NCBI GenBank assembly: GCA_031292625.1
Contig: JARLGU010000031.1
Location: forward strand, 124,001 to 188,000
From: Capsulimonadaceae bacterium
GTDB taxonomy: Bacteria > Armatimonadota > Armatimonadia > Armatimonadales > Capsulimonadaceae
Length of the DNA stretch: 64,000 bases
Direction: 5' to 3'
The translations under genes were made by a program, and so were the position numbers. Positions 1 through 64,000 of this stretch are shown one piece after another (positions within the stretch are counted from its first letter, which is position 1; every line of letters starts with the position of its first letter). The notes under the pieces are model-generated. The model saw only the letters and a list, made by a program, of their open reading frames with translations, had not been told where the DNA came from and did not search any database.

Positions 1-629
1 ACATCTGACAGATTGGGATGATGGACGCGGAGTTCGGGCGCGAAATAGGCCACAATTCCGGCATGGGACGCTCGCAGCAACAAGTCCGTTTGTTCGCCAG
101 CCCAGAGATCGGTTCCGGCCCCCGGCCCGAGTTCCTCATCGTAGCCGCCCAACGCATCGAACGCGCTCCGGCGAATAAAAAAGGTGTACTCACAGCCCCA
201 ATAAAATGATCGGAAGCGGCTCATCCGGTGTACGCCCGGCTTCGGGGGGCGGCCGTAGTAACTGCCGTTTTCATCAACCGGAACGCCTAGAATTGCCTGC
301 CAATCCTGGTGTTCGCGCAGGATCCTTGCCGCCGTTTCGAGCACATCGGGATCGTAGAAGCAGTCGTCGTCTGGCCACGTCACGTACGCGCCGCGCGCAT
401 GGCTGAACCCTTCGTTTCGAGCACGCGCCGCGCCGCGCTGCCGGGAGCGAACGTGGGTGATGTCCAACTTGGACGCATACCTTTCAATAACGGAATCAAG
501 CGAGTTGCTCCTGCTTTGGTCCACGACGATCACATGAAAATCGGTCAGGGATTGGCGGTCCAGCGTTCTAAACAGACGCTCAAGGTCATCGGGACGGCCG
601 ACGGAGGGGACAATAAGCGAAAATAGCAT
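1..629 (-). CDS. Family 2 glycosyltransferase, C-terminus cut by window edge
   Basis: The protein is a GT-A fold family 2 glycosyltransferase, expected to transfer a sugar from a nucleotide donor during polysaccharide assembly at the inner face of the membrane. The frame is open from the window edge to an ATG at 629-627, so about 209 N-terminal residues are visible. They start MLFSLIVPSVGRP, followed by VIVVDQS, an ARNEGFSHARGAY segment and the DxD-like metal site WPDDD near residue 90. The start lies 2 bases after the stop of the upstream GT9 gene, so it is the next gene of that operon. Family assignment is firm; donor and acceptor cannot be read from sequence. Confidence 0.85.
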   Translation of the reverse strand, partial: MLFSLIVPSVGRPDDLERLFRTLDRQSLTDFHVIVVDQSRSNSLDSVIERYASKLDITHVRSRQRGAARARNEGFSHARGAYVTWPDDDCFYDPDVLETAARILREHQDWQAILGVPVDENGSYYGRPPKPGVHRMSRFRSFYWGCEYTFFIRRSAFDALGGYDEELGPGAGTDLWAGEQTDLLLRASHAGIVAYFAPELRVHHPNLSD

Positions 630-631
630 TG

Positions 632-1894
632 TTATTCCTTCGTGTTCGACAACGCGTTAGGCACGCTCGATTGTCGCAGCAATTCCATTCCGGCATTGAT
701 GGCCTCTCGAACCGTTGTTAGACGGCGGTCTAGCTGCGTTGGACCAAGCGAGACGCATGTTCCGGGATATCCCCACTGCTGCTGGTGTTGCTGGGCCGAC
801 TCCCAAGCGGTGACGTTGCCGGACAGCCACTCGGGACCGAGTAGGACGACCTCCGGCTTTGTGAAGGCCGCAGCCGCATGCATGACCATGCTGCCGTTGC
901 AAAACACCAAATCACAGGCCGCAATTGCTGCGAAGGATTCGCGCAAGGACAGCTTTCCGCAGGCACTGACCGCGCCGGATATCGCGCTTGCGATCGCCTC
1001 GCCGATATTGGCGTCTGCGGCGCCTCCGAGCACTAAAATATCCACGGAACGCGTTTGCGCAAGTTCGCGGGCCAGAGCGACAAAGTTATCCGCTCCCCAC
1101 GATTTGTTTGGATGGCCAGACCCCGGCGCAATCACAACTCGCGCGGCGCCTGACGAGTTCGCGTCCGAACGCGTGCGCCACTTGCGTTCGCCCCGTTCGC
1201 GCTCATCGTCCGACAAATAGATTTGCGGACGCGCTGGCGGCAACGAGCGAGCCCCCAAGATCTCGGCGAAACGGAGATTATGGCGTGAGACATGTTGGTG
1301 ATAGTCGTAAGGGATAGTCAACTGGCATGCTGATGCGCCGCCGCCTCCGATCAGTCCCTTGACGCCTAGGCGGAACGGAATCCCGAGCCGCAGCAGCAGC
1401 ACGGATCCTAGATGCGAGCCGAGAACATCGATCCCGATCGTAAAATGACGCTTCTGCAGGTCACGGACCTGAGATGACTGAAAAATATACCGAAGCGCCC
1501 CCGCGTACACCTGGCCGATCGATTTGCCGTAGCACGTGCGGTTGTTCCACGGAGCATCGACGACCAGCACTTCGTCAACGTACGGATTGTTCAGCAGCGT
1601 ATCCTTGTTCCACGGGCCAACCGCGACCGTCAGGCGCGCGCCGGGATATATCTCCTTGAGCGCCTGAAACAAAGGGCTGGTGACCAGCAGGTCTCCAATA
1701 TCGTTGTTGCGGAGCACAAAGATCGACTGCGGCGCCTCCGGGATCCGATCGTACGATTTGACCAGCTTGCCCGCAAGCCAAATCGGCGCCTCAATTGCGG
1801 TCGCTTTCCAACTCATAATCTGTTCCGTGCTGCCATAACTTACGCGACAGCTTCGTCGCTCACATGCCACTGGCGCGGCGTCGAGGGGGATCAC
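632..1894 (-). CDS. Glycosyltransferase family 9 (heptosyltransferase-like)
   Basis: This 420-residue protein is a GT-B fold family 9 glycosyltransferase, the family of LPS heptosyltransferases, and probably adds a sugar to a surface glycan. Visible family marks are the N-terminal acceptor-side motif RNNDIGDLLVTSPLFQALK near residue 60, the donor-domain entry APGSGHPNKSWG, VLGGAAD and the C-terminal CNGSMVMHAAAAF. The frame opens with a GTG that overlaps the TGA of the upstream membrane gene (GTGA). Most GT9 proteins start close to the NDIGD motif, so the ATG at 1816 (MSWKATA) is a good alternative start. A broken paralogue lies at 4470-5875. The substrate is unknown. Confidence 0.85.
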   Translation of the reverse strand: MIPLDAAPVACERRSCRVSYGSTEQIMSWKATAIEAPIWLAGKLVKSYDRIPEAPQSIFVLRNNDIGDLLVTSPLFQALKEIYPGARLTVAVGPWNKDTLLNNPYVDEVLVVDAPWNNRTCYGKSIGQVYAGALRYIFQSSQVRDLQKRHFTIGIDVLGSHLGSVLLLRLGIPFRLGVKGLIGGGGASACQLTIPYDYHQHVSRHNLRFAEILGARSLPPARPQIYLSDDERERGERKWRTRSDANSSGAARVVIAPGSGHPNKSWGADNFVALARELAQTRSVDILVLGGAADANIGEAIASAISGAVSACGKLSLRESFAAIAACDLVFCNGSMVMHAAAAFTKPEVVLLGPEWLSGNVTAWESAQQHQQQWGYPGTCVSLGPTQLDRRLTTVREAINAGMELLRQSSVPNALSNTKE

Positions 1895-3189
1895 CGCTCT
1901 GCGGCGGTACTAGACGAGACCGAGATCCTTTGCCGAGCACTGTACTTCATGGCCAATGCTACTGGAAACAGAAGCCATGCCGGGTAGAGTTCGGTGTAGC
2001 CGACAAAGAGCGCGGATGACAGTCCGATACCAACAATATAGCTCGCAAGATAGCCCTGCACCGCAGCATCATGCGAATTGAAATCCCGCATGCGAAAGCG
2101 GGGCATAGCGAGAATAGCGCCAACAAGCAATATTGCCACGGCAAGCAATCCCTCTTCGGCAAGCATGCGGAACATACCAGCAGTGATGCCGCTGTCAAAG
2201 CTCGGAATGTGAGTTGCGCTAACATATGACAAGATCATTTGCGGTGACACGCCTAGCCCGACCCCGGTAAGCGGGTGATCGAGAAACATAAAAAGGCCAA
2301 CCAAGATATCGGCTAGACGCGTCATAGCCGATACGTTTGGACCGTTGCTGCCGCCCATGCGAGAAAAAGACCAGATGATTGACGGACTAGCGATAAGCAC
2401 TAGCGCAACAGCTAGTCCCCCAACGACAAGGGCTCTCATATCGGTTCTATCCAAGCGCCGCGGCGCTTTCAATAGCAATAACGGTAGCGCAAGTGCGAGA
2501 ATTAAGACAAGCGGTAGTAGCGCGATCGATTGCGATCCGGTTTCGATATAGCCAGCAACCACAATAATCCACGTCAGATACTGCTTTTTGCCTCCGAACA
2601 CCACGACGTTTACTGTTTCGATTCCAACAAGAGCAATCAGGAGCGATGCCAAAACAGATGGTTCTGGCGTTGCCCCCAACGCTCGGCTACTCGACACTGC
2701 CCCGGCTTGGGTTGAATTCAAAAAGCTTGGATTGTTTAGTGGAATATAGGAACCCGGAAAGTCGTACGGCAAGGCGATAGCTTGAAATATCGCATAAACC
2801 GCTGATACGATTCCTGCGCGTCTGAATCCAATAATAAACGAGGACAAATACTCGGAGTCGCGACAAATCCAGTAGCATATTGCTGCGGATAACAACAATC
2901 GCAAACCATTTGCAATATAAGTTTGAAGAGACCTTGAAAAATCTTGAGACGCGACCGTGCAGATTGCTCCTTCGAGAAGAACGGCGCTATAAAACCAAAC
3001 CATATCTTTCGGAAGCTTTACTGTCGGTCCATTGCGAACCATATTCACGATCCACAACAGCGTCAAGCCGGCAGCCAATAACAGAAAGAGCTGACAACCC
3101 CATAGATCCGTAATCAAAAACAAGGCGATAGAAGGAAACCAGAGCGAGACGCCAGCCCACAGCAACAATAACTTGACAGTCTTACGCAT
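1891..3189 (-). CDS. O-antigen ligase/polymerase-like membrane protein (Wzy/WaaL type)
   Basis: This is a 432-residue integral inner-membrane protein with about ten to twelve hydrophobic segments, beginning MRKTVKLLLLWAGVSLWF. The layout resembles the Wzy/O-antigen-ligase family, in which a periplasmic loop catalyses polymerisation or ligation of lipid-linked repeat units. The segment ALGATPEPSVLASLL followed by several helices, a long loop with GVGLGVSPQMI, and the helix pair after AGMFRMLAEEGLL is typical of that family. It is upstream of and overlaps the GT9 gene by 4 bases, which supports a polysaccharide role. Codon use is AT-richer than in the backbone genes. Polymerase and ligase cannot be separated from sequence alone. 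Confidence 0.7.
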   Translation of the reverse strand: MRKTVKLLLLWAGVSLWFPSIALFLITDLWGCQLFLLLAAGLTLLWIVNMVRNGPTVKLPKDMVWFYSAVLLEGAICTVASQDFSRSLQTYIANGLRLLLSAAICYWICRDSEYLSSFIIGFRRAGIVSAVYAIFQAIALPYDFPGSYIPLNNPSFLNSTQAGAVSSSRALGATPEPSVLASLLIALVGIETVNVVVFGGKKQYLTWIIVVAGYIETGSQSIALLPLVLILALALPLLLLKAPRRLDRTDMRALVVGGLAVALVLIASPSIIWSFSRMGGSNGPNVSAMTRLADILVGLFMFLDHPLTGVGLGVSPQMILSYVSATHIPSFDSGITAGMFRMLAEEGLLAVAILLVGAILAMPRFRMRDFNSHDAAVQGYLASYIVGIGLSSALFVGYTELYPAWLLFPVALAMKYSARQRISVSSSTAAER

Positions 3190-3577
3190 TGAGTTTCACA
3201 CTGTTAGCAGGTGTTCTCACGACTTGCTGTGTCAAATTATCGATCATCGGGATTAACATATCTTTGCAGCCAACTTGAGAGCACCCAACGCCAATTGCCT
3301 TGGCATGCGGATGTCGTAGTCTCGAAACGCGATAAAATTGACATGCAACAACTCAACGGCTGTGAACGTCCGACGCGCGTTCTTGAGCAACCTGACCCAG
3401 CTTCTTTCTGAGCGGCGCGTCGTTCGTCGCCTTCATTATAGCATATGCAAGATCGCTCGATGAAGCGGACTGGATCAAAAGTCAAGGCTGTTTAACGTCG
3501 TGGATATGTGAAAATTACAGAATCACAGCTGATCGACAGGCAAAATCCGCTTACGCTGCTTTACTTATCCTTGCGTT
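3190..3577 (-). other. Non-coding stretch with a possible GT4 C-terminal tail remnant
   Basis: There is no intact gene here. On the minus strand, from about 3485 to 3370, one frame reads SSDLAYAIMKATNDAPLRKK followed by a stop. This resembles the last helix of family 4 glycosyltransferases (a 'D..LA.AI......D..LR..LG' pattern). It would be the decayed end of a glycosyltransferase whose body is gone. The same DNA contains TGCTATAAT (3443-3435, minus strand), which could serve as an extended -10 promoter for the membrane gene starting at 3189. Both readings are tentative. Confidence 0.3.
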
Positions 3578-4420
3578 TCATAAATCGGTGTCGTTATCGA
3601 AGAGCCTGGACGCTCGGACATATTTGTCGCGGTCGAGACGGCCGTATGCTTGCCTTCTTTTGGTGTCCAGCATGTCTAAATCTCTTGCGCAGCAGTTAGC
3701 CAAATTTTTGTTCTTCATGGCCGCCTACACGAACTCGACAGGATTGAGCGCATGTGGGCGTATAGACAGGCAGCCGAATGATCGTAAGCCGTGGATGCTC
3801 GGCGACGAACTCTTTGACTTTCATGCTTCGGTGGGCTGAAATCCCGTTACCGATCACGAAGATCGGGCCAGTGAACTCCCCAAGGAGTCCGTTGAGGAAG
3901 TGCACCGCACTGTCGCCATTGACTTCGGTGCGCTGGACTTGCCGGTGAAGATCAATGGCTTGTCCATCGGCCTTATAGCCGATGAAACCGATGGCGCTGA
4001 TCCGATTCCAATTGAATTGATAATTGACAATCGGCGTCTTGCCGATCGGCGCCCAGGCTCTGCGGACAGAAGGACGCAATAAAAAGCCGCTCTCGTCAAC
4101 AAAAGCGAATGTTCCGTTCAGTTCACAGACCTAATTTTAGCGCAGGTCCGTCGTTAGCAATCCATCCCGCGATGGCTTCGTCATTGCGCTTTCTTGCCCG
4201 TCGCACGGGCTTCTGGCACGACCAGCCGATGAGCTTTGGAATTTTCCAGAAATGCGCGATGTCATACCGATGCCAAAGACGCGTTCGATGACGACCGCAA
4301 CGCGGCCGAGCGTCCACAAAAATGTATCAAAACCGTGTGCCTCCGCTCCTTTGAGCAACTCTTCGGGAAGACACTCCAAGTCCTGGTCAAAGAGCCTGCG
4401 CTTCGGACCAACCTACAGAT
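3578..4420 (-). pseudogene. Decayed IS630-family transposase
   Basis: This is a dead IS630-type DDE transposase. The N-terminal part (about 4400-4250) reads LLKGAEAHGFDT and FLWTLGRVAVVIERVFGI, which then shifts frame into GWSCQKPVRRARKRNDEA (about 4250-4130). A third frame carries RPSVRRAWAPIGKTPIVNY and the degraded second-Asp region IFVIGNGISAH, where an intact enzyme has WDN. A further frameshift leads to LNPVEFV, an in-frame TAG where Trp is expected, and an end at a TGA at 3580-3578. At least two frameshifts and one nonsense mutation are visible, so it cannot make a transposase. It differs in sequence from the IS630 copy at 4669-5795. Confidence 0.85.
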
Positions 4421-4469
4421 CGAGGCTGGAGTCCCGAATTGAGTGTGAGCGCCTTATGACAGGCTGATA

Positions 4470-4666
4470 CCCCAATTATATGTCTTTGACTCATAAGCAA
4501 GTTCGATTATTCCATGGCAATTGAACGACGATCACCTCGTCTACAAACAAATCGATCTTCAGCGCTTTGCAAATTCACAAACCAGCAACGACGACCAAAT
4601 GCGCAACCGGATACGCTTGTTTTAGTGCCTCAAATAAAGCGCTCGCAATAAGTAAGTTCCCAATGT
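4470..4666 (-). pseudogene. Remnant of a second GT9 gene, part downstream of the IS insertion
   Basis: Read on the minus strand, this segment aligns residue for residue, without gaps for more than 60 residues, to the intact GT9 at 632-1894. It reads NNNIGNLLIASALFEALKQA where the intact protein has NNDIGDLLVTSPLFQALKEI. It then gives a stop in place of the Trp of GPWN, and later FVDEVIVVQLPWNNRTC against YVDEVLVVDAPWNNRTC. Further stops follow and the homology ends beside the dead IS630 at about 4475. It is the 3' half of a decayed tandem paralogue, separated from its 5' end by the IS630 element at 4669-5795. Confidence 0.85.
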
Positions 4667-4690
4667 TACTGACGTACAGGTAACCAAGAA

Positions 4691-5242
4691 TCAAATCTCG
4701 CTTTCTGTTCGATCTGTAAGGCCAGCGCCGATGATACAGCCTTTGAGCAAATCTTGATCGCTCAGGGCAGCCTGGTTTTCGATAAGTATGTCGGTTACTT
4801 GCTCGATCTTGTTCTTGCAAACGTTGGCCAGGTAGGTCCGCTTCCAAACTGACCACAGAAACTCAATCGGGTTAAGGTCGGGACTGTAGGACGGCAGGTT
4901 GACAACAGTCAGCCAGTCCGAATTGGCCGCGATGTACTCTTTGACAATCTTGCTGTGATGCGTCGTGATGTTGTCCCAGATCAGGACTACGGGCCGATCA
5001 GTCATCTCGTGGAGACCATTTAAGAACACGATCACCTGGTCGGACGCGATCACGCCATGGTCGTGAATATGAATCAGACAGTCGCAATCGTCGGCAACTG
5101 GGTCCCACGTGATCGCTCCAATAACGCTGGATTTTTCGCGCTTGTAGGTATGCCTAAGAACGGGAGTCTGCCCGACAGGAGCCCACGTTCGGCAGGCATT
5201 AGGCGTCAGCTCAACGCCTGTTTCGTCCGAAAATGCGATCAA
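4691..5242 (-). CDS. IS630 transposase, DDE catalytic part (ORF B)
   Basis: This is the catalytic half of an IS630-family transposase, which cuts and joins DNA at TA dinucleotides. It has the acidic triad: Asp in FSDETG (residue 6), Asp in LIWDN (about residue 90) and Glu in NPIEFLW (about residue 127). The nominal TTG start overlaps the ORF A stop by 4 bases. However, the ORF B frame is open further upstream and reads KGAIENGALIAFSDETG, so expression as a -1 frameshift fusion with ORF A is likelier than independent start. Unlike the copy at 3578-4420 no stop or decayed catalytic residue is seen, so it may be active. Confidence 0.85.
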   Translation of the reverse strand: MIAFSDETGVELTPNACRTWAPVGQTPVLRHTYKREKSSVIGAITWDPVADDCDCLIHIHDHGVIASDQVIVFLNGLHEMTDRPVVLIWDNITTHHSKIVKEYIAANSDWLTVVNLPSYSPDLNPIEFLWSVWKRTYLANVCKNKIEQVTDILIENQAALSDQDLLKGCIIGAGLTDRTESEI

Positions 5243-5742
5243 CGCTCCGTTTTCGATAGCCCCCTTTTCGCTGCGGCCCAGGTTTCATCAAGGAACTCCT
5301 TGACCGCCTTTTCATTTCGTTGTTTGGTCCGTAGCGCGGGCTTCTGGTAACTGATGTCCATTGACGCCATCAAAACACGGATAAAGTTCGGATGGTAATC
5401 GACTCCAGTCAGCTTGCTGATCAGGTCCGCGATCCGACGCTGCGTCCAAACTTCCTGAACGTAGCCCGCTGCCAGAGGACCTTGGATGACATGTTCCTTG
5501 ATTAGCGCCTTTTGACCGTCGGTCAAGCGGTCCTTCCTGCCGCTGACCTCAGCCGTTAGGAACGAGGTATCGCCGCTTGTCCAGAGCGCGTGCCAACGGG
5601 AGACATACTTTCGCGAGACGCCTGTGTCGGCGGCAATCGCCGTCAACGTCAGGTTGGTTGTCTCGAACAACCGAAGAACCTCGGCGCGCCGCCGAGACTG
5701 GTATTCATAGATCGGCTCTTTGTAGCCGCGTACGATGCGCAT
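5239..5742 (-). CDS. IS630 transposase, helix-turn-helix part (ORF A)
   Basis: This is the 167-residue DNA-binding half of the IS630 transposase. The N-terminal helix-turn-helix (LTLTAIAADTGVSRKYVSRW, about residues 30-55) recognises the terminal repeats. A second winged-helix-like segment with WTQRRIADLISKLTG and YHPNFIRVLM follows. A run of four A and five G (about 5266-5258 on the minus strand), just before the ORF A end, is a plausible slip site: a -1 shift there gives the continuous sequence EKGAIENGAL running into ORF B. A true one-base deletion cannot be excluded, but the A/G run favours programmed or transcriptional slippage. Confidence 0.8.
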   Translation of the reverse strand: MRIVRGYKEPIYEYQSRRRAEVLRLFETTNLTLTAIAADTGVSRKYVSRWHALWTSGDTSFLTAEVSGRKDRLTDGQKALIKEHVIQGPLAAGYVQEVWTQRRIADLISKLTGVDYHPNFIRVLMASMDISYQKPALRTKQRNEKAVKEFLDETWAAAKRGLSKTER

Positions 5743-5797
5743 GATTCCCTTCTATTCGACAAAGGCGTATCGTTTCCTGCTTGAATTTAGGTCAGTA

Positions 5798-5875
5798 TTG
5801 TTTCAAAGCCCGAATATTGAAAACAGCGACTCCGGCGCACAAGTCATTTGACTTGACAAACTTTCCGCCACTTCA
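5798..5875 (-). pseudogene. Remnant of a second GT9 gene, part upstream of the IS insertion
   Basis: This is the 5' piece of the decayed GT9 paralogue. On the minus strand it reads VAESLSSQMTCAPESLFSIF, in exact register with LAGKLVKSYDRIPEAPQSIF of the intact GT9. It ends GL-stop-N where the intact protein has VLRN, so a CGA Arg codon has become TGA. The frame then continues across the IS630 element into 4666-4470. Upstream of 5875 the similarity fades and an in-frame TAA is present. The assignment rests on the ungapped alignment to the neighbour copy. Confidence 0.75.
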
Positions 5876-5915
5876 AATTACACCCACGATTGCCTTGCCG
5901 CCTATCTCATAATCG

Positions 5916-6914
5916 CTATCGTCTCTCCTGGCGGCGACAATTATAACGCACATTATTAATCGACGCCTTTATTGCTTTCATAAACTGGATAATAAATTTC
6001 GGAGAGATAAATCGCGCGCAGATTTCCAAATACAATAAAATATTTGCTCTAGCCGGCACGCCGCAACTAAATAAAACATGCGTGCCCTCCTTCAACCGCG
6101 ACGAATAAACTAACAAACGAACATAACCCAATTGCTCGCGCTGAATTGCAGCCCTAGTGCTTTTCATAAGTTTAGGCGGAATGCGACCAGTGTTCAGCCA
6201 CTCATTGAATGTTTTTTCCCGATATTCGATATGACAACGAGCATCTTCACAAGTCGCAGAGTTAACTGCGCTACCAACGACATCTCGATAATAATACGCC
6301 AAAACCTCGGATATATAATAAAAGATTCCAGTCCAAGCAATGCGGTACCAAGTATCTGTATCTTCGCTGTGGCGGACTCCTACTGGGAATTTGCCCGAGC
6401 GCTCAAATATAGTCTTTCGAATCAATACCGATGACGAAGATACAAGCCCGCCTCGCCGAACCGAGAAATCAAAGTAATCGCCGATAATACCACTGGGAAT
6501 ACCTAGTCCTGTCTGATTAATACTAAGATCCTTATCTGCGTAGTAATTGACGTAGTTCGTAAAAACCAGGGACACATCAGGATATGCGACCATTACGGAG
6601 ACGGTCTTTTCCAAAAAAGTATTACAATATTTGTCATCTGCATCGAGAAATGCAAGTAATTCAGAAGATGATGCATCAATCCCAACATTTCTCGCAGCTG
6701 CAACGCCAGCATTTTCCTGTCTAATTAGCTTGATCCGTGAGTCAGAAATGCTTGCAACAATATCGGCTCCAGCATCCTGCGACCCGTCATCGACGACGAT
6801 AATCTCAAAATCCTGGAGCGTTTGGCTCAGAACCGAATCAATCGCCCTCTTAATAAAAGCGGCTTTGTTGTAAAGGGGGATTATAACCGAAACTTTGTTA
6901 ACCTTGCCGCTCAT
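5916..6914 (-). CDS. Family 2 glycosyltransferase
   Basis: This is a GT-A fold family 2 glycosyltransferase (332 residues from the chosen start) that would add a sugar to a lipid-linked glycan in the cytosol. The family block is complete: VSVIIPLYNKAAFIKRAI, IIVVDDGSQD, QENAGVAAARNVGID and the metal site FLDADD near residue 95. The C-terminal third is weakly hydrophobic and AT-rich. The ATG at 6914 is preferred because GAGGA lies 10 bases upstream and it begins 1 base after the flippase stop. The longer frame from 6956 would overlap the flippase by 41 bases. It is co-transcribed with the flippase. Confidence 0.9.
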   Translation of the reverse strand: MSGKVNKVSVIIPLYNKAAFIKRAIDSVLSQTLQDFEIIVVDDGSQDAGADIVASISDSRIKLIRQENAGVAAARNVGIDASSSELLAFLDADDKYCNTFLEKTVSVMVAYPDVSLVFTNYVNYYADKDLSINQTGLGIPSGIIGDYFDFSVRRGGLVSSSSVLIRKTIFERSGKFPVGVRHSEDTDTWYRIAWTGIFYYISEVLAYYYRDVVGSAVNSATCEDARCHIEYREKTFNEWLNTGRIPPKLMKSTRAAIQREQLGYVRLLVYSSRLKEGTHVLFSCGVPARANILLYLEICARFISPKFIIQFMKAIKASINNVRYNCRRQERR

Positions 6915-6915
6915 C

Positions 6916-8445
6916 TTATCGGGATCCTCGCGAGTTCGAGAATAATGTACGGCCAAAATTGCGAACGACCAAATACTGCATTTCCTTTGTTCTATAAAAG
7001 ATCAAAAAATACAGTATAAACATAAACAGCACTAGCATCGTTGTCGTCAATATTAACTCGATCCACGATGGATTAATTGGAAGATTTCCAAAATGCACGG
7101 CGATCAATGCGACGCACGTCAACATCGCGTAAAAGAGATATATCTTTATATACTCGATCAGAGACTTCCCGAAAACATATTTGTAGACCATGTATGGCTG
7201 CACCCAAACCGGCACAAGACAGTTACTGATTATTGTGCCAAGTAGTACGCCAGCAAGACCAAGATGTTTTACTAAAATGATTGAAACTGATAGATTCAAA
7301 ATAGATTCAATTAAAGGCGCGTATCTATCTTGATAATAGATTCCGCCAGCCATCTTAAACGATCCAATAGATGATCGCATTCCCATTGTGTAAAAGTTGA
7401 ATATAAATAAATGATAAGCTAAAAGATGCACAAGACACCCCTTCCCAAGCCATAATTGAATAAATGGATTTAGCTGAGAATATAGCATAACGGTCATCGT
7501 GCTGACTAAGCAGAAGTTCATAAAGTATGCAACACGAAACTTTTCGTATGTGTGTTCAGAGCTTTCGGTACTTATAAGATTCCCGAAACTAGCAGTCATT
7601 GCCGTAAATATCTGGACGACGATAGAATTAAATACTGCGATGACCATACAATAATTATTATAAATACCAACGACCGAAAGGTTCAGAAAATAGGATAGAA
7701 CCAAGGATGCTGTTGAGCCAAGACAAAGTTCGCCAATCCTATGCATGAAGAGCGCTTTGACGTTTCTGATGATTGTCTTCGTTATCCCAGGCGCAAGATC
7801 TTGACCTCTTATTGACAGTATATGCTTGTACTTTTTGTCTACAATCCAGTTTACCGTCAGGTTGCCAACCAGGTTGCACGTGATTTGAATTGCAACGTAT
7901 ACAACTAGGCTCTTGGTGATAGCGAGCGCCACAATTTGGGCAATATTGACAGTAATGCGAAATACCATGTCGACGGATGTCGCAATGTAGGATTTTTGAT
8001 CAGCATTTAGGAGAGATCTTTTGTGCGAGAATAGGTACGCTTCTACCGTATCTAGCAAATACAACACAAACAGAAACTGAGCAAAGTGAACGTTGACACT
8101 ATGCTTTACAAATACTCCAAGAAATGGTACTACCAACAATCCGACAACGGCAACAATTTGCGCTAGAACCCTATATATTTTGGCGTATAACTTAACTAAT
8201 GCGGAAGATTCGTCCCAGTTCTCGTTTGCAAGGGGCGCATAGAGGCTATAGACAATTGCGGTACCGATGCCTAACTCGACGAGCGATAGCATCGACAAGA
8301 TGTTTATAATGAGCGAGGTGAGTCCTAGATATGCAGTTCCGAGAGTCGCGACAAATATGCGCCTGCATATAAATCCAAGAATGCCTGGAACTAGTAGATT
8401 GAGTACATTGAAAAGTATGTTGCGAATTGTATTCTTTGTTCTCAT
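6916..8445 (-). CDS. Polysaccharide flippase, Wzx/MATE-like
   Basis: This 509-residue inner-membrane protein has about twelve to fourteen hydrophobic helices and resembles the polysaccharide-export (PST/Wzx) branch of the MOP flippase superfamily. It would turn lipid-linked glycan units to the periplasmic face. The N-terminus, RNILFNVLNLLVPGILGFI followed by FVATLGTAYLGLTSLIINIL, is typical of the family. It precedes the GT2 gene by 1 base. The gene is clearly AT-rich compared with the rfb genes upstream and with the backbone, which suggests acquisition by transfer. It is intact, unlike the second flippase remnant at 9590-10233. Confidence 0.85.
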   Translation of the reverse strand: MRTKNTIRNILFNVLNLLVPGILGFICRRIFVATLGTAYLGLTSLIINILSMLSLVELGIGTAIVYSLYAPLANENWDESSALVKLYAKIYRVLAQIVAVVGLLVVPFLGVFVKHSVNVHFAQFLFVLYLLDTVEAYLFSHKRSLLNADQKSYIATSVDMVFRITVNIAQIVALAITKSLVVYVAIQITCNLVGNLTVNWIVDKKYKHILSIRGQDLAPGITKTIIRNVKALFMHRIGELCLGSTASLVLSYFLNLSVVGIYNNYCMVIAVFNSIVVQIFTAMTASFGNLISTESSEHTYEKFRVAYFMNFCLVSTMTVMLYSQLNPFIQLWLGKGCLVHLLAYHLFIFNFYTMGMRSSIGSFKMAGGIYYQDRYAPLIESILNLSVSIILVKHLGLAGVLLGTIISNCLVPVWVQPYMVYKYVFGKSLIEYIKIYLFYAMLTCVALIAVHFGNLPINPSWIELILTTTMLVLFMFILYFLIFYRTKEMQYLVVRNFGRTLFSNSRGSR

Positions 8446-8518
8446 ATCTCAATGCGATAAATGTTGTTGGGCGGTGGGATGAGCGCTAAAAGCGGAGCAA
8501 CGAATCTATTCGGTCACT

Positions 8519-9590
8519 TTAGCCACCACATTCGTCATTTTGACATATATATCGCAATAGTGCGAGCGCCGCAACTCCTGCAGCGACTGTTGCGCCGCTT
8601 GGAGTTGCCTTGTCTGGCGCTATTGCGGCGGCGTCTTCCACGCGAATCTTCGCTTCTTCCGTTATTGTCGTCTTGTAGACTTTGAAGCGGATCTGCAAAT
8701 CGTTCGTAAGCTTTCCCATCACTTCGCCTTGTTCACGCCTGTGATCGCGGCGCCGTGCTGCGTTGTTGATCTGCATTTGCACGGTGGTTCCCTCGGCGAT
8801 CAGCGCTCTTAATTGAGTCTTTGATGACACTTGCGCGGGGGCGTTTGCTCATAACTCCCCATGTTTGAGCCGCTAGTGCCGCGCTATCGATGTTAAGTTG
8901 GTTATTCGCCACGATAGCACTTGGGTAGTCGGGACCCTAGGTCACTTCTAACGAATCGAGCTGCGCTTTGTCTGGAGAAACGCGATCCCTGGCGAGCGCC
9001 AAAAGGGGATCTTCGGACGGAAGAGTAGTCAGGTTGCTCACCTGCTGCCCTATGAGCCGCAGGTGAGCTCTTCGTGCGGCCTTTAGCGGAGTCGATCTAA
9101 ACTTCGACCTTCTCAATCTCTTCAAATTGCATGAATACCTAGTCAACGCTACGTAGAGCGCCTGATGAGCCAGCGGTTAGCCCGGTCGCCGCGCTCAGAC
9201 CGGATATTTCACGGGGATCGCGCCCGTTAAACCGCTGCTAATTGCAGTATATGGCGAAACGCCTCATTGTAGTCATCGCGAGCAGCCTAGACCTGTGCAC
9301 TGGCTACACGCAAAAGCACGAATTCGTGGTCGTTGTAGCGAGCAAGCTCATCATAATAGGCTTTGGCCGCGTCGAACGCCGTCTGAGCAACCAATTTGCG
9401 ACGCGCCTGCGAGCCTAACTTTGCGGGGCAGGAGGCGTGACCGTGATGTTTAGCAAACCCGATGATCAATCGTCCTCGGCCTCGACGTTATATTGCATAG
9501 CCTTCGCAGCCGCGTGAAAGTTGCGAAAACGGTAGAGGTGCATCAAGTCAATTTTACGAGCAACATTGTCTGTGGCCGTTCGACAAGCAG
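8519..9590 (-). pseudogene. Decayed Wzz/GumC-like co-polymerase, paralogue of 13339-14751
   Basis: Pieces of this stretch in shifting minus-strand frames match the intact Wzz-like protein at 13339-14751 in the same order. Examples are RTATDNVARKIDLMHLYRF against RTAAEQVAKQIDLAHVPGYRF, FDAAKAYYDELARYNDHEFV, SEDPLLALARDRVSPDKAQL against TEDPLLAEARNKVLQDKAEL, and QMQINNAARR followed by VMGKLTNDLQIRFKVYKTTI against VMGKLMNEVQIRLEILKATV. Several frameshifts and stops separate them. The N-terminal membrane helix and first 100 or so residues are missing, replaced by a flippase remnant at about 9590, so a deletion fused two neighbouring genes before or during decay. Confidence 0.85.
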
Positions 9591-10233
9591 AAACCGATTT
9601 GTCCCGCAATCGCGGGGCCTTGACATGCGAATATAATTGGTTTGTAGATATTATTCGCCAGATACGAACTCGTCCAGCTCAGCGCGATTTTCCACTGGAA
9701 CGGCAAGACGTCATTCTTCCAACTGATCGCCGGACCGCCACGCGGCGTCCTAATGATGTCGATAACGAACGCTCGTTTCGCAGTCAGAAGCCATGCCGCA
9801 TGCCAATGTACGCCGTTGTGCGCCGAGTGGGCGTGTCCGAAAAACGAGTACATCCCAAAGTTAACGAAGACCGCAAACTGCGCAGAGACCGTTAAGTGCC
9901 ACTTGGTCGAAATGCGAACCAGCGACGCGAGGCGGCTTTTGGCATCCGGATCGCCTTCGAGCGTTCAACTCGGCTTCCAGTCCAGCCTCGCCTTCTTATG
10001 ACTGGCAAACTGCAGCAAGACCGATGTCAACCCAGCTCAAAGATCGTCGACAAGCCGAGGACGCTCATAAACGTAAAACAACAGCCTTGTTAGACGCGGC
10101 TAAGGAAGCGCGCAAGGAGCAGAATCGTGATTAGCCCAGCGACTCCCGTCCACCCCTTACCGGCGATCGTGTAGGCGATTGCTCGGTCGATCCCTATCTT
10201 TCGCGCAACGGACTTGAATTTAGCGAACTTCAT
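9590..10233 (-). pseudogene. Decayed polysaccharide flippase N-terminal half
   Basis: From an ATG at 10233 the minus strand reads MKFAKFKSVARKIGIDRAIA and then YTIAGKGWTGVAGLITILLL before a stop. Further frames continue with TFMSVLGLSTIFELG, LEGDPDAKSRLASLVRIS, SWKNDVLPFQWKIALSWTSS and IFACQGPAIAGQIGFCLS. I recognise this order from a family of Wzx-like polysaccharide membrane proteins (…QGYYYTFGSLLALQ…, …PFQWKIALSWLSGY…, …QGPVAAGQMG…). Several stops and frameshifts are present, and at about 9590 the sequence changes into a Wzz remnant. It is not related closely to the intact flippase at 6916-8445. Confidence 0.75.
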
Positions 10234-10260
10234 AAACCGCTCAAGGGAAAAAGTCGCGAA

Positions 10261-11574
10261 TTATCGCTGGATAAACTCGTGGATCACGTCCAGCATATAG
10301 GATCTCCGCGCATCGTCGATCCCGGGATAGACGCCGATCCACAGGACGTTGTTCATGACGAAGTCCGCGCGCTTCAGGTCACCGATGACGCGTTTCTCAA
10401 TGTCGCGGTACGCAGGCTGGCGGATCAGGTTGCCAGCGAACAGAAGACGGGTCGCTATCTTGTTCGTTTCTAGAGCGTTCACAAGCTGATCGCGTGTAAA
10501 TGGAGCGCCGGGACGAACCGCTATCGGGAAGCCGAACCAGCTCGGCTCGGAGCGAGGCGTCGGTTCTGGCAGGATAAGATACTCCTCGACGTCCTTTAGT
10601 CCTTCGTAGAGCGCCTCGAAGTTGCTCTGCCGTGCCTTAATAAACTCGGGCAGCTTCTTGAGCTGGGACATCCCAACGGCCGCCTGCATGTCGGTGACCT
10701 TCAGGTTATAGCCGATGTGCGAATACGTATACTTGTGATCGTATCCCTCGGGCAGCTCGCCGAGTTGCCACTCGAAGCGCTTTCCGCACGTATTGTCCTT
10801 ACCGGGCTCGCAATAGCAGTCGCGTCCCCAGTCGCGAAACGACTCGGCTAGGGTCTTTAGAATCGCCCGATTTGTCAGCACCGCTCCGCCTTCGCCCATT
10901 GTAATATGATGCGCGGGATAGAAGCTCGTCGTCGCAAAGTCGCCGAACGTTCCGACCAGGCGCCCATCGTACTTCGCCCCAACCGCATCGCAGCAATCTT
11001 CGATCATCCAGAGGTTGTGACGTTTCGCGAACTCTGTCACCGCTCCCAGATCGAACGGATTGCCGAGAGTATGCGCCACCATGATCACGCGTGTTTTTTC
11101 GGAAAGCGCGTCCTCAAGATAGCTCGCGTCAATATTGTATGTCGGCACGTCCACGTCAACGAACACGGGAACGAGGCCGTTTTGGATTGCGGGATTGAGC
11201 GTCGTCGGGAAACCGGTCGCGACAGTGATCATCTCATCACCGGGTTTGAGACGCCGTTCGCCCAGTTTAGGCGATGTCAGAGCCGAAAGCGCTACCAGGT
11301 TGGCGGACGAGCCCGAATTGACCAGCATCGCTTTGCGTACGCCAAAAAGCCGCGCGAACTCGCGCTCGAAAGCCTCCGCAAACCGCCCCGTGGTCAACCA
11401 GAAGTCGAGTGACGCATCTACGAGATGCTGGATATCCTCCGCATCGAAAACCTTGCCGGAGACTGGAACGAAAGTTTCGCCAGGCACGAACTCGCGTACC
11501 GGAAAGGCAGCCTCGTGATAATCAGCGACGAGGTCGCGAATCTTCTTTCTGATTTCATCCGCGCGATTGGTCAC
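10261..11574 (-). CDS. rfbH: CDP-4-keto-6-deoxyglucose 3-dehydrase (E1, RfbH)
   Basis: This 437-residue protein is the PMP-dependent E1 dehydrase that removes the 3-hydroxyl of CDP-4-keto-6-deoxy-D-glucose on the way to 3,6-dideoxyhexoses. It has the aminotransferase fold ([28 protein letters not shown]) and the diagnostic [14 protein letters not shown], where His replaces the PLP-binding Lys of ordinary aminotransferases. Cysteines for the 2Fe-2S cluster lie in [19 protein letters not shown]. The GTG at 11574 is chosen because AAGGAG lies 8 bases upstream and GTGA overlaps the rfbG stop; the longer frame from 11643 overlaps too far. It needs an E3 reductase partner, which is not in this window. 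Confidence 0.93.
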
Positions 11575-12560
11575 GACAAGAACTCCTTGTACCAGCGTAT
11601 TGTCAGGTCGATCCCCTGATCGAGCGTGTATATTGGGCTCCATCCAAGCAAACGACGTGCTTTTTCGGCGCTAAGGTACTGATGGCGGATCTCGTTGCTC
11701 GCTTCGTTCATGATAACAGGTTGCAAATCCGTTCCCATTCTGTCAAGAATCTTAGTAACCAGCTTGGTAACGGTGACCTGGATTTCGTTCGAAAAGTTAA
11801 ACGCTTCTCCCGACAGTTCCTCGCGGCGGGAGGCGAGTTGCTCGGCCAGCAGCAGGTACACAGCCGCGCCGTCGTCCACGTAGAAATAGTCGCGAATGAA
11901 TTCGCCGTCGGAGCGGATGACTGGCGGCTGACCGCGCAGAATCGAGCGGATGGAACCAGGCACAATGCGATTCCAGTTAAGGTCGCCTCCGCCGTAGAAA
12001 TTTCCGCACCGCGTCGTAACCACGGGCAGTCCGTAACTCTTGGCGTATGTATGGGCGATCAGGTCCGCGCAGGATTTGCTGACATCGTAGGGATGCTGAC
12101 CTTGCAGCGGCGTGCTCTCGTCGTACGGCAGTATCTCTTGGTCGCCATAAGCTTTGTCCGAGGACGCGTTGACGATCTGCTTGACGAGAGGGCTGCGGCG
12201 GCATGCTTCGAGAAGGCTCCACGTTCCCTGAATATTGGCCTCGAACGTCGAGATGGGGTTGCGGTTGGCGATGCCGACGATCGTCTGGGCAGCCAGGTGA
12301 AGAACGGTGTCGATTTCATGCTCGCCGAGAATGCGCTCCAGTCCCGCCTGATCGCGGATGTCGCCGCGGACAACCGTGACCCGAGAGAGATCGCCGCTCC
12401 GAAACAGCTCTGCCTCAGGGACCCAGTCGCGAATGAGACAAACGACGTGCGCTTGCGCAGCAAGAAGGCGTTTGACCGTCCAAGCGCCCACGAGACCCGT
12501 TGCACCGGTGACGAGTGTTGGCCGATCGCGCCAAAATGCAGTGTTGCTCAATGTTTCCAC
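11571..12560 (-). CDS. rfbG: CDP-glucose 4,6-dehydratase (RfbG)
   Basis: This NAD-dependent short-chain dehydratase (about 329 residues) converts CDP-glucose to CDP-4-keto-6-deoxyglucose. It has the Rossmann start [27 protein letters not shown], the catalytic region NASSDKAYG and the YxxxK motif in [12 protein letters not shown], followed by [19 protein letters not shown], which is typical of RfbG. The GTG at 12560 is preferred (AGGA 8 bases upstream, overlapping the rfbF end); a TTG at 12551 overlapping the rfbF stop is an alternative. It sits between rfbF and rfbH with overlaps on both sides, matching the reaction order. Confidence 0.92.
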
Positions 12561-13309
12561 GGGGCTTGTCCTGCGCTCCAAAGTTGATCGAGATAGCGTT
12601 TGTCGCGAAGCGTGTCCATGCACTGCCAGAAGTCCGTATGCTTGTAAGCGGCAAGCTGGCGCTCGCGCGAAAGCTGTTCGAGAGCGTGCTCCAGGATGCT
12701 GGAGTCATCTTGAAGGTAGTTGAATATAGCGGGATTGAGCACCATGAAGCCGCCGTTGATAAAACCTTCGCCCATTTGCGGCTTCTCGGTAAAGTCACTC
12801 ACGAGATCGCCGTCGAAGTCCAGCCTTCCAAACCTCGCCGGAGGACGCACCGCAGTCAATGTTGCGGTCTTTCCGTGGGCTTTGTGAAAAGCGACGAGTG
12901 CGCGGATGTCGACATCGGAGACGCCGTCGCCATACGTTAGCAGGAAAGGCTCATTATCAAGGTAGCGCTTAAGCCGCAAAACCCGGCCGCCCGTCATTGT
13001 GGTCGTACCCGTGTCGATCAGGTGCAGCGTCCAAGGGTCAGTTTTGAATTGGTGACGCGTCACGTCGCCATTGCCGACTTGAACGGTCATGCTGCCTTGC
13101 AGTGCGACGTAGTCAAGGAAGTAGCGCTTAATGTACTCGCCTTTGTATCCAAGGGCCACATAGAACTCGTTGAACCCGTAGTAGCTGTAGTGCTTGAGAA
13201 TGTGCCAAAGAATGGGGTGCTCGCCGATCTCCACCATTGGTTTCGGCTTTATTTCCGTCTCTTCGGCCAAACGGGTACCCAGGCCGCCCGCCAGGATTAC
13301 GACTTTCAT
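12548..13309 (-). CDS. rfbF: Glucose-1-phosphate cytidylyltransferase (RfbF)
   Basis: This 253-residue nucleotidyltransferase makes CDP-glucose from CTP and glucose-1-phosphate, the first step of CDP-dideoxysugar synthesis. The signature [20 protein letters not shown] is at the N-terminus, followed by [32 protein letters not shown], the metal site [10 protein letters not shown], and the RfbF-typical [12 protein letters not shown] and [14 protein letters not shown]. The ATG at 13309 has GAGGAG about 9 bases upstream; the longer frame from 13396 would run into the Wzz gene end and has no support. It heads the rfbFGH overlap cluster, 29 bases after the Wzz stop. Confidence 0.95.
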
Positions 13310-13338
13310 CAACCGGTTCTCCTCAATCCTATCGTACC

Positions 13339-14751
13339 CTATGTCGATTGCTTGCCGGTTTTCGCGTTGACGGCCTTGAGATACGCCGCGAGACACGAGA
13401 CGGCATAGGCGAGAAGGACCAATGCTATGACCCCGCCGACCATCATGCTAGGTCTTGGTTCGCCCCTGTCGGGCGGTATTGCCGAATCGACCACGGAGAC
13501 GCGGCTTTGCGCGGCCGCGTTTTCGAGACGGACCTTTGCAGCCTCGGAAACCGTCGCTTTGAGGATTTCAAGACGGATCTGAACTTCGTTCATCAGCTTG
13601 CCCATCACTCCAGACAGTTCGCGGCCCTTGCCAAGCCTTCGTGCCGCTTCGCTTATCTGGATCTGGATGACTTGCCGTTGAGCAAGGAGGCCTTGCCGTT
13701 GTGAGCTCGTGAGCACCTGCTCCGACGTCCGTCGTTGCAGCACGCCCTGGACCTGGGTATGAAGGACAGAGTTATCGGTTCGTAGCTGGTTTCGCGCGAG
13801 GATGACGCCTGGATAGTCGGGACCATAAGTTACTTGTAATTTGTCCAGTTCCGCTTTGTCCTGAAGTACCTTGTTTCGGGCCTCGGCAAGCAGCGGGTCT
13901 TCCGTGGGAACCATGTTCACCGAGCCAAGCAGCTTGGCCGTCAACGCCTCCTGCGCTCCTTGAGTCGCCTGACTCGCCCCGAGTTGGGCATCGACCCGTG
14001 CAAGTTGGGTATAGAGTGCGCCAATCTCGTCCTGCGTAGGGGCGGGCACGTCTTTACTAATTGTCGGAGTCGAACGCGGGTCCACATTTTTCAATGCATT
14101 CGTAAATAGCAGCAAGTTGTGAACGGACTCGTCGTACTCCCGGCGCGCTTCCTTTGTTTGTTCGTCCGCGCCGCGCAGCAGAACCGTTTCCCGATCGTTG
14201 TCCGTGTCAAGATAGTAGCGCACCAAGGCATCATAGTAGCCATTGGCCGCGTCAGCCGCCTTCTTCTCGATGAGCGCGCGCTGTGCACGAGGTCCTAATA
14301 TTGGCGGTCCCGGCAACGAGACGGTGATCGCGAGCAATCCGGAGGCCGGATCGTCCACGGCCTTAACGTGCTTCTGGAGGAACTCGGGCAAATCACGCGA
14401 TTTCTTAAACCGGTAGCCGGGAACATGCGCCAGGTCGATCTGCTTCGCAACTTGCTCGGCGGCTGTCCGGCTCGCTATAACGCCAATGTAGCGCGGATTC
14501 GTCTTGCCTCCCGCAAGGGCTGCGAGAGATGTTATTGCCCCTTGGCTCTGCTGAACCGCGACCGTCGTAGTTGCGGTGAATTGTTGAGGCGTTGTAGCCA
14601 AAACAATGACGGACAGAACCGCGGCTGCCAGCGTGCCTCGAATTAACCAATTCCGCGCCTTTGACCGGAGGATCTCACGCAGGAGTTTCGTGTCGATGGT
14701 TATTTCTTCGCTATCGGGTGCGGATGCCAAATAAGTCCTCGGAGTGTTCAA
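13339..14751 (-). CDS. Wzz/GumC-like polysaccharide co-polymerase without kinase domain
   Basis: This 470-residue inner-membrane protein has the layout of polysaccharide co-polymerases, which set glycan chain length. A first membrane helix lies at about residues 37-55 (GTLAAAVLSVIVLATT), then a long periplasmic alpha-helical arm with coiled-coil stretches (AELDKLQVTYGPDYPGVILA, the GNVR-type region) and a second helix near the end (MMVGGVIALVLLAYAVSCL). No tyrosine-kinase domain follows. It is first in the cluster, so the locus promoter should lie upstream of 14751. A palindrome TCAATCGATTGA (14752-14763) touches the start codon and no clear Shine-Dalgarno is seen. A decayed paralogue is at 8519-9590. 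Confidence 0.85.
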   Translation of the reverse strand: MNTPRTYLASAPDSEEITIDTKLLREILRSKARNWLIRGTLAAAVLSVIVLATTPQQFTATTTVAVQQSQGAITSLAALAGGKTNPRYIGVIASRTAAEQVAKQIDLAHVPGYRFKKSRDLPEFLQKHVKAVDDPASGLLAITVSLPGPPILGPRAQRALIEKKAADAANGYYDALVRYYLDTDNDRETVLLRGADEQTKEARREYDESVHNLLLFTNALKNVDPRSTPTISKDVPAPTQDEIGALYTQLARVDAQLGASQATQGAQEALTAKLLGSVNMVPTEDPLLAEARNKVLQDKAELDKLQVTYGPDYPGVILARNQLRTDNSVLHTQVQGVLQRRTSEQVLTSSQRQGLLAQRQVIQIQISEAARRLGKGRELSGVMGKLMNEVQIRLEILKATVSEAAKVRLENAAAQSRVSVVDSAIPPDRGEPRPSMMVGGVIALVLLAYAVSCLAAYLKAVNAKTGKQST

Positions 14752-14763
14752 TCAATCGATTGA

Positions 14764-15323
14764 GCGTTCGTGAGCGACCGGTTACACAGCGGTCAACTTA
14801 ACGAAAAAGCTAAGGCCGGAGCGCGCAAAGCTCAAAATGTCCGGCTGATCTATCAGTCCTTGACCGCAAGCATTATTGATCGACGTTCTGCGTGAAAACC
14901 AGTCGCTAAGCGGCCGTCGCACACGCTGAACTGGAACTGCGATGCGCGATTACGAGACAGTGCTGGGCAACAGGTTCTCATATGGCGGAGATTGCGCGAC
15001 CTGACCAGAACGCCAATCGAAGCAGTCGTCTCCACTTTTGGGGAAACTTTCGATGTCCAGCCAATATTGGTACGGGCAGATGTCGGATTATTCTAACGGG
15101 AACAGGTTAAAGCCACTGTGTTTTTTCGTTTGCTCGTAGATTCAATCTCGTCCTGGGCAGGCCACTCACCGTGATCGCGGATTAAGCCGTCCGCATTACC
15201 ATCGCTCGTTGCCTACCGAGCATTATCGAGACGCCCTACTTATGATAGCATCGGTCCTTCTTTCGTGTCAAGTGCGACCCCCCTGAGCGGTTGCCGGCGG
15301 CACTGACAACCCCGTCGATCAGG
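14764..15323. other. Intergenic region between divergent genes, no gene seen
   Basis: This stretch of about 560 bases separates the minus-strand polysaccharide operon from the plus-strand secreted protein gene. I see no convincing coding frame, RNA gene or repeat. It must contain the promoter of the Wzz-rfbFGH operon, but no hexamer pair near consensus was found on the minus strand. Confidence 0.5.
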
Positions 15324-15329
15324 TATACT
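15324..15329 (+). promoter_or_regulatory. Candidate -10 box of the secreted-protein gene
   Basis: TATACT at 15324-15329 precedes the gene at 15404 by about 75 bases. The best -35 match, CTGACA at 15303-15308, gives a 15-base spacer, shorter than ideal, so this is a moderate call. Confidence 0.4.
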
Positions 15330-15403
15330 TGGTCGCAAGTGCGCGATACCCATTATCGCGATTTCGCGTGAGCGCACCTGAGATCGGGAGGCATTGCGAT
15401 CGC

Positions 15404-16057
15404 ATGGATTTGAAGGCTCTTATCTTAGTCGGTACGTCACTCGCCATTATGTCGCCGGTTCAGGCTCAGACGCTCCAGTCCGGCGCCGTTTTGACGGCCA
15501 TTGGCGCAGCGGAGGCTACCCCCTCGCAAGAGATCGTCGTTCCGGCCGCGCCTGCGCCCGCGACGGAAACGCCAGTTGTCCGCTCGTCCGGCTCCCGGCG
15601 GCTCCGCGTTGGTCCCGAACTGGGCCTTTTCGTCCCAACAAGGAATCTCGTACGCAACCGATTCGGCACGAATTGGTTTTCGTTCGGCGTCGGTCTTGGA
15701 CAGTACACGACGGCTCCTGAGACCGGACAGTGGACATTCGATATCAGTTTGCTCTCAAATGCCTCTGGGGGGAACGCCGCATATCTGCTTCCTCTCGGCG
15801 CAGAGTATCGTCTCGGTTTGGCCGCTAACCGCTCAGCGGTGCCGTACGTAGCCGCCGAGGGCGATTATGTGCCGTCGGATGTGCGCTCCCAAACAGATAA
15901 CGTTAACTGGGGGATCCGATCGGCATGGGGCGGCGCCCTTCTCGCCGGAATAGATTTCGGAAGCGATGCGCGCATTGAAGCCGGCTATCGCTGGATCTCG
16001 GATATTATCGGCTACAACTTCTCCGGTGCGGTAATCTCCGCCGGATTCCGGTTCTAG
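15404..16057 (+). CDS. Secreted, probable small outer-membrane beta-barrel protein
   Basis: This 217-residue protein of unknown exact role starts with a clear signal peptide (MDLKALILVGTSLAIMSPVQ, cleavage after AQA). After a Pro/Ala-rich linker, it becomes a chain of alternating beta-strand-like segments (LRVGPELGLFVPT, SFGVGLGQY, PLGAEYRLGLA, GALLAGIDFG, RIEAGYRWISDI) ending in VISAGFRF. A C-terminal aromatic on a strand is the usual recognition signal for outer-membrane barrel insertion, which suggests an outer membrane. The ATG at 15404 is chosen because the signal peptide begins there and GGGAGG lies upstream. The gene is a lone plus-strand unit, closed by the hairpin at 16085-16119. Confidence 0.6.
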   Translation: MDLKALILVGTSLAIMSPVQAQTLQSGAVLTAIGAAEATPSQEIVVPAAPAPATETPVVRSSGSRRLRVGPELGLFVPTRNLVRNRFGTNWFSFGVGLGQYTTAPETGQWTFDISLLSNASGGNAAYLLPLGAEYRLGLAANRSAVPYVAAEGDYVPSDVRSQTDNVNWGIRSAWGGALLAGIDFGSDARIEAGYRWISDIIGYNFSGAVISAGFRF

Positions 16058-16084
16058 TCCGGCACGTCAACAACTCAAATCAGC

Positions 16085-16119
16085 AAAGCCCTTCCACGAC
16101 TCTAACGCGGAAGGGCTTT
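16085..16119. terminator. Bidirectional terminator hairpin
   Basis: A perfect 11-bp stem, AAAGCCCTTCC (16085-16095) with GGAAGGGCTTT (16109-16119), separates the convergent secreted-protein gene and the sugar operon. The stem overlaps the last codons of the mannitol-1-phosphate dehydrogenase gene, and the T-rich arms can serve both directions. Confidence 0.85.
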
Positions 16120-17253
16120 GTCATCTTTGCCAAGGAACTCCGCAGGGTTGATACCGGAGATCTGCGTCAACGCCGCCGTATCGCCGAGAGAGTTGCGCAG
16201 TCGCTGAAGCTCGACGGCCGACGGGTCGTCCGGGTTGTCGTAACGCAGCGCCGCATCGATTACTCGCGAGATTGCCCGGGGCGCAATTCCGTGCTTCGCG
16301 CACAATGCTGCCGCGCCGATCAGGCGATCGGTCCCGCGAAGCTTGCGGATCGGGTCGGCGGCGACGCGCGCGACCGTATCTCCAAGAACCTTGTTCGTAA
16401 AGCGCGCCATCAGATCGGCCGAGAATTCGTGCAGTGCCGCTCGGTCGAAATGGTATTCGCGGATAAGGGCGGAACTGGCCTCGTCGATGCAGGATGAGCA
16501 CTCCTCGAATACCTGTGCGTCCGCCGCGCATTGCCAGATGTATTCGTGTCCTCGCTGATAGCCAAGATAGGCAAGCGCCGCATGGCTCATGTTATGAAGA
16601 AGCAGCTTCCTGGCCTCGTATGCTGGAAAGTTATCCGCCTCGATCAAGCCAGGCAGGCGCGGCGCCGGTCCCCGGAGCGCACGTCTGTCAATGGGGAGTT
16701 CCTTGTACGGCTCCGCGACGACCAGCAAGGGGTCCGAAGGGCTGCTTCCCGGTTTTGCGGCAGGCACCATGCGGCCGATCACGGTTTCCACGAGACCGAC
16801 CCCGTTCTCAAAATAGGTCCGCGCGCGGTCCGCAATGTGGGGCGAGATCATCTCACGAACCGTCGCGGCGGCGTGCCACTGGTTTTCGCAAAGCAAGATG
16901 TCGATCGGACCGCGCGAGTTGCGCGCGCGCTCATTGATTCCGGCGGCCAGGGATCCTGCGACGGCCGGCAGCGCGCGAACACCGGCAGCCGTCGCGATAA
17001 TGCCGGCACGGTCAATCGCGGACGTGACTTTCGCCGCGTCGAATGCCGAAATTGCCGTCAAATTGCCGATCGTCAGGCGATCATCGCAATTCACCCCAAC
17101 AAGATGCAGAGGGTAGCGGCCAGCTCGCTTAAGGTTCTCGACCAGGCCTTCATCGGCATCGACAAAAGTCGTTTCATAGCCGCCCTCGTAGAAAAGCTGT
17201 CCGATAAAGCCGCGACCGATGCTGCCTGCGCCAATTTGGACTGCTTTAGGCAT
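16102..17253 (-). CDS. mtlD: Mannitol-1-phosphate 5-dehydrogenase family protein
   Basis: This 383-residue protein belongs to the long-chain polyol dehydrogenase family and most resembles MtlD, which interconverts fructose-6-phosphate and mannitol-1-phosphate with NAD(H). The N-terminal Rossmann motif is GAGSIGRGFIGQLFYEGG, as in MtlD. The catalytic Lys-Asn-His set is visible in ARKLLLHNMSHAALAYLG, followed by the helical C-terminal domain. It overlaps the sugar-kinase gene by 8 bases and is the last gene of the mannosidase operon. A fructuronate or other polyol-phosphate reductase role is possible, but the kinase upstream would supply fructose-6-phosphate and so favours MtlD. Confidence 0.75.
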   Translation of the reverse strand: MPKAVQIGAGSIGRGFIGQLFYEGGYETTFVDADEGLVENLKRAGRYPLHLVGVNCDDRLTIGNLTAISAFDAAKVTSAIDRAGIIATAAGVRALPAVAGSLAAGINERARNSRGPIDILLCENQWHAAATVREMISPHIADRARTYFENGVGLVETVIGRMVPAAKPGSSPSDPLLVVAEPYKELPIDRRALRGPAPRLPGLIEADNFPAYEARKLLLHNMSHAALAYLGYQRGHEYIWQCAADAQVFEECSSCIDEASSALIREYHFDRAALHEFSADLMARFTNKVLGDTVARVAADPIRKLRGTDRLIGAAALCAKHGIAPRAISRVIDAALRYDNPDDPSAVELQRLRNSLGDTAALTQISGINPAEFLGKDDKALPR

Positions 17254-18187
17254 TCTCGAATCCTTTCAGAAACGCTTCGGTTTCGGCAAGCGTTCGTATT
17301 CCCGTTGTCGCCCCGAGTTCCTGAACGCAGCAGGCCCCTACGGCATTTGCAAAGCGCAGCGTCCGTTCAAGCGGCCACGCGTGGCACAGCCCGCACAAGA
17401 AGCCCGCCGCCCACGCATCGCCGGCTCCCAGCGCATCCACCGCTGTGACTGGCAGGGGAGGCGCACAGAGCTCTTCGCCGCTAGATGTCAGCACGTATGC
17501 CCCCTTTTCGCCCAGCTTTATTCCCGCGACGCCGACTCCATGGTCGATCATGAACTTCGCGATGTCGGGAGGGGCCTGGAGCCCTGTGATCCTTCGCCCT
17601 TCTTCGAGCGACGGCAGAGCGTAATCAAGGTGCGGCAGGCACGGGACATAGTGGTCGAACCAATTGCCTGAGTGATCCCAAACCGTGTCGAGCGTCGTGA
17701 TCTTGCCCATCGATTGTGCGCGCGCCAGTACGCGGGCGCAGTCCTCGCCGGCAAACCGAGGCATCAGCGAGGGGCCAGCGATATGCAAGATGTCGGCCTT
17801 TTCGATGACCTGCCAGTCGACGTCCTCTTCGGAGAACTCCGCGTTTGCCCCGGTGTAGTGCAGAAACGTGCGCTCGCCGGCGGCATCTACTGCGACCATT
17901 GTCGCGGATGTCGACGCCGTACGGCTCCGCGCGACGCCGCTTGCATCGAGTTCCGCGGCGCCGAGCGAGTTTACCAAGAAGTCTCCGAAGCCGTCGCGCC
18001 CGACTTTTCCAAGCACCGACGCTTTAATCCCCAGGCGAGCGAGCGCAATGCTCGTATTCGCGGCGCATCCGCCGGAGTGCAACTGGATACGCTCCACTTC
18101 GGCCAGGGTGCCCTTCGGCGGGAACGATTCGATAGTCTTGCCAACCACGTCGGCAACCAGAATTCCAAGACACGCGACTCGAAGCAT
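17246..18187 (-). CDS. PfkB/ribokinase-family sugar kinase
   Basis: This 313-residue kinase of the PfkB family phosphorylates a sugar with ATP in the cytosol. It has the N-terminal substrate motif GGCAANTSIALARLG followed by LGKVGRDGFGDFLV. The C-terminal PfkB signature DALGAGDAWAAGFLCGL contains the catalytic Asp and the anion hole GAGD. It follows the isomerase gene after 6 bases and overlaps the dehydrogenase gene. Given an isomerase that could make fructose from mannose before it and an MtlD after it, fructokinase activity is the most economical proposal. Sequence alone does not separate fructokinase, ribokinase and KDG-kinase activities here. Confidence 0.85.
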   Translation of the reverse strand: MLRVACLGILVADVVGKTIESFPPKGTLAEVERIQLHSGGCAANTSIALARLGIKASVLGKVGRDGFGDFLVNSLGAAELDASGVARSRTASTSATMVAVDAAGERTFLHYTGANAEFSEEDVDWQVIEKADILHIAGPSLMPRFAGEDCARVLARAQSMGKITTLDTVWDHSGNWFDHYVPCLPHLDYALPSLEEGRRITGLQAPPDIAKFMIDHGVGVAGIKLGEKGAYVLTSSGEELCAPPLPVTAVDALGAGDAWAAGFLCGLCHAWPLERTLRFANAVGACCVQELGATTGIRTLAETEAFLKGFENA

Positions 18188-18193
18188 GAAAAT

Positions 18194-18649
18194 TTAATCC
18201 TCCTCGGACACGGGGTCCCGGATAACTGCCGCGTTCTCGAAATACGAATCGGCGTTTTCGTCGTGCGTCGACACCTCTTCGATGACCGCGCCCGCAACCG
18301 ATCCGAACGTGTGCGGCGTCCCTGGGAAGAGCGTATACCGGTCGCCTGGGTTGAGGGTAACAGTCTCATTCGACGTCCGCACGACGACCGTGCCTTGAAG
18401 AACGAAGAACGTCTCTTTCTTCACTTTGTGATAATGCATCGGGCACTGTTGGCCGGGCGTCAACGTTAGCCACTTGCTGCAATATTCCGGCTCATTGACG
18501 CGGACGACGAGTCCGAGGCCCTCGGCATGGTAGCGGCCGAGGCCGAAATCAGCGATTTCGACAGGGGTTTCATCATTCACGACAATACCGGCGCTGGCAA
18601 GCTGCCGTCGGACAATCTCTTGCGCGGCGTATATCTCACTTCGTTTCAT
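18194..18649 (-). CDS. Cupin D-lyxose/D-mannose isomerase-like protein
   Basis: This 151-residue single-domain cupin starts MKRSEIYAA, as in D-lyxose ketol-isomerases. Metal ligands are visible as the two His and the Glu of PMHYHKVKKETF and the His of PGTPHTF. Known D-lyxose isomerases also convert D-mannose to D-fructose, which would suit its place between an alpha-mannosidase and a sugar kinase. The ATG at 18649 overlaps the mannosidase stop (ATGA) and has AGGAAGG about 10 bases upstream; the longer frame from 18754 lies inside the mannosidase gene. It could instead be a type II phosphomannose-isomerase-like cupin. Family fold is firm, substrate is inferred. Confidence 0.7.
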   Translation of the reverse strand: MKRSEIYAAQEIVRRQLASAGIVVNDETPVEIADFGLGRYHAEGLGLVVRVNEPEYCSKWLTLTPGQQCPMHYHKVKKETFFVLQGTVVVRTSNETVTLNPGDRYTLFPGTPHTFGSVAGAVIEEVSTHDENADSYFENAAVIRDPVSEED

Positions 18650-21600
18650 TGCCGATTTCCTTCCTGTTGCGACAAGTCCGTCTCGCCGCCTTCGATCAAC
18701 ACGGTCGCAAATTGGTGAGCCGCGATGGACACGTTGATGCAGTTGCCCACCCATTTCGCGTCCCCTCGGACGGGGCGCTCCATGATATCGACGACCGACG
18801 CTTTAGAAAGCCCGGCTGCCATAGCCGGAGATAATTCCACGCTCGCCTCGGTGTCCTGTCCGTTCAATTCAACGAGGCGAAGAACCAGACCGTTCCCTCG
18901 TCCCGCCGCTTTAAAGGCCGTCAGGAGAATCCCTGGCGTGAGCGAGCGCGCAAAACCTTGCGCCGACGGCCAGCTGCCATCATGCACGCCGGACGGGAGC
19001 GCGATCAAGGGGTGGTTCCATGCTGCCCCAAGCCGCGCGAGCGCAGCCGGATCGGCGGCGTGGTCGTGAAGATAAAGCGAGTAGCGAACAGTCGTCGTCG
19101 CGACCTCCGGCGTCGGATCCGGGGAGAAGCTGGAGCGCACGATGCGGAGCCTCAAGACGTATCCGTCTTCGTCGTTGCCGACGATCGAATGTCCGTACTT
19201 GCTGTCCTGAACGAGCGTGATTCCGGCGAAGACGTCAGCGCCCGTCTCTGTCCTCGCGACGCCCTCGATGTGGGCATATCGAAGCGACGGAACCTCGTCG
19301 CCATCGAATAGATCGCGCTCGATACTGCCGAACGGGGTCTCGTAGCGGGCCGAAATAGACTTGAACGCAAGCGGGATGGTCATCACGAGACCGGGGATGC
19401 CGCTCTGCTGAGTGCCGATCTCGCGCCAGTCGATTTCCGCCGTGAAATCGAGGCGCGGCTCATGCGGGCTAATGCTTAGCGTCAATTTGACCGCGCTGTT
19501 CGTGCCTGGAACTGCGAGGGCGTGTTCTGCCTGACAGCCCGTTGGAAACGCGCCGTGCACGCTGCCTGTATTATCGTGAAACTTACGACCGAGTACGTGA
19601 AAGCCCTTGACCTTTAAGTTCACCGGCTCAGCGACCTCGCGTCCAAGCGACCAGGCTTCCATTCCGCGCGGCTCTTCGACGACATATTGGAACGTCCCCA
19701 GCGGAGAGCGGCCGGAGACCGGCGTGATCCGCCCGCCCGTTCGCTTATCGATCAAGCCGGTGACGCCGCCAAGTTCGCGATCGACCGCAAATTTGAGGAA
19801 CGGCGTCTCAAACGTATTCCCGTTCCCGGCGATCACCGCGGGTGGATCGTCCGCATGGGACAGCGCGTTGGGCAGGTTTCGTCTTTCGCAGAGCAGATAC
19901 GTTTTGTAGCCCATTGCGGGAACGTCCCGAGCGTCGAACGCGACCTGGAGGCGCGCGTGACCGTATTCGTTCGGGCTGTCATGGAGGACAAGGACGGGAC
20001 GGGCGACGCCGTCGCCGCCCACCGCGACAATCTGGGATCGATCGAATTCGCTGTCGAATATCGACACGATGATGCGCTCGGAACGCTCCCATGCGCACGG
20101 ATTGAAGACGACATAGGGCCGGAAGCGCTTACCGTTGCCGCCCGCGTCCGAGAGGCCCGAGCGCGATGCCCCCAGACCGTGACCGGCGCCGGATGCGTTG
20201 CGTGGAGGGCAGATGCGCTCTTGTTCGCCTGCCCATGTTGCGGGAAGCAGGGATGCGGTGTCGATCAGCGCGATAAGCGCCTTGAGTGCATCCCGCTTGA
20301 TCGATCCCGTGATCGCGCCTACTTCCTGAAACTGCGCCATCGCGTATTCGCGCGTTTGCCTGACGCCGGCGCCTTGAAGAATGTCGTGGAATTGGCAGAA
20401 CAGAACCCGGCGCCAGGCATCGCGCAGGAGCTCGTGGGGATAGGCGGCGTTCAGCAGGCGGGATGCGATTGCGGAGAGCGTCTCCGCCTCGATGAGATAG
20501 TTTTCGCCAAAGCGGTTCGCCTGCTTGATCAGACTTTGCGACGTATAACATCCCGTAAACTCAAAGTTCAGCTCGTCAGTGAGGACCGGAAGCTCAATAG
20601 GGTTCGCCGCGAGGTCGGCCTCGATCGTTTCAAAGTAGCGCTTGACCGTGCTGAACTCGAGGGTAGGGTAGATCGGCCACTGAGCCAACTCATTGAGGTA
20701 GTCGAGCCCTGCGCGAGTCGGTCCGCCGCCGTGGTTGCCGACGCCGTAGACGTACATCCAATCATGCAAGCTCGTCTCGCGTACAAAATCAACAAGCGAG
20801 AGCGCGATGTTCTGCCCGCCATCTGGATATTTGCAATACCAGGTCGCGTCGCGATTCACCAGAACGCGCGAGCCGTCCGGCGACTGCCAGTAGAACAATT
20901 GCGGACGAGCCTCGCCGATCCGCGCATGTTCGAAGCCGCCGCCGGTACGGCAGCAGTAATAGTATTTGACCGCGCCCTGCGCCAGAATCCCCGGAAGCGA
21001 ACTTGGATGGCCGAATGTGTCCGGTTCCCAATCGATGGGAATGCTTTCCGGCGCAAGTCCGAACTTCTCGTCGAAATACGACCGCGTCATTTCAAGGTGC
21101 CGGCAGAGGCTCTCTCCTGACGCGAGATTCTTGTCGCCTTCCACCCATTGCGCCGCCGTAATTTCCCAGCGGCCTTCGCGTACCCGCTGGCGGATTTCCT
21201 CGAACATCGCCGGATGGTAGCGTTCGATCAGCGCATAGGTCGCCGTCTGGCTTTGCGAAAAGGTGAGCTTGGGATAGGCGCGCATCAGTTCGAGCACGGA
21301 CGCGAACGTGTCGTGCGTAACCGAAACGGTCTCTGGCCAGCTCCACATCCAGTTCATATCGATGTGGGCGTGAGCGACGTTATGAATGCGGTACCGCTTG
21401 GCGAATGCGCCGATCTCGGATAGGACCTCTTCGGCCTCGGATATGCTCCGTGCGAACGCGGCGAGACCCTGCGTGGGATCGAGCTGCGAAACATGCGCCT
21501 CGGCGGCGTCGATCAGGGTCAGCCACCGTTCGCGCCGCTTCGTCTGGACGTTTGCGAATGCGCGGGCGAATTCGAGTTCCATGGTCACGCGCCGCCACAA

Positions 21601-21669
21601 GCGCTGGAACTCGCGGTTGGGCTCCTCGCGCAGTTCGTGCGAGAAGTACGGCAGAATATTTTCGATCAC
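18646..21669 (-). CDS. Alpha-mannosidase, glycoside hydrolase family 38
   Basis: This large (about 1007 residues) retaining alpha-mannosidase would release mannose from alpha-mannosides. The catalytic domain is at residues 95-400, with zinc-site motifs HAHIDMNWMWSW and the nucleophile Asp in DWEPDTFGHPSSLPG. The helical domain (about 400-480) and C-terminal beta domains follow. No signal peptide is present, so it should act in the cytosol on imported oligosaccharides. The GTG at 21669 is preferred (AAGG about 9 bases upstream); a TTG two codons earlier would be too close to that site. It is first of a four-gene operon with ATGA coupling to the isomerase. Confidence 0.93.
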   Translation of the reverse strand: MIENILPYFSHELREEPNREFQRLWRRVTMELEFARAFANVQTKRRERWLTLIDAAEAHVSQLDPTQGLAAFARSISEAEEVLSEIGAFAKRYRIHNVAHAHIDMNWMWSWPETVSVTHDTFASVLELMRAYPKLTFSQSQTATYALIERYHPAMFEEIRQRVREGRWEITAAQWVEGDKNLASGESLCRHLEMTRSYFDEKFGLAPESIPIDWEPDTFGHPSSLPGILAQGAVKYYYCCRTGGGFEHARIGEARPQLFYWQSPDGSRVLVNRDATWYCKYPDGGQNIALSLVDFVRETSLHDWMYVYGVGNHGGGPTRAGLDYLNELAQWPIYPTLEFSTVKRYFETIEADLAANPIELPVLTDELNFEFTGCYTSQSLIKQANRFGENYLIEAETLSAIASRLLNAAYPHELLRDAWRRVLFCQFHDILQGAGVRQTREYAMAQFQEVGAITGSIKRDALKALIALIDTASLLPATWAGEQERICPPRNASGAGHGLGASRSGLSDAGGNGKRFRPYVVFNPCAWERSERIIVSIFDSEFDRSQIVAVGGDGVARPVLVLHDSPNEYGHARLQVAFDARDVPAMGYKTYLLCERRNLPNALSHADDPPAVIAGNGNTFETPFLKFAVDRELGGVTGLIDKRTGGRITPVSGRSPLGTFQYVVEEPRGMEAWSLGREVAEPVNLKVKGFHVLGRKFHDNTGSVHGAFPTGCQAEHALAVPGTNSAVKLTLSISPHEPRLDFTAEIDWREIGTQQSGIPGLVMTIPLAFKSISARYETPFGSIERDLFDGDEVPSLRYAHIEGVARTETGADVFAGITLVQDSKYGHSIVGNDEDGYVLRLRIVRSSFSPDPTPEVATTTVRYSLYLHDHAADPAALARLGAAWNHPLIALPSGVHDGSWPSAQGFARSLTPGILLTAFKAAGRGNGLVLRLVELNGQDTEASVELSPAMAAGLSKASVVDIMERPVRGDAKWVGNCINVSIAAHQFATVLIEGGETDLSQQEGNRQ

Positions 21670-21770
21670 GTTCAAATCCCTTTAGGACTCTCTCTTGCTG
21701 CGTGTTAAGCGGCTAAAGAAAAATGGCCAGCCCGGCCATGGAGGGCATCTTAATCCTCATTTTCTCGTAG

Positions 21771-22085
21771 GTATTGCGAGAACAAGATTCAGGACGGCTC
21801 GGGCCGCCGGGGCCTTTTTTCGCCCGCGCCTCGCTCACGGCGGTGATTTATGATGCTTCGTCAACACGCGTACGGCCTTTTGCCGCCAGCGTCCGCCGGT
21901 CACGGAGCGGTCTCGCGCGCGCCTCGTTCACGGCGGTGATTTACGATGCCTCGTCGACACGCGTACGGCCTTTTGCCGCCAGCGTCCGATTCCAGCGCAT
22001 ATCGTGAAGCAGTGAAAGCGCTGTGACGGCCCTTTTTCAAAAACGGCCACGGCGGCCGGGGAGCCGTCTTACAAGACCTTTCGAT
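21771..22085 (+). repeat. Dispersed intergenic repeat, copy A (two-unit form)
   Basis: This is a 315-bp repeat in the leader of the mannosidase operon, inverted relative to the other four copies. It runs from GAGAACAAGATTCAGGACGG through a GC-rich terminal repeat, two copies of an internal unit of about 90 bp (CGCCTCG…GCCAGCGTCCG, the first at about 21825-21900), to the opposite terminal repeat ending GAGCCGTCTTACAAG. The ends are imperfect inverted repeats. Frames reading through it are low-complexity and not genes. Confidence 0.85.
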
Positions 22086-22137
22086 TTCTTACTTACGCTC
22101 TAACAAAGCCAAAGCCCCACCCTTATTATCGTTCATC

Positions 22138-22151
22138 TGAAATCGATTTCA
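22138..22151. promoter_or_regulatory. LacI-type operator palindrome
   Basis: TGAAATCGATTTCA is a perfect 14-bp palindrome with a central CG, the form bound by LacI/GalR/CcpA-type regulators. It overlaps the first base of the -10 box and the predicted transcription start of the minus-strand promoter at 22151-22179. A repressor here would block the mannosidase operon; the LacI protein at 24116-25129 is the obvious candidate. Confidence 0.75.
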
Positions 22152-22179
22152 TAATAGCGCGTTGGCTTGAATATGTCAA
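22151..22179 (-). promoter_or_regulatory. Sigma-70 promoter of the mannosidase operon
   Basis: On the minus strand the -35 is a perfect TTGACA (22179-22174), followed by a 17-base spacer and -10 TATTAT (22156-22151), five of six matches. Transcription would start near 22143, giving a leader of about 470 bases that contains repeat copy A. Confidence 0.8.
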
Positions 22180-22228
22180 GTGGGAGGCAGATTCTTTTCG
22201 GGATATCTTGCGGCTGTACGGCCGCGCG

Positions 22229-23647
22229 CTAGCCGAGCGAAGCGCCGTCGCGTCGCAATGCTTCGCGCACGGACGAGACATCGGCATCGTGCAATGGCGA
22301 GTCTGTTAAGGCTGCCGCCGCAATCGCGATGCCGGCGGCGTGGCCGAGGTCCATCATGGTCCGGCTAAGCCGGCAACTTGTGGCCGCAATATGCGAAAAG
22401 CTCGCGCCGCGGCACGCAACGGCAACATTGTCGAGGCTGACGGGCAGCAAGCACCCGAGGGGGATGCCGTACGGCTCGCGAAGTTCCGCGATACCGGCGC
22501 TTTCAGCGCCGTGGCTGTCCATCGCGTGGTCGGCGATTGCGACGATGTTGGCGTTTGTTTGTCCGGAAAGACCGGCAATCAAGTCGTGCTGCGTCAAAAC
22601 GTATTTGCCGCGAACCCGCTTGGTCTCGCGGACGCCAAGCGACGGCGCGATCCACGACAGCCTGAAAGATTGGAACTCAGGGTATCGGTTTTGCATCCAG
22701 TGCCAATGCGCCATGACGCGGTTTGTACACAGCTCATAGGCCTTGCCGTAGCCGTCCGGCGAGCGCATGATGTTAAGAAACTCATCGCCGTTCATGGTGG
22801 GCAGCATGTTGATGTTGAGGTCGCCTGCCGGATAGCGTCCGATGATGGCGAACGGCCAGTGTTTTTGCCAAGGACAATCGCCGATGGGCGCATCGAAAGG
22901 CTCTATCGCCTTTTGCGCGGCTGGTGCGACGCGGTAAATCAGGCTCACGCCGTTGACGTCGTCGGGCCTGGCTTTTAGCGGCGCTGCGCTTTCGCCGAAT
23001 TCGGCGGCCGCCTCCTGCCCCTGCATCATTTCGCATCCGGCGGCCTGGCACAGCCTCGCGTCAGCGGTAGAATCGACGAAATAGCGAGCGGTTATCCGGC
23101 AGTCGCCGCCGTTGTTCGAGACCAGGCGCAAGGAGCGCAGTCGTTCGCCATCGCGCTGAGCCTCCGTGAAGCTCCAGCCCTTCAGTATGTCGCACCGGCT
23201 TGTCTTGAGCAACAAGTCTTCGACGACCTTTGCATAGGCGTCGGGCTCGAAAACAACGCCATGCCAGGTCCTGCGGCAAAACTCCTCATCGAGATGCATG
23301 CCCTGGCTGCCATATCGCCGCAGCGTGTCATTGTAGCCCCGCGCGGGATCGATGACCGTTTCTCCACCGGGGAAATCTTCTCCGCCCGGCCAGCAGCAGT
23401 GCCGTCCAAACGACCACACTCCCGCCGCGCCAAGGGCATTCAGGCGCTCGTAGATTTCGCGCGGATACGCCGTCCCTCCAACGCCGGGCTCCCAGTTGTG
23501 GACGCCGCCGATAACCGCATTGCCGCCGAGGCGGTCGGCGCGTTCGACGAGCGTCACGCGAAGACCGTGGCGCGCCGCGGCAAGCGCCGCGCCGATTCCG
23601 CCGCTGCCGCCGCCGATAACACATACATCGCAGTTCATTTGGTCCAT
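22229..23647 (-). CDS. FAD-dependent oxidoreductase (FAD_oxidored family)
   Basis: This 472-residue flavoprotein has the N-terminal dinucleotide motif CVIGGGSGGIGAALAAARHG with ERADRLGGNAVIGG and the mid-chain FAD motif ARYFVDSTADARLC. This fits the FAD_oxidored (PF12831-like) family common in carbohydrate-degrading bacteria, whose substrates are mostly unknown. No signal peptide is seen. It stands alone between two inverted copies of the dispersed repeat (21771-22085 and 23696-24010), with the LacI gene upstream and the mannosidase promoter just downstream of its stop. Two Met codons (residues 1 and 4) are possible starts. The reaction is unknown; an oxidation of a sugar or sugar acid is a guess from context. 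Confidence 0.8.
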   Translation of the reverse strand: MDQMNCDVCVIGGGSGGIGAALAAARHGLRVTLVERADRLGGNAVIGGVHNWEPGVGGTAYPREIYERLNALGAAGVWSFGRHCCWPGGEDFPGGETVIDPARGYNDTLRRYGSQGMHLDEEFCRRTWHGVVFEPDAYAKVVEDLLLKTSRCDILKGWSFTEAQRDGERLRSLRLVSNNGGDCRITARYFVDSTADARLCQAAGCEMMQGQEAAAEFGESAAPLKARPDDVNGVSLIYRVAPAAQKAIEPFDAPIGDCPWQKHWPFAIIGRYPAGDLNINMLPTMNGDEFLNIMRSPDGYGKAYELCTNRVMAHWHWMQNRYPEFQSFRLSWIAPSLGVRETKRVRGKYVLTQHDLIAGLSGQTNANIVAIADHAMDSHGAESAGIAELREPYGIPLGCLLPVSLDNVAVACRGASFSHIAATSCRLSRTMMDLGHAAGIAIAAAALTDSPLHDADVSSVREALRRDGASLG

Positions 23648-23695
23648 TGTTCGCTTTTCGCCTCGCTACGGGGGCGTCTCAGAAAGTGTGTAAAG

Positions 23696-24010
23696 AATCG
23701 AGAGGCCCTGTAAGACGGCTCCCCGGCCGCCGTGGCCGTTTTTGAAAAAGGGCCGTCACAGCGCTTTCACTGCTTTCCGATACACGCTGCAATCGGCCGT
23801 AGCAGGCAAAGCGCCGTACGCGTGTTGACGTGCCTTTGTCATTCACCGCCGTGAACGAGGCGCGGGCGAGACCGGTCCGTGACCGGCGGACGCTGGCGGC
23901 AAAAGGCCGTACGCGTGTTGACGTGCCTTCGTCATTCACCGCCGTGAACGAGGCGCGGGCGAAAAAAGGCCCCGGCGGCCCGAGCCGTCCTGAATCTTGT
24001 TCTCGGTACG
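23696..24010 (-). repeat. Dispersed intergenic repeat, copy B (two-unit form)
   Basis: This 315-bp copy is inverted relative to copy A and lies just upstream of the FAD oxidoreductase. It starts AATCGAGAGGCCCTGTAAG, then GACGGCTCCCCGGCCGCC and GTGGCCGTTTTTGAAAAAGG, carries the same duplicated internal unit as copy A, and ends CCGTCCTGAATCTTGTTCTC. Similarity seems to extend left to AAAGTGTGT (from about 23683), shared with copy E. Confidence 0.85.
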
Positions 24011-24115
24011 CCGATTCATCACACACCTTCTCAGATTGGCTATCGATCTTATACCGCGAAGCGATTGAAAAATGGGCACGTTAAGCATCGTAAGTCTATC
24101 GAGGATCCCCGGAGC

Positions 24116-25129
24116 TTACCGGCGCGGAGCGGCTGAGGAGCTCCGGACGATCAGCTCGGGAGCGAAGACCTTGCTGCGCGGTTCGTGCGGTTCCTCCTCG
24201 CGAATTTGCGCGAAGAGAAATTCAGCGGCTTGCCGACCTATCTCGTAGGAGGGTTGAGCGACGGCGGTGAGCGCCGGGATCATCAGGTCGAAGATTTCGA
24301 GGTCATCAAAAACGACCAGCGCGATATCGTCTGGGATCGCTTTCTCGAGCTGCTTCAGCGCCCGCATGACCGCAAGGGCGATCCGGTTGTTCGCCGCGAT
24401 CAGCGCGGTCGGCGGCTCAGGGGCTTGCAGCATCTTTTCGAGGCACGCGGGCACATCGGCCAGGTCGAAGCTGACCCGGCATGCGTCGCCTTGCTCGAGG
24501 CCGATGTTCGCCTCGTCCAGTGCATCGCGGTATCCGCGCTCGCGGAGCGCAACCGTCATCTGTCCCATCGCGTAGGTGACGAAGCCGATCCGCCTATGGC
24601 CGTGCGCCGCGAGATGGCGCGTCGCAATGTACCCGCCGCCCCGGTTGTCGAGCGTGACGCTGCTGGCCCCCAGCCCTTCGATGCGCCGGTCGACCTGCAC
24701 GACGGCAATGCCCGAGTCCATTAACTCCCGCACCACGGCGCAATTGGCGCCGCTGGGCGCGAAGACGATTCCTTCGACCGCCTTGTCCTGCAGCATCTTC
24801 AGGTATGCGAGTTCCGTGTCCGGGTCTTCGTTCGTGTTGCCGAGAATGACGACATAGCCCTCTTGTCTCGCGACGTCCTCGACCCCGCGAGCCAGCGCGC
24901 CGTAGAAGGGATTGAGCACGTCGTTGATGAGCAGGCCCAGGCTGTGCGTCGCCTTTGTTTTCAGGCTGCGCGCAAGAAGATTCGGGCGGTAGTTGAGTTC
25001 CGCGATCGTGTTCAGAATTGCGGAGCGCTTATCGTCGGCCACGGGGACGACGCCGGTTAGGACGCGCGAGACCGTGCTCGGCGATGTCCCGGAAAGGCGG
25101 GCAATGTCCTTAATCGTAAGAGGCTTCAT
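24116..25129 (-). CDS. LacI-family transcriptional regulator
   Basis: This 337-residue DNA-binding repressor has the LacI helix-turn-helix at the N-terminus (TIKDIARLSGTSPSTVSRVL), the hinge helix NYRPNLLARSLKTKAT and a periplasmic-binding-protein-like sensor domain (SLGLLINDVLNPFYGALARG, VVQVDRRIEGL, IGFVTYAMGQ). It overlaps the thyX stop by 4 bases, so it is co-transcribed with thyX, an odd partner. The nearest target is the palindrome at 22138-22151 controlling the mannosidase operon, so mannose or a mannoside is the likely ligand. That pairing is inference. Confidence 0.9.
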   Translation of the reverse strand: MKPLTIKDIARLSGTSPSTVSRVLTGVVPVADDKRSAILNTIAELNYRPNLLARSLKTKATHSLGLLINDVLNPFYGALARGVEDVARQEGYVVILGNTNEDPDTELAYLKMLQDKAVEGIVFAPSGANCAVVRELMDSGIAVVQVDRRIEGLGASSVTLDNRGGGYIATRHLAAHGHRRIGFVTYAMGQMTVALRERGYRDALDEANIGLEQGDACRVSFDLADVPACLEKMLQAPEPPTALIAANNRIALAVMRALKQLEKAIPDDIALVVFDDLEIFDLMIPALTAVAQPSYEIGRQAAEFLFAQIREEEPHEPRSKVFAPELIVRSSSAAPRR

Positions 25130-26592
25130 GACGCAGGGCGGGTTAGGGAGTATTGATTGCGGTTCACGCGGATGTGTTCGGCGATCGACGGATAGATGCG
25201 GTTGGTTTCATCCCAGACCTGCTGGGCGATCTTGCGATAAGATGGGTGCCCCTGTCGCGACGATCGCAGTTCGATGAAGTGGAACAGCTCGCGAAGGTTC
25301 GCCGTAAAGAGCGTCCGTACGCGGTACGCGAGCGGCAGGACATAGGCGGCCTCGGAGGGGAATCCGGCTTTCGCAATGGCGTCGTGCGCTTCGTGAGCCT
25401 GCTCCATCAGCCTGACGAAGATCCCTTCCAGGCCGAACGCCTCCAGATCGCGCGGCCGTTCGTAGCCGAGCGCGGGCGTAAGATTATCCGTCACGAGCGT
25501 CGCCATGCGGTGGCGCTGTATATCCCGGTATGCGCCGTAGTCCATCACGATCTCGAATGTCAGGCTGATTCTCTCGAACGACCGGGGAGGCGCATCGTGC
25601 AGACCGCGTCCGGCGAGCAGGGCGGCGACGCCTTCGCCGGCGGGACGCGTGACGCCCGATCGAAGACCGATCAGCGTGAGCGCCTGCTCCTCGTCGAAAT
25701 ACGGCTCTAGAACGCAAACGCCGCTTTGGCCGGGCGGAACGGCGACCGGTGCGGCGGTGCGCGCGGGCTTAGCGCAATGCAGCGAAGCGCGATATTCGTT
25801 GCGATCCGCGTACTTGAGCAATGTGGGGATGACCTTCACGGCCTCGCGCTTGATTTGTTCGCCGAGTTGTTGGCCTTCGATGAGAGGCTGGGAGAGCAGC
25901 TTGCCGATGAGCGTCTCCAGGGAACGGGCGTTGATGGTCAGGCCGATGTTCGTATGCGTCGCCGCCGGAAGCAGGTAACGCAGCGTATCGCATGCGGTGG
26001 ACTTGCACGCCGCTTCGTACGCGCGCGGCGATTGTTTCTCGGTGCGCGGAATGCGCTCCTTGATCTGCTCGATGACCGGCGCTTGCATGTCGACATAGGC
26101 GTTCATCAGCCGCTTGATTGCGTCGCGATAGACGTCCGCGACGGGCGACGCCATGATGTCTTCCGGGTACATCGCCTTGCTGGGATCGAACGCGACGTAG
26201 CGAGTGCTCTTCTCGGTGTACGAGGCAAGACGGCAATCTTCGATGAGCTTGGACGCCAGGATTGAGACGTTTTCTGCGGCGAGTTTGACCACGGCATGCT
26301 CGGCAACGCTGCCGTGGCCGTAGCCGACTACCCACTTTTCGTGAAACGCGCGCGCCTTTTCCTGCGCTCCGGCCAGCGGTTCGCCCTCTTCCGCGTTGTC
26401 CGCCGGACTCGATATCGCGAGATCGCCTTCGCTGATCAGCTTGATCAGGTTCTCGCGCAGACCGTCGTTTGAGCGAGAATAGTAAGCGAAAAGAACCGCG
26501 GCGACCTCTTCGGGAAGGTTTTTGAGCGCGAAGACGTTGCCGGTTACATCGGTGACGTAGTGGGAGAGCAAGGCGCGATTCGACTCGGACAT
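25126..26592 (-). CDS. thyX: Double-length ThyX-like flavin thymidylate synthase
   Basis: This 488-residue protein consists of two ThyX-like halves; usual ThyX is about 220-260 residues and tetrameric. ThyX methylates dUMP with methylene-folate, FAD and NADPH. The first half has YGHGSVAEHA and RLASYTEKSTRY (residues 121-132), keeping the Ser/Arg/Tyr substrate part of the RHRxxSxxxxSxRY motif but with Asp-Cys in place of its first Arg-His. The second half has RHR (360-362) but not the downstream Ser/Arg residues, then LPLAYRVRTLFTANLRELFH. The halves thus look complementary, as one fused active-site pair. Its gene precedes the LacI gene with a 4-base overlap. Confidence 0.8.
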   Translation of the reverse strand: MSESNRALLSHYVTDVTGNVFALKNLPEEVAAVLFAYYSRSNDGLRENLIKLISEGDLAISSPADNAEEGEPLAGAQEKARAFHEKWVVGYGHGSVAEHAVVKLAAENVSILASKLIEDCRLASYTEKSTRYVAFDPSKAMYPEDIMASPVADVYRDAIKRLMNAYVDMQAPVIEQIKERIPRTEKQSPRAYEAACKSTACDTLRYLLPAATHTNIGLTINARSLETLIGKLLSQPLIEGQQLGEQIKREAVKVIPTLLKYADRNEYRASLHCAKPARTAAPVAVPPGQSGVCVLEPYFDEEQALTLIGLRSGVTRPAGEGVAALLAGRGLHDAPPRSFERISLTFEIVMDYGAYRDIQRHRMATLVTDNLTPALGYERPRDLEAFGLEGIFVRLMEQAHEAHDAIAKAGFPSEAAYVLPLAYRVRTLFTANLRELFHFIELRSSRQGHPSYRKIAQQVWDETNRIYPSIAEHIRVNRNQYSLTRPAS

Positions 26593-26709
26593 GGCAATTT
26601 TCCGTTCAAGAGTGATTCGAACATATATCTAACGACGTAAGCTGGTCGTGTGATCTCGACCAAGATCCGGGCGGCCGAGCGCCAGCTTTCTACGAAGCTT
26701 GCGCGCCGC

Positions 26710-27609
26710 TTACATCTCGGCCGCAACGGGATTGGTAAGCTGACCGATTTCGGGGACGCTAACGGTTACGACATCGCCTTCCTTGAGCGGTCCGATCCCT
26801 GCCGGCGTTCCCGTGGCGATCACGTCGCCGGGCTCGAGCGCGAAATAGCGCGAGAGAAATGAAATCAACTCGTCGATCGGGTGGACGAGATCGCCCACGG
26901 AAGCCTCCTGGCGCAGCTCGCCGTTCACCTCCGTGCGCAGCGTCAGCTTGGACGGATCCTTGATCTCGTCGGCGGTGATCAGCGCCGGGCCAAGCGGGCC
27001 GAAGGTGTCGATGGACTTCGACCGGAACCACGGCTGGCTGCGCGCAATGTCGCGTGTTTGCATGTTTCGCTCGGTTACATCGTTGAACAGCGTGTACCCC
27101 GCGACATGCTTCATGGCATCCTCGCGCGGGATGTCCTTGCCCGCGAGGCCGATGACGACCGCAAGTTCGCCCTCGAAGTCGACCCGCTCGGCCCAGGAAG
27201 GAATGACGATCTGGTTGCCGCTCGCTATGACGCTGCTGGATGCCTTCAAGAACACGATCGGCTCGTCGATCGGCGCCTCGTTACCCATTTCCTTGGCGTG
27301 GTCGGCGTAGTTGCGGCCGATGCCGAAGATGCGGTTGGGACGCGGCACCGGCGGCGCGAGCGTGACGCCGACCTCCTGCCAGATCTGATCCAGGATTTTC
27401 GTTACGCTCAGCGCCTTAACAATCTTGGCGAACACCGGCAACAGACCGATCAGCTCGAACACGTCATCGGGGATCGTCAAGTTTTGCGGATGAATGGCCT
27501 CGGACACGGTCAAGACGCGGGCTAACGGCAGGACCTTGCTGCCGATAATAATCCCCGGGTGAATGGGCTCTTCCGGATCGTCGAATTCGCGGTAACAGAT
27601 GAATTTCAT
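26710..27609 (-). CDS. Fumarylacetoacetate hydrolase family protein
   Basis: This 299-residue metal-dependent enzyme belongs to the FAH superfamily, which hydrolyses or decarboxylates C-C bonds in 2-oxo acids. The catalytic domain begins at about residue 90 with IFGIGRNYADHAKE, then FLKASSSVI, the metal ligands in VDFEGELAVVIG, and GYTLFNDVTERNMQ. The end TGTPAGIGPLKEGDVV is typical. The N-terminal 85 residues form the usual small cap domain. The SDR gene lies about 210 bases upstream on the same strand, which would fit a sugar-acid or aromatic degradation pair, but the substrate is not readable. Confidence 0.88.
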   Translation of the reverse strand: MKFICYREFDDPEEPIHPGIIIGSKVLPLARVLTVSEAIHPQNLTIPDDVFELIGLLPVFAKIVKALSVTKILDQIWQEVGVTLAPPVPRPNRIFGIGRNYADHAKEMGNEAPIDEPIVFLKASSSVIASGNQIVIPSWAERVDFEGELAVVIGLAGKDIPREDAMKHVAGYTLFNDVTERNMQTRDIARSQPWFRSKSIDTFGPLGPALITADEIKDPSKLTLRTEVNGELRQEASVGDLVHPIDELISFLSRYFALEPGDVIATGTPAGIGPLKEGDVVTVSVPEIGQLTNPVAAEM

Positions 27610-27822
27610 AGATTGGTTCCTGGGTCGTTATACCTTAATCTTGTTCCCTCGCCCGTCTCGGGAAGGTTACGGCGAGGACTTGCCGCAAAGCAGGTGCGCG
27701 TTGCCGGCGGCGAGTGCTTCTCCGGCCCGCCCGCGGATCCTGGGAAGGCGCGGCGACTCTCTGGTATGGCCTTCATTCGCCAGCGAGCCGGTATTCGCCT
27801 TTTCAGGAGGCGCGACCGCCGC

Positions 27823-28632
27823 TTACCCGAACAGTCCGTCGACGAGGCCGCCGTCGGCGTTGATCGTTTGGCCGGTAATATACGAGGCGCGCTTCGAGGC
27901 GAGGAAGACGACGAGGGCGGCGAGCTCTTCGGGTGAACCATGGCGGCCAAGCGGGATTTCCTCGACGGCTTGGGCCGAGACCTCTTCGAGGGATTTCGCG
28001 CCCTCGGTCGCCCGCTTCTCTAAAATCGATTTCAGACGGTCGGTATTCATCGAGCCGGGGCAGACATTGTTCACCGTAATGCCTTCGCCCGCAAGCTCTC
28101 TGGCCAAGGTTTTCGCGAGACCGATGACCGCCGGGCGGATCGCGTTCGACAGGAGGAGACCTTTGATGGGCTGCTTGACCGACGTGCTCTGAATATTGAT
28201 GATCCGGCCGCCGCCGCGCTCTTTGGCCTTGGCGAGGTGCGGCAGTGAGATGCGGATCAAGCGGATAACCGGCCACAAGGTGCTGTCGATGCCCGATCGC
28301 CAGTCTTCTTCGGAAAGGTCCAGGAAGCGTCCAGGAGGGGGGCCACCTGCGTTCGTGACGAGAATGTCAAGCTGATTGAATCGACTAAGCGTGGCGTTGA
28401 TCAGACGCGTGACATCGTCGGGGCGGGTGACGTCGGCCGTTACCGTATGGACGTCGGTTCCCTGTCCTGCAAGCGATCGGATCTCTTGAGCGGTTCGCGC
28501 CAGTTCATCGGGACGCCGAGCGCAAATGACGACCCTCGCGCCTTCCTTTACAAACTCCTCCGCGCAAGCGCGGCCGAGACCTTTTGACGACGCCGTAATG
28601 AGAGCGACTTTACCAGCCAGTCCAAGATCCAT
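27823..28632 (-). CDS. Atypical SDR-family oxidoreductase lacking the YxxxK motif
   Basis: This 269-residue Rossmann protein of the short-chain dehydrogenase family is usually annotated as 3-oxoacyl-ACP reductase. The cofactor motif ITASSKGLGRACAEEFV and the NAG motif (LVTNAGGPPPG) are intact. The active site is unusual: after the INIQSTS segment, where YxxxK is expected, it reads LLLSNAIR, so Ser and Arg stand in place of Tyr and Lys. I recall a subfamily with this LSNxxR pattern, so it is probably a real lineage trait and not decay. Such proteins may not be classical reductases. It lies upstream of the FAH-family gene on the same strand. Confidence 0.8.
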   Translation of the reverse strand: MDLGLAGKVALITASSKGLGRACAEEFVKEGARVVICARRPDELARTAQEIRSLAGQGTDVHTVTADVTRPDDVTRLINATLSRFNQLDILVTNAGGPPPGRFLDLSEEDWRSGIDSTLWPVIRLIRISLPHLAKAKERGGGRIINIQSTSVKQPIKGLLLSNAIRPAVIGLAKTLARELAGEGITVNNVCPGSMNTDRLKSILEKRATEGAKSLEEVSAQAVEEIPLGRHGSPEELAALVVFLASKRASYITGQTINADGGLVDGLFG

Positions 28633-28709
28633 GGCTTCAATTGTAGCCGTTCGACGGTCAGAGTGTCAACCAGCCGGCGAAGTCGGGTTGCGTAGCCGGA
28701 AGCGAACCG

Positions 28710-30419
28710 TTACGCGGCGCGCCGGTACTTGTCGCCTTGATCCGGTGCATCGGCGGCAAACCGGCTGTCGAGACGGAAGCGCTGGATCATCTCCGACAAC
28801 GCCGCCGCCTGTTGCGACATGTGCTGGCTCGCTGCCGCGGCCTCTTCGACGAGCGCGGCGTTCTGTTGCGTGATATGGTCCAGGTCGACGACGCTCTTGC
28901 TGACCTCTTCGATACCGATTCGCTGCTCGTTGGCGCCCATCGTAATATCCGAGACGACGCCGGCGACGCTCTTGACGGCGTCGACGATTTCCTCAAGATG
29001 CGCGCCGCTCTTGTTCACCATTACGGCGCCGTTCTCGACCTGGCGAACGGTGTCCCGAACGAGCGCCTTGATCTCTTTCGCCGCAGTCGAGCTGCGTCCC
29101 GCGAGTGTCCTCACCTCGGAGGCCACGACGGCAAAACCGCGCCCTTGCTCTCCCACGCGAGCAGCTTCGACTGCGGCGTTAAGCGCAAGAAGGTTGGTCT
29201 GGAAGGCGATCTCGTCGATCACCGAGACAATATCGTTGATTCGTTTGCTTGCCTGGTTGATTCCGGTCATTGCGTCGACGGCGTCGCGGACGATCGTAGT
29301 GCCGCTCTGCGCGACGTTGCGGGCGCCGTTGGATATTTCGTTGGCTCGCGTCGCGTTGTCCGCGCTTGCGCGAACGATTCCGGTAATCTGCTCCATGCTC
29401 GCGGCTGTCTTTTCAAGGCTGGAGGCCTGGAGCGATGTCCGATTCGAGAGATCCTCGTTGCCAGCGGCAAGCTGGCTGGCAGACCCGGCGATTTCGTTTG
29501 CCGCTCTGGCGGTTTGGCCGATCAACGCGGCGAGGGAATCTTGGGCGGAGGAAAAATCCGTGGACATTGCGCGCACTTTGTCGACGATGCTATTGAGGGT
29601 CCGGCGAAGATCGCCAAACTCATCGCGCCCTGATGCCGCAATGTGCTCGGGCGCCGCCGTAGTCTTTACGGTAAGGTCTCCCGCGGCCAGTGATGTCACC
29701 GCCTTGTGGAGGTCATCCAGGGAAGTCCTGTCCAGCTCATCGATCTTGGAAGACACCTCCTTAAGCGCATTTACTATCGCCCGCGTGGCAGCGGACGATA
29801 AGATCAGGCCGAAAAGGATCGCGCCCACCATGAAGCCGATGACCAGAACCCGGGCATGCCGGTAAGTGTTTGTCGCGCTTGCGGCAAGCGTCTGGCCGCG
29901 GGCGTGACACTTGTCGAGCATCAGGAAGCCTTGATCGCGAAGGATAACCCAGGCCGGCCGGCATTGCTTGTTGATAACGTCGTCAGAATGCTTGTCGTCG
30001 TGCCTGGCTGCTGCAGCGGCAACGTCGTTGTCGTACGAGCGGTACGTCGCCCAGTCTTGCGCGATTTGCCGTGTTTCGGCCCTGTCGCTGCCGCTCCTAT
30101 CGGTTGTCGCCAGCTCATTCAGGTCTCCCGACGCGTGGTCGCCCCAATTTACGATCTCGCCCTGGATCTTCTCAATATCCGATCGCTTTGTCGCTATGCA
30201 GGTGCGCATCTGGCATAGCCGGTACACCTTCGTGTCGCTCAGCAGACGGCCGAGAACCTCCGAGCGCATCATCGCTGATTTGACGGCTTCTGACGTCTTC
30301 TCGTTGATCGACGCCATCAGGCCTAGCGAGAGAATGCCGGAAAGCGACGCTACCAGAATGCAAGCGCCATAAGAAATAAGTAGCTTGTGGGAAACCTTAA
30401 TGTTCTCGATCCAACTCAT
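28710..30419 (-). CDS. Methyl-accepting chemotaxis protein
   Basis: This 569-residue inner-membrane chemoreceptor passes ligand signals to CheA/CheW and the flagellar motor. Its order is TM1 (about 12-35), a four-helix periplasmic sensor with Cys residues, TM2 (about 188-210), a HAMP linker, and a long cytoplasmic signalling helix pair. The hairpin tip reads FQTNLLALNAAVEAARVGEQ and GFAVVASEVRTLAGRS, the universal MCP signature. SD AAGGGG precedes the ATG. A good promoter lies about 150 bases upstream (30570-30598). It is a single gene, away from the flagellar cluster 5 kb further along. The ligand is unknown. Confidence 0.95.
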   Translation of the reverse strand: MSWIENIKVSHKLLISYGACILVASLSGILSLGLMASINEKTSEAVKSAMMRSEVLGRLLSDTKVYRLCQMRTCIATKRSDIEKIQGEIVNWGDHASGDLNELATTDRSGSDRAETRQIAQDWATYRSYDNDVAAAAARHDDKHSDDVINKQCRPAWVILRDQGFLMLDKCHARGQTLAASATNTYRHARVLVIGFMVGAILFGLILSSAATRAIVNALKEVSSKIDELDRTSLDDLHKAVTSLAAGDLTVKTTAAPEHIAASGRDEFGDLRRTLNSIVDKVRAMSTDFSSAQDSLAALIGQTARAANEIAGSASQLAAGNEDLSNRTSLQASSLEKTAASMEQITGIVRASADNATRANEISNGARNVAQSGTTIVRDAVDAMTGINQASKRINDIVSVIDEIAFQTNLLALNAAVEAARVGEQGRGFAVVASEVRTLAGRSSTAAKEIKALVRDTVRQVENGAVMVNKSGAHLEEIVDAVKSVAGVVSDITMGANEQRIGIEEVSKSVVDLDHITQQNAALVEEAAAASQHMSQQAAALSEMIQRFRLDSRFAADAPDQGDKYRRAA

Positions 30420-30569
30420 TCCAATTACCCCTTCAGTCCCGCAGAGCCGCCGAAAGCTTTCTAAGCGTCAATGCTTGTCCGTCGTCAGTTTGGCCGATGA
30501 TCCCAACACGAAATACGCCACGCTCGCTGTCATCCGGTTTAAAAATCACGAATAGCGAGTGTACACAGA

Positions 30570-30598
30570 ATTATATTGGTGAATTTTTAACTGTGCAA
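30570..30598 (-). promoter_or_regulatory. Sigma-70 promoter of the chemoreceptor gene
   Basis: On the minus strand: -35 TTGCAC (30598-30593), spacer of 17, -10 TATAAT (30575-30570, perfect). It gives a leader of about 145 bases before the ATG at 30419. The rest of the 30420-30693 gap shows no gene. Confidence 0.75.
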
Positions 30599-30693
30599 GA
30601 GAGATTTTTTAAGATATCCGGTAAGACTGCGGTGTGCATATCCTTGCGATTAGGGAGCGGTCTATTCGCCTTTCGATTCGCCGAACGCTGATT

Positions 30694-30722
30694 TTGCGCG
30701 CGCAACGGGAATAAGGTATACT
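30694..30722 (+). promoter_or_regulatory. Promoter of the small-protein pair
   Basis: -35 TTGCGC (30694-30699), 17-base spacer, -10 TATACT (30717-30722), placed about 30 bases before the GTG at 30755. Confidence 0.65.
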
Positions 30723-30754
30723 CAGGTCCACTTTATTGAGAGGGGCGTCGACAC

Positions 30755-31060
30755 GTGGAATATACGCTGCGTTACACGACTCAGTCCGGCAAGCCGTATC
30801 AGATAAAGATGCGCTACAACGAGCGCATTCGCGATCGCGATGGTTTCGATCAGTTCCTGCTGTCCGCGGATGTGGAGGGACCTGGTCAGTGCCTGGTGAC
30901 GCTCCCTTCCAAAACGGCCCGGTTCTCCACTTACGAGGATTTTACGTCTTTCGGGGCCTATGCATCGATCAACTATCTGGGCGTGCGGGAGGCTGCGATC
31001 GAGGGATTGCGTACGAAGATCCTGACGCGTATACAGGACCATCTCGAAGGGCTGGGGTGA
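30755..31060 (+). CDS. Small conserved-looking protein of unknown function
   Basis: This is a 101-residue soluble protein without signal peptide or membrane helix. It is built of beta-prone segments (YTLRYTTQSGKPYQIKMRYN, QFLLSADVEGPGQCLVTLP) with a C-terminal amphipathic helix. I do not recognise a family. It starts at a GTG with AGAGGGG upstream and a promoter at 30694-30722. It ends 2 bases before the ATG of the next gene, so the two are co-transcribed and may act together. The good start signals make it a likely real gene despite its length. Confidence 0.65.
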   Translation: MEYTLRYTTQSGKPYQIKMRYNERIRDRDGFDQFLLSADVEGPGQCLVTLPSKTARFSTYEDFTSFGAYASINYLGVREAAIEGLRTKILTRIQDHLEGLG

Positions 31061-31062
31061 CC

Positions 31063-31419
31063 ATGGCGGACGAAGAGGTAAGCAAACAGCCGAGCTTATG
31101 GGACCAGACGCTCAATCTGGGCGAATTGCTTCGAGCGCTCTCTGAGAAAGATCCAGTCGCAACCCCTTCGCCGGCCGCCAAAGCGGCCTTCCAGCACTGG
31201 CTGGACGAGGGCGCCCGGAATAGCTCGGAGGCGCGCTATTTCGAGGATGTGGCCGAAAACTTCGACGTCGAAAAACACACGATCGGCGAGGTCTTCGACC
31301 TGTTCGAGATTTTACATCCTTACTTGGAAATCGCTCCGCCGGAAGATGATTTGACTGAGAGCGATCCGCCGGCTCGAACGTTCATCAACTTGCCGCTCAG
31401 TACTGGAGACGCCGGCTAG
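31063..31419 (+). CDS. Small acidic protein of unknown function
   Basis: This 118-residue, strongly acidic, soluble protein (MADEEVSKQPSLWDQTLNLG…) has no recognised domain. It has helical segments (LGELLRALSEKD, KAAFQHWLDEGARN, IGEVFDLFEILHPYLEI) and an acidic tail. It follows the 101-residue protein after 2 bases in the same transcription unit. The ATG at 31063 is used, although the frame is open further upstream through the neighbouring gene. It may be an adaptor or regulator, but nothing in the sequence shows it. Confidence 0.6.
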   Translation: MADEEVSKQPSLWDQTLNLGELLRALSEKDPVATPSPAAKAAFQHWLDEGARNSSEARYFEDVAENFDVEKHTIGEVFDLFEILHPYLEIAPPEDDLTESDPPARTFINLPLSTGDAG

Positions 31420-31432
31420 GCGTGAAGGATTG

Positions 31433-31762
31433 TCAGGCCCGCATGACGGCATCAACGAGGCCGTCTTCGGTGCCGACTTTGTGAATGTAGACAGGAACAA
31501 GGCCGTAGTGGCCGTAGAAGCGTTCGGCGAGCTCCGCTTCGTCCGGATCGCTGTCTACGATTTCGCCATCATAGACCGCGATATAGCGGCCATGGTATGC
31601 GGCGAGTTTGGATTTTGGAATGTGGGCGAATGCGTCCACTTCCTTCCAAAACGGCGGATCGCGAAGGAGCTCTCGGATCGATGCGGGGAGGTCGCGAATA
31701 AAGATCACTGCGTCCTTGCCGCCGCTGGAACTCACATCCGCTTGGGGGGAATTGCTCATCAT
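31433..31762 (-). CDS. DUF5678-like small protein
   Basis: This is a 109-residue soluble protein whose middle, HGRYIAVYDGEIVDSDPDEA, followed by YGLVPVYIHKVG, matches what I know as the DUF5678 pattern ('G.y.Av.dgkvv..g.d...l'). The function is unknown. The start at 31762 is chosen because GGAGGT lies 9 bases upstream; a second ATG follows directly. It lies just downstream of the HAD hydrolase on the same strand and converges on the acidic small protein, whose stop is 14 bases away. Confidence 0.65.
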   Translation of the reverse strand: MMSNSPQADVSSSGGKDAVIFIRDLPASIRELLRDPPFWKEVDAFAHIPKSKLAAYHGRYIAVYDGEIVDSDPDEAELAERFYGHYGLVPVYIHKVGTEDGLVDAVMRA

Positions 31763-31809
31763 GACGTTTCCACCTCCAGGCTCCAGTATAGCAAGGTTAC
31801 CGGCGCCTG

Positions 31810-32571
31810 TCAACAAGATTTTGCGGCCTTAGCCGCTTCTTCGACGCTCAACGGCTCCGCGTTTCCGGCGAACAAAACGCTTAGTTGGCCAATGTCATCC
31901 AGGATGATCTCCGGAGGCGTCTCCCGCATTTCCGCTGGCCATTCCCGGCCGCGACGGAGCCACGCTGTTCTTAGGCTTGCGCCGCGCGCACCGGCGATGT
32001 CGTTGACCGGATGGTCGCCGACGAAGAGAACGTCGCCGGGCGAGACTCCGAGCTTTTCGGCCGCCGCCAGGAAGATCGATGGATGCGGCTTGGCCCGTCC
32101 GAACTCATGCGAAACGAGAATGCACTTCGCGCCGGCGCCGTGCAGATTAAGCCTGCGCAACTTGTCCCATTGCTCGGCCCGCCCATTTGTCACGATCCCC
32201 CAGGGGATCGCACGGCGGTCTAGAACGTTCAGCAGGCGCTCGACGTTGTCGCTGAGCATCATGTAATCCGTTCGGTGCGCGAAAAACGCGGCGAGAAGAA
32301 TATCAGCGGAAGGCTCAATTGCTGGATAGCGCGCTCGCAACGTCTGGAACATCTCGAGTTTATCGCCTTCGCCTCCTCGATCCAGAGACAGAATCAGGTC
32401 GATGGCCTCGCGCTCCTCGCTTGGGTCCGTAATATGGGCCTCGCGGCGGACAAAGGCGCGTGCCCAATCGACAAAAGCCTGGTCGCGATCGTGAAGGGTA
32501 TTGTCGAGGTCGAACAGGACGCCGCGCGGAACGGTTGGGTCGATCATAACTGTCTTGCTTGCCACGAGCAT
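31810..32571 (-). CDS. HAD-superfamily hydrolase
   Basis: This 253-residue haloacid-dehalogenase-type phosphatase has all four motifs: GVLFDLDNTLHD (nucleophile Asp and acid Asp), IVTNG (Thr), the Lys in GRAKPHPSIF, and FVGDHPVNDIAGA (metal-binding Asp). A helical cap lies between motifs I and II (about residues 30-110), as in subfamily IA with phosphoglycolate phosphatase and pyrophosphatase-like members. SD GAGGT precedes the ATG at 32571. It would act in the cytosol on a small phosphorylated metabolite, which cannot be named from sequence. Confidence 0.9.
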   Translation of the reverse strand: MLVASKTVMIDPTVPRGVLFDLDNTLHDRDQAFVDWARAFVRREAHITDPSEEREAIDLILSLDRGGEGDKLEMFQTLRARYPAIEPSADILLAAFFAHRTDYMMLSDNVERLLNVLDRRAIPWGIVTNGRAEQWDKLRRLNLHGAGAKCILVSHEFGRAKPHPSIFLAAAEKLGVSPGDVLFVGDHPVNDIAGARGASLRTAWLRRGREWPAEMRETPPEIILDDIGQLSVLFAGNAEPLSVEEAAKAAKSC

Positions 32572-32654
32572 TGTAATACCTCAAACTTGCGCCTCGCCGC
32601 GGAAACGAGGCGCGGTTTAGCCGATCCGCCGCGATGGGCGCACGTGAAATGCGT

Positions 32655-32689
32655 CGAGGGCGCTTGCCCAAATATGGCAAGCGCCCTCG
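32655..32689 (-). terminator. Strong hairpin after the His-rich lipoprotein gene
   Basis: A 14-bp perfect stem, CGAGGGCGCTTGCC (32655-32668) with GGCAAGCGCCCTCG (32676-32689) and a 7-base loop, lies 24 bases past the lipoprotein stop on the minus strand. The T-run is short (GCATTTCA), so it may also stabilise mRNA. Confidence 0.75.
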
Positions 32690-32713
32690 CTTCGAGGCCT
32701 TCGCCGCTTCGAT

Positions 32714-32980
32714 TTACTGGCCGTTTAGCGGTGTTCGTGCGCCGGTTCCGCCGCCGTTCCCTGCGCCTCTGTCACGGTCTCCGCCTTGGCCGTGGTCGCC
32801 GCCCTGGCCGTGATCGCCGCCTTGGGCATTGCCGTGGTCATCCGGATGGTCGCCTGGGTGGTCGTGATTTGGCGGAGGTGGGGGCGGATTATGGTCATAG
32901 TCGTGGTCCCGGCATCCAGCCGCCATCGTCAAACCAATCGCTGCTGCCGCAAGCAGCGCCGCGCATCGTCGAAAATCCAT
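32714..32980 (-). CDS. Small His/Asp/Gly-rich lipoprotein
   Basis: This 88-residue exported lipoprotein has a signal peptide MDFRRCAALLAAAAIGLTMA ending in the lipobox AAGC (lipidated Cys at residue 23). The mature part is low complexity: a His/Asp segment (CRDHDYDHNPPPPPPNHDHP), repeats of GGDHGQ and a Gly-rich tail. Histidine-dense surfaces of this kind bind transition metals, so a metal-buffering role at the cell envelope is possible but unproven. The ATG at 32980 has AAGGAGAG upstream. It is a single gene closed by the hairpin at 32655-32689. Confidence 0.65.
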   Translation of the reverse strand: MDFRRCAALLAAAAIGLTMAAGCRDHDYDHNPPPPPPNHDHPGDHPDDHGNAQGGDHGQGGDHGQGGDRDRGAGNGGGTGARTPLNGQ

Positions 32981-33038
32981 AAGTCTCTCCTTTCGAACTC
33001 CCTTGTCCGGCATACTAATTACACTTATACCCTCACAT

Positions 33039-33935
33039 TCATGAAGATGCGCCCGTCGTCGAGCGTGTGCGAGCAATTGTTTCATGAAGAGACTGCAGAA
33101 GAGACAACGGGGCGGGAAGACCTCGGTACACGTCGCCCAGGGCGACGTCGGGTTTGGCGTCTCCGTGAAAGTCCGATCCGCCGGTCGCGAGCAGGCCGTT
33201 TCGCTCCGCGACATCGCGGTAGGCGTCCGTCTGTTCACCGGAGTGTTTGTTATAGTAGACTTCAACGCCATCGAGCCCAGCTTCGGCATGCAGATCCATC
33301 AGCCGCGCCTCCAGATCCGCCGGCTTCGGCCACTTGCTCAGCCCGGGATGCGCCAGGACCCCGACCCCGCCTGCCTGGTGCAAGAGGCGCATCGCCTCGA
33401 TTGAACCGAGGCCATCCTTCGGAAAGTAGAGAGGCCGTCCAGTTGCCAGGTAGATGTCGAACGCCTCGGCGATGCTGCCGACCACGCCGCGCTCGATCAG
33501 GGCCGCGGCAAAATGCGGCCTTGCGACGACTTCGCCGCCATCGCCGGCATGCCTGAGGACATCGTCCCAGGTAATTGGCAGGCCCAGTTCGCGTGATCGC
33601 TGCATAATTCGCTTGTTGCGCCTCGCTCGCCGCTCTCTAACGTCGCTTAGGGTCGTCAGCAGCACGCTGTCATGCGGGTTAATGCCGTAGCCAAGAAGGT
33701 GGTACCGCCCTGCCTCGTCATCGATGCTCAACTCAACCCCCGGGATCAACTCAATGCCGCTTACGCGTGCGGCGTCTAGCGCCTCCGCGAGACCGGCAAT
33801 CGTGTCGTGATCCGTTACGGCGAGCGCCGAAAGCCCGATATCCGCCGCAAGGTTGACCAACTCCGTTGGCGAGAATGTTCCATCGGATGCCGTTGTGTGC
33901 GCATGCAAATCGATTCCGCCGCTAGTGGTGCTCAT
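33039..33935 (-). CDS. PHP-domain phosphoesterase (TrpH/RNase AM-like)
   Basis: This 298-residue metal-dependent phosphoesterase of the PHP family has its metal ligands in IDLHAHTTASDGTFSP, AVTDHDT, LIPGVELS, ARPHFA, VLAHPG and GSDFHGD, the full TrpH/YciV-like set. Members of this group remove 5' nucleotides from short RNAs or hydrolyse 3',5'-bisphosphonucleotides. It is divergent to hemW. A TATAAT (33948-33943, minus strand) ends only 7 bases before the ATG at 33935, so the mRNA should be leaderless. Confidence 0.9.
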   Translation of the reverse strand: MSTTSGGIDLHAHTTASDGTFSPTELVNLAADIGLSALAVTDHDTIAGLAEALDAARVSGIELIPGVELSIDDEAGRYHLLGYGINPHDSVLLTTLSDVRERRARRNKRIMQRSRELGLPITWDDVLRHAGDGGEVVARPHFAAALIERGVVGSIAEAFDIYLATGRPLYFPKDGLGSIEAMRLLHQAGGVGVLAHPGLSKWPKPADLEARLMDLHAEAGLDGVEVYYNKHSGEQTDAYRDVAERNGLLATGGSDFHGDAKPDVALGDVYRGLPAPLSLLQSLHETIARTRSTTGASS

Positions 33936-33942
33936 GGGCGCG

Positions 33943-33948
33943 ATTATA
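33943..33948 (-). promoter_or_regulatory. -10 box abutting the PHP gene start
   Basis: Minus-strand TATAAT lies 7 bases before the ATG at 33935; the start site would fall on or next to the ATG. No strong -35 is seen. Confidence 0.6.
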
Positions 33949-34065
33949 CCTGTGACGCGCCGGTCCGCACCGTTGTGCGAGCCGTTTCAACGAAGAAAGT
34001 TGAAGAGCGCCCGGCACGTGGACTTGCCGCGCGGGAGCGCGCTCGCGCCGTCGCGGCATGGCGAG

Positions 34066-34071
34066 TATAAT
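34066..34071 (+). promoter_or_regulatory. -10 box abutting the hemW start
   Basis: TATAAT at 34066-34071 is 9 bases before the ATG at 34081, predicting a leader of 0-3 bases. No Shine-Dalgarno is present, which fits leaderless translation. Confidence 0.6.
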
Positions 34072-34080
34072 GTAACCCTA

Positions 34081-35211
34081 ATGACACAGGGCTGTTACGT
34101 TCATATCCCGTTCTGCGCTCACAAGTGCGCCTACTGCGACTTCAATTCGTACGGCGGGCACGGGGCGGGCAGCATCGAGCGCTATGTCGATGCGATCGTG
34201 TGCGAGATCGCGCGGGCCGATTGTGATGGGGCGATTGTCGACACCGTCTTCTTCGGCGGCGGGACGCCGACGGCGATCCCGGCTGAAAGCGAAGCGCGCA
34301 TCCTGCATGCCGTCCGGAAGGCCCTGCCGGTCGCGGCGGACGCGGAGATTACGACGGAGGCGAATCCGGGGAGCAGCGATGTCGCGGGGCTTGCCGTTTT
34401 GCGGGCGGCCGGCTTTAACCGGATTTCGTTTGGCGTCCAATCGTTCGATGACGATCTTTTGCGCGGCGTCGATCGGATCCATTCCGCACAAGAGGCGCGC
34501 GACGCCGTTCGCGCGGCTCGTCATGCGGGTTTCGAGAATGTCTCCATCGATTTGATGTATGGTTTGCCGCGCCAGACTCTGCCGCAGTGGGTCGAGACGG
34601 TCGAGCAGGCTATCGACCTCGGAGTCGACCATCTTTCGATGTACAGCCTGATTGTGGAGCAGGGGACCGGCTTTGGCGTTTTGGCGGCAAAAGGCCGTCT
34701 GCCTTTGCCGGGCGACGATCTCACCGCCGATATGTTCGAGTTCGCCCGCGTGCGCGCGGCGGAGGCTGGATATGGGCAGTACGAGATCTCTAACTACACG
34801 CTTCCCGGACGCGAGTGCCGGCAAAATGTCCACTACTGGCGAAACGAGCCTTACCACGGATTCGGCGCTGGCGCGGTTTCGTATCAGGACGGCGTTCGGC
34901 GGACCCGGTTGCTGACGCCGTCGCGCTACTCGGTTGCGGCGCTCGCCGGAGCGGATCTCACCGCCGAAGCAGAGGTCCCGACGGTCGAACAGCAAATGGC
35001 GGAGACGATGATGTTGGGCCTGCGGATGACCAGGGAGGGGGTCGATCTGGCGCGCTTTCGCCAGCGCTTCAACGTCGATCCGCGCGACAAGTGGCCGGTC
35101 GAGATCGCGCGGCTGACATCTCAAGGCCTCATCGAAGTAGAGGGCGACGTGTTGCGCTTGACCTACCGGGGCGTTTTTCTGGGCGGCGAAGCCATGATTG
35201 CGTTCATTTAA
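34081..35211 (+). CDS. hemW: HemW-like radical SAM protein
   Basis: This 376-residue radical-SAM protein belongs to the HemW/HemN-like group, long annotated as oxygen-independent coproporphyrinogen oxidase but shown for HemW to be a heme-binding chaperone. The 4Fe-4S motif is CAHKCAYCDF at residues 11-20 (CxxxCxxC). Family marks are FFGGGTPTAIP, TTEANPG, RISFGVQSFDD, SIDLMYGLPRQT and the C-terminal HemN domain (GLRMTREGVDLARFRQRF). A HemW-like CxxxCxxC with no extra HemN Cys favours HemW. The ATG at 34081 is chosen by homology; there is no Shine-Dalgarno. A terminator follows at 35300. Confidence 0.88.
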   Translation: MTQGCYVHIPFCAHKCAYCDFNSYGGHGAGSIERYVDAIVCEIARADCDGAIVDTVFFGGGTPTAIPAESEARILHAVRKALPVAADAEITTEANPGSSDVAGLAVLRAAGFNRISFGVQSFDDDLLRGVDRIHSAQEARDAVRAARHAGFENVSIDLMYGLPRQTLPQWVETVEQAIDLGVDHLSMYSLIVEQGTGFGVLAAKGRLPLPGDDLTADMFEFARVRAAEAGYGQYEISNYTLPGRECRQNVHYWRNEPYHGFGAGAVSYQDGVRRTRLLTPSRYSVAALAGADLTAEAEVPTVEQQMAETMMLGLRMTREGVDLARFRQRFNVDPRDKWPVEIARLTSQGLIEVEGDVLRLTYRGVFLGGEAMIAFI

Positions 35212-35299
35212 AAAAGATTTAAAAATACTTTGAACGCCGTGAACAAACTTTGAACGGCTCCGTCTGTACTAGTGGCAGTTCAATCAGTGTAACCGTTAG

Positions 35300-35327
35300 A
35301 CCGGTCGCCCAGCGACCGGTTTTTTTT
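35300..35327 (+). terminator. Rho-independent terminator after hemW
   Basis: Stem ACCGGTCGC (35300-35308), 3-base loop, GCGACCGGT (35312-35320), then a run of eight T. It is a textbook terminator about 90 bases past the hemW stop. Confidence 0.95.
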
Positions 35328-35360
35328 GTCAGCCTGCCGATCTTTCCCCGAAAACAGAAA

Positions 35361-35386
35361 AGCCCATCGCGTACGGGCGACGGGCT
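35361..35386 (-). terminator. Terminator of motA
   Basis: On the minus strand AGCCCGTCG … CGATGGGCT forms a 9-bp stem with one G-U pair and is followed by TTTTCTGTTTT. It lies 16 bases beyond the motA stop. Confidence 0.7.
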
Positions 35387-35401
35387 GACTGAATGATGAG
35401 G

Positions 35402-36187
35402 CTATCCGGCCTCGACTGCATCCGCTGTCACTTTCTTACGAGCGACGGGATCGAGGAAGGCCTTGAGCTTCTCTTCCACGACGCGCGGATTGTCGCCGGC
35501 CTGGATCGAGAGGATGCCTTCCAGCATAATCTCGCGCAGCAGGATCTCAACCTTGCTGCGCTGCTTGAGCTTGTTCGACAGCGGCAGGAAGACCAGGTTA
35601 GCCGACGATACGCCCATCAGGGTGGCGATAAAGGCGCTGGCAATTGCGGGGCCCATCGAACCCGGATCGGATAGGTTCGAGAGCATGTGAACCAAGCCGG
35701 CGACCGTTCCGATGACGCCCAGGGTCGGGGCGAAGCCGCCCATCGTGCTGAAGATGCTCGCTCCAAGCGAGTGGCGTTCCTCGACATAGGCAATCTCGGT
35801 TTCGAGGATCGCTCGAACGAGTTCGGGGTCGGTGCCGTCGACCGCCAGCTGGACGCCTTTTTTCAGAAACTCATCGTCGATATCGCGGGCCTGTTCTTCA
35901 AGAGCGAGGAGCCCCTCGCGGCGGGCGCGCTCCGCGAACGTAACGAGGATCTGTATTGTTTTGCCCAGATCCATCGTTTTGCCCATGACGGCGTTCTTCA
36001 GGATGTTGGGCATCTTCATGATGGCATCGAGAGGGAACGACATGATCGTCGCCCCGAATGTGCCGCCAAAGACGAGAACCATGGCTGAGACGTTTAAGAA
36101 CGCCTTAGGGTCCCCGCCTTCAAGTGCGATGGAGCCGAAAAACGCTCCCCACGCCAGGAAAAATCCGATAATTGTTGCCAGATCCAT
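35402..36187 (-). CDS. motA: Flagellar motor stator protein MotA
   Basis: This 261-residue inner-membrane subunit of the proton- or sodium-driven flagellar stator has four membrane helices (about residues 3-22, 33-50, 145-170, 180-205), with the cytoplasmic domain between helices 2 and 3. Family marks are the ARREGLLALEE segment with torque-generating Arg/Glu and TMGGFAPTLGVIGTVAGLVHML followed by ASAFIATLMGVSSANLVFLP. It is the last gene of the flagellar cluster, 89 bases after flbD. No motB follows, although motA and motB are usually adjacent; a terminator closes the unit. Confidence 0.95.
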   Translation of the reverse strand: MDLATIIGFFLAWGAFFGSIALEGGDPKAFLNVSAMVLVFGGTFGATIMSFPLDAIMKMPNILKNAVMGKTMDLGKTIQILVTFAERARREGLLALEEQARDIDDEFLKKGVQLAVDGTDPELVRAILETEIAYVEERHSLGASIFSTMGGFAPTLGVIGTVAGLVHMLSNLSDPGSMGPAIASAFIATLMGVSSANLVFLPLSNKLKQRSKVEILLREIMLEGILSIQAGDNPRVVEEKLKAFLDPVARKKVTADAVEAG

Positions 36188-36276
36188 CGTAAGTCTCCGT
36201 CTAAGACGGTCTTTTTCTTCTTTCTTTGCAGCCCATGCTGTTCAGGGTGGGTCGGTACAACTTAAACTGGTCGTGA

Positions 36277-36522
36277 CTACTCGTCATTGTCGTTATGCGG
36301 GGCCGGAGCGTAAAACTTGGGATCGATTGGTCGTATCAGATTGGCGCCAACTTTATGGCGATATTCAATGACACGCTCCAGAACCTCTTCCGGACTCTCT
36401 TGCACCATCATCTTCTTGCCGGTCAGAAGGGTGATCACCGTGTCCGGCGTCGCTTCCACCGTTTCGATGATATCGGCGTTTACGATCATGTCGCCATTTC
36501 TGAGCCGTGTGAGATGTATCAT
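36277..36522 (-). CDS. flbD: Flagellar protein FlbD/SwrD
   Basis: This 81-residue small cytosolic protein is of the FlbD (SwrD) family: MIHLTRLRNGDMIVNADIIE, then TVEATPDTVITLLTGKKMMV. In Bacillus the homologue raises motor torque by supporting MotA/MotB levels. It lies between flgE and motA, the usual place of flbD. It extends to the normal family length plus a short acidic, Asn-rich tail (PAPHNDNDE). Confidence 0.9.
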   Translation of the reverse strand: MIHLTRLRNGDMIVNADIIETVEATPDTVITLLTGKKMMVQESPEEVLERVIEYRHKVGANLIRPIDPKFYAPAPHNDNDE

Positions 36523-36616
36523 GATGCATTCGCTACTATCTCTATTGTCGGCGCGTTGGCAGGGTGTTCAGCAGGCCCCGCGAGCAACTATTTCACACGC
36601 GGGGCCTGCTAATTAT

Positions 36617-38107
36617 CTATCGTTTCATCGTAATCAGCGATTCAAGCAAGTCGTCAACCGCGCTGACGATCTTGGTGTTCGCCTGGTAGGCGCGCTGCTG
36701 GACGATCATGTTGGTCAGTTCCGTGGAGAGGTCGACGTTAGACTGCTCCAGGTAACCGGCCTCGATGGCGCCAGCGCCATTGGTATTGGCGCCGGAAACG
36801 ACGGGAGAACCGGAGTTGCTTGTCGTGCGGAACTCGTTGTCGCCCATCCTTTCCAGGCCCTTTGCGTTGTTGAATGTCGCCAACGAAATCCGGCCCAACG
36901 TGCGGGTCAATCCGTTGGTGAACATACCGTTGATGTTGCCGTCCTTCATGACCGCGAAGGACTGCAGGGTGCCAGCCGAGTAGCCGTCCTGGCCGCCGCT
37001 CTGGAAGGTCGTATCGCCTGCGAGAGACTGCGCGGAACCGAGGTCGACCTTGATCGCCTGCGCCTTGCCTGCGCCGCCGATCGGGTTAAGGACGATCGAT
37101 CCGGTGGTGGAAAGCGCCTTGCCGTCGGAACCGAAGACGATCGTACCGCTGTTGACAATGGGTTCCGTGCTTGCCGTCGATCCGTTTGCCGGCGTCGTTC
37201 CCGCTGCGGCTGCCGTTCCGGTTGCGCCCGGCGTAGCTGCCGCGCCCTTCGCCCCGGCCGCGCCCGGCGTAGTCGCCGCGCCTTTGGCTCCTGCCGGAGT
37301 CGCGGGACCGTTCGGTCCTGTCGTGGACTCGTTGGCCTTGATTGCGCCCACGGTGTCCGTCGAGCCCGTATTTCCCGAGACCGGCCCGGGAGCCGCGAGC
37401 GCGGGATCGCCGGCGGCGGTCCATGACCATGTATTGCCCGGTAAGTTCGGATTCTGAGGATCGGCGTTTCGCTTTACGGTTACCGTAATCTGATGCTGCT
37501 GGCCCAGACTATCGAAGACGGAGACGTTGGTCGTGAAAGTCGCGCCAATCGCCGCCGATGCGTCGATGTTGCCGGTCAGTTTAAGGGCCGTCGTCGCCTT
37601 CGCGGATGTCAGGCTGCCGACCGGGATGGAAAGGGCGGATGTGGCGTTTACCGGCGCTGTCTGGTCGAGTTTGCCGGATGCATCGGCTTGCCATCCGAGA
37701 ACTCGCTTGCCGCTGCCGGCCGCAACAAGGTTGCCGCTGCTATCGATTGCGAAGTGGCCGTCACGGGTGTAGCCGATATGCCCCATTCCATCGGAGAGCA
37801 TGAAGTAGCCGTTGCCCTGAACTGCAAGGTCGGTGTTTTCGCCGGTGGAGTTTAAGCTTCCCTGGCTGGTGTTGACATCGACGCTTCCAATCTTGACGCC
37901 CAGGCCGATTTGCTGGCCATTGGTCCCGCCCGTTGTGGAAGTCGCGGCTGTCGGCGATTTGATAGTGTCGGACAACTGGTCGGCGAACGTAATACTCGAC
38001 GCCTTGTAACCCGTGGTATCGACGTTTGCGATATTGTTTCCGATCGTATCCATGCCCTTTTGGTTGGCTTTGAGCGCGGATACGCCGTTATACATTGCCT
38101 GTAGCAT
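36617..38107 (-). CDS. flgE: Flagellar hook protein FlgE with Gly/Ala/Pro insert
   Basis: This 496-residue hook subunit is exported by the flagellar type III system. Its N-terminal rod-like segment (MLQAMYNGVSALKANQKGMD, TIGNNIANVDTTGYK) and C-terminal helix (ELTNMIVQQRAYQANTKIVS) are the conserved axial-protein ends; NGYFMLSDGMGHIGYTRDGH is the flagellar-hook core. A low-complexity collagen-like stretch (TPAGAKGAATTPGAAGAKGA and onward, about residues 260-320) is inserted in the outer domain and should be exposed on the hook surface. The ATG at 38107 has GAGGAAGG upstream; the frame extends earlier without support. Confidence 0.93.
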   Translation of the reverse strand: MLQAMYNGVSALKANQKGMDTIGNNIANVDTTGYKASSITFADQLSDTIKSPTAATSTTGGTNGQQIGLGVKIGSVDVNTSQGSLNSTGENTDLAVQGNGYFMLSDGMGHIGYTRDGHFAIDSSGNLVAAGSGKRVLGWQADASGKLDQTAPVNATSALSIPVGSLTSAKATTALKLTGNIDASAAIGATFTTNVSVFDSLGQQHQITVTVKRNADPQNPNLPGNTWSWTAAGDPALAAPGPVSGNTGSTDTVGAIKANESTTGPNGPATPAGAKGAATTPGAAGAKGAAATPGATGTAAAAGTTPANGSTASTEPIVNSGTIVFGSDGKALSTTGSIVLNPIGGAGKAQAIKVDLGSAQSLAGDTTFQSGGQDGYSAGTLQSFAVMKDGNINGMFTNGLTRTLGRISLATFNNAKGLERMGDNEFRTTSNSGSPVVSGANTNGAGAIEAGYLEQSNVDLSTELTNMIVQQRAYQANTKIVSAVDDLLESLITMKR

Positions 38108-38238
38108 TCTCGTAACCTTCCTCGACACATTGTGTCGTTCACTCGTCTGCCGCGTCCTCCTGGTCAATGTCGACGAAGGTCCGGTCCGCGGCGCCGGCAT
38201 GAGTCAGTCACGATACTCACGCCGCTCTATCTCGGTTT

Positions 38239-38658
38239 TTACACCAGCATCGCGCTGTCGATGTTGGTGAAGATGTTCTCCTTTAGACATTGCGTATCGA
38301 CTGCGGTAATGACGGTCCGGTTTGGCACGGATACAACAAGTCCCACCCGGCCCGTCTGGTTGCTGTCCATTAAAATCAGTGAAGAACGCGCCCCTTTGGC
38401 TGCCGCCTTGTCGAGCGCGCCGCTCAGCTTCGATAGGTCTTCCTCAGTCAAGTTGATCTGGCGCGACGCCAGTCGCGTCTGCGCGTGACCGGAGAAGGTA
38501 ATCCCCTGTCGCGCAGAAGCTTCCGCGAGCGACTGGGCGAAGCTGACTTGCGGCTTGCCCGGCGCGCCTGGAAGCGGCCCTGCCGCCGCCGCCGCTTTTT
38601 GCGTCGCCGCCAGCTGGTTTTGCGCCGCTATTCGTGACTGAATGTCTACCGTTGTCAT
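38239..38658 (-). CDS. Flagellar operon protein (TIGR02530 family)
   Basis: This 139-residue protein matches the short 'flagellar operon protein' family found between flgD and flgE in many bacteria. The conserved core is ITFSGHAQTRLASRQINLTE, then LSGALDKAAAKGARSSLILM, VSVPNRTVITAVD and ENIFTNIDSA at the C-terminus. Its place between flgD and flgE is the usual one. Its role is not settled; a chaperone or regulator of hook assembly is a common suggestion. The N-terminal 40 residues are Ala/Gln-rich. Confidence 0.88.
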   Translation of the reverse strand: MTTVDIQSRIAAQNQLAATQKAAAAAGPLPGAPGKPQVSFAQSLAEASARQGITFSGHAQTRLASRQINLTEEDLSKLSGALDKAAAKGARSSLILMDSNQTGRVGLVVSVPNRTVITAVDTQCLKENIFTNIDSAMLV

Positions 38659-38673
38659 TGAATCACGCCCACA

Positions 38674-39402
38674 TTAATGACCGATTGCGGCCGTAGCCGC
38701 GGTTGACGCTGGGCTGACCGGTCCGCTCGCCGGTTGCCCGGCGGACTGTGCGGCAGCCGCGATTGCCTGACTCGCCGCGCGCTGGACCGCCGCCTGGAGA
38801 GACGACTGAACGCTTGCGGCCGCGACCGGCTGCGAAACCGGCTGCATCACGGCTGAAGAGGCCAACCCCGACGTCGGTGACGCCGGTCCATTGGCAGTTT
38901 GCGAGCTCGGCAGCGATGCGGTCAGGGACGGCGCATGCGGTATCAATTGCGCAACCGCCGAGACATGTTCGATCGGAACCGATGTATCGCCGACTCTCAG
39001 CAACACCGTCCCGTCCGGGGCGACATTGATCGCGGAGACCGTCCCGGTCGTTGGCTTGCCGTTCCCATCGACGTCGCTGGTCGTGACGGACTTGCCGATC
39101 AGGCTAGCGGCCGACGAAACCTTCGCGTACATCGACTGCTTTCCGATGGTATCGTTGAGCTTGCGCATTTCCGCAAGGCTCGAATACTGTGCCATCTGAG
39201 CCGCGAAGTCGGTGTCCTTTTCCGGGTTCAGCGGATCTTGATGCTGCAACTGAGTCGTCAGCAGGTGCAAGAAATCCGTCTCCTTTAACGAACTACCGTT
39301 GGCGGACGGAGTCGTATCCTTCTGGGGCTTGCCTGCGCTCGCCTCCGTTGGGGGTGTGTATTTTGTAATCCCCCCGGGCGGCGAGGCTGTAATGTTTGTC
39401 AT
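38674..39402 (-). CDS. flgD: Flagellar hook-capping protein FlgD
   Basis: This 242-residue hook scaffolding protein caps the growing hook and lets FlgE assemble. The conserved N-terminal region is FLHLLTTQLQHQDPLNPEKD, followed by FAAQMAQYSSLAEMRKLND. A central domain with LIGKSVTTSDVDGNGKPTTG and INVAPDGTVLLRVG follows. The C-terminal 80 residues are an Ala/Ser/Gln/Pro-rich tail instead of the usual FlgD Tudor/FnIII domains, so the cap is atypical. GGAGG stands 4 bases before the ATG. It is 12 bases after the fliK stop. Confidence 0.92.
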   Translation of the reverse strand: MTNITASPPGGITKYTPPTEASAGKPQKDTTPSANGSSLKETDFLHLLTTQLQHQDPLNPEKDTDFAAQMAQYSSLAEMRKLNDTIGKQSMYAKVSSAASLIGKSVTTSDVDGNGKPTTGTVSAINVAPDGTVLLRVGDTSVPIEHVSAVAQLIPHAPSLTASLPSSQTANGPASPTSGLASSAVMQPVSQPVAAASVQSSLQAAVQRAASQAIAAAAQSAGQPASGPVSPASTAATAAIGH

Positions 39403-39414
39403 AACGCCTCCTTA

Positions 39415-42400
39415 TTAGATCCTGTAGTCGACCAATTGGTCGGATGGGCGAGAGGCCGCTGCCTCGACGAGCCTGCTTGGCGCTACGGTCTCGTGTTGCG
39501 GGCTGCGCCCGCGCGGAGCGGAAGGATTGCCATTCGACTGTGCGTTCCCGCCGCCGGCGTTCTGGGAATGGCTGCCCGCGCCACTACCTTGACTGAACGC
39601 TGATGCAGACTGCAAATGCTGTCCGCGCCATGAATCGGCGCTTCCGTTGAACGACGATCCTCCGGAGTCCATGGAGGCCGTATTGGGAGCCCCAACGACG
39701 ACGTCCAGTTTGTCCAGCTTGATCCCGCTTTGCTCCAGCGCTCCGCGCAAATCGTTGCGCGAATTCAGAAGAGCGTCTCGCACCGCCGGGCTCGCCGTTG
39801 TCAGCACGGCCTGAACTGCTCCCAGCCGATTGCCTGACCCAGTTATATCATCGGTAAATTTAACAGCAATCTTCATCTCTCCCCAGTGTTCTGGATTAAG
39901 ATGAATCGTGACCGTTGACGGAGCTGCGACAGCGCTTCCCGAATGAATCGACGCGATGTGGCTTGCGACCTGGTTTATGACCGCCATTCGCTCTTCACGC
40001 GGCGCGGAATTGACGGCCTGTGCCGGATCGGTCGAGATGGCCGGTTGCGCGACTTGTGTCATGGGAGCGGCGGATGCGGGACCAATGGCGTCTGCAGAGA
40101 GCGTCTGCCCGCTTGGATCCTGGTCCTGCTGCAAACCGCTCATTCCTGTTCCCGCTAGCAGCGTGTCCGCGCCGCTATTGGCGGCTGTGTTCGGGGACGC
40201 CGGGGCCGTGGATGGCGTCAACACGGCATCACGGGTTTGACGCGCAGCCTGGGCCGCGATGTGCGCAATCCCGGGCGTCGCTTGCGTTGCGGCGGCGAGG
40301 CGGACGCCCCCCCCGGTTGCGGACGCCAGAGAAGTGTCCGCGCCTGACGCTTGCGGCGTCGCGCCTGTATCTGTCGCCTCAGCTGACGATGGCTGGGGAG
40401 ATCCCCCTGCCGGCGTGCGCACGATGCCCGCCGCACGCGGCGCGGCGGCAACCGCTAAGCTGGACGCGACCATCTCGGCTGGCCTGGTCGATGCCGTCGC
40501 GAGAGTCGTTCCCAACGGCGACTGCATTAGCGCGGAAGGAATTGGCGAAATGACGGGAGCCGAACTCGATGGAAGCGAGAGCGTAACACCCGCGGATGCC
40601 GGAAGCGGTCCGCCCGTTGCGCCTGGCGCTGCCGTCGCGGCGAATCGCGCTGGCTGATCCACCTCAGTCGCCGGTTGCAAGATGGCGTTGCCGGATGTAT
40701 CAGGCGCGGATGTTGTTGACACGGCAGGCTGAATCGCGTCTGGTCCGGTGACTCGAGAGGCCGGTCGTAACGCCGCAGCGGCGATCGTCGCTGCCTGCGG
40801 CGCGCCTGGCGGAATGGCCTGTGCCGCTACCGGGACTGCTTGAGATGCGCTTGGTCTTGCTTGCGCTGCGCCTGGCACGGCTGTCTGCGGAACCGCAGCT
40901 GCCTGCGTCGCGTTTGGCGTTGCCGGCTGTGCGACGGGCGTTGCCAGAGCCGCGGCAGACGCCGGTTGCGACGTAACCTGCGTCGGGGTTAAAGCGACTG
41001 GCGCTGCCTGCGGCAGGAATGGCGCATTTGCCTGTGCGCCTGGCTGCGCCTGACTTGCGGTAGGCGCTGGTTGCGTTGCAGCCAGCGCAGTCTGCTGCGT
41101 GAGCGGCGTCGTGGTTTGAGCGAACAGCGTTCGCTGCTGAGCGTCTAGCACGGCGGATTGTGCGGTCGGCGCCGCTGGCGTCGCGTATGGTGTCGTCGTT
41201 TGCGCGCCTGGCGGAATGGCCTGTGCGCCTGGCTGCTCCTGGGTTGCGGTAGGCGCAGGTTGCGTTGCGGCCTGCGCAGTCTGCTGCGTGAGCGGCGGCG
41301 TGGTCAGAGCGAACGGCGCTGGCTGCTGAGCGCCTAGCACGGCGGTCTGTGCGATCGGCGCTGCCTGCGGCAAGAATGGCGCATTAGGCTGTGCGACTGG
41401 CTGCGCCTGGCTTGCGGCAGGCGCCGGTTGCGTTTCGGCCTGCGCAGTCTGCTGCGTGAGCGGCGTCGTGGTTTGAGCGAACAACGCTGGCTGCTGAGCG
41501 CCTAGCACGGCGGTCTGTGCGATCGTCGCTGCCTTCGTCGCGTTTGGCGTTACTGGTTGCGCGATCGGCGCTGCCTGCGGCAAGAATGTCGCATTCGCCT
41601 GTGCGCCTGGCTGCTCCTGGGTCACGGCAGGAGCTGGTTGCGTTGCGGCCTGCGCAGTCTGCTGCGAGACCGGCGTTGTGGTTTGAGCGGCTTGCGTTGA
41701 CTGGGGCGCGATTGGCGTCGTTGGCTGTGTCTGCGTCGCGGCCTCCGCGCCTGGCGCTGTCTTGGCGGCGGTAGGCGTCGGTTGCGTCTCGACATCCGTC
41801 GTTTGCTGCGTAATCGGCGTCCCCGCGGCATCAGCGACCGGTGTTGCTTGCGTCGTGGTTTGAGAGACTGGCGTCGCTTGAGGTATGAACGACGCGGCGC
41901 TCTGCGCGACAGGCCCAGTCTGCGCGGGTGGCGTTGTTTGCGGCACGAACGTCGCCGCGTACGGCATTACGACACTCTGGGGCGTAACGGGAGTTGTTGC
42001 TGCCGCCGGTTGCGTTCCGGCGGATTGTGCCTCTCCGATTGTTGAAGCTTGCGTGGCTGGCTCCGAATTTGGTTCAGCGAACACTGGCGGGTTTATCACG
42101 GCCTGGGGCGCGCCGGACGAAGCTGGCTCGTGAGTCGTTGCGTTCAGTGCGTATGTTGGGCTAGCTGCGGCTGGAACAGTCCACGTTGTCGCCGGTTGGT
42201 TTTGCAGGCTCAATGCCGCCGGTGCGGAGACTCCAAAGATCTGGCTCACCGAATCCGGTGTTTGCGGCGGCGGCGTCATCGCAAGCACTGGCGAGCCCGA
42301 GGACGCCAGCGGCACGGCGGGCGTCGCGCCGAAGCCTGATAGGGGAACGGCTCGCGGCGCTGGCTGCATTGCTCCAGCAACCGGCTGGCTCGTCGCCTCA

Positions 42401-43374
42401 TACGTAGCCGCCCGTGCGCTTGCCGGGCTGAGCGGCGGCGCGGCAAGCTGCGGGGCCGCCGCCGGAAGCAGCGTCGTATTCACGATGCGAGGCCGCAGAG
42501 TCGCTGAGATTGCCTGGGACTGATCGCGATCGCCCGCGATGCCTGGCTGAACATACGGCGCGTCTGTTGGCAGTGTCGCCATCCGGCCAGCGAACTCCGC
42601 CTCGGAGGCGGGAGGCGCAACTGCGTTTCGCATCGCCGAGGGGGCGATTGCGGCGCCGTTCGCCATTGGCGGCGGCGTTGCGCCATCTGGGCTGGCGCTT
42701 GGCCGAAAAATGTTGGACGCCTCGAAATCGGCGGTCGGCGCGGAGGTCATCAACATCGCGGACAGCGGCGATGCGAGCTTCGGCGCGGCCGTGCCGGGGG
42801 CTGCCATACTCGGGAGCAATCCCGCGGGGATCGTCGAGCCGAGCGATAGCGCGGGAGGCTGCTGCGCTGTTCGTGCAGCTGAAATTGTATTCGAGAGATT
42901 TGTAATCTTTTCGGCGAGATTGGCGGCATGCGCGGGCGCTGTCGCAACTGGCGGCGCAGGGGCAAGCGCGTTCGCGACGCCGGAAAGGGGCGGCGCAGAT
43001 GTACCCGGGGCTACCGTGTCCGCCGGCGAGTCTGCCGTCGCGCTTGGCGCGGCAGGCGCTTTGCCGACCGGAGTTGCGGCGGCAACGGGCAGCACGCTCG
43101 CGGTCATGCCGCCAAGCGCTGCAATCGTGGCCGGATCGGGAGTCGACGAGCCAGGGTCCCCCGTGCCGTTGGCTGAGGACTTCTTGCTGCCGCTCTGCTT
43201 CAGGAAGGATTTGAGGGTGCGCGTCCAGGCGGTCTCTAGACCGTTATTTCCTTCGCGACTCTCGCCTTCCCCAGGTTGACCGGGTCCGCCCGTGAACGAT
43301 ACTGCGGGCGTCCCGATAGCCGCGCCGCTGTCTGCTGGTCCCCCAGAGACTGGCGCAACCGGGATAGTGGGCAT
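39415..43374 (-). CDS. fliK: Very long FliK-type hook-length control protein
   Basis: This 1319-residue secreted ruler/substrate-switch protein compares with usual FliK lengths of about 400-600. The C-terminal Flg_hook domain is recognisable at about residues 1155-1240 (STVTIHLNPEHWGEMKIAVK, RDALLNSRNDLRGALEQSG, LDKLDVVVG). Everything before it is low-complexity Ala/Pro/Thr/Gln. From about residue 500 to 850 it forms imperfect tandem units such as TQQTAQAATQPAP and NAPFLPQAAPIAQ. Its place before flgD supports FliK. The ruler model predicts that length relates to hook length, so this FliK is unusual. The ATG at 43374 has AAAGGGGG upstream. Confidence 0.88.
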   Translation of the reverse strand: MPTIPVAPVSGGPADSGAAIGTPAVSFTGGPGQPGEGESREGNNGLETAWTRTLKSFLKQSGSKKSSANGTGDPGSSTPDPATIAALGGMTASVLPVAAATPVGKAPAAPSATADSPADTVAPGTSAPPLSGVANALAPAPPVATAPAHAANLAEKITNLSNTISAARTAQQPPALSLGSTIPAGLLPSMAAPGTAAPKLASPLSAMLMTSAPTADFEASNIFRPSASPDGATPPPMANGAAIAPSAMRNAVAPPASEAEFAGRMATLPTDAPYVQPGIAGDRDQSQAISATLRPRIVNTTLLPAAAPQLAAPPLSPASARAATYEATSQPVAGAMQPAPRAVPLSGFGATPAVPLASSGSPVLAMTPPPQTPDSVSQIFGVSAPAALSLQNQPATTWTVPAAASPTYALNATTHEPASSGAPQAVINPPVFAEPNSEPATQASTIGEAQSAGTQPAAATTPVTPQSVVMPYAATFVPQTTPPAQTGPVAQSAASFIPQATPVSQTTTQATPVADAAGTPITQQTTDVETQPTPTAAKTAPGAEAATQTQPTTPIAPQSTQAAQTTTPVSQQTAQAATQPAPAVTQEQPGAQANATFLPQAAPIAQPVTPNATKAATIAQTAVLGAQQPALFAQTTTPLTQQTAQAETQPAPAASQAQPVAQPNAPFLPQAAPIAQTAVLGAQQPAPFALTTPPLTQQTAQAATQPAPTATQEQPGAQAIPPGAQTTTPYATPAAPTAQSAVLDAQQRTLFAQTTTPLTQQTALAATQPAPTASQAQPGAQANAPFLPQAAPVALTPTQVTSQPASAAALATPVAQPATPNATQAAAVPQTAVPGAAQARPSASQAVPVAAQAIPPGAPQAATIAAAALRPASRVTGPDAIQPAVSTTSAPDTSGNAILQPATEVDQPARFAATAAPGATGGPLPASAGVTLSLPSSSAPVISPIPSALMQSPLGTTLATASTRPAEMVASSLAVAAAPRAAGIVRTPAGGSPQPSSAEATDTGATPQASGADTSLASATGGGVRLAAATQATPGIAHIAAQAARQTRDAVLTPSTAPASPNTAANSGADTLLAGTGMSGLQQDQDPSGQTLSADAIGPASAAPMTQVAQPAISTDPAQAVNSAPREERMAVINQVASHIASIHSGSAVAAPSTVTIHLNPEHWGEMKIAVKFTDDITGSGNRLGAVQAVLTTASPAVRDALLNSRNDLRGALEQSGIKLDKLDVVVGAPNTASMDSGGSSFNGSADSWRGQHLQSASAFSQGSGAGSHSQNAGGGNAQSNGNPSAPRGRSPQHETVAPSRLVEAAASRPSDQLVDYRI

Positions 43375-43566
43375 CGACAGTGCCCCCTTTCGGCTGACTT
43401 TACATTGGGATTATTGGCGCGACCTCAATGAATATGGAGGGGAATTTGCAGCGAGATTTTTGAGCGGCGAAAATCTTTGTGCCGTCCGCCCCTTCCGGCA
43501 TAATCCTCCGCTCCTTCATACGCGAATCCGTGCAATGAGCCATAATGTCTCCAGCGGAAGTCAACG

Positions 43567-45123
43567 ATGGCGACATTTACGATCGATAACCAGGTCGTGA
43601 CCGTGGCGGACGGGGCGACGGTGCTGGACGGCGCGCGGGCTCTTGGAATTGACATCCCGGCGCTGTGCGCGGCCGAAGCGCGGCCTGCCCATCCCACGTG
43701 CTTCGTGTGCGTCGTGCGCATTGACGGTTCCGGGAGGCTTGTTCCCGCCTGCGCAACGACGGCCGTCGACGGCATGCGCGTCGAGAGCGAGACCGACGAC
43801 GTTCGCGATGCGCGACGGACCGCGATCGAACTTCTCCTGAGCGACCACTTCGGCGACTGCATCGCTCCATGCTCCTTGAGTTGTCTCGCGCATATAGATG
43901 CCCCTCGCATGATCCGCCGGATTGCTGAGCGCCGGTTCGGGGATGCCATCGCGGTAGTGAAGGAGACCGTCCCTTTGCCCGCCGCGCTGGGCAGAATCTG
44001 CCCCGAATTATGCGAAAAAGCCTGCCGCCGCCATTCGTACGACGCGGCTGTTTCCATTTGTGCGCTGGAGCGGTTCGTGGCGGATTGGGATCTTTCGCGC
44101 CAAGAGCCATACAATCCGGTTTGCGCGCCGCCTACCGGACGGACCGTTGCAATTGCCGGCGCCGGACCGGCGGGACTGGCGGCGGCGTATTTCCTGCAAA
44201 TTGCCGGACATGCCTGCACCTTGTTTGACGACCACCCGAAACCCGGCGGAATGTTGCGCTACGGCGTCCCGGAAGCCGTGCTTCCGCGCGATGTGCTGGA
44301 CGCCGAAATCGCGGCCATCTTGCGGACTGGCGCGCAGATCCGTTGCGGTGTCGGGTTAGGGCGGGATATCTCGCTCGGCGATCTGCGCGCGCGGTTCGAC
44401 GCCGTCTTGCTGACCGTCGGCGATCTGCGGACTTCCAGCGCGCTCGATGAAGCGCTGATCGTGGGATCCGACGGAATTAGCGCGGCGCGAGAGACTCTCG
44501 CGACCTCCCTGCCTGGCGTGTTTGCGGCTGGCGCCGCGGTCGCTCCGATGCGTCACGCCGTGCGCGCGGTTGCAAGCGGACGGCGCGCCGCGGCATCGAT
44601 TGATCGCTTCCTGGGCGGCGCTGGCTCGTTCGCGGCGGCGCAGGAATATTCCGTACGCTCAGGCAAGATCGAAAACGAAGAGCTTCTCGCCCTTGCGGCG
44701 GGGGCGTCGCCCGAGGCCCGAATTGCCTCTCGGAAACCGCTGACGGAAGACGAGGCGGTTCGCGAGGCGAAGCGCTGCCTTCAATGTGAGTGCCAGGGCG
44801 CGGCAACCTGTAAACTGCGCGACGCGGCCCGCCGATGTGCTGCGCGCGCGGGACGCTTTCGCGGGACGCGCCGTCCTCCCGCGCGCGACGAGAGCCATCC
44901 GGAGGTCGTGTTCGATGCCGGTAAATGTATTGCCTGCGGGATCTGTGTCCGAATCGCCGCCGCCGCGGGCGAAGAGACTGGCGTGAGCTTTCAAGGACGC
45001 GGGTTTGGCATCCGGGTCGCTTCATCGACCTCGGGCAGCCTGGCGGATGGATTGCGCCGGACCGCGCGGGAATGCGCCCTGGCTTGTCCGACGGGCGCTC
45101 TCACGCTCAAGGAGGGCTTGTGA
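43567..45123 (+). CDS. Multidomain iron-sulfur/FAD oxidoreductase (GltD-like with 2Fe-2S and 4Fe-4S domains)
   Basis: This 518-residue cytosolic electron-transfer protein has these domains in order: an N-terminal 2Fe-2S ferredoxin-like domain (residues 1-75; Cys in ALCAAE, CFVCVV and ACATTA); a His-Cys 4Fe-4S domain (DHFGDCIAPCSLSCLAHID); a GltD-like Cys-rich linker (GRICPELCEKACRR); an FAD/NAD domain starting VAIAGAGPAGLAAAYFLQIA, with GGMLRYGVPEAVLP and GVFAAGAA; and a C-terminal ferredoxin domain (CIACGICV, CALACPTGAL). This is the layout of NuoG/HydB-GltD hybrids (SfrB-like). Its stop overlaps the ABC ATPase start, which is unusual. The electron donor and acceptor are unknown. Confidence 0.8.
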   Translation: MATFTIDNQVVTVADGATVLDGARALGIDIPALCAAEARPAHPTCFVCVVRIDGSGRLVPACATTAVDGMRVESETDDVRDARRTAIELLLSDHFGDCIAPCSLSCLAHIDAPRMIRRIAERRFGDAIAVVKETVPLPAALGRICPELCEKACRRHSYDAAVSICALERFVADWDLSRQEPYNPVCAPPTGRTVAIAGAGPAGLAAAYFLQIAGHACTLFDDHPKPGGMLRYGVPEAVLPRDVLDAEIAAILRTGAQIRCGVGLGRDISLGDLRARFDAVLLTVGDLRTSSALDEALIVGSDGISAARETLATSLPGVFAAGAAVAPMRHAVRAVASGRRAAASIDRFLGGAGSFAAAQEYSVRSGKIENEELLALAAGASPEARIASRKPLTEDEAVREAKRCLQCECQGAATCKLRDAARRCAARAGRFRGTRRPPARDESHPEVVFDAGKCIACGICVRIAAAAGEETGVSFQGRGFGIRVASSTSGSLADGLRRTARECALACPTGALTLKEGL

Positions 45124-45779
45124 GCCACTGTCGTCTAGTTGTTGAAGGGATCGTCAAGGCATATGAGAATCTTGAGGTGTTAAAGGGCGTCACTTTCTCC
45201 GTTGCCGCAGCCGAATCGGTGGCGATCGCCGGTCCCTCGGGGTCCGGGAAATCGACGCTGCTGAATATTATCGGCGCGCTCGATCGAGCCGACTCCGGCA
45301 GCGTTACGGTTGAAGGAGTCGATATTGCCTCGCTTTCGGCCCGTGGCCGGGCGTCATACCGGGCCAGCGAGGTTGGCTTCGTGTTCCAGGATCACCATTT
45401 GCTGCCGCAACTTACCGCTGTCGAGAACATTCTGATCGCATCCCTTGCCGCAGGCAAGGGCGATGGCCAGGACCGGGCGATGGAGCTTCTCGGCCGCGTG
45501 GGCCTGAAAGATCGCGCCGGCGCGTTTCCCGCACAGCTCTCAGGCGGAGAGCGTCAACGCGTCGCGGTCGCGCGGGCTTTGATGAACCAGCCTCGCCTGC
45601 TGCTTTGCGACGAGCCGACCGGCAGCCTCGATGCGAGCAACGGCGATTCGGTGCTGACGTTAATCCTGGATCTTGCAAAGACCACTGGCGCGGCGATGGT
45701 GCTTGTGACCCACAACGCCGCCCACGCGTCCCGTTGCGATCGCTTGCTGGCCATGCGGGACGGCGTTCTCGCCGGGTGA
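45120..45779 (+). CDS. ABC transporter ATP-binding protein (LolD/MacB type)
   Basis: This 219-residue ATPase is of the MacB/LolD/FtsE group, which powers mechanotransmission-type ABC systems. Walker A is GPSGSGKSTLLN, the Q-loop is in FVFQDHHLLPQLT, the signature is LSGGERQRVAVARAL, Walker B is LLLCDEPTGSLD, and the switch His is in LVTHN. The GTG start at 45120 overlaps the oxidoreductase stop (GTGA) with GGAGG just upstream. The FtsX-type permease at 45841 is its partner. Typical substrates of this class are lipoproteins, peptides or macrolides; none can be assigned. Confidence 0.93.
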   Translation: MSHCRLVVEGIVKAYENLEVLKGVTFSVAAAESVAIAGPSGSGKSTLLNIIGALDRADSGSVTVEGVDIASLSARGRASYRASEVGFVFQDHHLLPQLTAVENILIASLAAGKGDGQDRAMELLGRVGLKDRAGAFPAQLSGGERQRVAVARALMNQPRLLLCDEPTGSLDASNGDSVLTLILDLAKTTGAAMVLVTHNAAHASRCDRLLAMRDGVLAG

Positions 45780-45840
45780 GTGCTGGCGAGCGTGCGATGT
45801 TTGGCAAATAGTCTTTATGTTTTATCCCCGCTCAATTGCC

Positions 45841-48800
45841 ATGACAATGCTACATCTTACAATCCGCAGTCTTCGCTACCACGCCCGGACGCTTGTCCCG
45901 GCGGCGGCGGCGCTGGCGGTCGCGACGGCGGTGATTGCGGGGGCGCTTGTCATTGGGCGATCCGCGCGGGAGAGCCTGCGCGACATGGCGCTTGCGCGGC
46001 TCGGCACAACCCGTTTCGCGGTCGTTTCGCAAGGTCTTTTCTCGGACGGTCTCGGCCCGAGGATGGCGGGGGCAACGCTGCTCGTCGAACGCTGCGCAGT
46101 GCTCGGCGAGCGCACGAACGAGGTCGCGCCAGCGGTGAACGTCATCGGAATCGATTCGTCGGTCGATTCGATATTCCCCGGTCAACAACCGGCTGAGCGG
46201 ATTGCGGGCGGGGTTGCAATCAATGCCACCCTGGCGAAGGCGATCGGAGCGAGCGTGGGCGACGATCTCATCGTGACGCTCTCGCGTCAGCAGTCCGCGC
46301 CGCTCGATTCGCTGTTCGCGCAGCGGTCGCGCGGCGAAGCTCTCGTTACGATGCGCCTCCCGGTCAGCGCCGTGATGTCTCCGGGATCGTTCGGCGATTT
46401 CGCTCTCGATGCCGCGACGACTCCGCGCTACAACCTTTTCGTCGATCGCCGCGCGCTTGCCGATGCATCTCATTGCGCAGGGTGTGCCAACGTGCTGCTG
46501 ATCGACTCCGTGGGGGGCGCATCCGTCGTGGAGCGCCTGAGGCGATCGGCGACGCTTGCCGATCGCGGCTTGCGCTTGCGGCAGGATTTTTCGGCTGGCG
46601 GCTTGATCCTCGAAAGCGACCGGTTGCTGATGCGTGAAGGGGAAGTGAACCGAACTCTTCGCGTCGCACGGGACGCGGGATGGATTGCTAAGCGGCTCTC
46701 CGTGTTTCTCGCGGATAGCGTCGTTGGCCGCCGCGTTGCTTCGTACGCCGTGATCGGCGCACGGGATGGCCTGCAGATTCCTTCGGGATGCGTTCAGGTT
46801 AACCGCTGGGCGGCGGACGACCTTGGAGTATCGGTGGGGTCCCCGGTACGGATCCGTTGTCTCTGGCCGGCTGCGGACGGCTCCTACCGTTCGGTCGAGC
46901 ATGTTCGACGGGTGGAGAGCGTTTTGCCGATGAGCGGATTGGCTGCGGACGCTAATCTTACGCCGCGTTTTGAGGGGATCACGGATGCGTCGAGGATCAG
47001 CGATTGGCAAGCGCCGTTTCCGGTCGATCTGGGTCGCGTGACGCCGCGAGATGAAGCGTACTGGAGTCTGTATCGCGCTGCGCCGCGCCTGACGGCGACG
47101 ATCGACGATGCGCGCGCCTATTGGAGCCAGGCGAATCCGGGCGGCGATCCGGACTGGGTGACCGGTATCCTCCTGATGCCGCCGCCTGGCGTCTCGCGAG
47201 AGCGGCAAATGATGGTGGCGGATGCGCTTCTTGCAGCCGGGCTCGACCCAAGCGCTTCGGGCCTCGTCGTTCGTCCGGTTCGCGTGTTGGCGTTGCGGTC
47301 CGCATTGGCGTCCAACGATTTCGCGAGTCTGTTTCTCGGTCTCGGCTTTTTCGTGATCGTGAGCGCGGCGGCGGCTTTTGGATTGGTGATGCGCCTGTCG
47401 ATTGAGCGGCGCGCGACAGAAGTCGGTCTCTTAAAAGCGTGTGGGTTTGATGAGGGGCGCATTGCGCGGCTCATGTTGGCGGAAGCGGCCGTTGTAAGCG
47501 CGTGCGGGGCAGTCGCCGGCTCATTGCTCGGGGCTGCGTATGCTTGGGGAATCCTGGGCATGCTTGCGGGACCGTGGAGCGGCGCGGATGCAGGTGCGGC
47601 GCTGTCATTGCACCTTGAGTTTGCCGATCTTGCGGCCGGCGGCGCGGCGGGATGGGGGATCGGGATTATCGCGGGGGCTTGGACGTTGCGCGGCCTGCTG
47701 GGCCGGACCCCGCTGACGTTGCTGCGGGACTTGCCGGTGGGCGGCTGGCACGGCGCGCGCCGGGGGACGATCTGGAGGACCTTGCTGCTCGTCGCGTTGC
47801 CGCTCGCCGCGCTTGCCGCCTGCCTGCATCGCGGCGGGGATCGGGAGGGGGCATTCTTGACGGCGGGATGTTTGCTTCTCGCCTGGTTCCTGGCGGTCGC
47901 CGCAGTGTGGCTTGCGCGCGTTAGAGCTGCACGGACGGATCGGCTATCGATGCGGTTTGTTGCGCTCCGCAATTGCGCCATGCGCGAGAGACATAGCCTG
48001 CTCGTGATGGGCCTGATCGCGTCGGCGACATTCTTGCTCGTGGCTATCGGTGCGAACTCGCGGCACACGGACGCCAGGGATGTCTATCGCCGCGCGTCGG
48101 GCAGCGGCGGCTTTTCGCTCGTGGCAACGTCGTCTTTGCCGATGCCGATCGATTTCGCGACGGCGAAGGGGCGGGCGCGGCTCGGGTTTTCGCCGGACGA
48201 TGAAGCGGCGTTCGCTGGTACTACCGTCGTCCCATTGTTCATGAGCGACGGCGAAGATGCCGGCTGCCGCAATCTCGCGCATCCTGTTGCGCCGCGCATT
48301 CTAGGAGTGGGCAAGACACTCATCGACCGTGGCGGGTTCTCGCCGGAGACGGAATATCGGAGCGGCTGGCCATTGCTGCGAGGCGAACCACTGCCGGGAC
48401 CGATCCCGGCGTTCGCGGATGCCGACACCGCCGAGTGGATATTGGGTGTCGAGTTGGGAGGATTCTACCGGCATCCCGCATCGCGTCGTCCGTTGCGGAT
48501 TGCGGGACTTTTGCATCACAGCCTCTTCTCCGGCGAGCTGCTTGTTCCCCAGACTTCGTTCCGATCGATGTTTCCATCCGAGCGCGCGCCTCGCTACTTT
48601 CTGATCCAGACTCCGCCGGGCCGCGAGGAAGCGGTCGCTTCGGCGCTGCGCCGCAATCTGGGGGAGACCGGGCTCGATGTCCGGCGCTCGCGGGATCTTC
48701 TGGATTCGGTGGATCGGGTACAAAATAGCTATCTTGCGGCGTTTCGCGCGCTCGGATCCCTCGGTCTGTTGCTCGGCGTGGCGGCGTTGGGCGCGGTGAT

Positions 48801-49107
48801 CGTGCGCGGCGCGCGGGAGCGGCGAAGAGAACTGGCGGCGATGCAGGCGATTGGGTTCGGCCGCCCGGACATCGCCCGGCTTCTCGTCTGCGAGGCAATT
48901 GTTCCGCTTCTTGCTGGGCTGATTGCCGGGGCGCTCAGCGCGCTGGTCGCTGTCGCGCCGAACCTGTCCGCGAGCGGCGGCATGCCCGATCTGCCCGCGA
49001 CATTGGCGCTGGTTGGCCTGGCGCTTGTCTGCGGCGTTGCGGTCAGCATGGTCGCCGGGATTACGTCGGCGGGCGGATGCTTTGCGAGCGATCTGAGGGC
49101 GGAATAG
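45841..49107 (+). CDS. Large FtsX/MacB-type ABC permease
   Basis: This permease of about 1088 residues is for the preceding ATPase. An N-terminal membrane helix (LVPAAAALAVATAVIAGALV) is followed by a periplasmic domain of about 400 residues. A first FtsX block of several helices follows (FFVIVSAAAAFGLVMRLS, LLKACGFDEGRIARLMLAEA), then further helices, a second periplasmic domain and a last FtsX block (AMQAIGFGRPDIARLLVCEA). The duplicated FtsX layout with two large extracytoplasmic domains resembles LolC/E-fusion or YbbP-like permeases. The ATG at 45841 is preferred as nearest the first helix; 45817 and 45847 are alternatives. No strong Shine-Dalgarno is visible. Confidence 0.85.
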   Translation: MTMLHLTIRSLRYHARTLVPAAAALAVATAVIAGALVIGRSARESLRDMALARLGTTRFAVVSQGLFSDGLGPRMAGATLLVERCAVLGERTNEVAPAVNVIGIDSSVDSIFPGQQPAERIAGGVAINATLAKAIGASVGDDLIVTLSRQQSAPLDSLFAQRSRGEALVTMRLPVSAVMSPGSFGDFALDAATTPRYNLFVDRRALADASHCAGCANVLLIDSVGGASVVERLRRSATLADRGLRLRQDFSAGGLILESDRLLMREGEVNRTLRVARDAGWIAKRLSVFLADSVVGRRVASYAVIGARDGLQIPSGCVQVNRWAADDLGVSVGSPVRIRCLWPAADGSYRSVEHVRRVESVLPMSGLAADANLTPRFEGITDASRISDWQAPFPVDLGRVTPRDEAYWSLYRAAPRLTATIDDARAYWSQANPGGDPDWVTGILLMPPPGVSRERQMMVADALLAAGLDPSASGLVVRPVRVLALRSALASNDFASLFLGLGFFVIVSAAAAFGLVMRLSIERRATEVGLLKACGFDEGRIARLMLAEAAVVSACGAVAGSLLGAAYAWGILGMLAGPWSGADAGAALSLHLEFADLAAGGAAGWGIGIIAGAWTLRGLLGRTPLTLLRDLPVGGWHGARRGTIWRTLLLVALPLAALAACLHRGGDREGAFLTAGCLLLAWFLAVAAVWLARVRAARTDRLSMRFVALRNCAMRERHSLLVMGLIASATFLLVAIGANSRHTDARDVYRRASGSGGFSLVATSSLPMPIDFATAKGRARLGFSPDDEAAFAGTTVVPLFMSDGEDAGCRNLAHPVAPRILGVGKTLIDRGGFSPETEYRSGWPLLRGEPLPGPIPAFADADTAEWILGVELGGFYRHPASRRPLRIAGLLHHSLFSGELLVPQTSFRSMFPSERAPRYFLIQTPPGREEAVASALRRNLGETGLDVRRSRDLLDSVDRVQNSYLAAFRALGSLGLLLGVAALGAVIVRGARERRRELAAMQAIGFGRPDIARLLVCEAIVPLLAGLIAGALSALVAVAPNLSASGGMPDLPATLALVGLALVCGVAVSMVAGITSAGGCFASDLRAE

Positions 49108-49180
49108 AATATTATTGGAACTCTTGATTTTCGCGTCCGGCAGTGCCGCAATGTTCAGATTATAAGTGCTCGCCTTGTTC

Positions 49181-49330
49181 TTAGGCCTTTTAAGACGGCT
49201 CCGCAGCCGCCGTGGCTGTTTTTGGAAAAGGGCCGGCGCAGCGCTTTCGTGAATTCGCGATACGTGCTGCTATCGGACGCTGGCTGCAAAAGGCCGTGTG
49301 CGTGTTGACGCGGCCTCGCCGATTGAATAA
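49181..49330 (-). repeat. Dispersed intergenic repeat, copy C (truncated)
   Basis: This copy of about 150 bp lies between the ABC permease and the PQQ-propeller gene. It has the left terminal part (TTTTAAGACGGCTCC, GCCGTGGCTGTTTTTGG) and one internal unit up to GTGTTGACGCGG, then lacks the right terminal repeat. It is more diverged than copies A, B and D. Confidence 0.75.
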
Positions 49331-49369
49331 CATACGCTCCGAGAAAATCACAATGCAAATGGCTTAATC

Positions 49370-50482
49370 ATGAACTTACGTCCTCAAATGCTCGCCAATC
49401 TGATCGTCGCCGCTCTCGTCGTCTTTGCGGTACCGCACCCGGCGCGCGCCGACTGGCCCATGTTTCGCGGCGCGCCGTCGCTTGCCGGACATGCGTCGCA
49501 GGCACTGGCGCCGCCGCTTCGCGTCCTGTGGTCGAAGGATGTGGGCTCGGTCGAGGCGACGGCCGCAATCGCCCACGGGGTCGTTTACGCTGCTACGATG
49601 CGCGGAACCGTGCTCGCGCTATCGCTTGCGACCGGACAGGCGATCTGGACGTATCGCTCGCCTGATGCGTTCAGCGCGTCGCCGTGCGTTGCGGACGGCA
49701 TCGTTACCGTAGGCGATGAAGGCGGCGTGCTGCATGCGTTGCGGGCATCCGATGGAAAGCTGCTCTGGCAGCATCCCACGGGGGACAAAATCGCATCGTC
49801 CGTTACGCCTGCGCCGCATGGCCGGTTGCTCTTCGGTTCGTACGACGGTCGCTTGTATTGCGTCAGCGAAAAAAACGGGGCGACGATCTGGAGCTTGAAG
49901 ACCGACGCGCAGGTTCACGCATCGGCTTGTGTTGCCGGAAAAACTGTGGTGATCGGAGGCTGCGACGGCAAGGTGCGCGGAATCGATCTCGCGACCGGCG
50001 CGCAACGATTTGCGCTCGTTGCGGGAACAAGCATGGGAGCATCGCCCGCATCCGGCGGCACGACGGTGTTCCTTGGGACGCTCGCGGGCGCTTATTTCGC
50101 GCTGGATCCCGTCCACGGCCGCTCGATCTGGCGGCTACAAGAACACGAGGACGGCGCGGCGTGCTATGCCAGCGCGGCTGTCAGCTCGGGGCGGGTTGTG
50201 TTTGGTTCGCGGAGCCAGCGGCTTTTTTGTCTCGATGGCGCGAAGGGGCGAGCGCTCTGGACCCTGCGGACGGCGTCGCAGATCAACTCGTCGCCGTTGA
50301 TCGCGGGCGGGACGGTTTGGGCGGGTACGGACGATGGCACGCTGATCGGAGTGGACCTCGCGAACGGGACGCAAGTCTGGCGCTTTCGAGCCGGCGGCTC
50401 GCTGAAGGCGTCGCCAGCCGTCGCGGAGGGCAAGCTGGTGATCGGCTCGACGAGCGGGACGCTTTTCTGTTTGGGCAAGTAG
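49370..50482 (+). CDS. Exported PQQ-propeller (BamB-like) protein
   Basis: This 370-residue exported beta-propeller has a signal peptide at residues 1-27 (cleavage after ARA, before DWPMF). About seven repeats of the PQQ/quinoprotein type follow, each with a G…W or LW closing strand, for example LRVLWSKDVGSVEATAAIAH, GQAIWTYRSPDAFSASPCVA, GKLLWQHPTGDKIASSVTPA and GTQVWRFRAGGSLKASPAVA. Such folds act as scaffolds (BamB) or as alcohol-dehydrogenase-like enzymes; no catalytic cofactor site is evident, so a scaffold or binding role in the periplasm is likelier. The gene stands alone between repeat copies C and D. Confidence 0.82.
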   Translation: MNLRPQMLANLIVAALVVFAVPHPARADWPMFRGAPSLAGHASQALAPPLRVLWSKDVGSVEATAAIAHGVVYAATMRGTVLALSLATGQAIWTYRSPDAFSASPCVADGIVTVGDEGGVLHALRASDGKLLWQHPTGDKIASSVTPAPHGRLLFGSYDGRLYCVSEKNGATIWSLKTDAQVHASACVAGKTVVIGGCDGKVRGIDLATGAQRFALVAGTSMGASPASGGTTVFLGTLAGAYFALDPVHGRSIWRLQEHEDGAACYASAAVSSGRVVFGSRSQRLFCLDGAKGRALWTLRTASQINSSPLIAGGTVWAGTDDGTLIGVDLANGTQVWRFRAGGSLKASPAVAEGKLVIGSTSGTLFCLGK

Positions 50483-50682
50483 GCAGAGCCGCTTCGTGCG
50501 AGTCGGGACGTGTTGGCAATAGGTAGACAACCATTCAGATTAGGATGCCCCCCATTGCCGGGCGGGCAATTCTTAATTTTCGCTGCGCTCAGGGTGCATT
50601 GAAGTCAGCCCCTTGGGCCTATACCGCGCTGCGCCAGAAGAACGGCCAGGCAGCGAGGGCATTTCAGAACCGTTTGCAATAG

Positions 50683-50903
50683 ATCGAAATGCTTTGTAAG
50701 ACGGCTCCCCGGCCGCCGTGGCCGTTTTTGGAAAAGGGCCGGCGCAGCGCTTTCATGGGCTCCCGATGCGCGCTGGAATCGGACGATGGCGGCAAAAGGC
50801 CTGACGCGTGTCGACGCAGCATCGTAAATCACCGTCGTGAACGAGGCGCGGGCGAAAAAAGGCCCCGGCGGCCCGAGCCGTCCTGAATCTTGTTCTCGGT
50901 ACG
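50683..50903 (-). repeat. Dispersed intergenic repeat, copy D (one-unit form)
   Basis: This 221-bp complete copy has a single internal unit. It starts GATCGAAATGCTTTGTAAG, then GACGGCTCCCCGGCCGCC and GTGGCCGTTTTTGGAAAAGG, and ends GAGCCGTCCTGAATCTTG with TTCTCGGTAC beyond. It ends 18 bases from the mnmG stop. The 200 bases between the PQQ gene and this copy (50483-50682) show nothing else. Confidence 0.85.
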
Positions 50904-50920
50904 TCCATTAATTGCCCAGC

Positions 50921-52822
50921 CTACCCCGCGACAGCATGCGCGGTTTGCTTGCGCGCCGCGATGCGGCGGAGCTGCTCGAGGTAGACGGAGAGCACGCTGA
51001 TATCGGCGGGGGTGACGCCGGGGATACGCGCGGCTTGCCCGAGGGAGACGGGGCGGACACGCTCCAGCTTTTGCCGGCCTTCGGTTGAGATCGACTTAAT
51101 TGCTTGGAAGTCGATGTCTTCGGGGATCGGAATGTCTTCGCGCCGTGCGGCCGCCTCGATCTGCTCGAGCTGGCGCTGGATATAGCCGTCGTATTTCGCC
51201 TCGATTTCGAGTTGTTCGGCGACGGCGCGGCTGGCGGGCTGGCCGGAAAGGGCCACAATGTCGTTGTAGATCACCTCCGGCCGCCGGAGCAGATCGAGCA
51301 GAGAGACGCGCTGGTTGACCGGGCGTATTAGCAATCCGGCGAGCCGTTCGTTATCGATGCCAGAGACGAACATGTTGCCGAGGCGCTGCCGCTCATCGTT
51401 GATTTGCTTTGTTTTCGTCGAGAACCGCTCCCACCGCGCATCGTCGACCAGGCCGGTCTCGCGTCCCCGGCGGGTAAGGCGCAGGTCGGCGTTATCCTGG
51501 CGCAGCAACAGGCGGTACTCGGCGCGGCTGGTGAGAAGGCGGTAAGGTTCGTCGGCGCCCTTGGTCACCAGGTCGTCGATCATGACGCCGATATACGATT
51601 CGCGGCGGCTGAGGACAAACGGCGCCCGGTTCTGCGCATGCAGAGCGGCATTCGCGCCCGCGATCAAGCCTTGTCCGGCAGCCTCTTCGTAGCCGGATGT
51701 GCCATTGATCTGGCCGGCGAGGAACAGGCCTTCGACGCGCCGGGTCATCAAGGCGTGCGTAAGCTCCGTGGCCGGGACGGCATCGTATTCCACCGCGTAG
51801 CCCGCGCGAGTCATCGTGCATTCTTCGAGACCGGGGATAGTGTGCAGAAACTCGATTTGAACATCCTCGGGCATCGATGTGCTCATGCCCTGGACATAGA
51901 GTTCATCCGTATCCCAACCCTCTTGTTCGAGAAAGACCTGGTGGCTTTCCTTGTCGGCGAATTTGACGATCTTGTCCTCGATGCTTGGGCAATACCGGGG
52001 ACCGCGTCCTTCAATCCGCCCGCCATACATCGCCGAGCGGCCGAGATTCGCCTGGATGACGGCCTTGGTGCGCTCGTTGGTGTATGTCAGCCACGACGGC
52101 AGCAGGCCTTCAATGTCGATGCGCGTGTTCATAAACGAGAACGGCGCGACATCCGGCTCGCTCTCCTGCGGCTCGGTCTTGCTCAGATCCACCGTGCGCT
52201 TGTCGATGCGCGGCGTGGTGCCCGTCTTGAGGCGGACGGTCGGCAGACCGAGGCGACGCAACTCATCGGCGAGCCCGATGGATGCGAACTCGCCCGCTCG
52301 TCCCGCCGTGATTTTCGTCTCGCCAATATGGACGAGGCCGCGAAGAAATGTACCGGTCGTCAAGACGATCGACCGGGCGCGCATTTCGACGCCGGTTTGC
52401 GTGCGCAGGCCGGCGATGCGCGTTTGCGCGCCTTCGCCTTCAACGATCAGCTCCTCGACCATGGCCTGACGGTAATCGAGATTCGGCGCGGCTTCCAGCG
52501 CGGCTTTCATGACCCGCTGGTACATCTTCTTGTCGCACTGCGCGCGCAACGCCTGCACGGCGGGACCCTTGCCCGTGTTCAGCATGCGGATATGCGTTAA
52601 CGCGCGATCCGTGGTCAACGCCATCTGGCCGCCAAGCGCATCCACTTCACGCACGACATGGCCCTTCGCGGGACCGCCGATCGAGCAGTTGCATGGCATG
52701 AGCCCGACATTGTCCAGATTAATGGTGAGCACGGCCGTCCGGCATCCAAGGCGAGCTGCGGCCAACGCGGCTTCGATCCCCGCATGTCCGGCGCCGACTA
52801 CTATGACATCGTATTCGTACAT
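50921..52822 (-). CDS. mnmG: tRNA uridine-5-carboxymethylaminomethyl modification enzyme MnmG
   Basis: This 633-residue FAD enzyme works with MnmE to modify wobble U34 of certain tRNAs. Family marks are the N-terminal FAD motif [80 protein letters not shown] and the C-terminal helical domain. Length matches the family (about 620-640). Usually mnmG and rsmG are neighbours; here rsmG is about 4.5 kb away with unrelated genes between. A TGC-TACAAT extended -10 lies 8 bases before the ATG, so the leader is very short. Confidence 0.97.
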
Positions 52823-52830
52823 GGCTGTTT

Positions 52831-52836
52831 ATTGTA
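52831..52836 (-). promoter_or_regulatory. Extended -10 box of mnmG
   Basis: Minus-strand TACAAT (52836-52831) preceded by TGC fits an extended -10 element. The leader before the ATG at 52822 would be 0-3 bases. A weak -35 (TTCGCC) is 18 bases further upstream. Confidence 0.5.
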
Positions 52837-52933
52837 GCACGGGTTTTTCGCGGCGGCGAATAACGCCAACGGCGTGAGCGTAGTATCGGCTTGGCGAACG
52901 GATCAATTGAGGCAGCCACGAAACGACGCGTGG

Positions 52934-52970
52934 TATAATGACTTTGACCAAATGGTCAAACCAAATGGTT
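52934..52970 (+). promoter_or_regulatory. TetR promoter with overlapping operator
   Basis: TATAAT (52934-52939), preceded by TGG (extended -10), is followed at once by TTTGACCAAATGGTCAAA (52943-52960), a palindrome with 7-bp arms over the start site. ACCAAATGGT occurs twice, 13 bases apart, so a second half-site (52960-52969) extends the operator. Autoregulation by the TetR gene at 53027 is the simple reading. Confidence 0.7.
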
Positions 52971-53026
52971 GAATATCGATCCTGCCCTTCGCCAAATGCG
53001 TCGGGCATACCGCGAAGGGACAATCC

Positions 53027-53623
53027 GTGGAGAAGCGCGAAAACCAGAAGGAGAATCTGCTGCGGGCGGCTTGCGAGCTTGTCGCCGAAAACGGCATTGC
53101 GCCTCTGCGCACGCGCGACATCGCCAAGCGGGCGGGACTGTCGCACGGAACGCTGCACTACTGCTTCGCGACCAAGGAGGAGCTTCTCAAGGCGCTCTAT
53201 CAGTATATCCGATCGGAATTCCGGCATGCGACCGAGCATCTAGAGCATGAGGATCCCCAGCTTCGCGAGAGCCTCGAAGGCCAAGCGCGTCTTCGTCTGC
53301 ATCTCCTTCACTCGCCGGACACCCTTTTCCTTGCGTGGCGGGCCTTTACGCGCGAAGCATGGACCGAGCCGTTGGTCGGTCAGATTGTGAAGGCCCATTA
53401 CGCCGAGCAGAGAAAGCGATTCGAAGCGATTCTGGCGCGTGGACGCGCCGGCGGAGCCCTGCCGGCGACGCCCAGCATTCCGGATTCCGTAACGGCGGCC
53501 ATGATATTGAGCTTTTACGAAGGCTTAACCGTACAGTGGACGCTGGATCCTGAAAGCGTCGACCCTGACGCGTACGTGCAAGGGCTGCACAAGCTGCTTG
53601 GTCTGGGCAGCGGAAACGTTTAG
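53027..53623 (+). CDS. TetR/AcrR-family transcriptional regulator
   Basis: This 198-residue repressor has the N-terminal TetR helix-turn-helix: KENLLRAACELVAENGI, then LRTRDIAKRAGLSHGTLHYC and FATKEELLKAL. The helical ligand domain follows. It starts at a GTG with AAGGGAC upstream, about 80 bases after a promoter that carries a palindromic operator. The DHA2 exporter starts 7 bases after its stop, so the pair is a classical regulator-pump unit, induced by the drug or metabolite the pump exports. Confidence 0.93.
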   Translation: MEKRENQKENLLRAACELVAENGIAPLRTRDIAKRAGLSHGTLHYCFATKEELLKALYQYIRSEFRHATEHLEHEDPQLRESLEGQARLRLHLLHSPDTLFLAWRAFTREAWTEPLVGQIVKAHYAEQRKRFEAILARGRAGGALPATPSIPDSVTAAMILSFYEGLTVQWTLDPESVDPDAYVQGLHKLLGLGSGNV

Positions 53624-53630
53624 ATCAGTC

Positions 53631-55307
53631 ATGGACCGCGCAATCCAACGAGACGGGACCGGGACGAGGGTCCTTGGAGGATCGGATAAGGATCTCGCAG
53701 ATCGGCGGGTTGAGGCGCCGGCGGCCGTCGACGATGCCGCGCGAGAGGACGCGTCATCAATCCAGCCGGCCGGGGATGACGAGGCGCGCAATCCCAATCG
53801 ATGGGTTATCTTGCTCGCGATGATGCTGGCAGTGATCATGGTGGTTCTCGATACGAGCAGCATCATGCCGGCTCTTCCGATGATGCAGGGCAATCTCGGC
53901 GCTTCTCCCGATGAGATCAACTGGGTTGGCACCGGCTACATCCTGGCGACGGTGATCGTGCTGCCAATGACCGCCTGGTTCTCGCAGCGGATCGGCCGGC
54001 GCGATTATCTTGTTTGGAGCATCTTACTCTTTACGTTTGCGTCGTTGATGTGCGGTCTGTCGAATACCTTGAGCACGGTCGTATTTTGGCGCATTGTCGA
54101 AGGGGTTGCCGGGGCCGGGATCATGTCGATCGGCCAATCGACAATCATCGAGGTCTTTCCGAAAAAGCAGATGGCGTTTACGCAAGCCCTCTACACCGTT
54201 GGAATTATGGCGGCGCCGACGCTTGGACCGGCGTTTGGCGGTTGGATGGTCGATAATTATTCGTGGCCGTATATCTTCCTTTCGAAGTTTCCGCTTGGCC
54301 TTTTAGCCGCCTACCTCGTCGGAAAATACCTGCACGACTCGCCGCATAAGAACGCAAGCGACGCGATAGACTGGGTTGGAATCGCATCGCTCGCTGTTGG
54401 GCTAGGGTGCCTGCAATATGTGCTCGAAGAGGGGCAGCGTTATGATTGGTTTGAAGACTCGGTTATCCTGAAGACAAGCATCGTTTCGCTCATTACGCTC
54501 GTCTTCTTTATCGGGTGGGAACTGCGCCCCAAAAATGATGCGCCAGTCGTCGAGTTGCGCGTATTGAGGGATCGCGGATTGGCGGTTGGAGTATTTCTCT
54601 GTCTGCTGCTTGGCTTTGCGAACTTCAGCGCTTCCTTCCTATTCCCGATTTTTGTACAGGGCGTCCTCCACTTTACTCCGACGGAATCGGGGCTCGCATT
54701 AATGCCCGGCGGCATATTGACCGGAGTTGGCGTGATGATTAGCGGGCAATTGATTCAGCGAGGAGTACAACCGCGCAATCTGGTCTTCTTCGGGATCCCG
54801 GTGACCTGTCTCTCAATGTGGATGATGGGCCACTTGACGCCGTTGAGCAGCTTCGACGATGCACAATTAGGACTGATGGTCCGCGGATTTGGGCTAGGAT
54901 TCATTTCGACGCCGATCACGATTGCGGCATTCACAACCTTGCATGGAAGGGATATTGCGGCGGGGTCTGGTCTGCTGAATCTTATCCGGCAACTGGGCGG
55001 TTCGTTCGGGATCGCGATTCTTGGTTCGTATGTCACGAGCCAAACCCAGGTCCATAGATGCGATCTCGTTACGAACCTGTTCAGCGGAAACCCGCTCTTT
55101 CAAAATCGAGTCGCGATGCAAGCGGCGGGACTGTGCGCGAGCGGATTTAGCCGAGGCAGCGCGCGCCTTGCTTCGCTCGCTCTGGTAAGCCATTCGGTTC
55201 AGCTTCAAGCCGCCACCATGGCGTACAACGATGCCTACATCCTCGTCGGGATAACGCTCGCCCTTGTATTTCCAGCGGCTTTTCTATTCAAGAAGCGGAC
55301 CAGGTGA
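53631..55307 (+). CDS. MFS transporter, DHA2 (EmrB/QacA-like) family
   Basis: This 558-residue inner-membrane proton antiporter of the 14-helix DHA2 family exports drugs or toxic metabolites. An unusual hydrophilic N-terminal extension of about 55 residues precedes the first helix (WVILLAMMLAVIMVVLDTSS). Family marks are LDTSSIMPALPMMQGNLGAS, SQRIGRRDYLVWSILLF and GIMAAPTLGPAFGGWMVDNY (motif C). The ATG at 53631 is chosen as it follows the TetR stop; an upstream GTG at 53598 would overlap TetR. No emrA partner is adjacent. A close homologue begins at 62579. Confidence 0.92.
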   Translation: MDRAIQRDGTGTRVLGGSDKDLADRRVEAPAAVDDAAREDASSIQPAGDDEARNPNRWVILLAMMLAVIMVVLDTSSIMPALPMMQGNLGASPDEINWVGTGYILATVIVLPMTAWFSQRIGRRDYLVWSILLFTFASLMCGLSNTLSTVVFWRIVEGVAGAGIMSIGQSTIIEVFPKKQMAFTQALYTVGIMAAPTLGPAFGGWMVDNYSWPYIFLSKFPLGLLAAYLVGKYLHDSPHKNASDAIDWVGIASLAVGLGCLQYVLEEGQRYDWFEDSVILKTSIVSLITLVFFIGWELRPKNDAPVVELRVLRDRGLAVGVFLCLLLGFANFSASFLFPIFVQGVLHFTPTESGLALMPGGILTGVGVMISGQLIQRGVQPRNLVFFGIPVTCLSMWMMGHLTPLSSFDDAQLGLMVRGFGLGFISTPITIAAFTTLHGRDIAAGSGLLNLIRQLGGSFGIAILGSYVTSQTQVHRCDLVTNLFSGNPLFQNRVAMQAAGLCASGFSRGSARLASLALVSHSVQLQAATMAYNDAYILVGITLALVFPAAFLFKKRTR

Positions 55308-55320
55308 CGGCGATGGAAAA

Positions 55321-55351
55321 GGCCCGCTCCACGTCTCGTGTGAAGCGGGCC
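55321..55351. terminator. Bidirectional terminator between convergent genes
   Basis: GGCCCGCTCCACG (55321-55333) pairs with TGTGAAGCGGGCC (55339-55351), apart from one wobble and one end mismatch, with AAAA and CCTTCC flanks. It lies between the exporter stop and the deacetylase stop. Confidence 0.75.
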
Positions 55352-55370
55352 CTTCCTCGAATGATCCGGC

Positions 55371-57320
55371 TTACTGCAGCTCGATGCCCGAGTGCTTTGC
55401 CAGCTCGGAAAGCGTGACGCACTTCAGTCCCCTGGCCTTCAGTCCGGCAACCATCGCCTGGACCGCGCCGGCGGTGGCGTCGCTGCCGTTGTGCATGAGG
55501 ATGATCGCGCCTGGCCGGGCTTTGGCGACGACGTAACTTGCGACTTCCTGAGAGCTGCCCGTGTCTTCCGCTCGCAATGCGTCGATCGTCCAGAACCCGC
55601 CGATCATTCCGCACTTATGGGCGATTTCCATAACTTGCGGGTTGCTGTTGCCTCCAGGAGGACGCAGGAATCGCGGCCAGCGGCCGGTCAATGCGCGAAT
55701 TACGACGCCGTTGCGCAGATATTCCTCAAGGATATGCTGCGGCAGCGCCTGATCGAGATTCGGATGCGTGTACGTGTGGTTCTCCACCTCGTGCCCCTCC
55801 GCCTGCATGCGGCGGAGCAGATCCGGGGCGGCAGTGGCTCGGATGCCGACCACGAAAAACGTGCCGTGGACGCCGGCCTTTTTCAGGTTATCGAGCAGGG
55901 TGGGCGTGACTTGCGGGCTTGGGCCGTCATCGAACGTCAGCGCAACTTCCCGCACTTTGTTGGAGCCGCTCCACATCTCGCCCGGGTGGACGGCGCTGGA
56001 TTTAATCGGCGGGTTGTACGAGGCCGTCGCAAGCTGGAACGAATCGCTGCCAACATTGTGGAACACCTGTCCAACCATGTCGCCGACGCCGCGGTATTCG
56101 GAGTCCAGGGCTGCGGTCACGAGCAGGTGCGACGCCGCGCGCGAGCGATCCTTGTGCTCGATGTAAGCCTGCGCGAGCGTATACTCGGCTGCCTTGTAGG
56201 CAGGATGTATTGTCAGGAGCGACCAGAGGCCGTCGATGACGTCCGCAGGAAACGGCGCGGATGGCTCGGCGAGGTCGTTTCCGGGATTGGTCACCTTCAC
56301 CTTGCGGTACTGCGTTTGAAGCACGGCGCCGTGGCTGTCCGAGATCTCGAATTTGAGCAAGTGGATACCATTGCCCACCTTGCGAGTATCCCAGGAGATC
56401 TGAAACGGCTGGCTATTGGCCATGCCGAGAAGGTGGTCGTCCACGGACGTGGTGATGACGAGGTCGGACTGGCCGATCTGTGCGCTCAGGTTGCCGGTGG
56501 GACCGACAGCGGTTACGCCCATGACAACGTTGTCGCTGCCTGCGGCGAGGGGCGCGTTCTGATACGCCAACCGTTGCGCAAACATTCCCTGCAGCACGCT
56601 CTCGGTCAGCGACGGTTCGATAACCGAGCCAGATCGGCTGCCAGGTCCCACGTAGCGCAAACCTGTATCTTCGGTGACGCGAGGCAGGTCGCCGACGACC
56701 GCATCGGAGACAAACTTTTCGACCAGCGGGAGGCCGACCGCGGGAGACTTGCTGTAGACTGCGAGCGCCGTGATTTCGCGGGCAACGGGCGAGTCGACCG
56801 TGTTGGCGAGTCGTACCGCTTCTGAACTGTCGCCTTTCGCGCTGGCCAGAATCGCGCGGGCGATTGTAATGTCGTCGCGCTGTTTGGGAGTCGCGATCGC
56901 CTCGGCGTTCGTGAGCATCTTGTCGGCGAGTTCGGTATTGCGCGCGGTAATGCCGCAAAGCGCCAGTCCGTAGGCCGGCAGCGGATCGGATGCGTCCGCC
57001 ATGGAGCGCGCGTATTCAAAATCGCGCTGCGCTTGTTGGAATGCTCCGACGTGCAGTTGCAGCACGCCGCGCACCTCGTAGGCGCCGGCGTCGGTCGGGT
57101 AATCGATAAAAAGCTGCTGAACGCCTTGAGCCGCTTCGGCGTAGCGTTGATGATCCATCAGATGGACCAGATAGGCGACGCGATCATTGCGTTGCGCGAT
57201 GGCGGGATCGGCAGCGGCGTGGCTACACGTTCCGGCTCCCGTCAATAGGAGCGTCATTATGGTTGCCGGCAGGACGGCGCCGGCAAAACGACGCGCGACT
57301 CGGCGATGGATGTCTAACAC
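55371..57320 (-). CDS. TPR-containing polysaccharide deacetylase
   Basis: This 649-residue exported protein has an N-terminal hydrophobic signal (ATIMTLLLTGAGTCSHAAA; a lipobox is imperfect) and TPR-like helical repeats at about 45-200 (YAEAAQGVQQLFIDYPTDAG, GAFQQAQRDFEYARSMAD). A beta-rich middle domain (about 230-330) follows, then a C-terminal NodB deacetylase domain at about 440-640. NodB motifs are TFDDGPS, NHTYTHP, RPPGG and ILMHNG, with metal Asp and both His present. It should deacetylate a surface or wall glycan. It starts at a GTG with GAGGAC 8 bases upstream, inside the rsmG end, so it is coupled to rsmG. Confidence 0.85.
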   Translation of the reverse strand: MLDIHRRVARRFAGAVLPATIMTLLLTGAGTCSHAAADPAIAQRNDRVAYLVHLMDHQRYAEAAQGVQQLFIDYPTDAGAYEVRGVLQLHVGAFQQAQRDFEYARSMADASDPLPAYGLALCGITARNTELADKMLTNAEAIATPKQRDDITIARAILASAKGDSSEAVRLANTVDSPVAREITALAVYSKSPAVGLPLVEKFVSDAVVGDLPRVTEDTGLRYVGPGSRSGSVIEPSLTESVLQGMFAQRLAYQNAPLAAGSDNVVMGVTAVGPTGNLSAQIGQSDLVITTSVDDHLLGMANSQPFQISWDTRKVGNGIHLLKFEISDSHGAVLQTQYRKVKVTNPGNDLAEPSAPFPADVIDGLWSLLTIHPAYKAAEYTLAQAYIEHKDRSRAASHLLVTAALDSEYRGVGDMVGQVFHNVGSDSFQLATASYNPPIKSSAVHPGEMWSGSNKVREVALTFDDGPSPQVTPTLLDNLKKAGVHGTFFVVGIRATAAPDLLRRMQAEGHEVENHTYTHPNLDQALPQHILEEYLRNGVVIRALTGRWPRFLRPPGGNSNPQVMEIAHKCGMIGGFWTIDALRAEDTGSSQEVASYVVAKARPGAIILMHNGSDATAGAVQAMVAGLKARGLKCVTLSELAKHSGIELQ

Positions 57321-57323
57321 AGG

Positions 57324-58001
57324 TCAGTCCTCACGTTGACAGAGTATGTACTGGTGGACCCTCGGAGGCTCACCACTCAACGGAAGCGCGACGGGAACGA
57401 TCCGCCATCTGAGCCGAAGACGCCCCGCGACATCGCGTGCCTGCTCCATCTCCTCTGCCGCCCCAGGCCCTTTCCATGCGACGAAGGTTCCCCCCCGGCT
57501 TAGAAAAGGCGCGGCCCACGGCATGAGCCGGCTCATCGGCGCCACTGCGCGCGCCGTCACGATATCGTAGGCGCTCCGAAAACCGGCCTTAGTGCCCGTT
57601 TCCTCCGCGCGCCCATGGATAAGTTCTATATCGGTCATTCTACACCGATTCACTACGGTTTGGCAAAAGAGCAGCTTCTTTGCCGTGCCTTCGAGCAGGG
57701 TCAAGCGTAAATCAGGTCGAAGAATCTTGATGGGAAGGCCCGGGAAGCCGGCGCCCGTGCCCACATCGATTAAGCGGACGTCCGGTCTAATCACGGCAGC
57801 GCGTATCACCGCGAGAGAATCGAGGAAGTGGCCGATCGCAATGTCTTGTGGAGCGGTAAGCCGCGTTAAGTTCATGCGGCTCGCGTTCCATTCGATCAGT
57901 AGGTCCGCGTAATCCGAGAACTGCTCCTTCTGGCGGTCGGTGAGAACGATGTCCCATTCGGCCAGAGCAGTCTCCAAAATCGAGATTGTGTCAGAGGGCA
58001 T
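57324..58001 (-). CDS. rsmG: 16S rRNA (guanine-527-N7) methyltransferase RsmG
   Basis: This 225-residue SAM-dependent methyltransferase acts on G527 of 16S rRNA. Family marks are LLIEWNASRMNLT, HFLDSLAV, LIDVGTGAGFPGLPIKILRP (SAM motif I), LLEGTAKKLLF, and TARAVAPMSRLMPWAAPFL with GGTFVAWKG. The ATG at 58001 gives normal family length; the longer frame to 58484 runs through the LacI gene and adds low-quality sequence. It lies 64 bases after the LacI stop and overlaps the signals of the deacetylase. Loss of this enzyme is known to give low-level streptomycin resistance. Confidence 0.95.
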   Translation of the reverse strand: MPSDTISILETALAEWDIVLTDRQKEQFSDYADLLIEWNASRMNLTRLTAPQDIAIGHFLDSLAVIRAAVIRPDVRLIDVGTGAGFPGLPIKILRPDLRLTLLEGTAKKLLFCQTVVNRCRMTDIELIHGRAEETGTKAGFRSAYDIVTARAVAPMSRLMPWAAPFLSRGGTFVAWKGPGAAEEMEQARDVAGRLRLRWRIVPVALPLSGEPPRVHQYILCQRED

Positions 58002-58065
58002 GGCGGCAAGCACGCCGGACGACGATTCCAGCCGGAGAGGCCAGCGGAAGCGTCCATAGGCGGAA

Positions 58066-59259
58066 CTAGAATACCACAACGGGACGAGTTCGTGATTGCG
58101 GCGAGATGCGCGCGGCTGCATCGTCAAGCGCGGCCGCCTGAGAGACGGTGACCCAGTTCGGGACTGATGACCGGCGGACGACCAAATGGGCGGGAAATAC
58201 GACGGTGCGCGACGGGCCTTCCGGATGCGTAATGCGCTGCATAATGACATCGGCAGCCGCCTTGCCGATCCCCTCGAAATCCTGCGCCATGCTCGTGAGC
58301 TCGACTCCCTCAAGGCCCGGCTGAACCACGTCGTCGAAGCCGACCAACGCGACGTCGTCTGGGATCCTGAGCCCCATATTACAGAGCTCGCCATGAACCG
58401 CGGGCGCCCAGTAATCGGAGAGAAGGAACATCGCGGTCGGAGCCGATGGCCCCGCGAACATATCCCGGAACGCCGCTCGATCAATGCGTCGCCCGCCGTC
58501 TACCGCAAGAAGGATATGGCGCGGGTTGGTCTCGATGCCCGCGTCGCGAAGCGCCTGCTGGTAGCCATTAAGGCGCTCCGAGGCGGCATCGGTCATGCCG
58601 AGGCTTGTTAGGTGCGCGATCCTTCGATGGCCGGCTTCGATCAGGTGGCTTACTGCCTGATACGCGCCGTGGAAATTATCGGTGCCGACATAGTCGAGAT
58701 CAAGATCCGGCACGCGCCGGTCGATTGCGACGACGGGACAGCGATTTTCGTGGATCTCGGCAATCATTTCGACATTCGCCGGACCGCCTTCATGCCAGAG
58801 TATGACGCCCGCCATCTGGTTCTTGCGCGCATACTCAAGGGCATCCGCTTCTTTTGCAGCCGCGTTCGTATAGGTCTCAGCGTACGTGTCGAGCACAATA
58901 GGATGGTAGCCCTGGGGGCTCAGCACCGAATTGACGCCGTAGAAAATGTCGGTGAACATGTTTCCCGCAAAACGACGGCCCAACAGCAGCGCGACGAGGC
59001 GATTATCGACGGGATGCCCCATCGTAACGGGAGCGTTCAGGCGGCGGACTGGCGGCAACGGACGGGTTCGGGTTACATACCCGAGCTGGTGCGCGGCTTC
59101 GACGACTCGTTGGCGGGTGGTTTCGGATGCGAAGATCCCGTTGTTGGCCCGATCGTTGAGCACCGTCGATACGACAGCCTGCGATACCCCGGCCTTCTCC
59201 GCCACATCTTTTAAAGTTACTGCTTTGGTCGATCTCATGAGTCGTGAAAACGCTTGCAT
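58066..59259 (-). CDS. LacI-family transcriptional regulator
   Basis: This 397-residue regulator has the LacI helix-turn-helix (TLKDVAEKAGVSQAVVSTVL), the hinge region (ETTRQRVVEAAHQLGYV) and a PBP-like sensor domain (VALLLGRRFAGNMFTDIFYG, CPVVAIDRRVPDLDLDYVGT, VALVGFDDV). It is longer than usual LacI proteins by a Pro/Arg-rich linker after the hinge and a C-terminal tail of about 25 residues. A second Met at residue 8 (59238) is an alternative start. No sugar operon is adjacent, so its target is unknown; a palindrome upstream may be its own operator. Confidence 0.9.
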   Translation of the reverse strand: MQAFSRLMRSTKAVTLKDVAEKAGVSQAVVSTVLNDRANNGIFASETTRQRVVEAAHQLGYVTRTRPLPPVRRLNAPVTMGHPVDNRLVALLLGRRFAGNMFTDIFYGVNSVLSPQGYHPIVLDTYAETYTNAAAKEADALEYARKNQMAGVILWHEGGPANVEMIAEIHENRCPVVAIDRRVPDLDLDYVGTDNFHGAYQAVSHLIEAGHRRIAHLTSLGMTDAASERLNGYQQALRDAGIETNPRHILLAVDGGRRIDRAAFRDMFAGPSAPTAMFLLSDYWAPAVHGELCNMGLRIPDDVALVGFDDVVQPGLEGVELTSMAQDFEGIGKAAADVIMQRITHPEGPSRTVVFPAHLVVRRSSVPNWVTVSQAAALDDAAARISPQSRTRPVVVF

Positions 59260-59286
59260 CCGCTTTTATATAAACAATCAGTTAGT

Positions 59287-59314
59287 GATACCGTATCGGC
59301 TCAACGCTTGTCAA
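59287..59314 (-). promoter_or_regulatory. Candidate promoter and operator of the second LacI gene
   Basis: Minus-strand TTGACA (59314-59309) is a perfect -35. A weak -10 (TATCAC) follows after 18 bases. GATACCGTATC (59287-59297), an 11-bp odd palindrome, overlaps that -10 and could be an autoregulatory site. Confidence 0.45.
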
Positions 59315-59505
59315 GCGTCGAGCCCGATTCCAACAAAACGCGGCGGATGTCCGGCATTCGTATAGATTATGGCGTCTAGGCGCAGGATCTGAATGCCGCG
59401 CTCGATTGCCGCTGTTTGCGCACCGCCTTCCCGAAATGTCTCGTCCGTGTGCTAAAATCAGTTGACGCCAACCTTCCGGCTCCCGTCCGATTGCGAGAAA
59501 TCTGC

Positions 59506-60552
59506 ATGCCGTTACGTATAGCTTATGTCATTGGCGGTTCGGTCTCGCTCAAGCTGGATTACCTGATCGATTCTGGCCAGCACCCGCGCCACGAGTACAA
59601 CGTCTTCCTCTCGCGAAACGACGCCGACTCAATTTCGACGGACAACATTTCGCAAGGCCGCTCGATCTGGGCGAAGATCTGGACGCAAGCCGATCAGCCG
59701 CTGTTCGCGCTCGCCGCTGTGACGCACGAGAGGGTTCTCAAATACGACGCTGTTATCACAAGCGGTGAAGATATCGGCATTCCGATCGCCCTTGGCGCGA
59801 TCTTCGACGCCTTGACCGTGCCGGTCTATATCATCACCCATGGCTCGTTTTTCGGCTCCCGCAAGTTCGCTCTCGTCTGCCAACTCCTGCGCCGGGTCTC
59901 CACGGTTCACTTTCTTTGCCTGTCCGATGCGCTCTGCCAGCGGCTCATCGGCCTTGGCATCCCAGCGGATCGCGTTCACAACACCGGCTATGGGATCGAT
60001 ACCGGGTTCTTCATTCCCAATCAGCTGGAGGAGAGCCCTCTGATCGTCAGCGCCGGCGCGGCAAGCCGCGATTACGCGACGCTGATTGCCGCGACGGATG
60101 GACTGGGGGTCGATGTCAAAATCGCGGCCGACAGCGCGTGGTTTCCGCACTCCGCGGGGCTCGACGGGAAGGAGCTTCCAGCCTACGTCGAGGCGCGTTC
60201 CTACGGCAACTATGCGGGTCTGCGTGATCTCTATGCGCGCGCGTCGATGGTTGTCGTGCCGCTACAACCCGCGGTTCACGCGAGCGGCTATGCCGTGATC
60301 GCTGAGGCGATGGCGATGGGCAAAGCGGTTATCGCGACGCGAACCGCTGCGCCGCCGGACTTTATCGTGGACGGCGAGACTGGATTTTTCGTCGAACCGG
60401 GAGATACCGCCGGGATGCGCGAAAAGATCGAACTCCTGCTTGCCGATCCAGCGCGCGCCGCCGCGATGGGCGCTGCCGGTCGCGCGCGCATCGATGAACA
60501 GTTCAGCCTCGACGCATACTGCCGGCGGATTGAGGCGGTTTTGGCGGGCTAA
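59506..60552 (+). CDS. Family 4 glycosyltransferase
   Basis: This 348-residue GT-B fold glycosyltransferase resembles family 4 (group 1). The donor-binding C-terminal domain is clear: EAMAMGKAVIATRTAAPPDF, then VDGETGFFVEPGDTAGMREK and the terminal helix LLADPARAAAMGAAGRARID. The N-terminal domain begins MPLRIAYVIGGSVSLKLDYL. The ATG at 59506 is chosen because the Rossmann strand starts there; the upstream 30 residues look non-coding. It stands alone on the plus strand, divergent to the LacI gene, so its glycan is not indicated by context. Confidence 0.88.
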   Translation: MPLRIAYVIGGSVSLKLDYLIDSGQHPRHEYNVFLSRNDADSISTDNISQGRSIWAKIWTQADQPLFALAAVTHERVLKYDAVITSGEDIGIPIALGAIFDALTVPVYIITHGSFFGSRKFALVCQLLRRVSTVHFLCLSDALCQRLIGLGIPADRVHNTGYGIDTGFFIPNQLEESPLIVSAGAASRDYATLIAATDGLGVDVKIAADSAWFPHSAGLDGKELPAYVEARSYGNYAGLRDLYARASMVVVPLQPAVHASGYAVIAEAMAMGKAVIATRTAAPPDFIVDGETGFFVEPGDTAGMREKIELLLADPARAAAMGAAGRARIDEQFSLDAYCRRIEAVLAG

Positions 60553-60762
60553 AAGTGTGTGCAGATAATCGAGATGCCTTCTAGTCCTTGGCTCCCCCGC
60601 CGCCGTGGCCGTTTTTGGCGATGGGCCGTCACTGCGCTTTCACCGTTTCACGATGTGCGCTGGGATCGGACACTGGCGGCAAAAGGCTGTGCGCGTGTTG
60701 ACGCGGCCATGCTGATTGCAGTCATGAACGAGGCGCGGGCAAAAAATCGCCCCAGCGGCGCG
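60552..60762 (-). repeat. Dispersed intergenic repeat, copy E
   Basis: This diverged single-unit copy of about 210 bp sits between the GT4 and the TPR lipoprotein genes. It begins AAAGTGTGTGCAGATAATCG, carries CCGCCGTGGCCGTTTTTGG and the internal unit (GCGTGTTGACGCGGCC, ATGAACGAGGCGCGGGC) and ends in a decayed right terminal repeat (CCCCAGCGGCGCG). Confidence 0.75.
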
Positions 60763-60767
60763 ATGTA

Positions 60768-61832
60768 TTACACGTTCGTTTCCGTTGCGCCGGTGGACGG
60801 CTGGCTCTCGGGCGGTGCGGCTTGCGGCATCGCGCCGATGCGGCGGGCGTCTTTCTGCGCGGCGGGGTCCGCGGTGTGCATGTTTGCGACGCGGGCGTAT
60901 TCTATGCTCGCGTCGGCCACGCGGCCCGCTGCTTCGTACGCCTTGGCGAGATGAAACTGGCAATCGGGTTCGCCGGGGAGCGCGCTTGCGCCCAGTTCGA
61001 GGTAGACGATCGCTTGCGCTAAATGGGGCTTCGAGTGGTCCGAAAGCCACATCTTGTAGTAAATCCAGCCGAGCGTATCCTGGAACTCGCCAAGCTCGTC
61101 GTCACGCCCTCTGGCCGATGCATCTTTAATCGATGCGATCGAGAGCTTTTCCGCCGCCGCAAGCTGGATGCCGTCCTCCGCGCTCAGGTAGGCCTGGGAG
61201 TTGGATGCATCCGCCGCGTGATCCGGATAAAGACGTCGCGCGCTCTCGTAGCTTTTCGTCGCGGCCGCAATATCTCCAGACAGCCACTGGGCGTCGGCAA
61301 TGCTCAGGAGAACGGGCCGGTCTCCAGGCGTCCGAGCGCCTGGGCTCGGATACGTTTTGGCGAGCTCGACAACCAGACGCGCGTAGGCCGCTTGCGCCTC
61401 GGCTTTATGGCCGAGCCGGTTGAGGCTGTCTCCGAGGAACTGGAGATAGTCCACCTTTGGTTTCAGCTTTGGATTGGCGAGCGCGACGTTCATGCAGGCG
61501 ACAAGCTCATCATAGTCGCCGTGGCCATACAGGATGGCGATGACGCCTCGCCGGTAGCCCAGAACGGAGTCTCCGCCAAGGTAGACATCGGGGGCCGTTG
61601 AGTAGACGAGCGCCTTCTTGACCCATTTCCTGGCCTCGCCGACGCGGCGCAGGTCGTACTGCCGGTCTGCTTCCCGAAGCGTCGCAATCGCCTTGTCGAC
61701 CTGTTCCGCCTGCGTATCGACACCGCAGCCGCCGAGCGGCAAGATCACCGCCGGGAATAACGCAAGGGCGAAAAGGAAGCTGCGCGCGACAGTCCAATAC
61801 AGAGTCAGCCGACCATTGGCGAGGAATCGCAT
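60768..61832 (-). CDS. TPR-repeat lipoprotein
   Basis: This 354-residue exported lipoprotein has its hydrophobic signal and lipobox PLGGC placing the lipidated Cys at about residue 36. Degenerate tetratricopeptide repeats fill the rest (AYARLVVELAKTYPSPGA, AATKSYESARRLYPDHA, FHLAKAYEAAGRVADASIEY). A Gly/Asp-containing loop (DVYLGGDSVLGYRRGVIAIL) interrupts the first repeats. Such proteins scaffold envelope complexes; the partner is unknown. An extended -10 (TGC-TATAAT) ends 5 bases before the ATG, so the message should be leaderless. The Pro/Thr tail ends near repeat copy E. Confidence 0.75.
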   Translation of the reverse strand: MRFLANGRLTLYWTVARSFLFALALFPAVILPLGGCGVDTQAEQVDKAIATLREADRQYDLRRVGEARKWVKKALVYSTAPDVYLGGDSVLGYRRGVIAILYGHGDYDELVACMNVALANPKLKPKVDYLQFLGDSLNRLGHKAEAQAAYARLVVELAKTYPSPGARTPGDRPVLLSIADAQWLSGDIAAATKSYESARRLYPDHAADASNSQAYLSAEDGIQLAAAEKLSIASIKDASARGRDDELGEFQDTLGWIYYKMWLSDHSKPHLAQAIVYLELGASALPGEPDCQFHLAKAYEAAGRVADASIEYARVANMHTADPAAQKDARRIGAMPQAAPPESQPSTGATETNV

Positions 61833-61837
61833 GGGGT

Positions 61838-61843
61838 ATTATA
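61838..61843 (-). promoter_or_regulatory. Extended -10 box abutting the TPR lipoprotein start
   Basis: Minus-strand TGC-TATAAT (61846-61838) is 5 bases from the ATG at 61832; transcription would begin at or within the first codon, which also raises the chance that a downstream start is used. Confidence 0.5.
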
Positions 61844-61919
61844 GCATTCCGGCGGTGCAAGACAGCGTGCCGCATGACTCCGGCGGCGTCCGCATCGCGT
61901 GGCCGCTCAAAAAAAACAC

Positions 61920-61950
61920 TTGACAAAAATATCGTTAGCCGCCATACTAT
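61920..61950 (+). promoter_or_regulatory. Promoter of the MarR gene
   Basis: A perfect -35 TTGACA (61920-61925) is followed after 17 bases by CATACT (61943-61948) or after 19 by TACTAT (61945-61950). The start site would coincide with the GTG at 61955. Confidence 0.65.
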
Positions 61951-61954
61951 CTCT

Positions 61955-62491
61955 GTGTCTACACCAAGCAACATTAGACCTCACATAAGATCTATTTGCC
62001 GCGGCGAACTTGTCGGGAAACTGACAGAGCGATACCCGTACTTCGAGATCGGTAGCCTGGAAGTTCTAATGATGCTCAAGAACGTCGGGGAAGAATTGGA
62101 CCTGGATTTGCTGGCTACGATCTTACCCCACGACTTAACCCAGGGGAAGTTCTACGTTTTGGGGCAGCTTCTCCAGGAGGAAATGCTCGATCATCCAGCG
62201 CCTCGCCCGTCGGATCTGGCCGAAAGCCTCGCGGTTACGCGCGCGACGATTACAGGGCTTCTCGATGGTCTTGAGCGCTCCGGGCTCGTCAAACGTCTGC
62301 GCCAGGCGGAGGACAGACGCGTGTTGACGGTGCACATGACCGATAAGGCGCGCGCGTTGCTCGACCAGATTTTGCCTCGTTTGTCCGCGTCGGTGTCACG
62401 GTTAGGGGGGGCTCTTTCGGACGGCGAAAAGCGGGCTCTGGTGGAGATACTCGGAAAGCTGGAGCAGGCGCTCAAGGAGATAGACCGGTAG
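61955..62491 (+). CDS. MarR-family transcriptional regulator
   Basis: This 178-residue dimeric winged-helix regulator has the wing region RPSDLAESLAVTRATITGLL followed by LERSGLVKRLRQAEDRRVLT, the MarR signature, and flanking helices for dimerisation. It directs the DHA2 pump 87 bases downstream. The start is set at the GTG 61955 because the promoter places the transcript start there and no Shine-Dalgarno exists for the longer frame from 61874, which would begin upstream of the promoter. A leaderless message is therefore predicted. Confidence 0.88.
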   Translation: MSTPSNIRPHIRSICRGELVGKLTERYPYFEIGSLEVLMMLKNVGEELDLDLLATILPHDLTQGKFYVLGQLLQEEMLDHPAPRPSDLAESLAVTRATITGLLDGLERSGLVKRLRQAEDRRVLTVHMTDKARALLDQILPRLSASVSRLGGALSDGEKRALVEILGKLEQALKEIDR

Positions 62492-62525
62492 CGTGTTGCC
62501 GGCTCCTCGTCGTGTTTCGCATTGA

Positions 62526-62543
62526 TTATTAGGCGACTAATTA
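62526..62543. promoter_or_regulatory. Candidate MarR operator before the second DHA2 gene
   Basis: TTATTAG-GCGA-CTAATTA (62526-62543) is an inverted repeat with 7-bp arms and one mismatch, in the gap between the MarR gene and the exporter. Its AT-rich arms are typical of MarR-type sites. Confidence 0.5.
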
Positions 62544-62578
62544 TTTGGGCGCTCATCGGGTGAAAGGGAGTTAGGATT

Positions 62579-64000
62579 ATGCAGGCAGATGTTGGAACGC
62601 TGGACGGCATGCCGGCGCAATCCGTGGTGTCCGATTATGAGGCTCATCATCCCGCGATTGCCGCCAATAAGAAGTTCCGCTGGTGGATTCTGATTGGCCT
62701 GGTGGTATCGGCGGTCCTTGAGGTGATGGACACGAGCATTCTGAACGTTGCGCTTCCGCAGATGGCTGGCAGCCTGGGCGCGACGACGACGGACATTGCC
62801 TGGGTCTCGACGGCCTATTTGCTCGCGAACGTGGTCGTACTGCCGATGACGGCGTGGGTCGCACAGCGTTTCGGGCGGAAGAATTACCTCGTCGCATCGA
62901 TCATTGTCTTCTCGATTTCACGTCTGATGTGCGCGTTTTCGCACGATCTCGGCACCGTGATCGTATGGCGGCTCATCCAGGGAGCGGCTGGCGCGTCGCT
63001 CATTTCCATATCGCAGGCGGTCATCGCCGACATCTTTCCCGCCGAGCAGCAAGGCATGGTGCAAGCAATTTTCGGGATCGGCCTGGTCGTCGCGCCCGCG
63101 GTTGCCCCGCTTTTAGGCGGCTGGATAGTCGACAACTCGACTTGGCGCGTCGTGTTTTATATCCACGTCCCGATCGCGCTCTTTGCGCTTTACCTCGTGG
63201 ACATCCTTTACACCGACGCTTCGACGCAATCGTCGCGAGCCAAAGCGGGCAAACTCGATGTTCCGGGGATTGCTTTTCTTGCCATTGGGTTTGGCAGCTT
63301 GCAGTATGTGTTGGAGGAAGGGCAGCGAAACGACTGGTTCAACGACGCTTTCATCGCGCGCGTTTCCATTGCGGCGGTTTGCGGGATCATCGCGATGATC
63401 ATATGGGAGTTGTGGCCAACAAACAAAGCGCCAATCGTCAACTTGCGCGTCTACGGAAATAGGGGATTGTGGTCTGCGGTCGTAATCAGCTTCATGATGG
63501 GCGTCGGCATGTACGCGGTGAACTATGCGTTTACCATGCTTGTCGAGTATGTCCTCGGGTTCACGCCGATCAAAGCAGGATTGGCCGCTCTGCCGCTCGG
63601 CGCTGGAGCCTTTGTCGGCCTTCTTATAATTGCAGCCGTGACGAACCTGGTTGATGTACGCATCCTTGTAATCATTGGCCTGCTCCTTTCCGCGACGGGC
63701 TCATGGATGCTCGGGTTTTGCTCCGCGAACACGGGCATCGAGCACACATGGATCTGCGTTGGGATGATTGGCTTTGGCATCGGTTTCGCAATGATCCCGG
63801 TCACCACGGCCGCATTCGCGGCCCTCGAGCCGGAAGAGAGCGCGGATGGCGCGGCGCAGCTTGGCCTGGGGCGTCAACTTGGCGGCTCGTTTGGCATCGC
63901 GATCCTCAACACCTATATCTCGCACATGAACGACACGCATCGCGCCGTGCTCTTGGAGCACCTTACCCGCACCAACCAGACGTTTACGCACGCGGTCAGC
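62579..64000 (+). CDS. MFS transporter, DHA2 family, C-terminus cut by window edge
   Basis: This is a second DHA2-type exporter, open through 474 codons to the window edge. After a hydrophilic N-terminus of about 40 residues, the first helix contains VMDTSILNVALPQMAGSLGA (DHA2 motif D1). AQRFGRKNYLVASIIVFSIS (motif A) and VAPAVAPLLGGWIVDNSTWR (motif C) follow. It is similar along its length to the exporter at 53631, including the odd long N-terminus and the phrase LQYVLEEGQR. GGGAG stands about 9 bases before the ATG. It forms a module with the MarR gene upstream. The substrate is unknown. Confidence 0.92.
   Translation, partial: MQADVGTLDGMPAQSVVSDYEAHHPAIAANKKFRWWILIGLVVSAVLEVMDTSILNVALPQMAGSLGATTTDIAWVSTAYLLANVVVLPMTAWVAQRFGRKNYLVASIIVFSISRLMCAFSHDLGTVIVWRLIQGAAGASLISISQAVIADIFPAEQQGMVQAIFGIGLVVAPAVAPLLGGWIVDNSTWRVVFYIHVPIALFALYLVDILYTDASTQSSRAKAGKLDVPGIAFLAIGFGSLQYVLEEGQRNDWFNDAFIARVSIAAVCGIIAMIIWELWPTNKAPIVNLRVYGNRGLWSAVVISFMMGVGMYAVNYAFTMLVEYVLGFTPIKAGLAALPLGAGAFVGLLIIAAVTNLVDVRILVIIGLLLSATGSWMLGFCSANTGIEHTWICVGMIGFGIGFAMIPVTTAAFAALEPEESADGAAQLGLGRQLGGSFGIAILNTYISHMNDTHRAVLLEHLTRTNQTFTHAVS

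Follow-up and report, generated by a model that had tools for sequence, protein, structure and literature searches.

Conversion of mannose to fructose by an isomerase, followed by the action of a PfkB kinase, is a route already known from the lmu operon of E. coli O157. There, LmuI turns mannose into fructose, and LmuK, a PfkB-like protein, can act as a kinase on fructose; when overexpressed, this isomerase and kinase of E. coli O157:H7 can support growth on mannose without ManA (PMC10128022). The mannose isomerase route of Pseudomonas likewise leads from mannose to fructose before phosphorylation, its carbon entering via fructose-1,6-bisphosphate; the gene is not identified in that work (PMC6293094). 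On the regulatory side, ManR-type LacI regulons for mannose and mannosides rely on an even palindrome with a central CG, placed ahead of mannosidase genes (PMC4052901). Our literature search found no mannitol pathway in Armatimonadota, and no described function for either the 150-residue cupin subtype or the PfkB kinase group discussed below.

We analysed a window of 64,000 nucleotides from a Capsulimonadaceae bacterium (Armatimonadota), which carries an operon resembling lmuKAIZYX in its cupin D-lyxose/D-mannose isomerase and its PfkB-type kinase. The E. coli system, however, also has an ABC transporter, an aldolase and a two-component regulator, and is devoid of a mannosidase, MtlD and a LacI-type operator (PMC10128022); what is new here is the GH38 gene in front and MtlD replacing the aldolase. 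We read the locus, with a probability of about 45% for the whole, as a mannoside-utilisation operon with a LacI-type operator, running from mannoside to mannose, fructose and fructose-6-phosphate, the latter in exchange with mannitol-1-phosphate. Alpha-mannosides taken up by the cell would lose mannose to a cytoplasmic GH38 enzyme, and the short cupin would isomerise this mannose to fructose. The PfkB kinase would phosphorylate the fructose, the most likely product being fructose-6-phosphate, which MtlD would interconvert with mannitol-1-phosphate. The first half, from mannoside through mannose to fructose, is well supported. If MtlD runs reductively, the operon would connect mannan breakdown with mannitol formation; in addition, the 150-residue cupin subtype and the widespread PfkB kinase group gain a concrete, testable assignment.

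Gene content, coupling and recurrence

The minus strand carries, in this order and tightly coupled, genes for GH38, cupin, PfkB and MtlD proteins: GH38 and cupin overlap by 4 nt (ATGA), 6 nt separate cupin from PfkB, and the PfkB and MtlD reading frames share 8 nt. All four proteins exceed curated Pfam cut-offs (GH38 N, middle and C; Lyx_isomer and Cupin_2; PfkB; Mannitol_dh N and C). The gene order of the original prediction is thus present as proposed, reading frames and Pfam domains being in agreement, but its genic span up to 22179 has to be shortened, since the GH38 frame begins at 21675 and positions 21676-22179 are non-coding. No phosphatase gene lies in the operon, and a search of window positions 10000-28000 against Rfam gave no match.

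The grouping is not due to chance: another genome of the same family (L037) keeps the cupin-PfkB-MtlD block with its genes similarly spaced, and a distant Armatimonadota family (L103) also has the three side by side, there in the order PfkB-cupin-MtlD and with a longer cupin. GH38 is absent from both clustered trios; what recurs in these two genomes is the trio, reordered in one case, and not the set of four. A GH38-MtlD adjacency in another genome, G017, was considered as support for an ancestral four-gene operon and rejected: its locus is scrambled and its GH38 remnants belong to a different subgroup (64.7% to a contig-6 paralogue vs 33.7% to the window gene).

Active sites and family assignments

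The first gene (18646..21675, minus strand; Pfam GH38 N, middle, C and C2 domains) encodes a predicted alpha-mannosidase, classed by its domains and motifs. It would be 1009 aa long from the TTG at 21675 or 1007 aa from the GTG at 21669, the latter having the better-spaced Shine-Dalgarno sequence. Its nearest neighbours among solved structures are alpha-mannosidases of the Ams1 type and their relatives (E 1e-54). Aligned to Ams1, it keeps HxD, the D of WxxDTFG and the H of QFHD, within motifs (HxD, WxxDxFG, QFHD) that in this family belong to the zinc site and the nucleophile. The genome holds 12 GH38 genes.

The product of the second gene (18194..18649, minus strand) is a short cupin of 151 aa that we assign to the D-lyxose/D-mannose type of sugar isomerase; the Pfam model Lyx_isomer matches it with 47.4 bits vs 20.8. 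It matches PDB entries 2y0o and 7nzo, and its AF2 model (pLDDT 92) superimposes on 7nzp with Z 23.1 and an rmsd of 1.2 over 149 residues, while structures other than lyxose/ribose isomerases score below Z 14. Seven of the eight substrate and metal residues of D-lyxose/D-mannose isomerases are kept. The H, H, E and H metal ligands of the two cupin motifs are H72, H74, E79 and H113, and the substrate residues K62, K86 and E156 of Thermofilum TsLI correspond to K59, K77 and E125; all seven are invariant in an alignment of 26 sequences. The eighth position, TsLI D163, is N132 here, D163 being a contact residue in one structure and not known as a defining one. Fold and metal/catalytic residues are the same as in Bacillus subtilis YdaE (2y0o) and TsLI (7nzo), from which the window cupin differs by this Asn and by the loss of about 30 residues of inserts. 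The NCBIfam equivalog for D-lyxose/D-mannose isomerase gives 23.8 bits against a cut-off of 350, with a model of 227 positions that describes the long Gram-negative type. Fold, PDB matches and active-site residues bear out the predicted isomerase class. Mannose, rather than lyxose, would be the substrate in the operon; against this, TsLI, a close solved homologue whose R175 aligns with R144 of the window cupin, shows less than 2% activity on mannose (PMC8378251).

The presumed sugar of the kinase (17246..18187, minus strand, 313 aa; Pfam PfkB) is fructose, phosphorylated at the 6-position. The protein has the PfkB domain with its GG and GAGD motifs, reaches 86.8 bits with the NCBIfam fructokinase model (cut-off 450) and stays below every NCBIfam subfamily cut-off. 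The DPNxR segment (N174 and R176 in VcFRK) is missing, with LDTVWD in its place. Its nearest structures are YdjH and ribokinases, with the sulfofructose kinase YihV also close in fold; fructokinases are found but rank below YdjH and ribokinases, a comparison that does not decide the sugar. Its orthologue group is phylum-wide: roughly every second Armatimonadota genome in the sample has a member, mostly outside mannose loci, and plasmid homologues bear only generic "sugar kinase" labels. With the score far below the cut-off, the DPNxR arginine missing and most orthologues outside mannose loci, the fructokinase of the original prediction could not be established.

The last gene (16102..17253, minus strand; Mannitol_dh and Mannitol_dh_C) encodes an MtlD-like polyol-phosphate dehydrogenase of 383 aa, matching PDB 3h2z with E 6e-57. 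It has in common with MtlD (3h2z, 5jnm) the two-domain architecture, the catalytic Asn/Lys/Asn triad (CEN and RKLLLHN motifs) and the essential phosphate arginines equivalent to R287 and R294 of SaM1PDH; unlike them, it has Ala at the third arginine (R283), its locus lacks a mannitol PTS gene, and it scores below the curated cut-off of its best NCBIfam model, mannitol-1-phosphate 5-dehydrogenase (267.8 bits vs 356). The L103 homologue passes the cut-off of that family (374.5 vs 368). The triad, the arginine pair and the 3h2z match support an MtlD-type enzyme acting on a phosphorylated substrate; the step could run in either direction, and in the operon it may proceed towards mannitol-1-phosphate.

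Promoter region and operator

A promoter-like site, TTGACA-17-TATTAT (22151..22179, minus strand), agrees with 11 of 12 consensus positions. It is followed, ahead of GH38, by a perfect LacI-type operator palindrome, TGAAATCGATTTCA (22138..22151, no strand assigned), and the operon is probably under repressor control. Only two exact copies exist in the 5.77 Mb genome (expected 0.005-0.03), the second, on contig 41, directly upstream of a GH2 beta-mannosidase gene. Even, centred on CG and located upstream of mannosidase genes, the palindrome is of the kind described for LacI-family mannoside regulons; its sharing by the operon and the beta-mannosidase gene gives independent support for a mannoside regulon, and hence for the predicted mannoside input. 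Two one-mismatch sites were set aside: that at window position 28021 lies inside an SDR gene and is probably a chance occurrence, and that on contig 20 (L124:7909) falls inside a called reading frame (7565-8770). The L037 trio has no operator of this type, which weighs against our reading.

Unlike in the ManR-type regulons, the regulator is here assigned from proximity: a LacI-family protein (24116..25129, minus strand; Pfam LacI and Peripla_BP_3) is the candidate operon repressor. Between it and the operon lies a gene for an FAD-dependent oxidoreductase (22229..23647, minus strand; Pfam FAD_oxidored), probably outside the operon transcript since the GH38 promoter-like site is downstream of it. 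The 463-nt leader contains a dispersed repeat element (21777..22101, minus strand), which has a 325-nt inverted partner at 23681-24005 and occurs many times elsewhere in the parts of the genome that were sampled; a terminator-like hairpin (22058-22044) lies within it. The length of the leader and this hairpin count against the proposed operon.

Competing readings of the pathway

The kinase might yield fructose-1-phosphate or another ketose phosphate that is not fructose-6-phosphate, MtlD then using a different ketose/polyol phosphate pair: the fold closest to YdjH, ribokinases and YihV would fit, as would the missing R176-type arginine, which separates fructose-6-kinases from ketohexokinase, and lyxose-isomerase/PfkB pairs sit beside an aldolase in Persicobacter, G014, G015 and E. 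coli O157. Our operon, however, has no aldolase, and a mannitol-1-phosphate-type MtlD stands there instead in two distant lineages, so that we consider this reading unlikely. Distinctly less probable is a junction of mannitol and mannose catabolism, with a polyol kinase, MtlD oxidising mannitol-1-phosphate and both branches meeting at fructose-6-phosphate. Across the phylum, orthologues of the kinase and of MtlD do tend to be present together with no cupin linked to them (odds ratio 13), which would make a natural two-step polyol pathway, but we did not retain this as strong evidence, the association being weak within families (CMH z 2.0); moreover, the fructose made by the cupin would be left without a kinase in the operon.

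GH38 could also have come by accident to lie next to an older cassette of cupin, kinase and MtlD genes that serves some other function, in keeping with its absence in L037 and L103 and with the twelve GH38 genes of the genome; the ATGA coupling and the mannoside-type operator ahead of GH38 make this quite improbable. We see equally little room for a pentose route, with the cupin acting on D-lyxose, the kinase on D-xylulose and MtlD on arabitol phosphate. The characterised cupins compared do prefer D-lyxose (PMC6746899, PMC8378251), and such cupins lie close to xylulokinase in Pantoea and Priestia, but here an alpha-mannosidase opens the operon, the operator is otherwise found only at the beta-mannosidase gene, and no xylulokinase lies next to the operon.

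A stronger version of the mannoside-to-mannitol-1-phosphate reading, namely a dedicated route through free fructose, independent of PTS, hexokinase and phosphomannose isomerase and either supplying mannitol as an osmolyte or acting as a redox sink, with the phylum-wide kinase group as an unrecognised family of fructose (or polyol) kinases, seems doubtful to us, and mannitol as osmolyte or redox sink is speculation as to purpose. The proposed bypass of hexokinase and ManA is consistent with the lack of a detectable type I phosphomannose isomerase in the genome; it would nevertheless not be exclusive, a conventional route being available through the bifunctional PGI/PMI-family isomerase and the four ROK kinases that the genome also encodes.

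Operon layout and control region

The genome holding the window (5.77 Mb, 65 contigs, 96% complete) has an Armatimonadetes metagenome-assembled genome (L037) as its nearest named same-family record. Domain profile searches place a GH38 alpha-mannosidase (18646-21675), a cupin isomerase (18194-18649), a PfkB kinase (17246-18187) and an MtlD-like dehydrogenase (16102-17253) on the minus strand. GH38 overlaps the cupin gene by 4 nt, 6 nt separate cupin from PfkB, and PfkB overlaps MtlD by 8 nt; coordinates and junctions thus bear out the coupled four-gene order of the original prediction. A purine-rich Shine-Dalgarno-like stretch precedes the cupin, PfkB and MtlD starts. Base 22179, previously given as the operon's upper limit, lies outside the GH38 gene and is instead the first base of a minus-strand promoter (TTGACA-17-TATTAT, by sequence match).

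Immediately after the -10 box stands a LacI-type operator, the perfect palindrome TGAAATCGATTTCA (22138-22151); its even length and the CG at its centre are typical features of operators of the LacI family (PMC4052901). The whole genome contains two exact copies, against none for the reversed control and an expectation of 0.005 (independent bases) to 0.03 (third-order Markov model trained on the fetched stretches). The second copy, at position 8348 of a contig 41 stretch (L123), lies about 90 nt upstream of a reading frame (L123:5690-8254) whose product carries Glyco_hydro_2_N2 and Mannosidase_ig domains and best matches solved beta-mannosidase structures (5n6u, E 1e-117); two exact operator copies therefore stand ahead of the alpha-mannosidase operon and a beta-mannosidase gene. 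The motif was chosen without knowledge of the second gene's identity, and this common operator is the strongest evidence that the sugar concerned is mannose. The LacI regulator gene at 24116-25129 (Pfam) encodes a candidate repressor that may bind both copies.

The roughly 460 nt between operator and GH38 start contain a dispersed repeat (21777-22101), which is present in inverted orientation at 23681-24005 and recurs many times in other sampled stretches of the genome. This intergenic family (about 325 nt, internal 93-nt units, a GC-rich terminator-like hairpin) is represented by about ten copies across 275 kb of sampled sequence; in the window it also occurs near 49183-49318, 50654-50912 and 60552-60763. 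The ThyX at 25126-26592 has two matching Thy1 stretches and, at 488 aa, is roughly double the NCBIfam thyX model in length.

The four enzymes

We put the whole chain, from mannoside through the mannitol-phosphate step, at about 0.45, its parts being of unequal strength. The evidence is good for mannoside input and for the isomerase step. The GH38 protein has a complete GH38 architecture by domain profiles and structure alignment, and no signal peptide is evident on direct reading of its sequence; it is one of 12 GH38 genes, a large set for one genome. The cupin scores over the Pfam Lyx_isomer cut-off and is similar in sequence to both B. subtilis YdaE and Thermofilum TsLI; its AlphaFold2 model (pLDDT 92) aligns with TsLI at Z 23.1 (rmsd 1.2 over 149 residues), ahead of an E. 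coli sugar isomerase (Z 19), L-ribose isomerases (17-18) and other cupins (<14). Eight TsLI residues contact sugar or metal (K62, H75, H77, K86, E88, H143, E156, D163; PMC8378251), seven of which align to K59, H72, H74, K77, E79, H113 and E125, the D163 position being Asn132. Mannose activity varies among relatives, from <2% in TsLI to substantial in others (PMC8378251, PMC6746899), and R175, aligned to R144 here, is held responsible for TsLI strictness (PMC8378251). The E. coli isomerase has the equivalent arginine (PMC8378251) yet converts mannose (PMC10128022), so mannose activity cannot be judged from the sequence by itself. Other Armatimonadota families commonly carry another short-cupin subgroup of about 160 aa (L113, L115 and similar loci), with different neighbours and a C-terminal MPSxxxDxxF-like motif in place of STHDENxDSYF.

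That the kinase acts on fructose, at the 6-position, is only slightly favoured. Clearly PfkB by Pfam, it falls below every NCBIfam subfamily cut-off (IolC-like 159/300, ribokinase 130/300, fructokinase 87/450, the best scores), and its model is closest to YdjH and ribokinases. Fructose-6-kinases carry a DPNxR segment, the arginine of which contacts fructose O2 and is lacking in ketohexokinase (PMC6240065); the window kinase has LDTVWD there. Strong orthologues (threshold 1e-60) occur in about 139 of 291 Armatimonadota genomes, and in 28 neighbourhoods, labelled by reading sequences, alaS, membrane-protein or glycosyltransferase genes, not mannose genes, are common beside the kinase.

Fructose-6-phosphate/mannitol-1-phosphate is the probable substrate pair of MtlD. 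In S. aureus M1PDH two arginines are essential and a third less important (PMC6623548); the window protein aligns with the catalytic Asn, Lys and Asn and both essential arginines, the third being Ala. It scores under the NCBIfam equivalog cut-off (267.8 vs 356).

Recurrence and other mannose routes

Cupin, kinase and MtlD form a block in the window and L037 and lie on three separate contigs in another same-family genome (G016); such grouping of genes that are elsewhere scattered speaks for a joint function. In a distant Armatimonadota family (L103), a PfkB kinase sharing 43% identity with the window kinase adjoins a full-length lyxose-isomerase-type cupin and an MtlD over the equivalog cut-off (374.5 vs 368), so the trio is found again, its MtlD of curated grade and its isomerase an equivalent of the long subtype. 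Neither the L037 nor the L103 cluster includes a GH38 gene, and GH38 membership is therefore particular to the window's lineage.

The original prediction also had the operon bypass hexokinase plus ManA. A profile search of the genome found no type I phosphomannose isomerase domain, in keeping with that idea, but the genome does have a bifunctional PGI/PMI-family gene (bact-PGI_C) and four ROK kinases, and the gene for one of these kinases immediately precedes another GH38 gene on contig 12; the operon thus need not be the sole mannose-use route. Isomerase routes have precedents: in E. coli O157, the cupin LmuI converts mannose to fructose, the PfkB-type LmuK has fructose kinase activity, and a manA mutant overexpressing the island regulator grew on mannose, requiring lmuKAIZYX (PMC10128022); Pseudomonas, too, has known mannose isomerase routes (PMC6293094). 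Elsewhere, genome neighbourhoods place such isomerase genes near xylulokinase, or near aldolase and a carbohydrate kinase. What sets the window operon apart from these is its alpha-mannosidase, its LacI-type operator and an MtlD in the place of an aldolase.

Two further Armatimonadota loci (L039 in G014, L040 in G015) cluster an apparent aldolase and Gfo/Idh-like dehydrogenase (both labelled by reading sequence) with a PfkB kinase and a long lyxose-isomerase cupin, resembling the logic of lmu. At L109 (G017:C49, 1640-3061), corresponding in position to the cupin-PfkB-MtlD locus of a sister genome, a truncated MtlD abuts scrambled GH38 fragments that belong to another subgroup, reflecting either decay or an assembly chimera.
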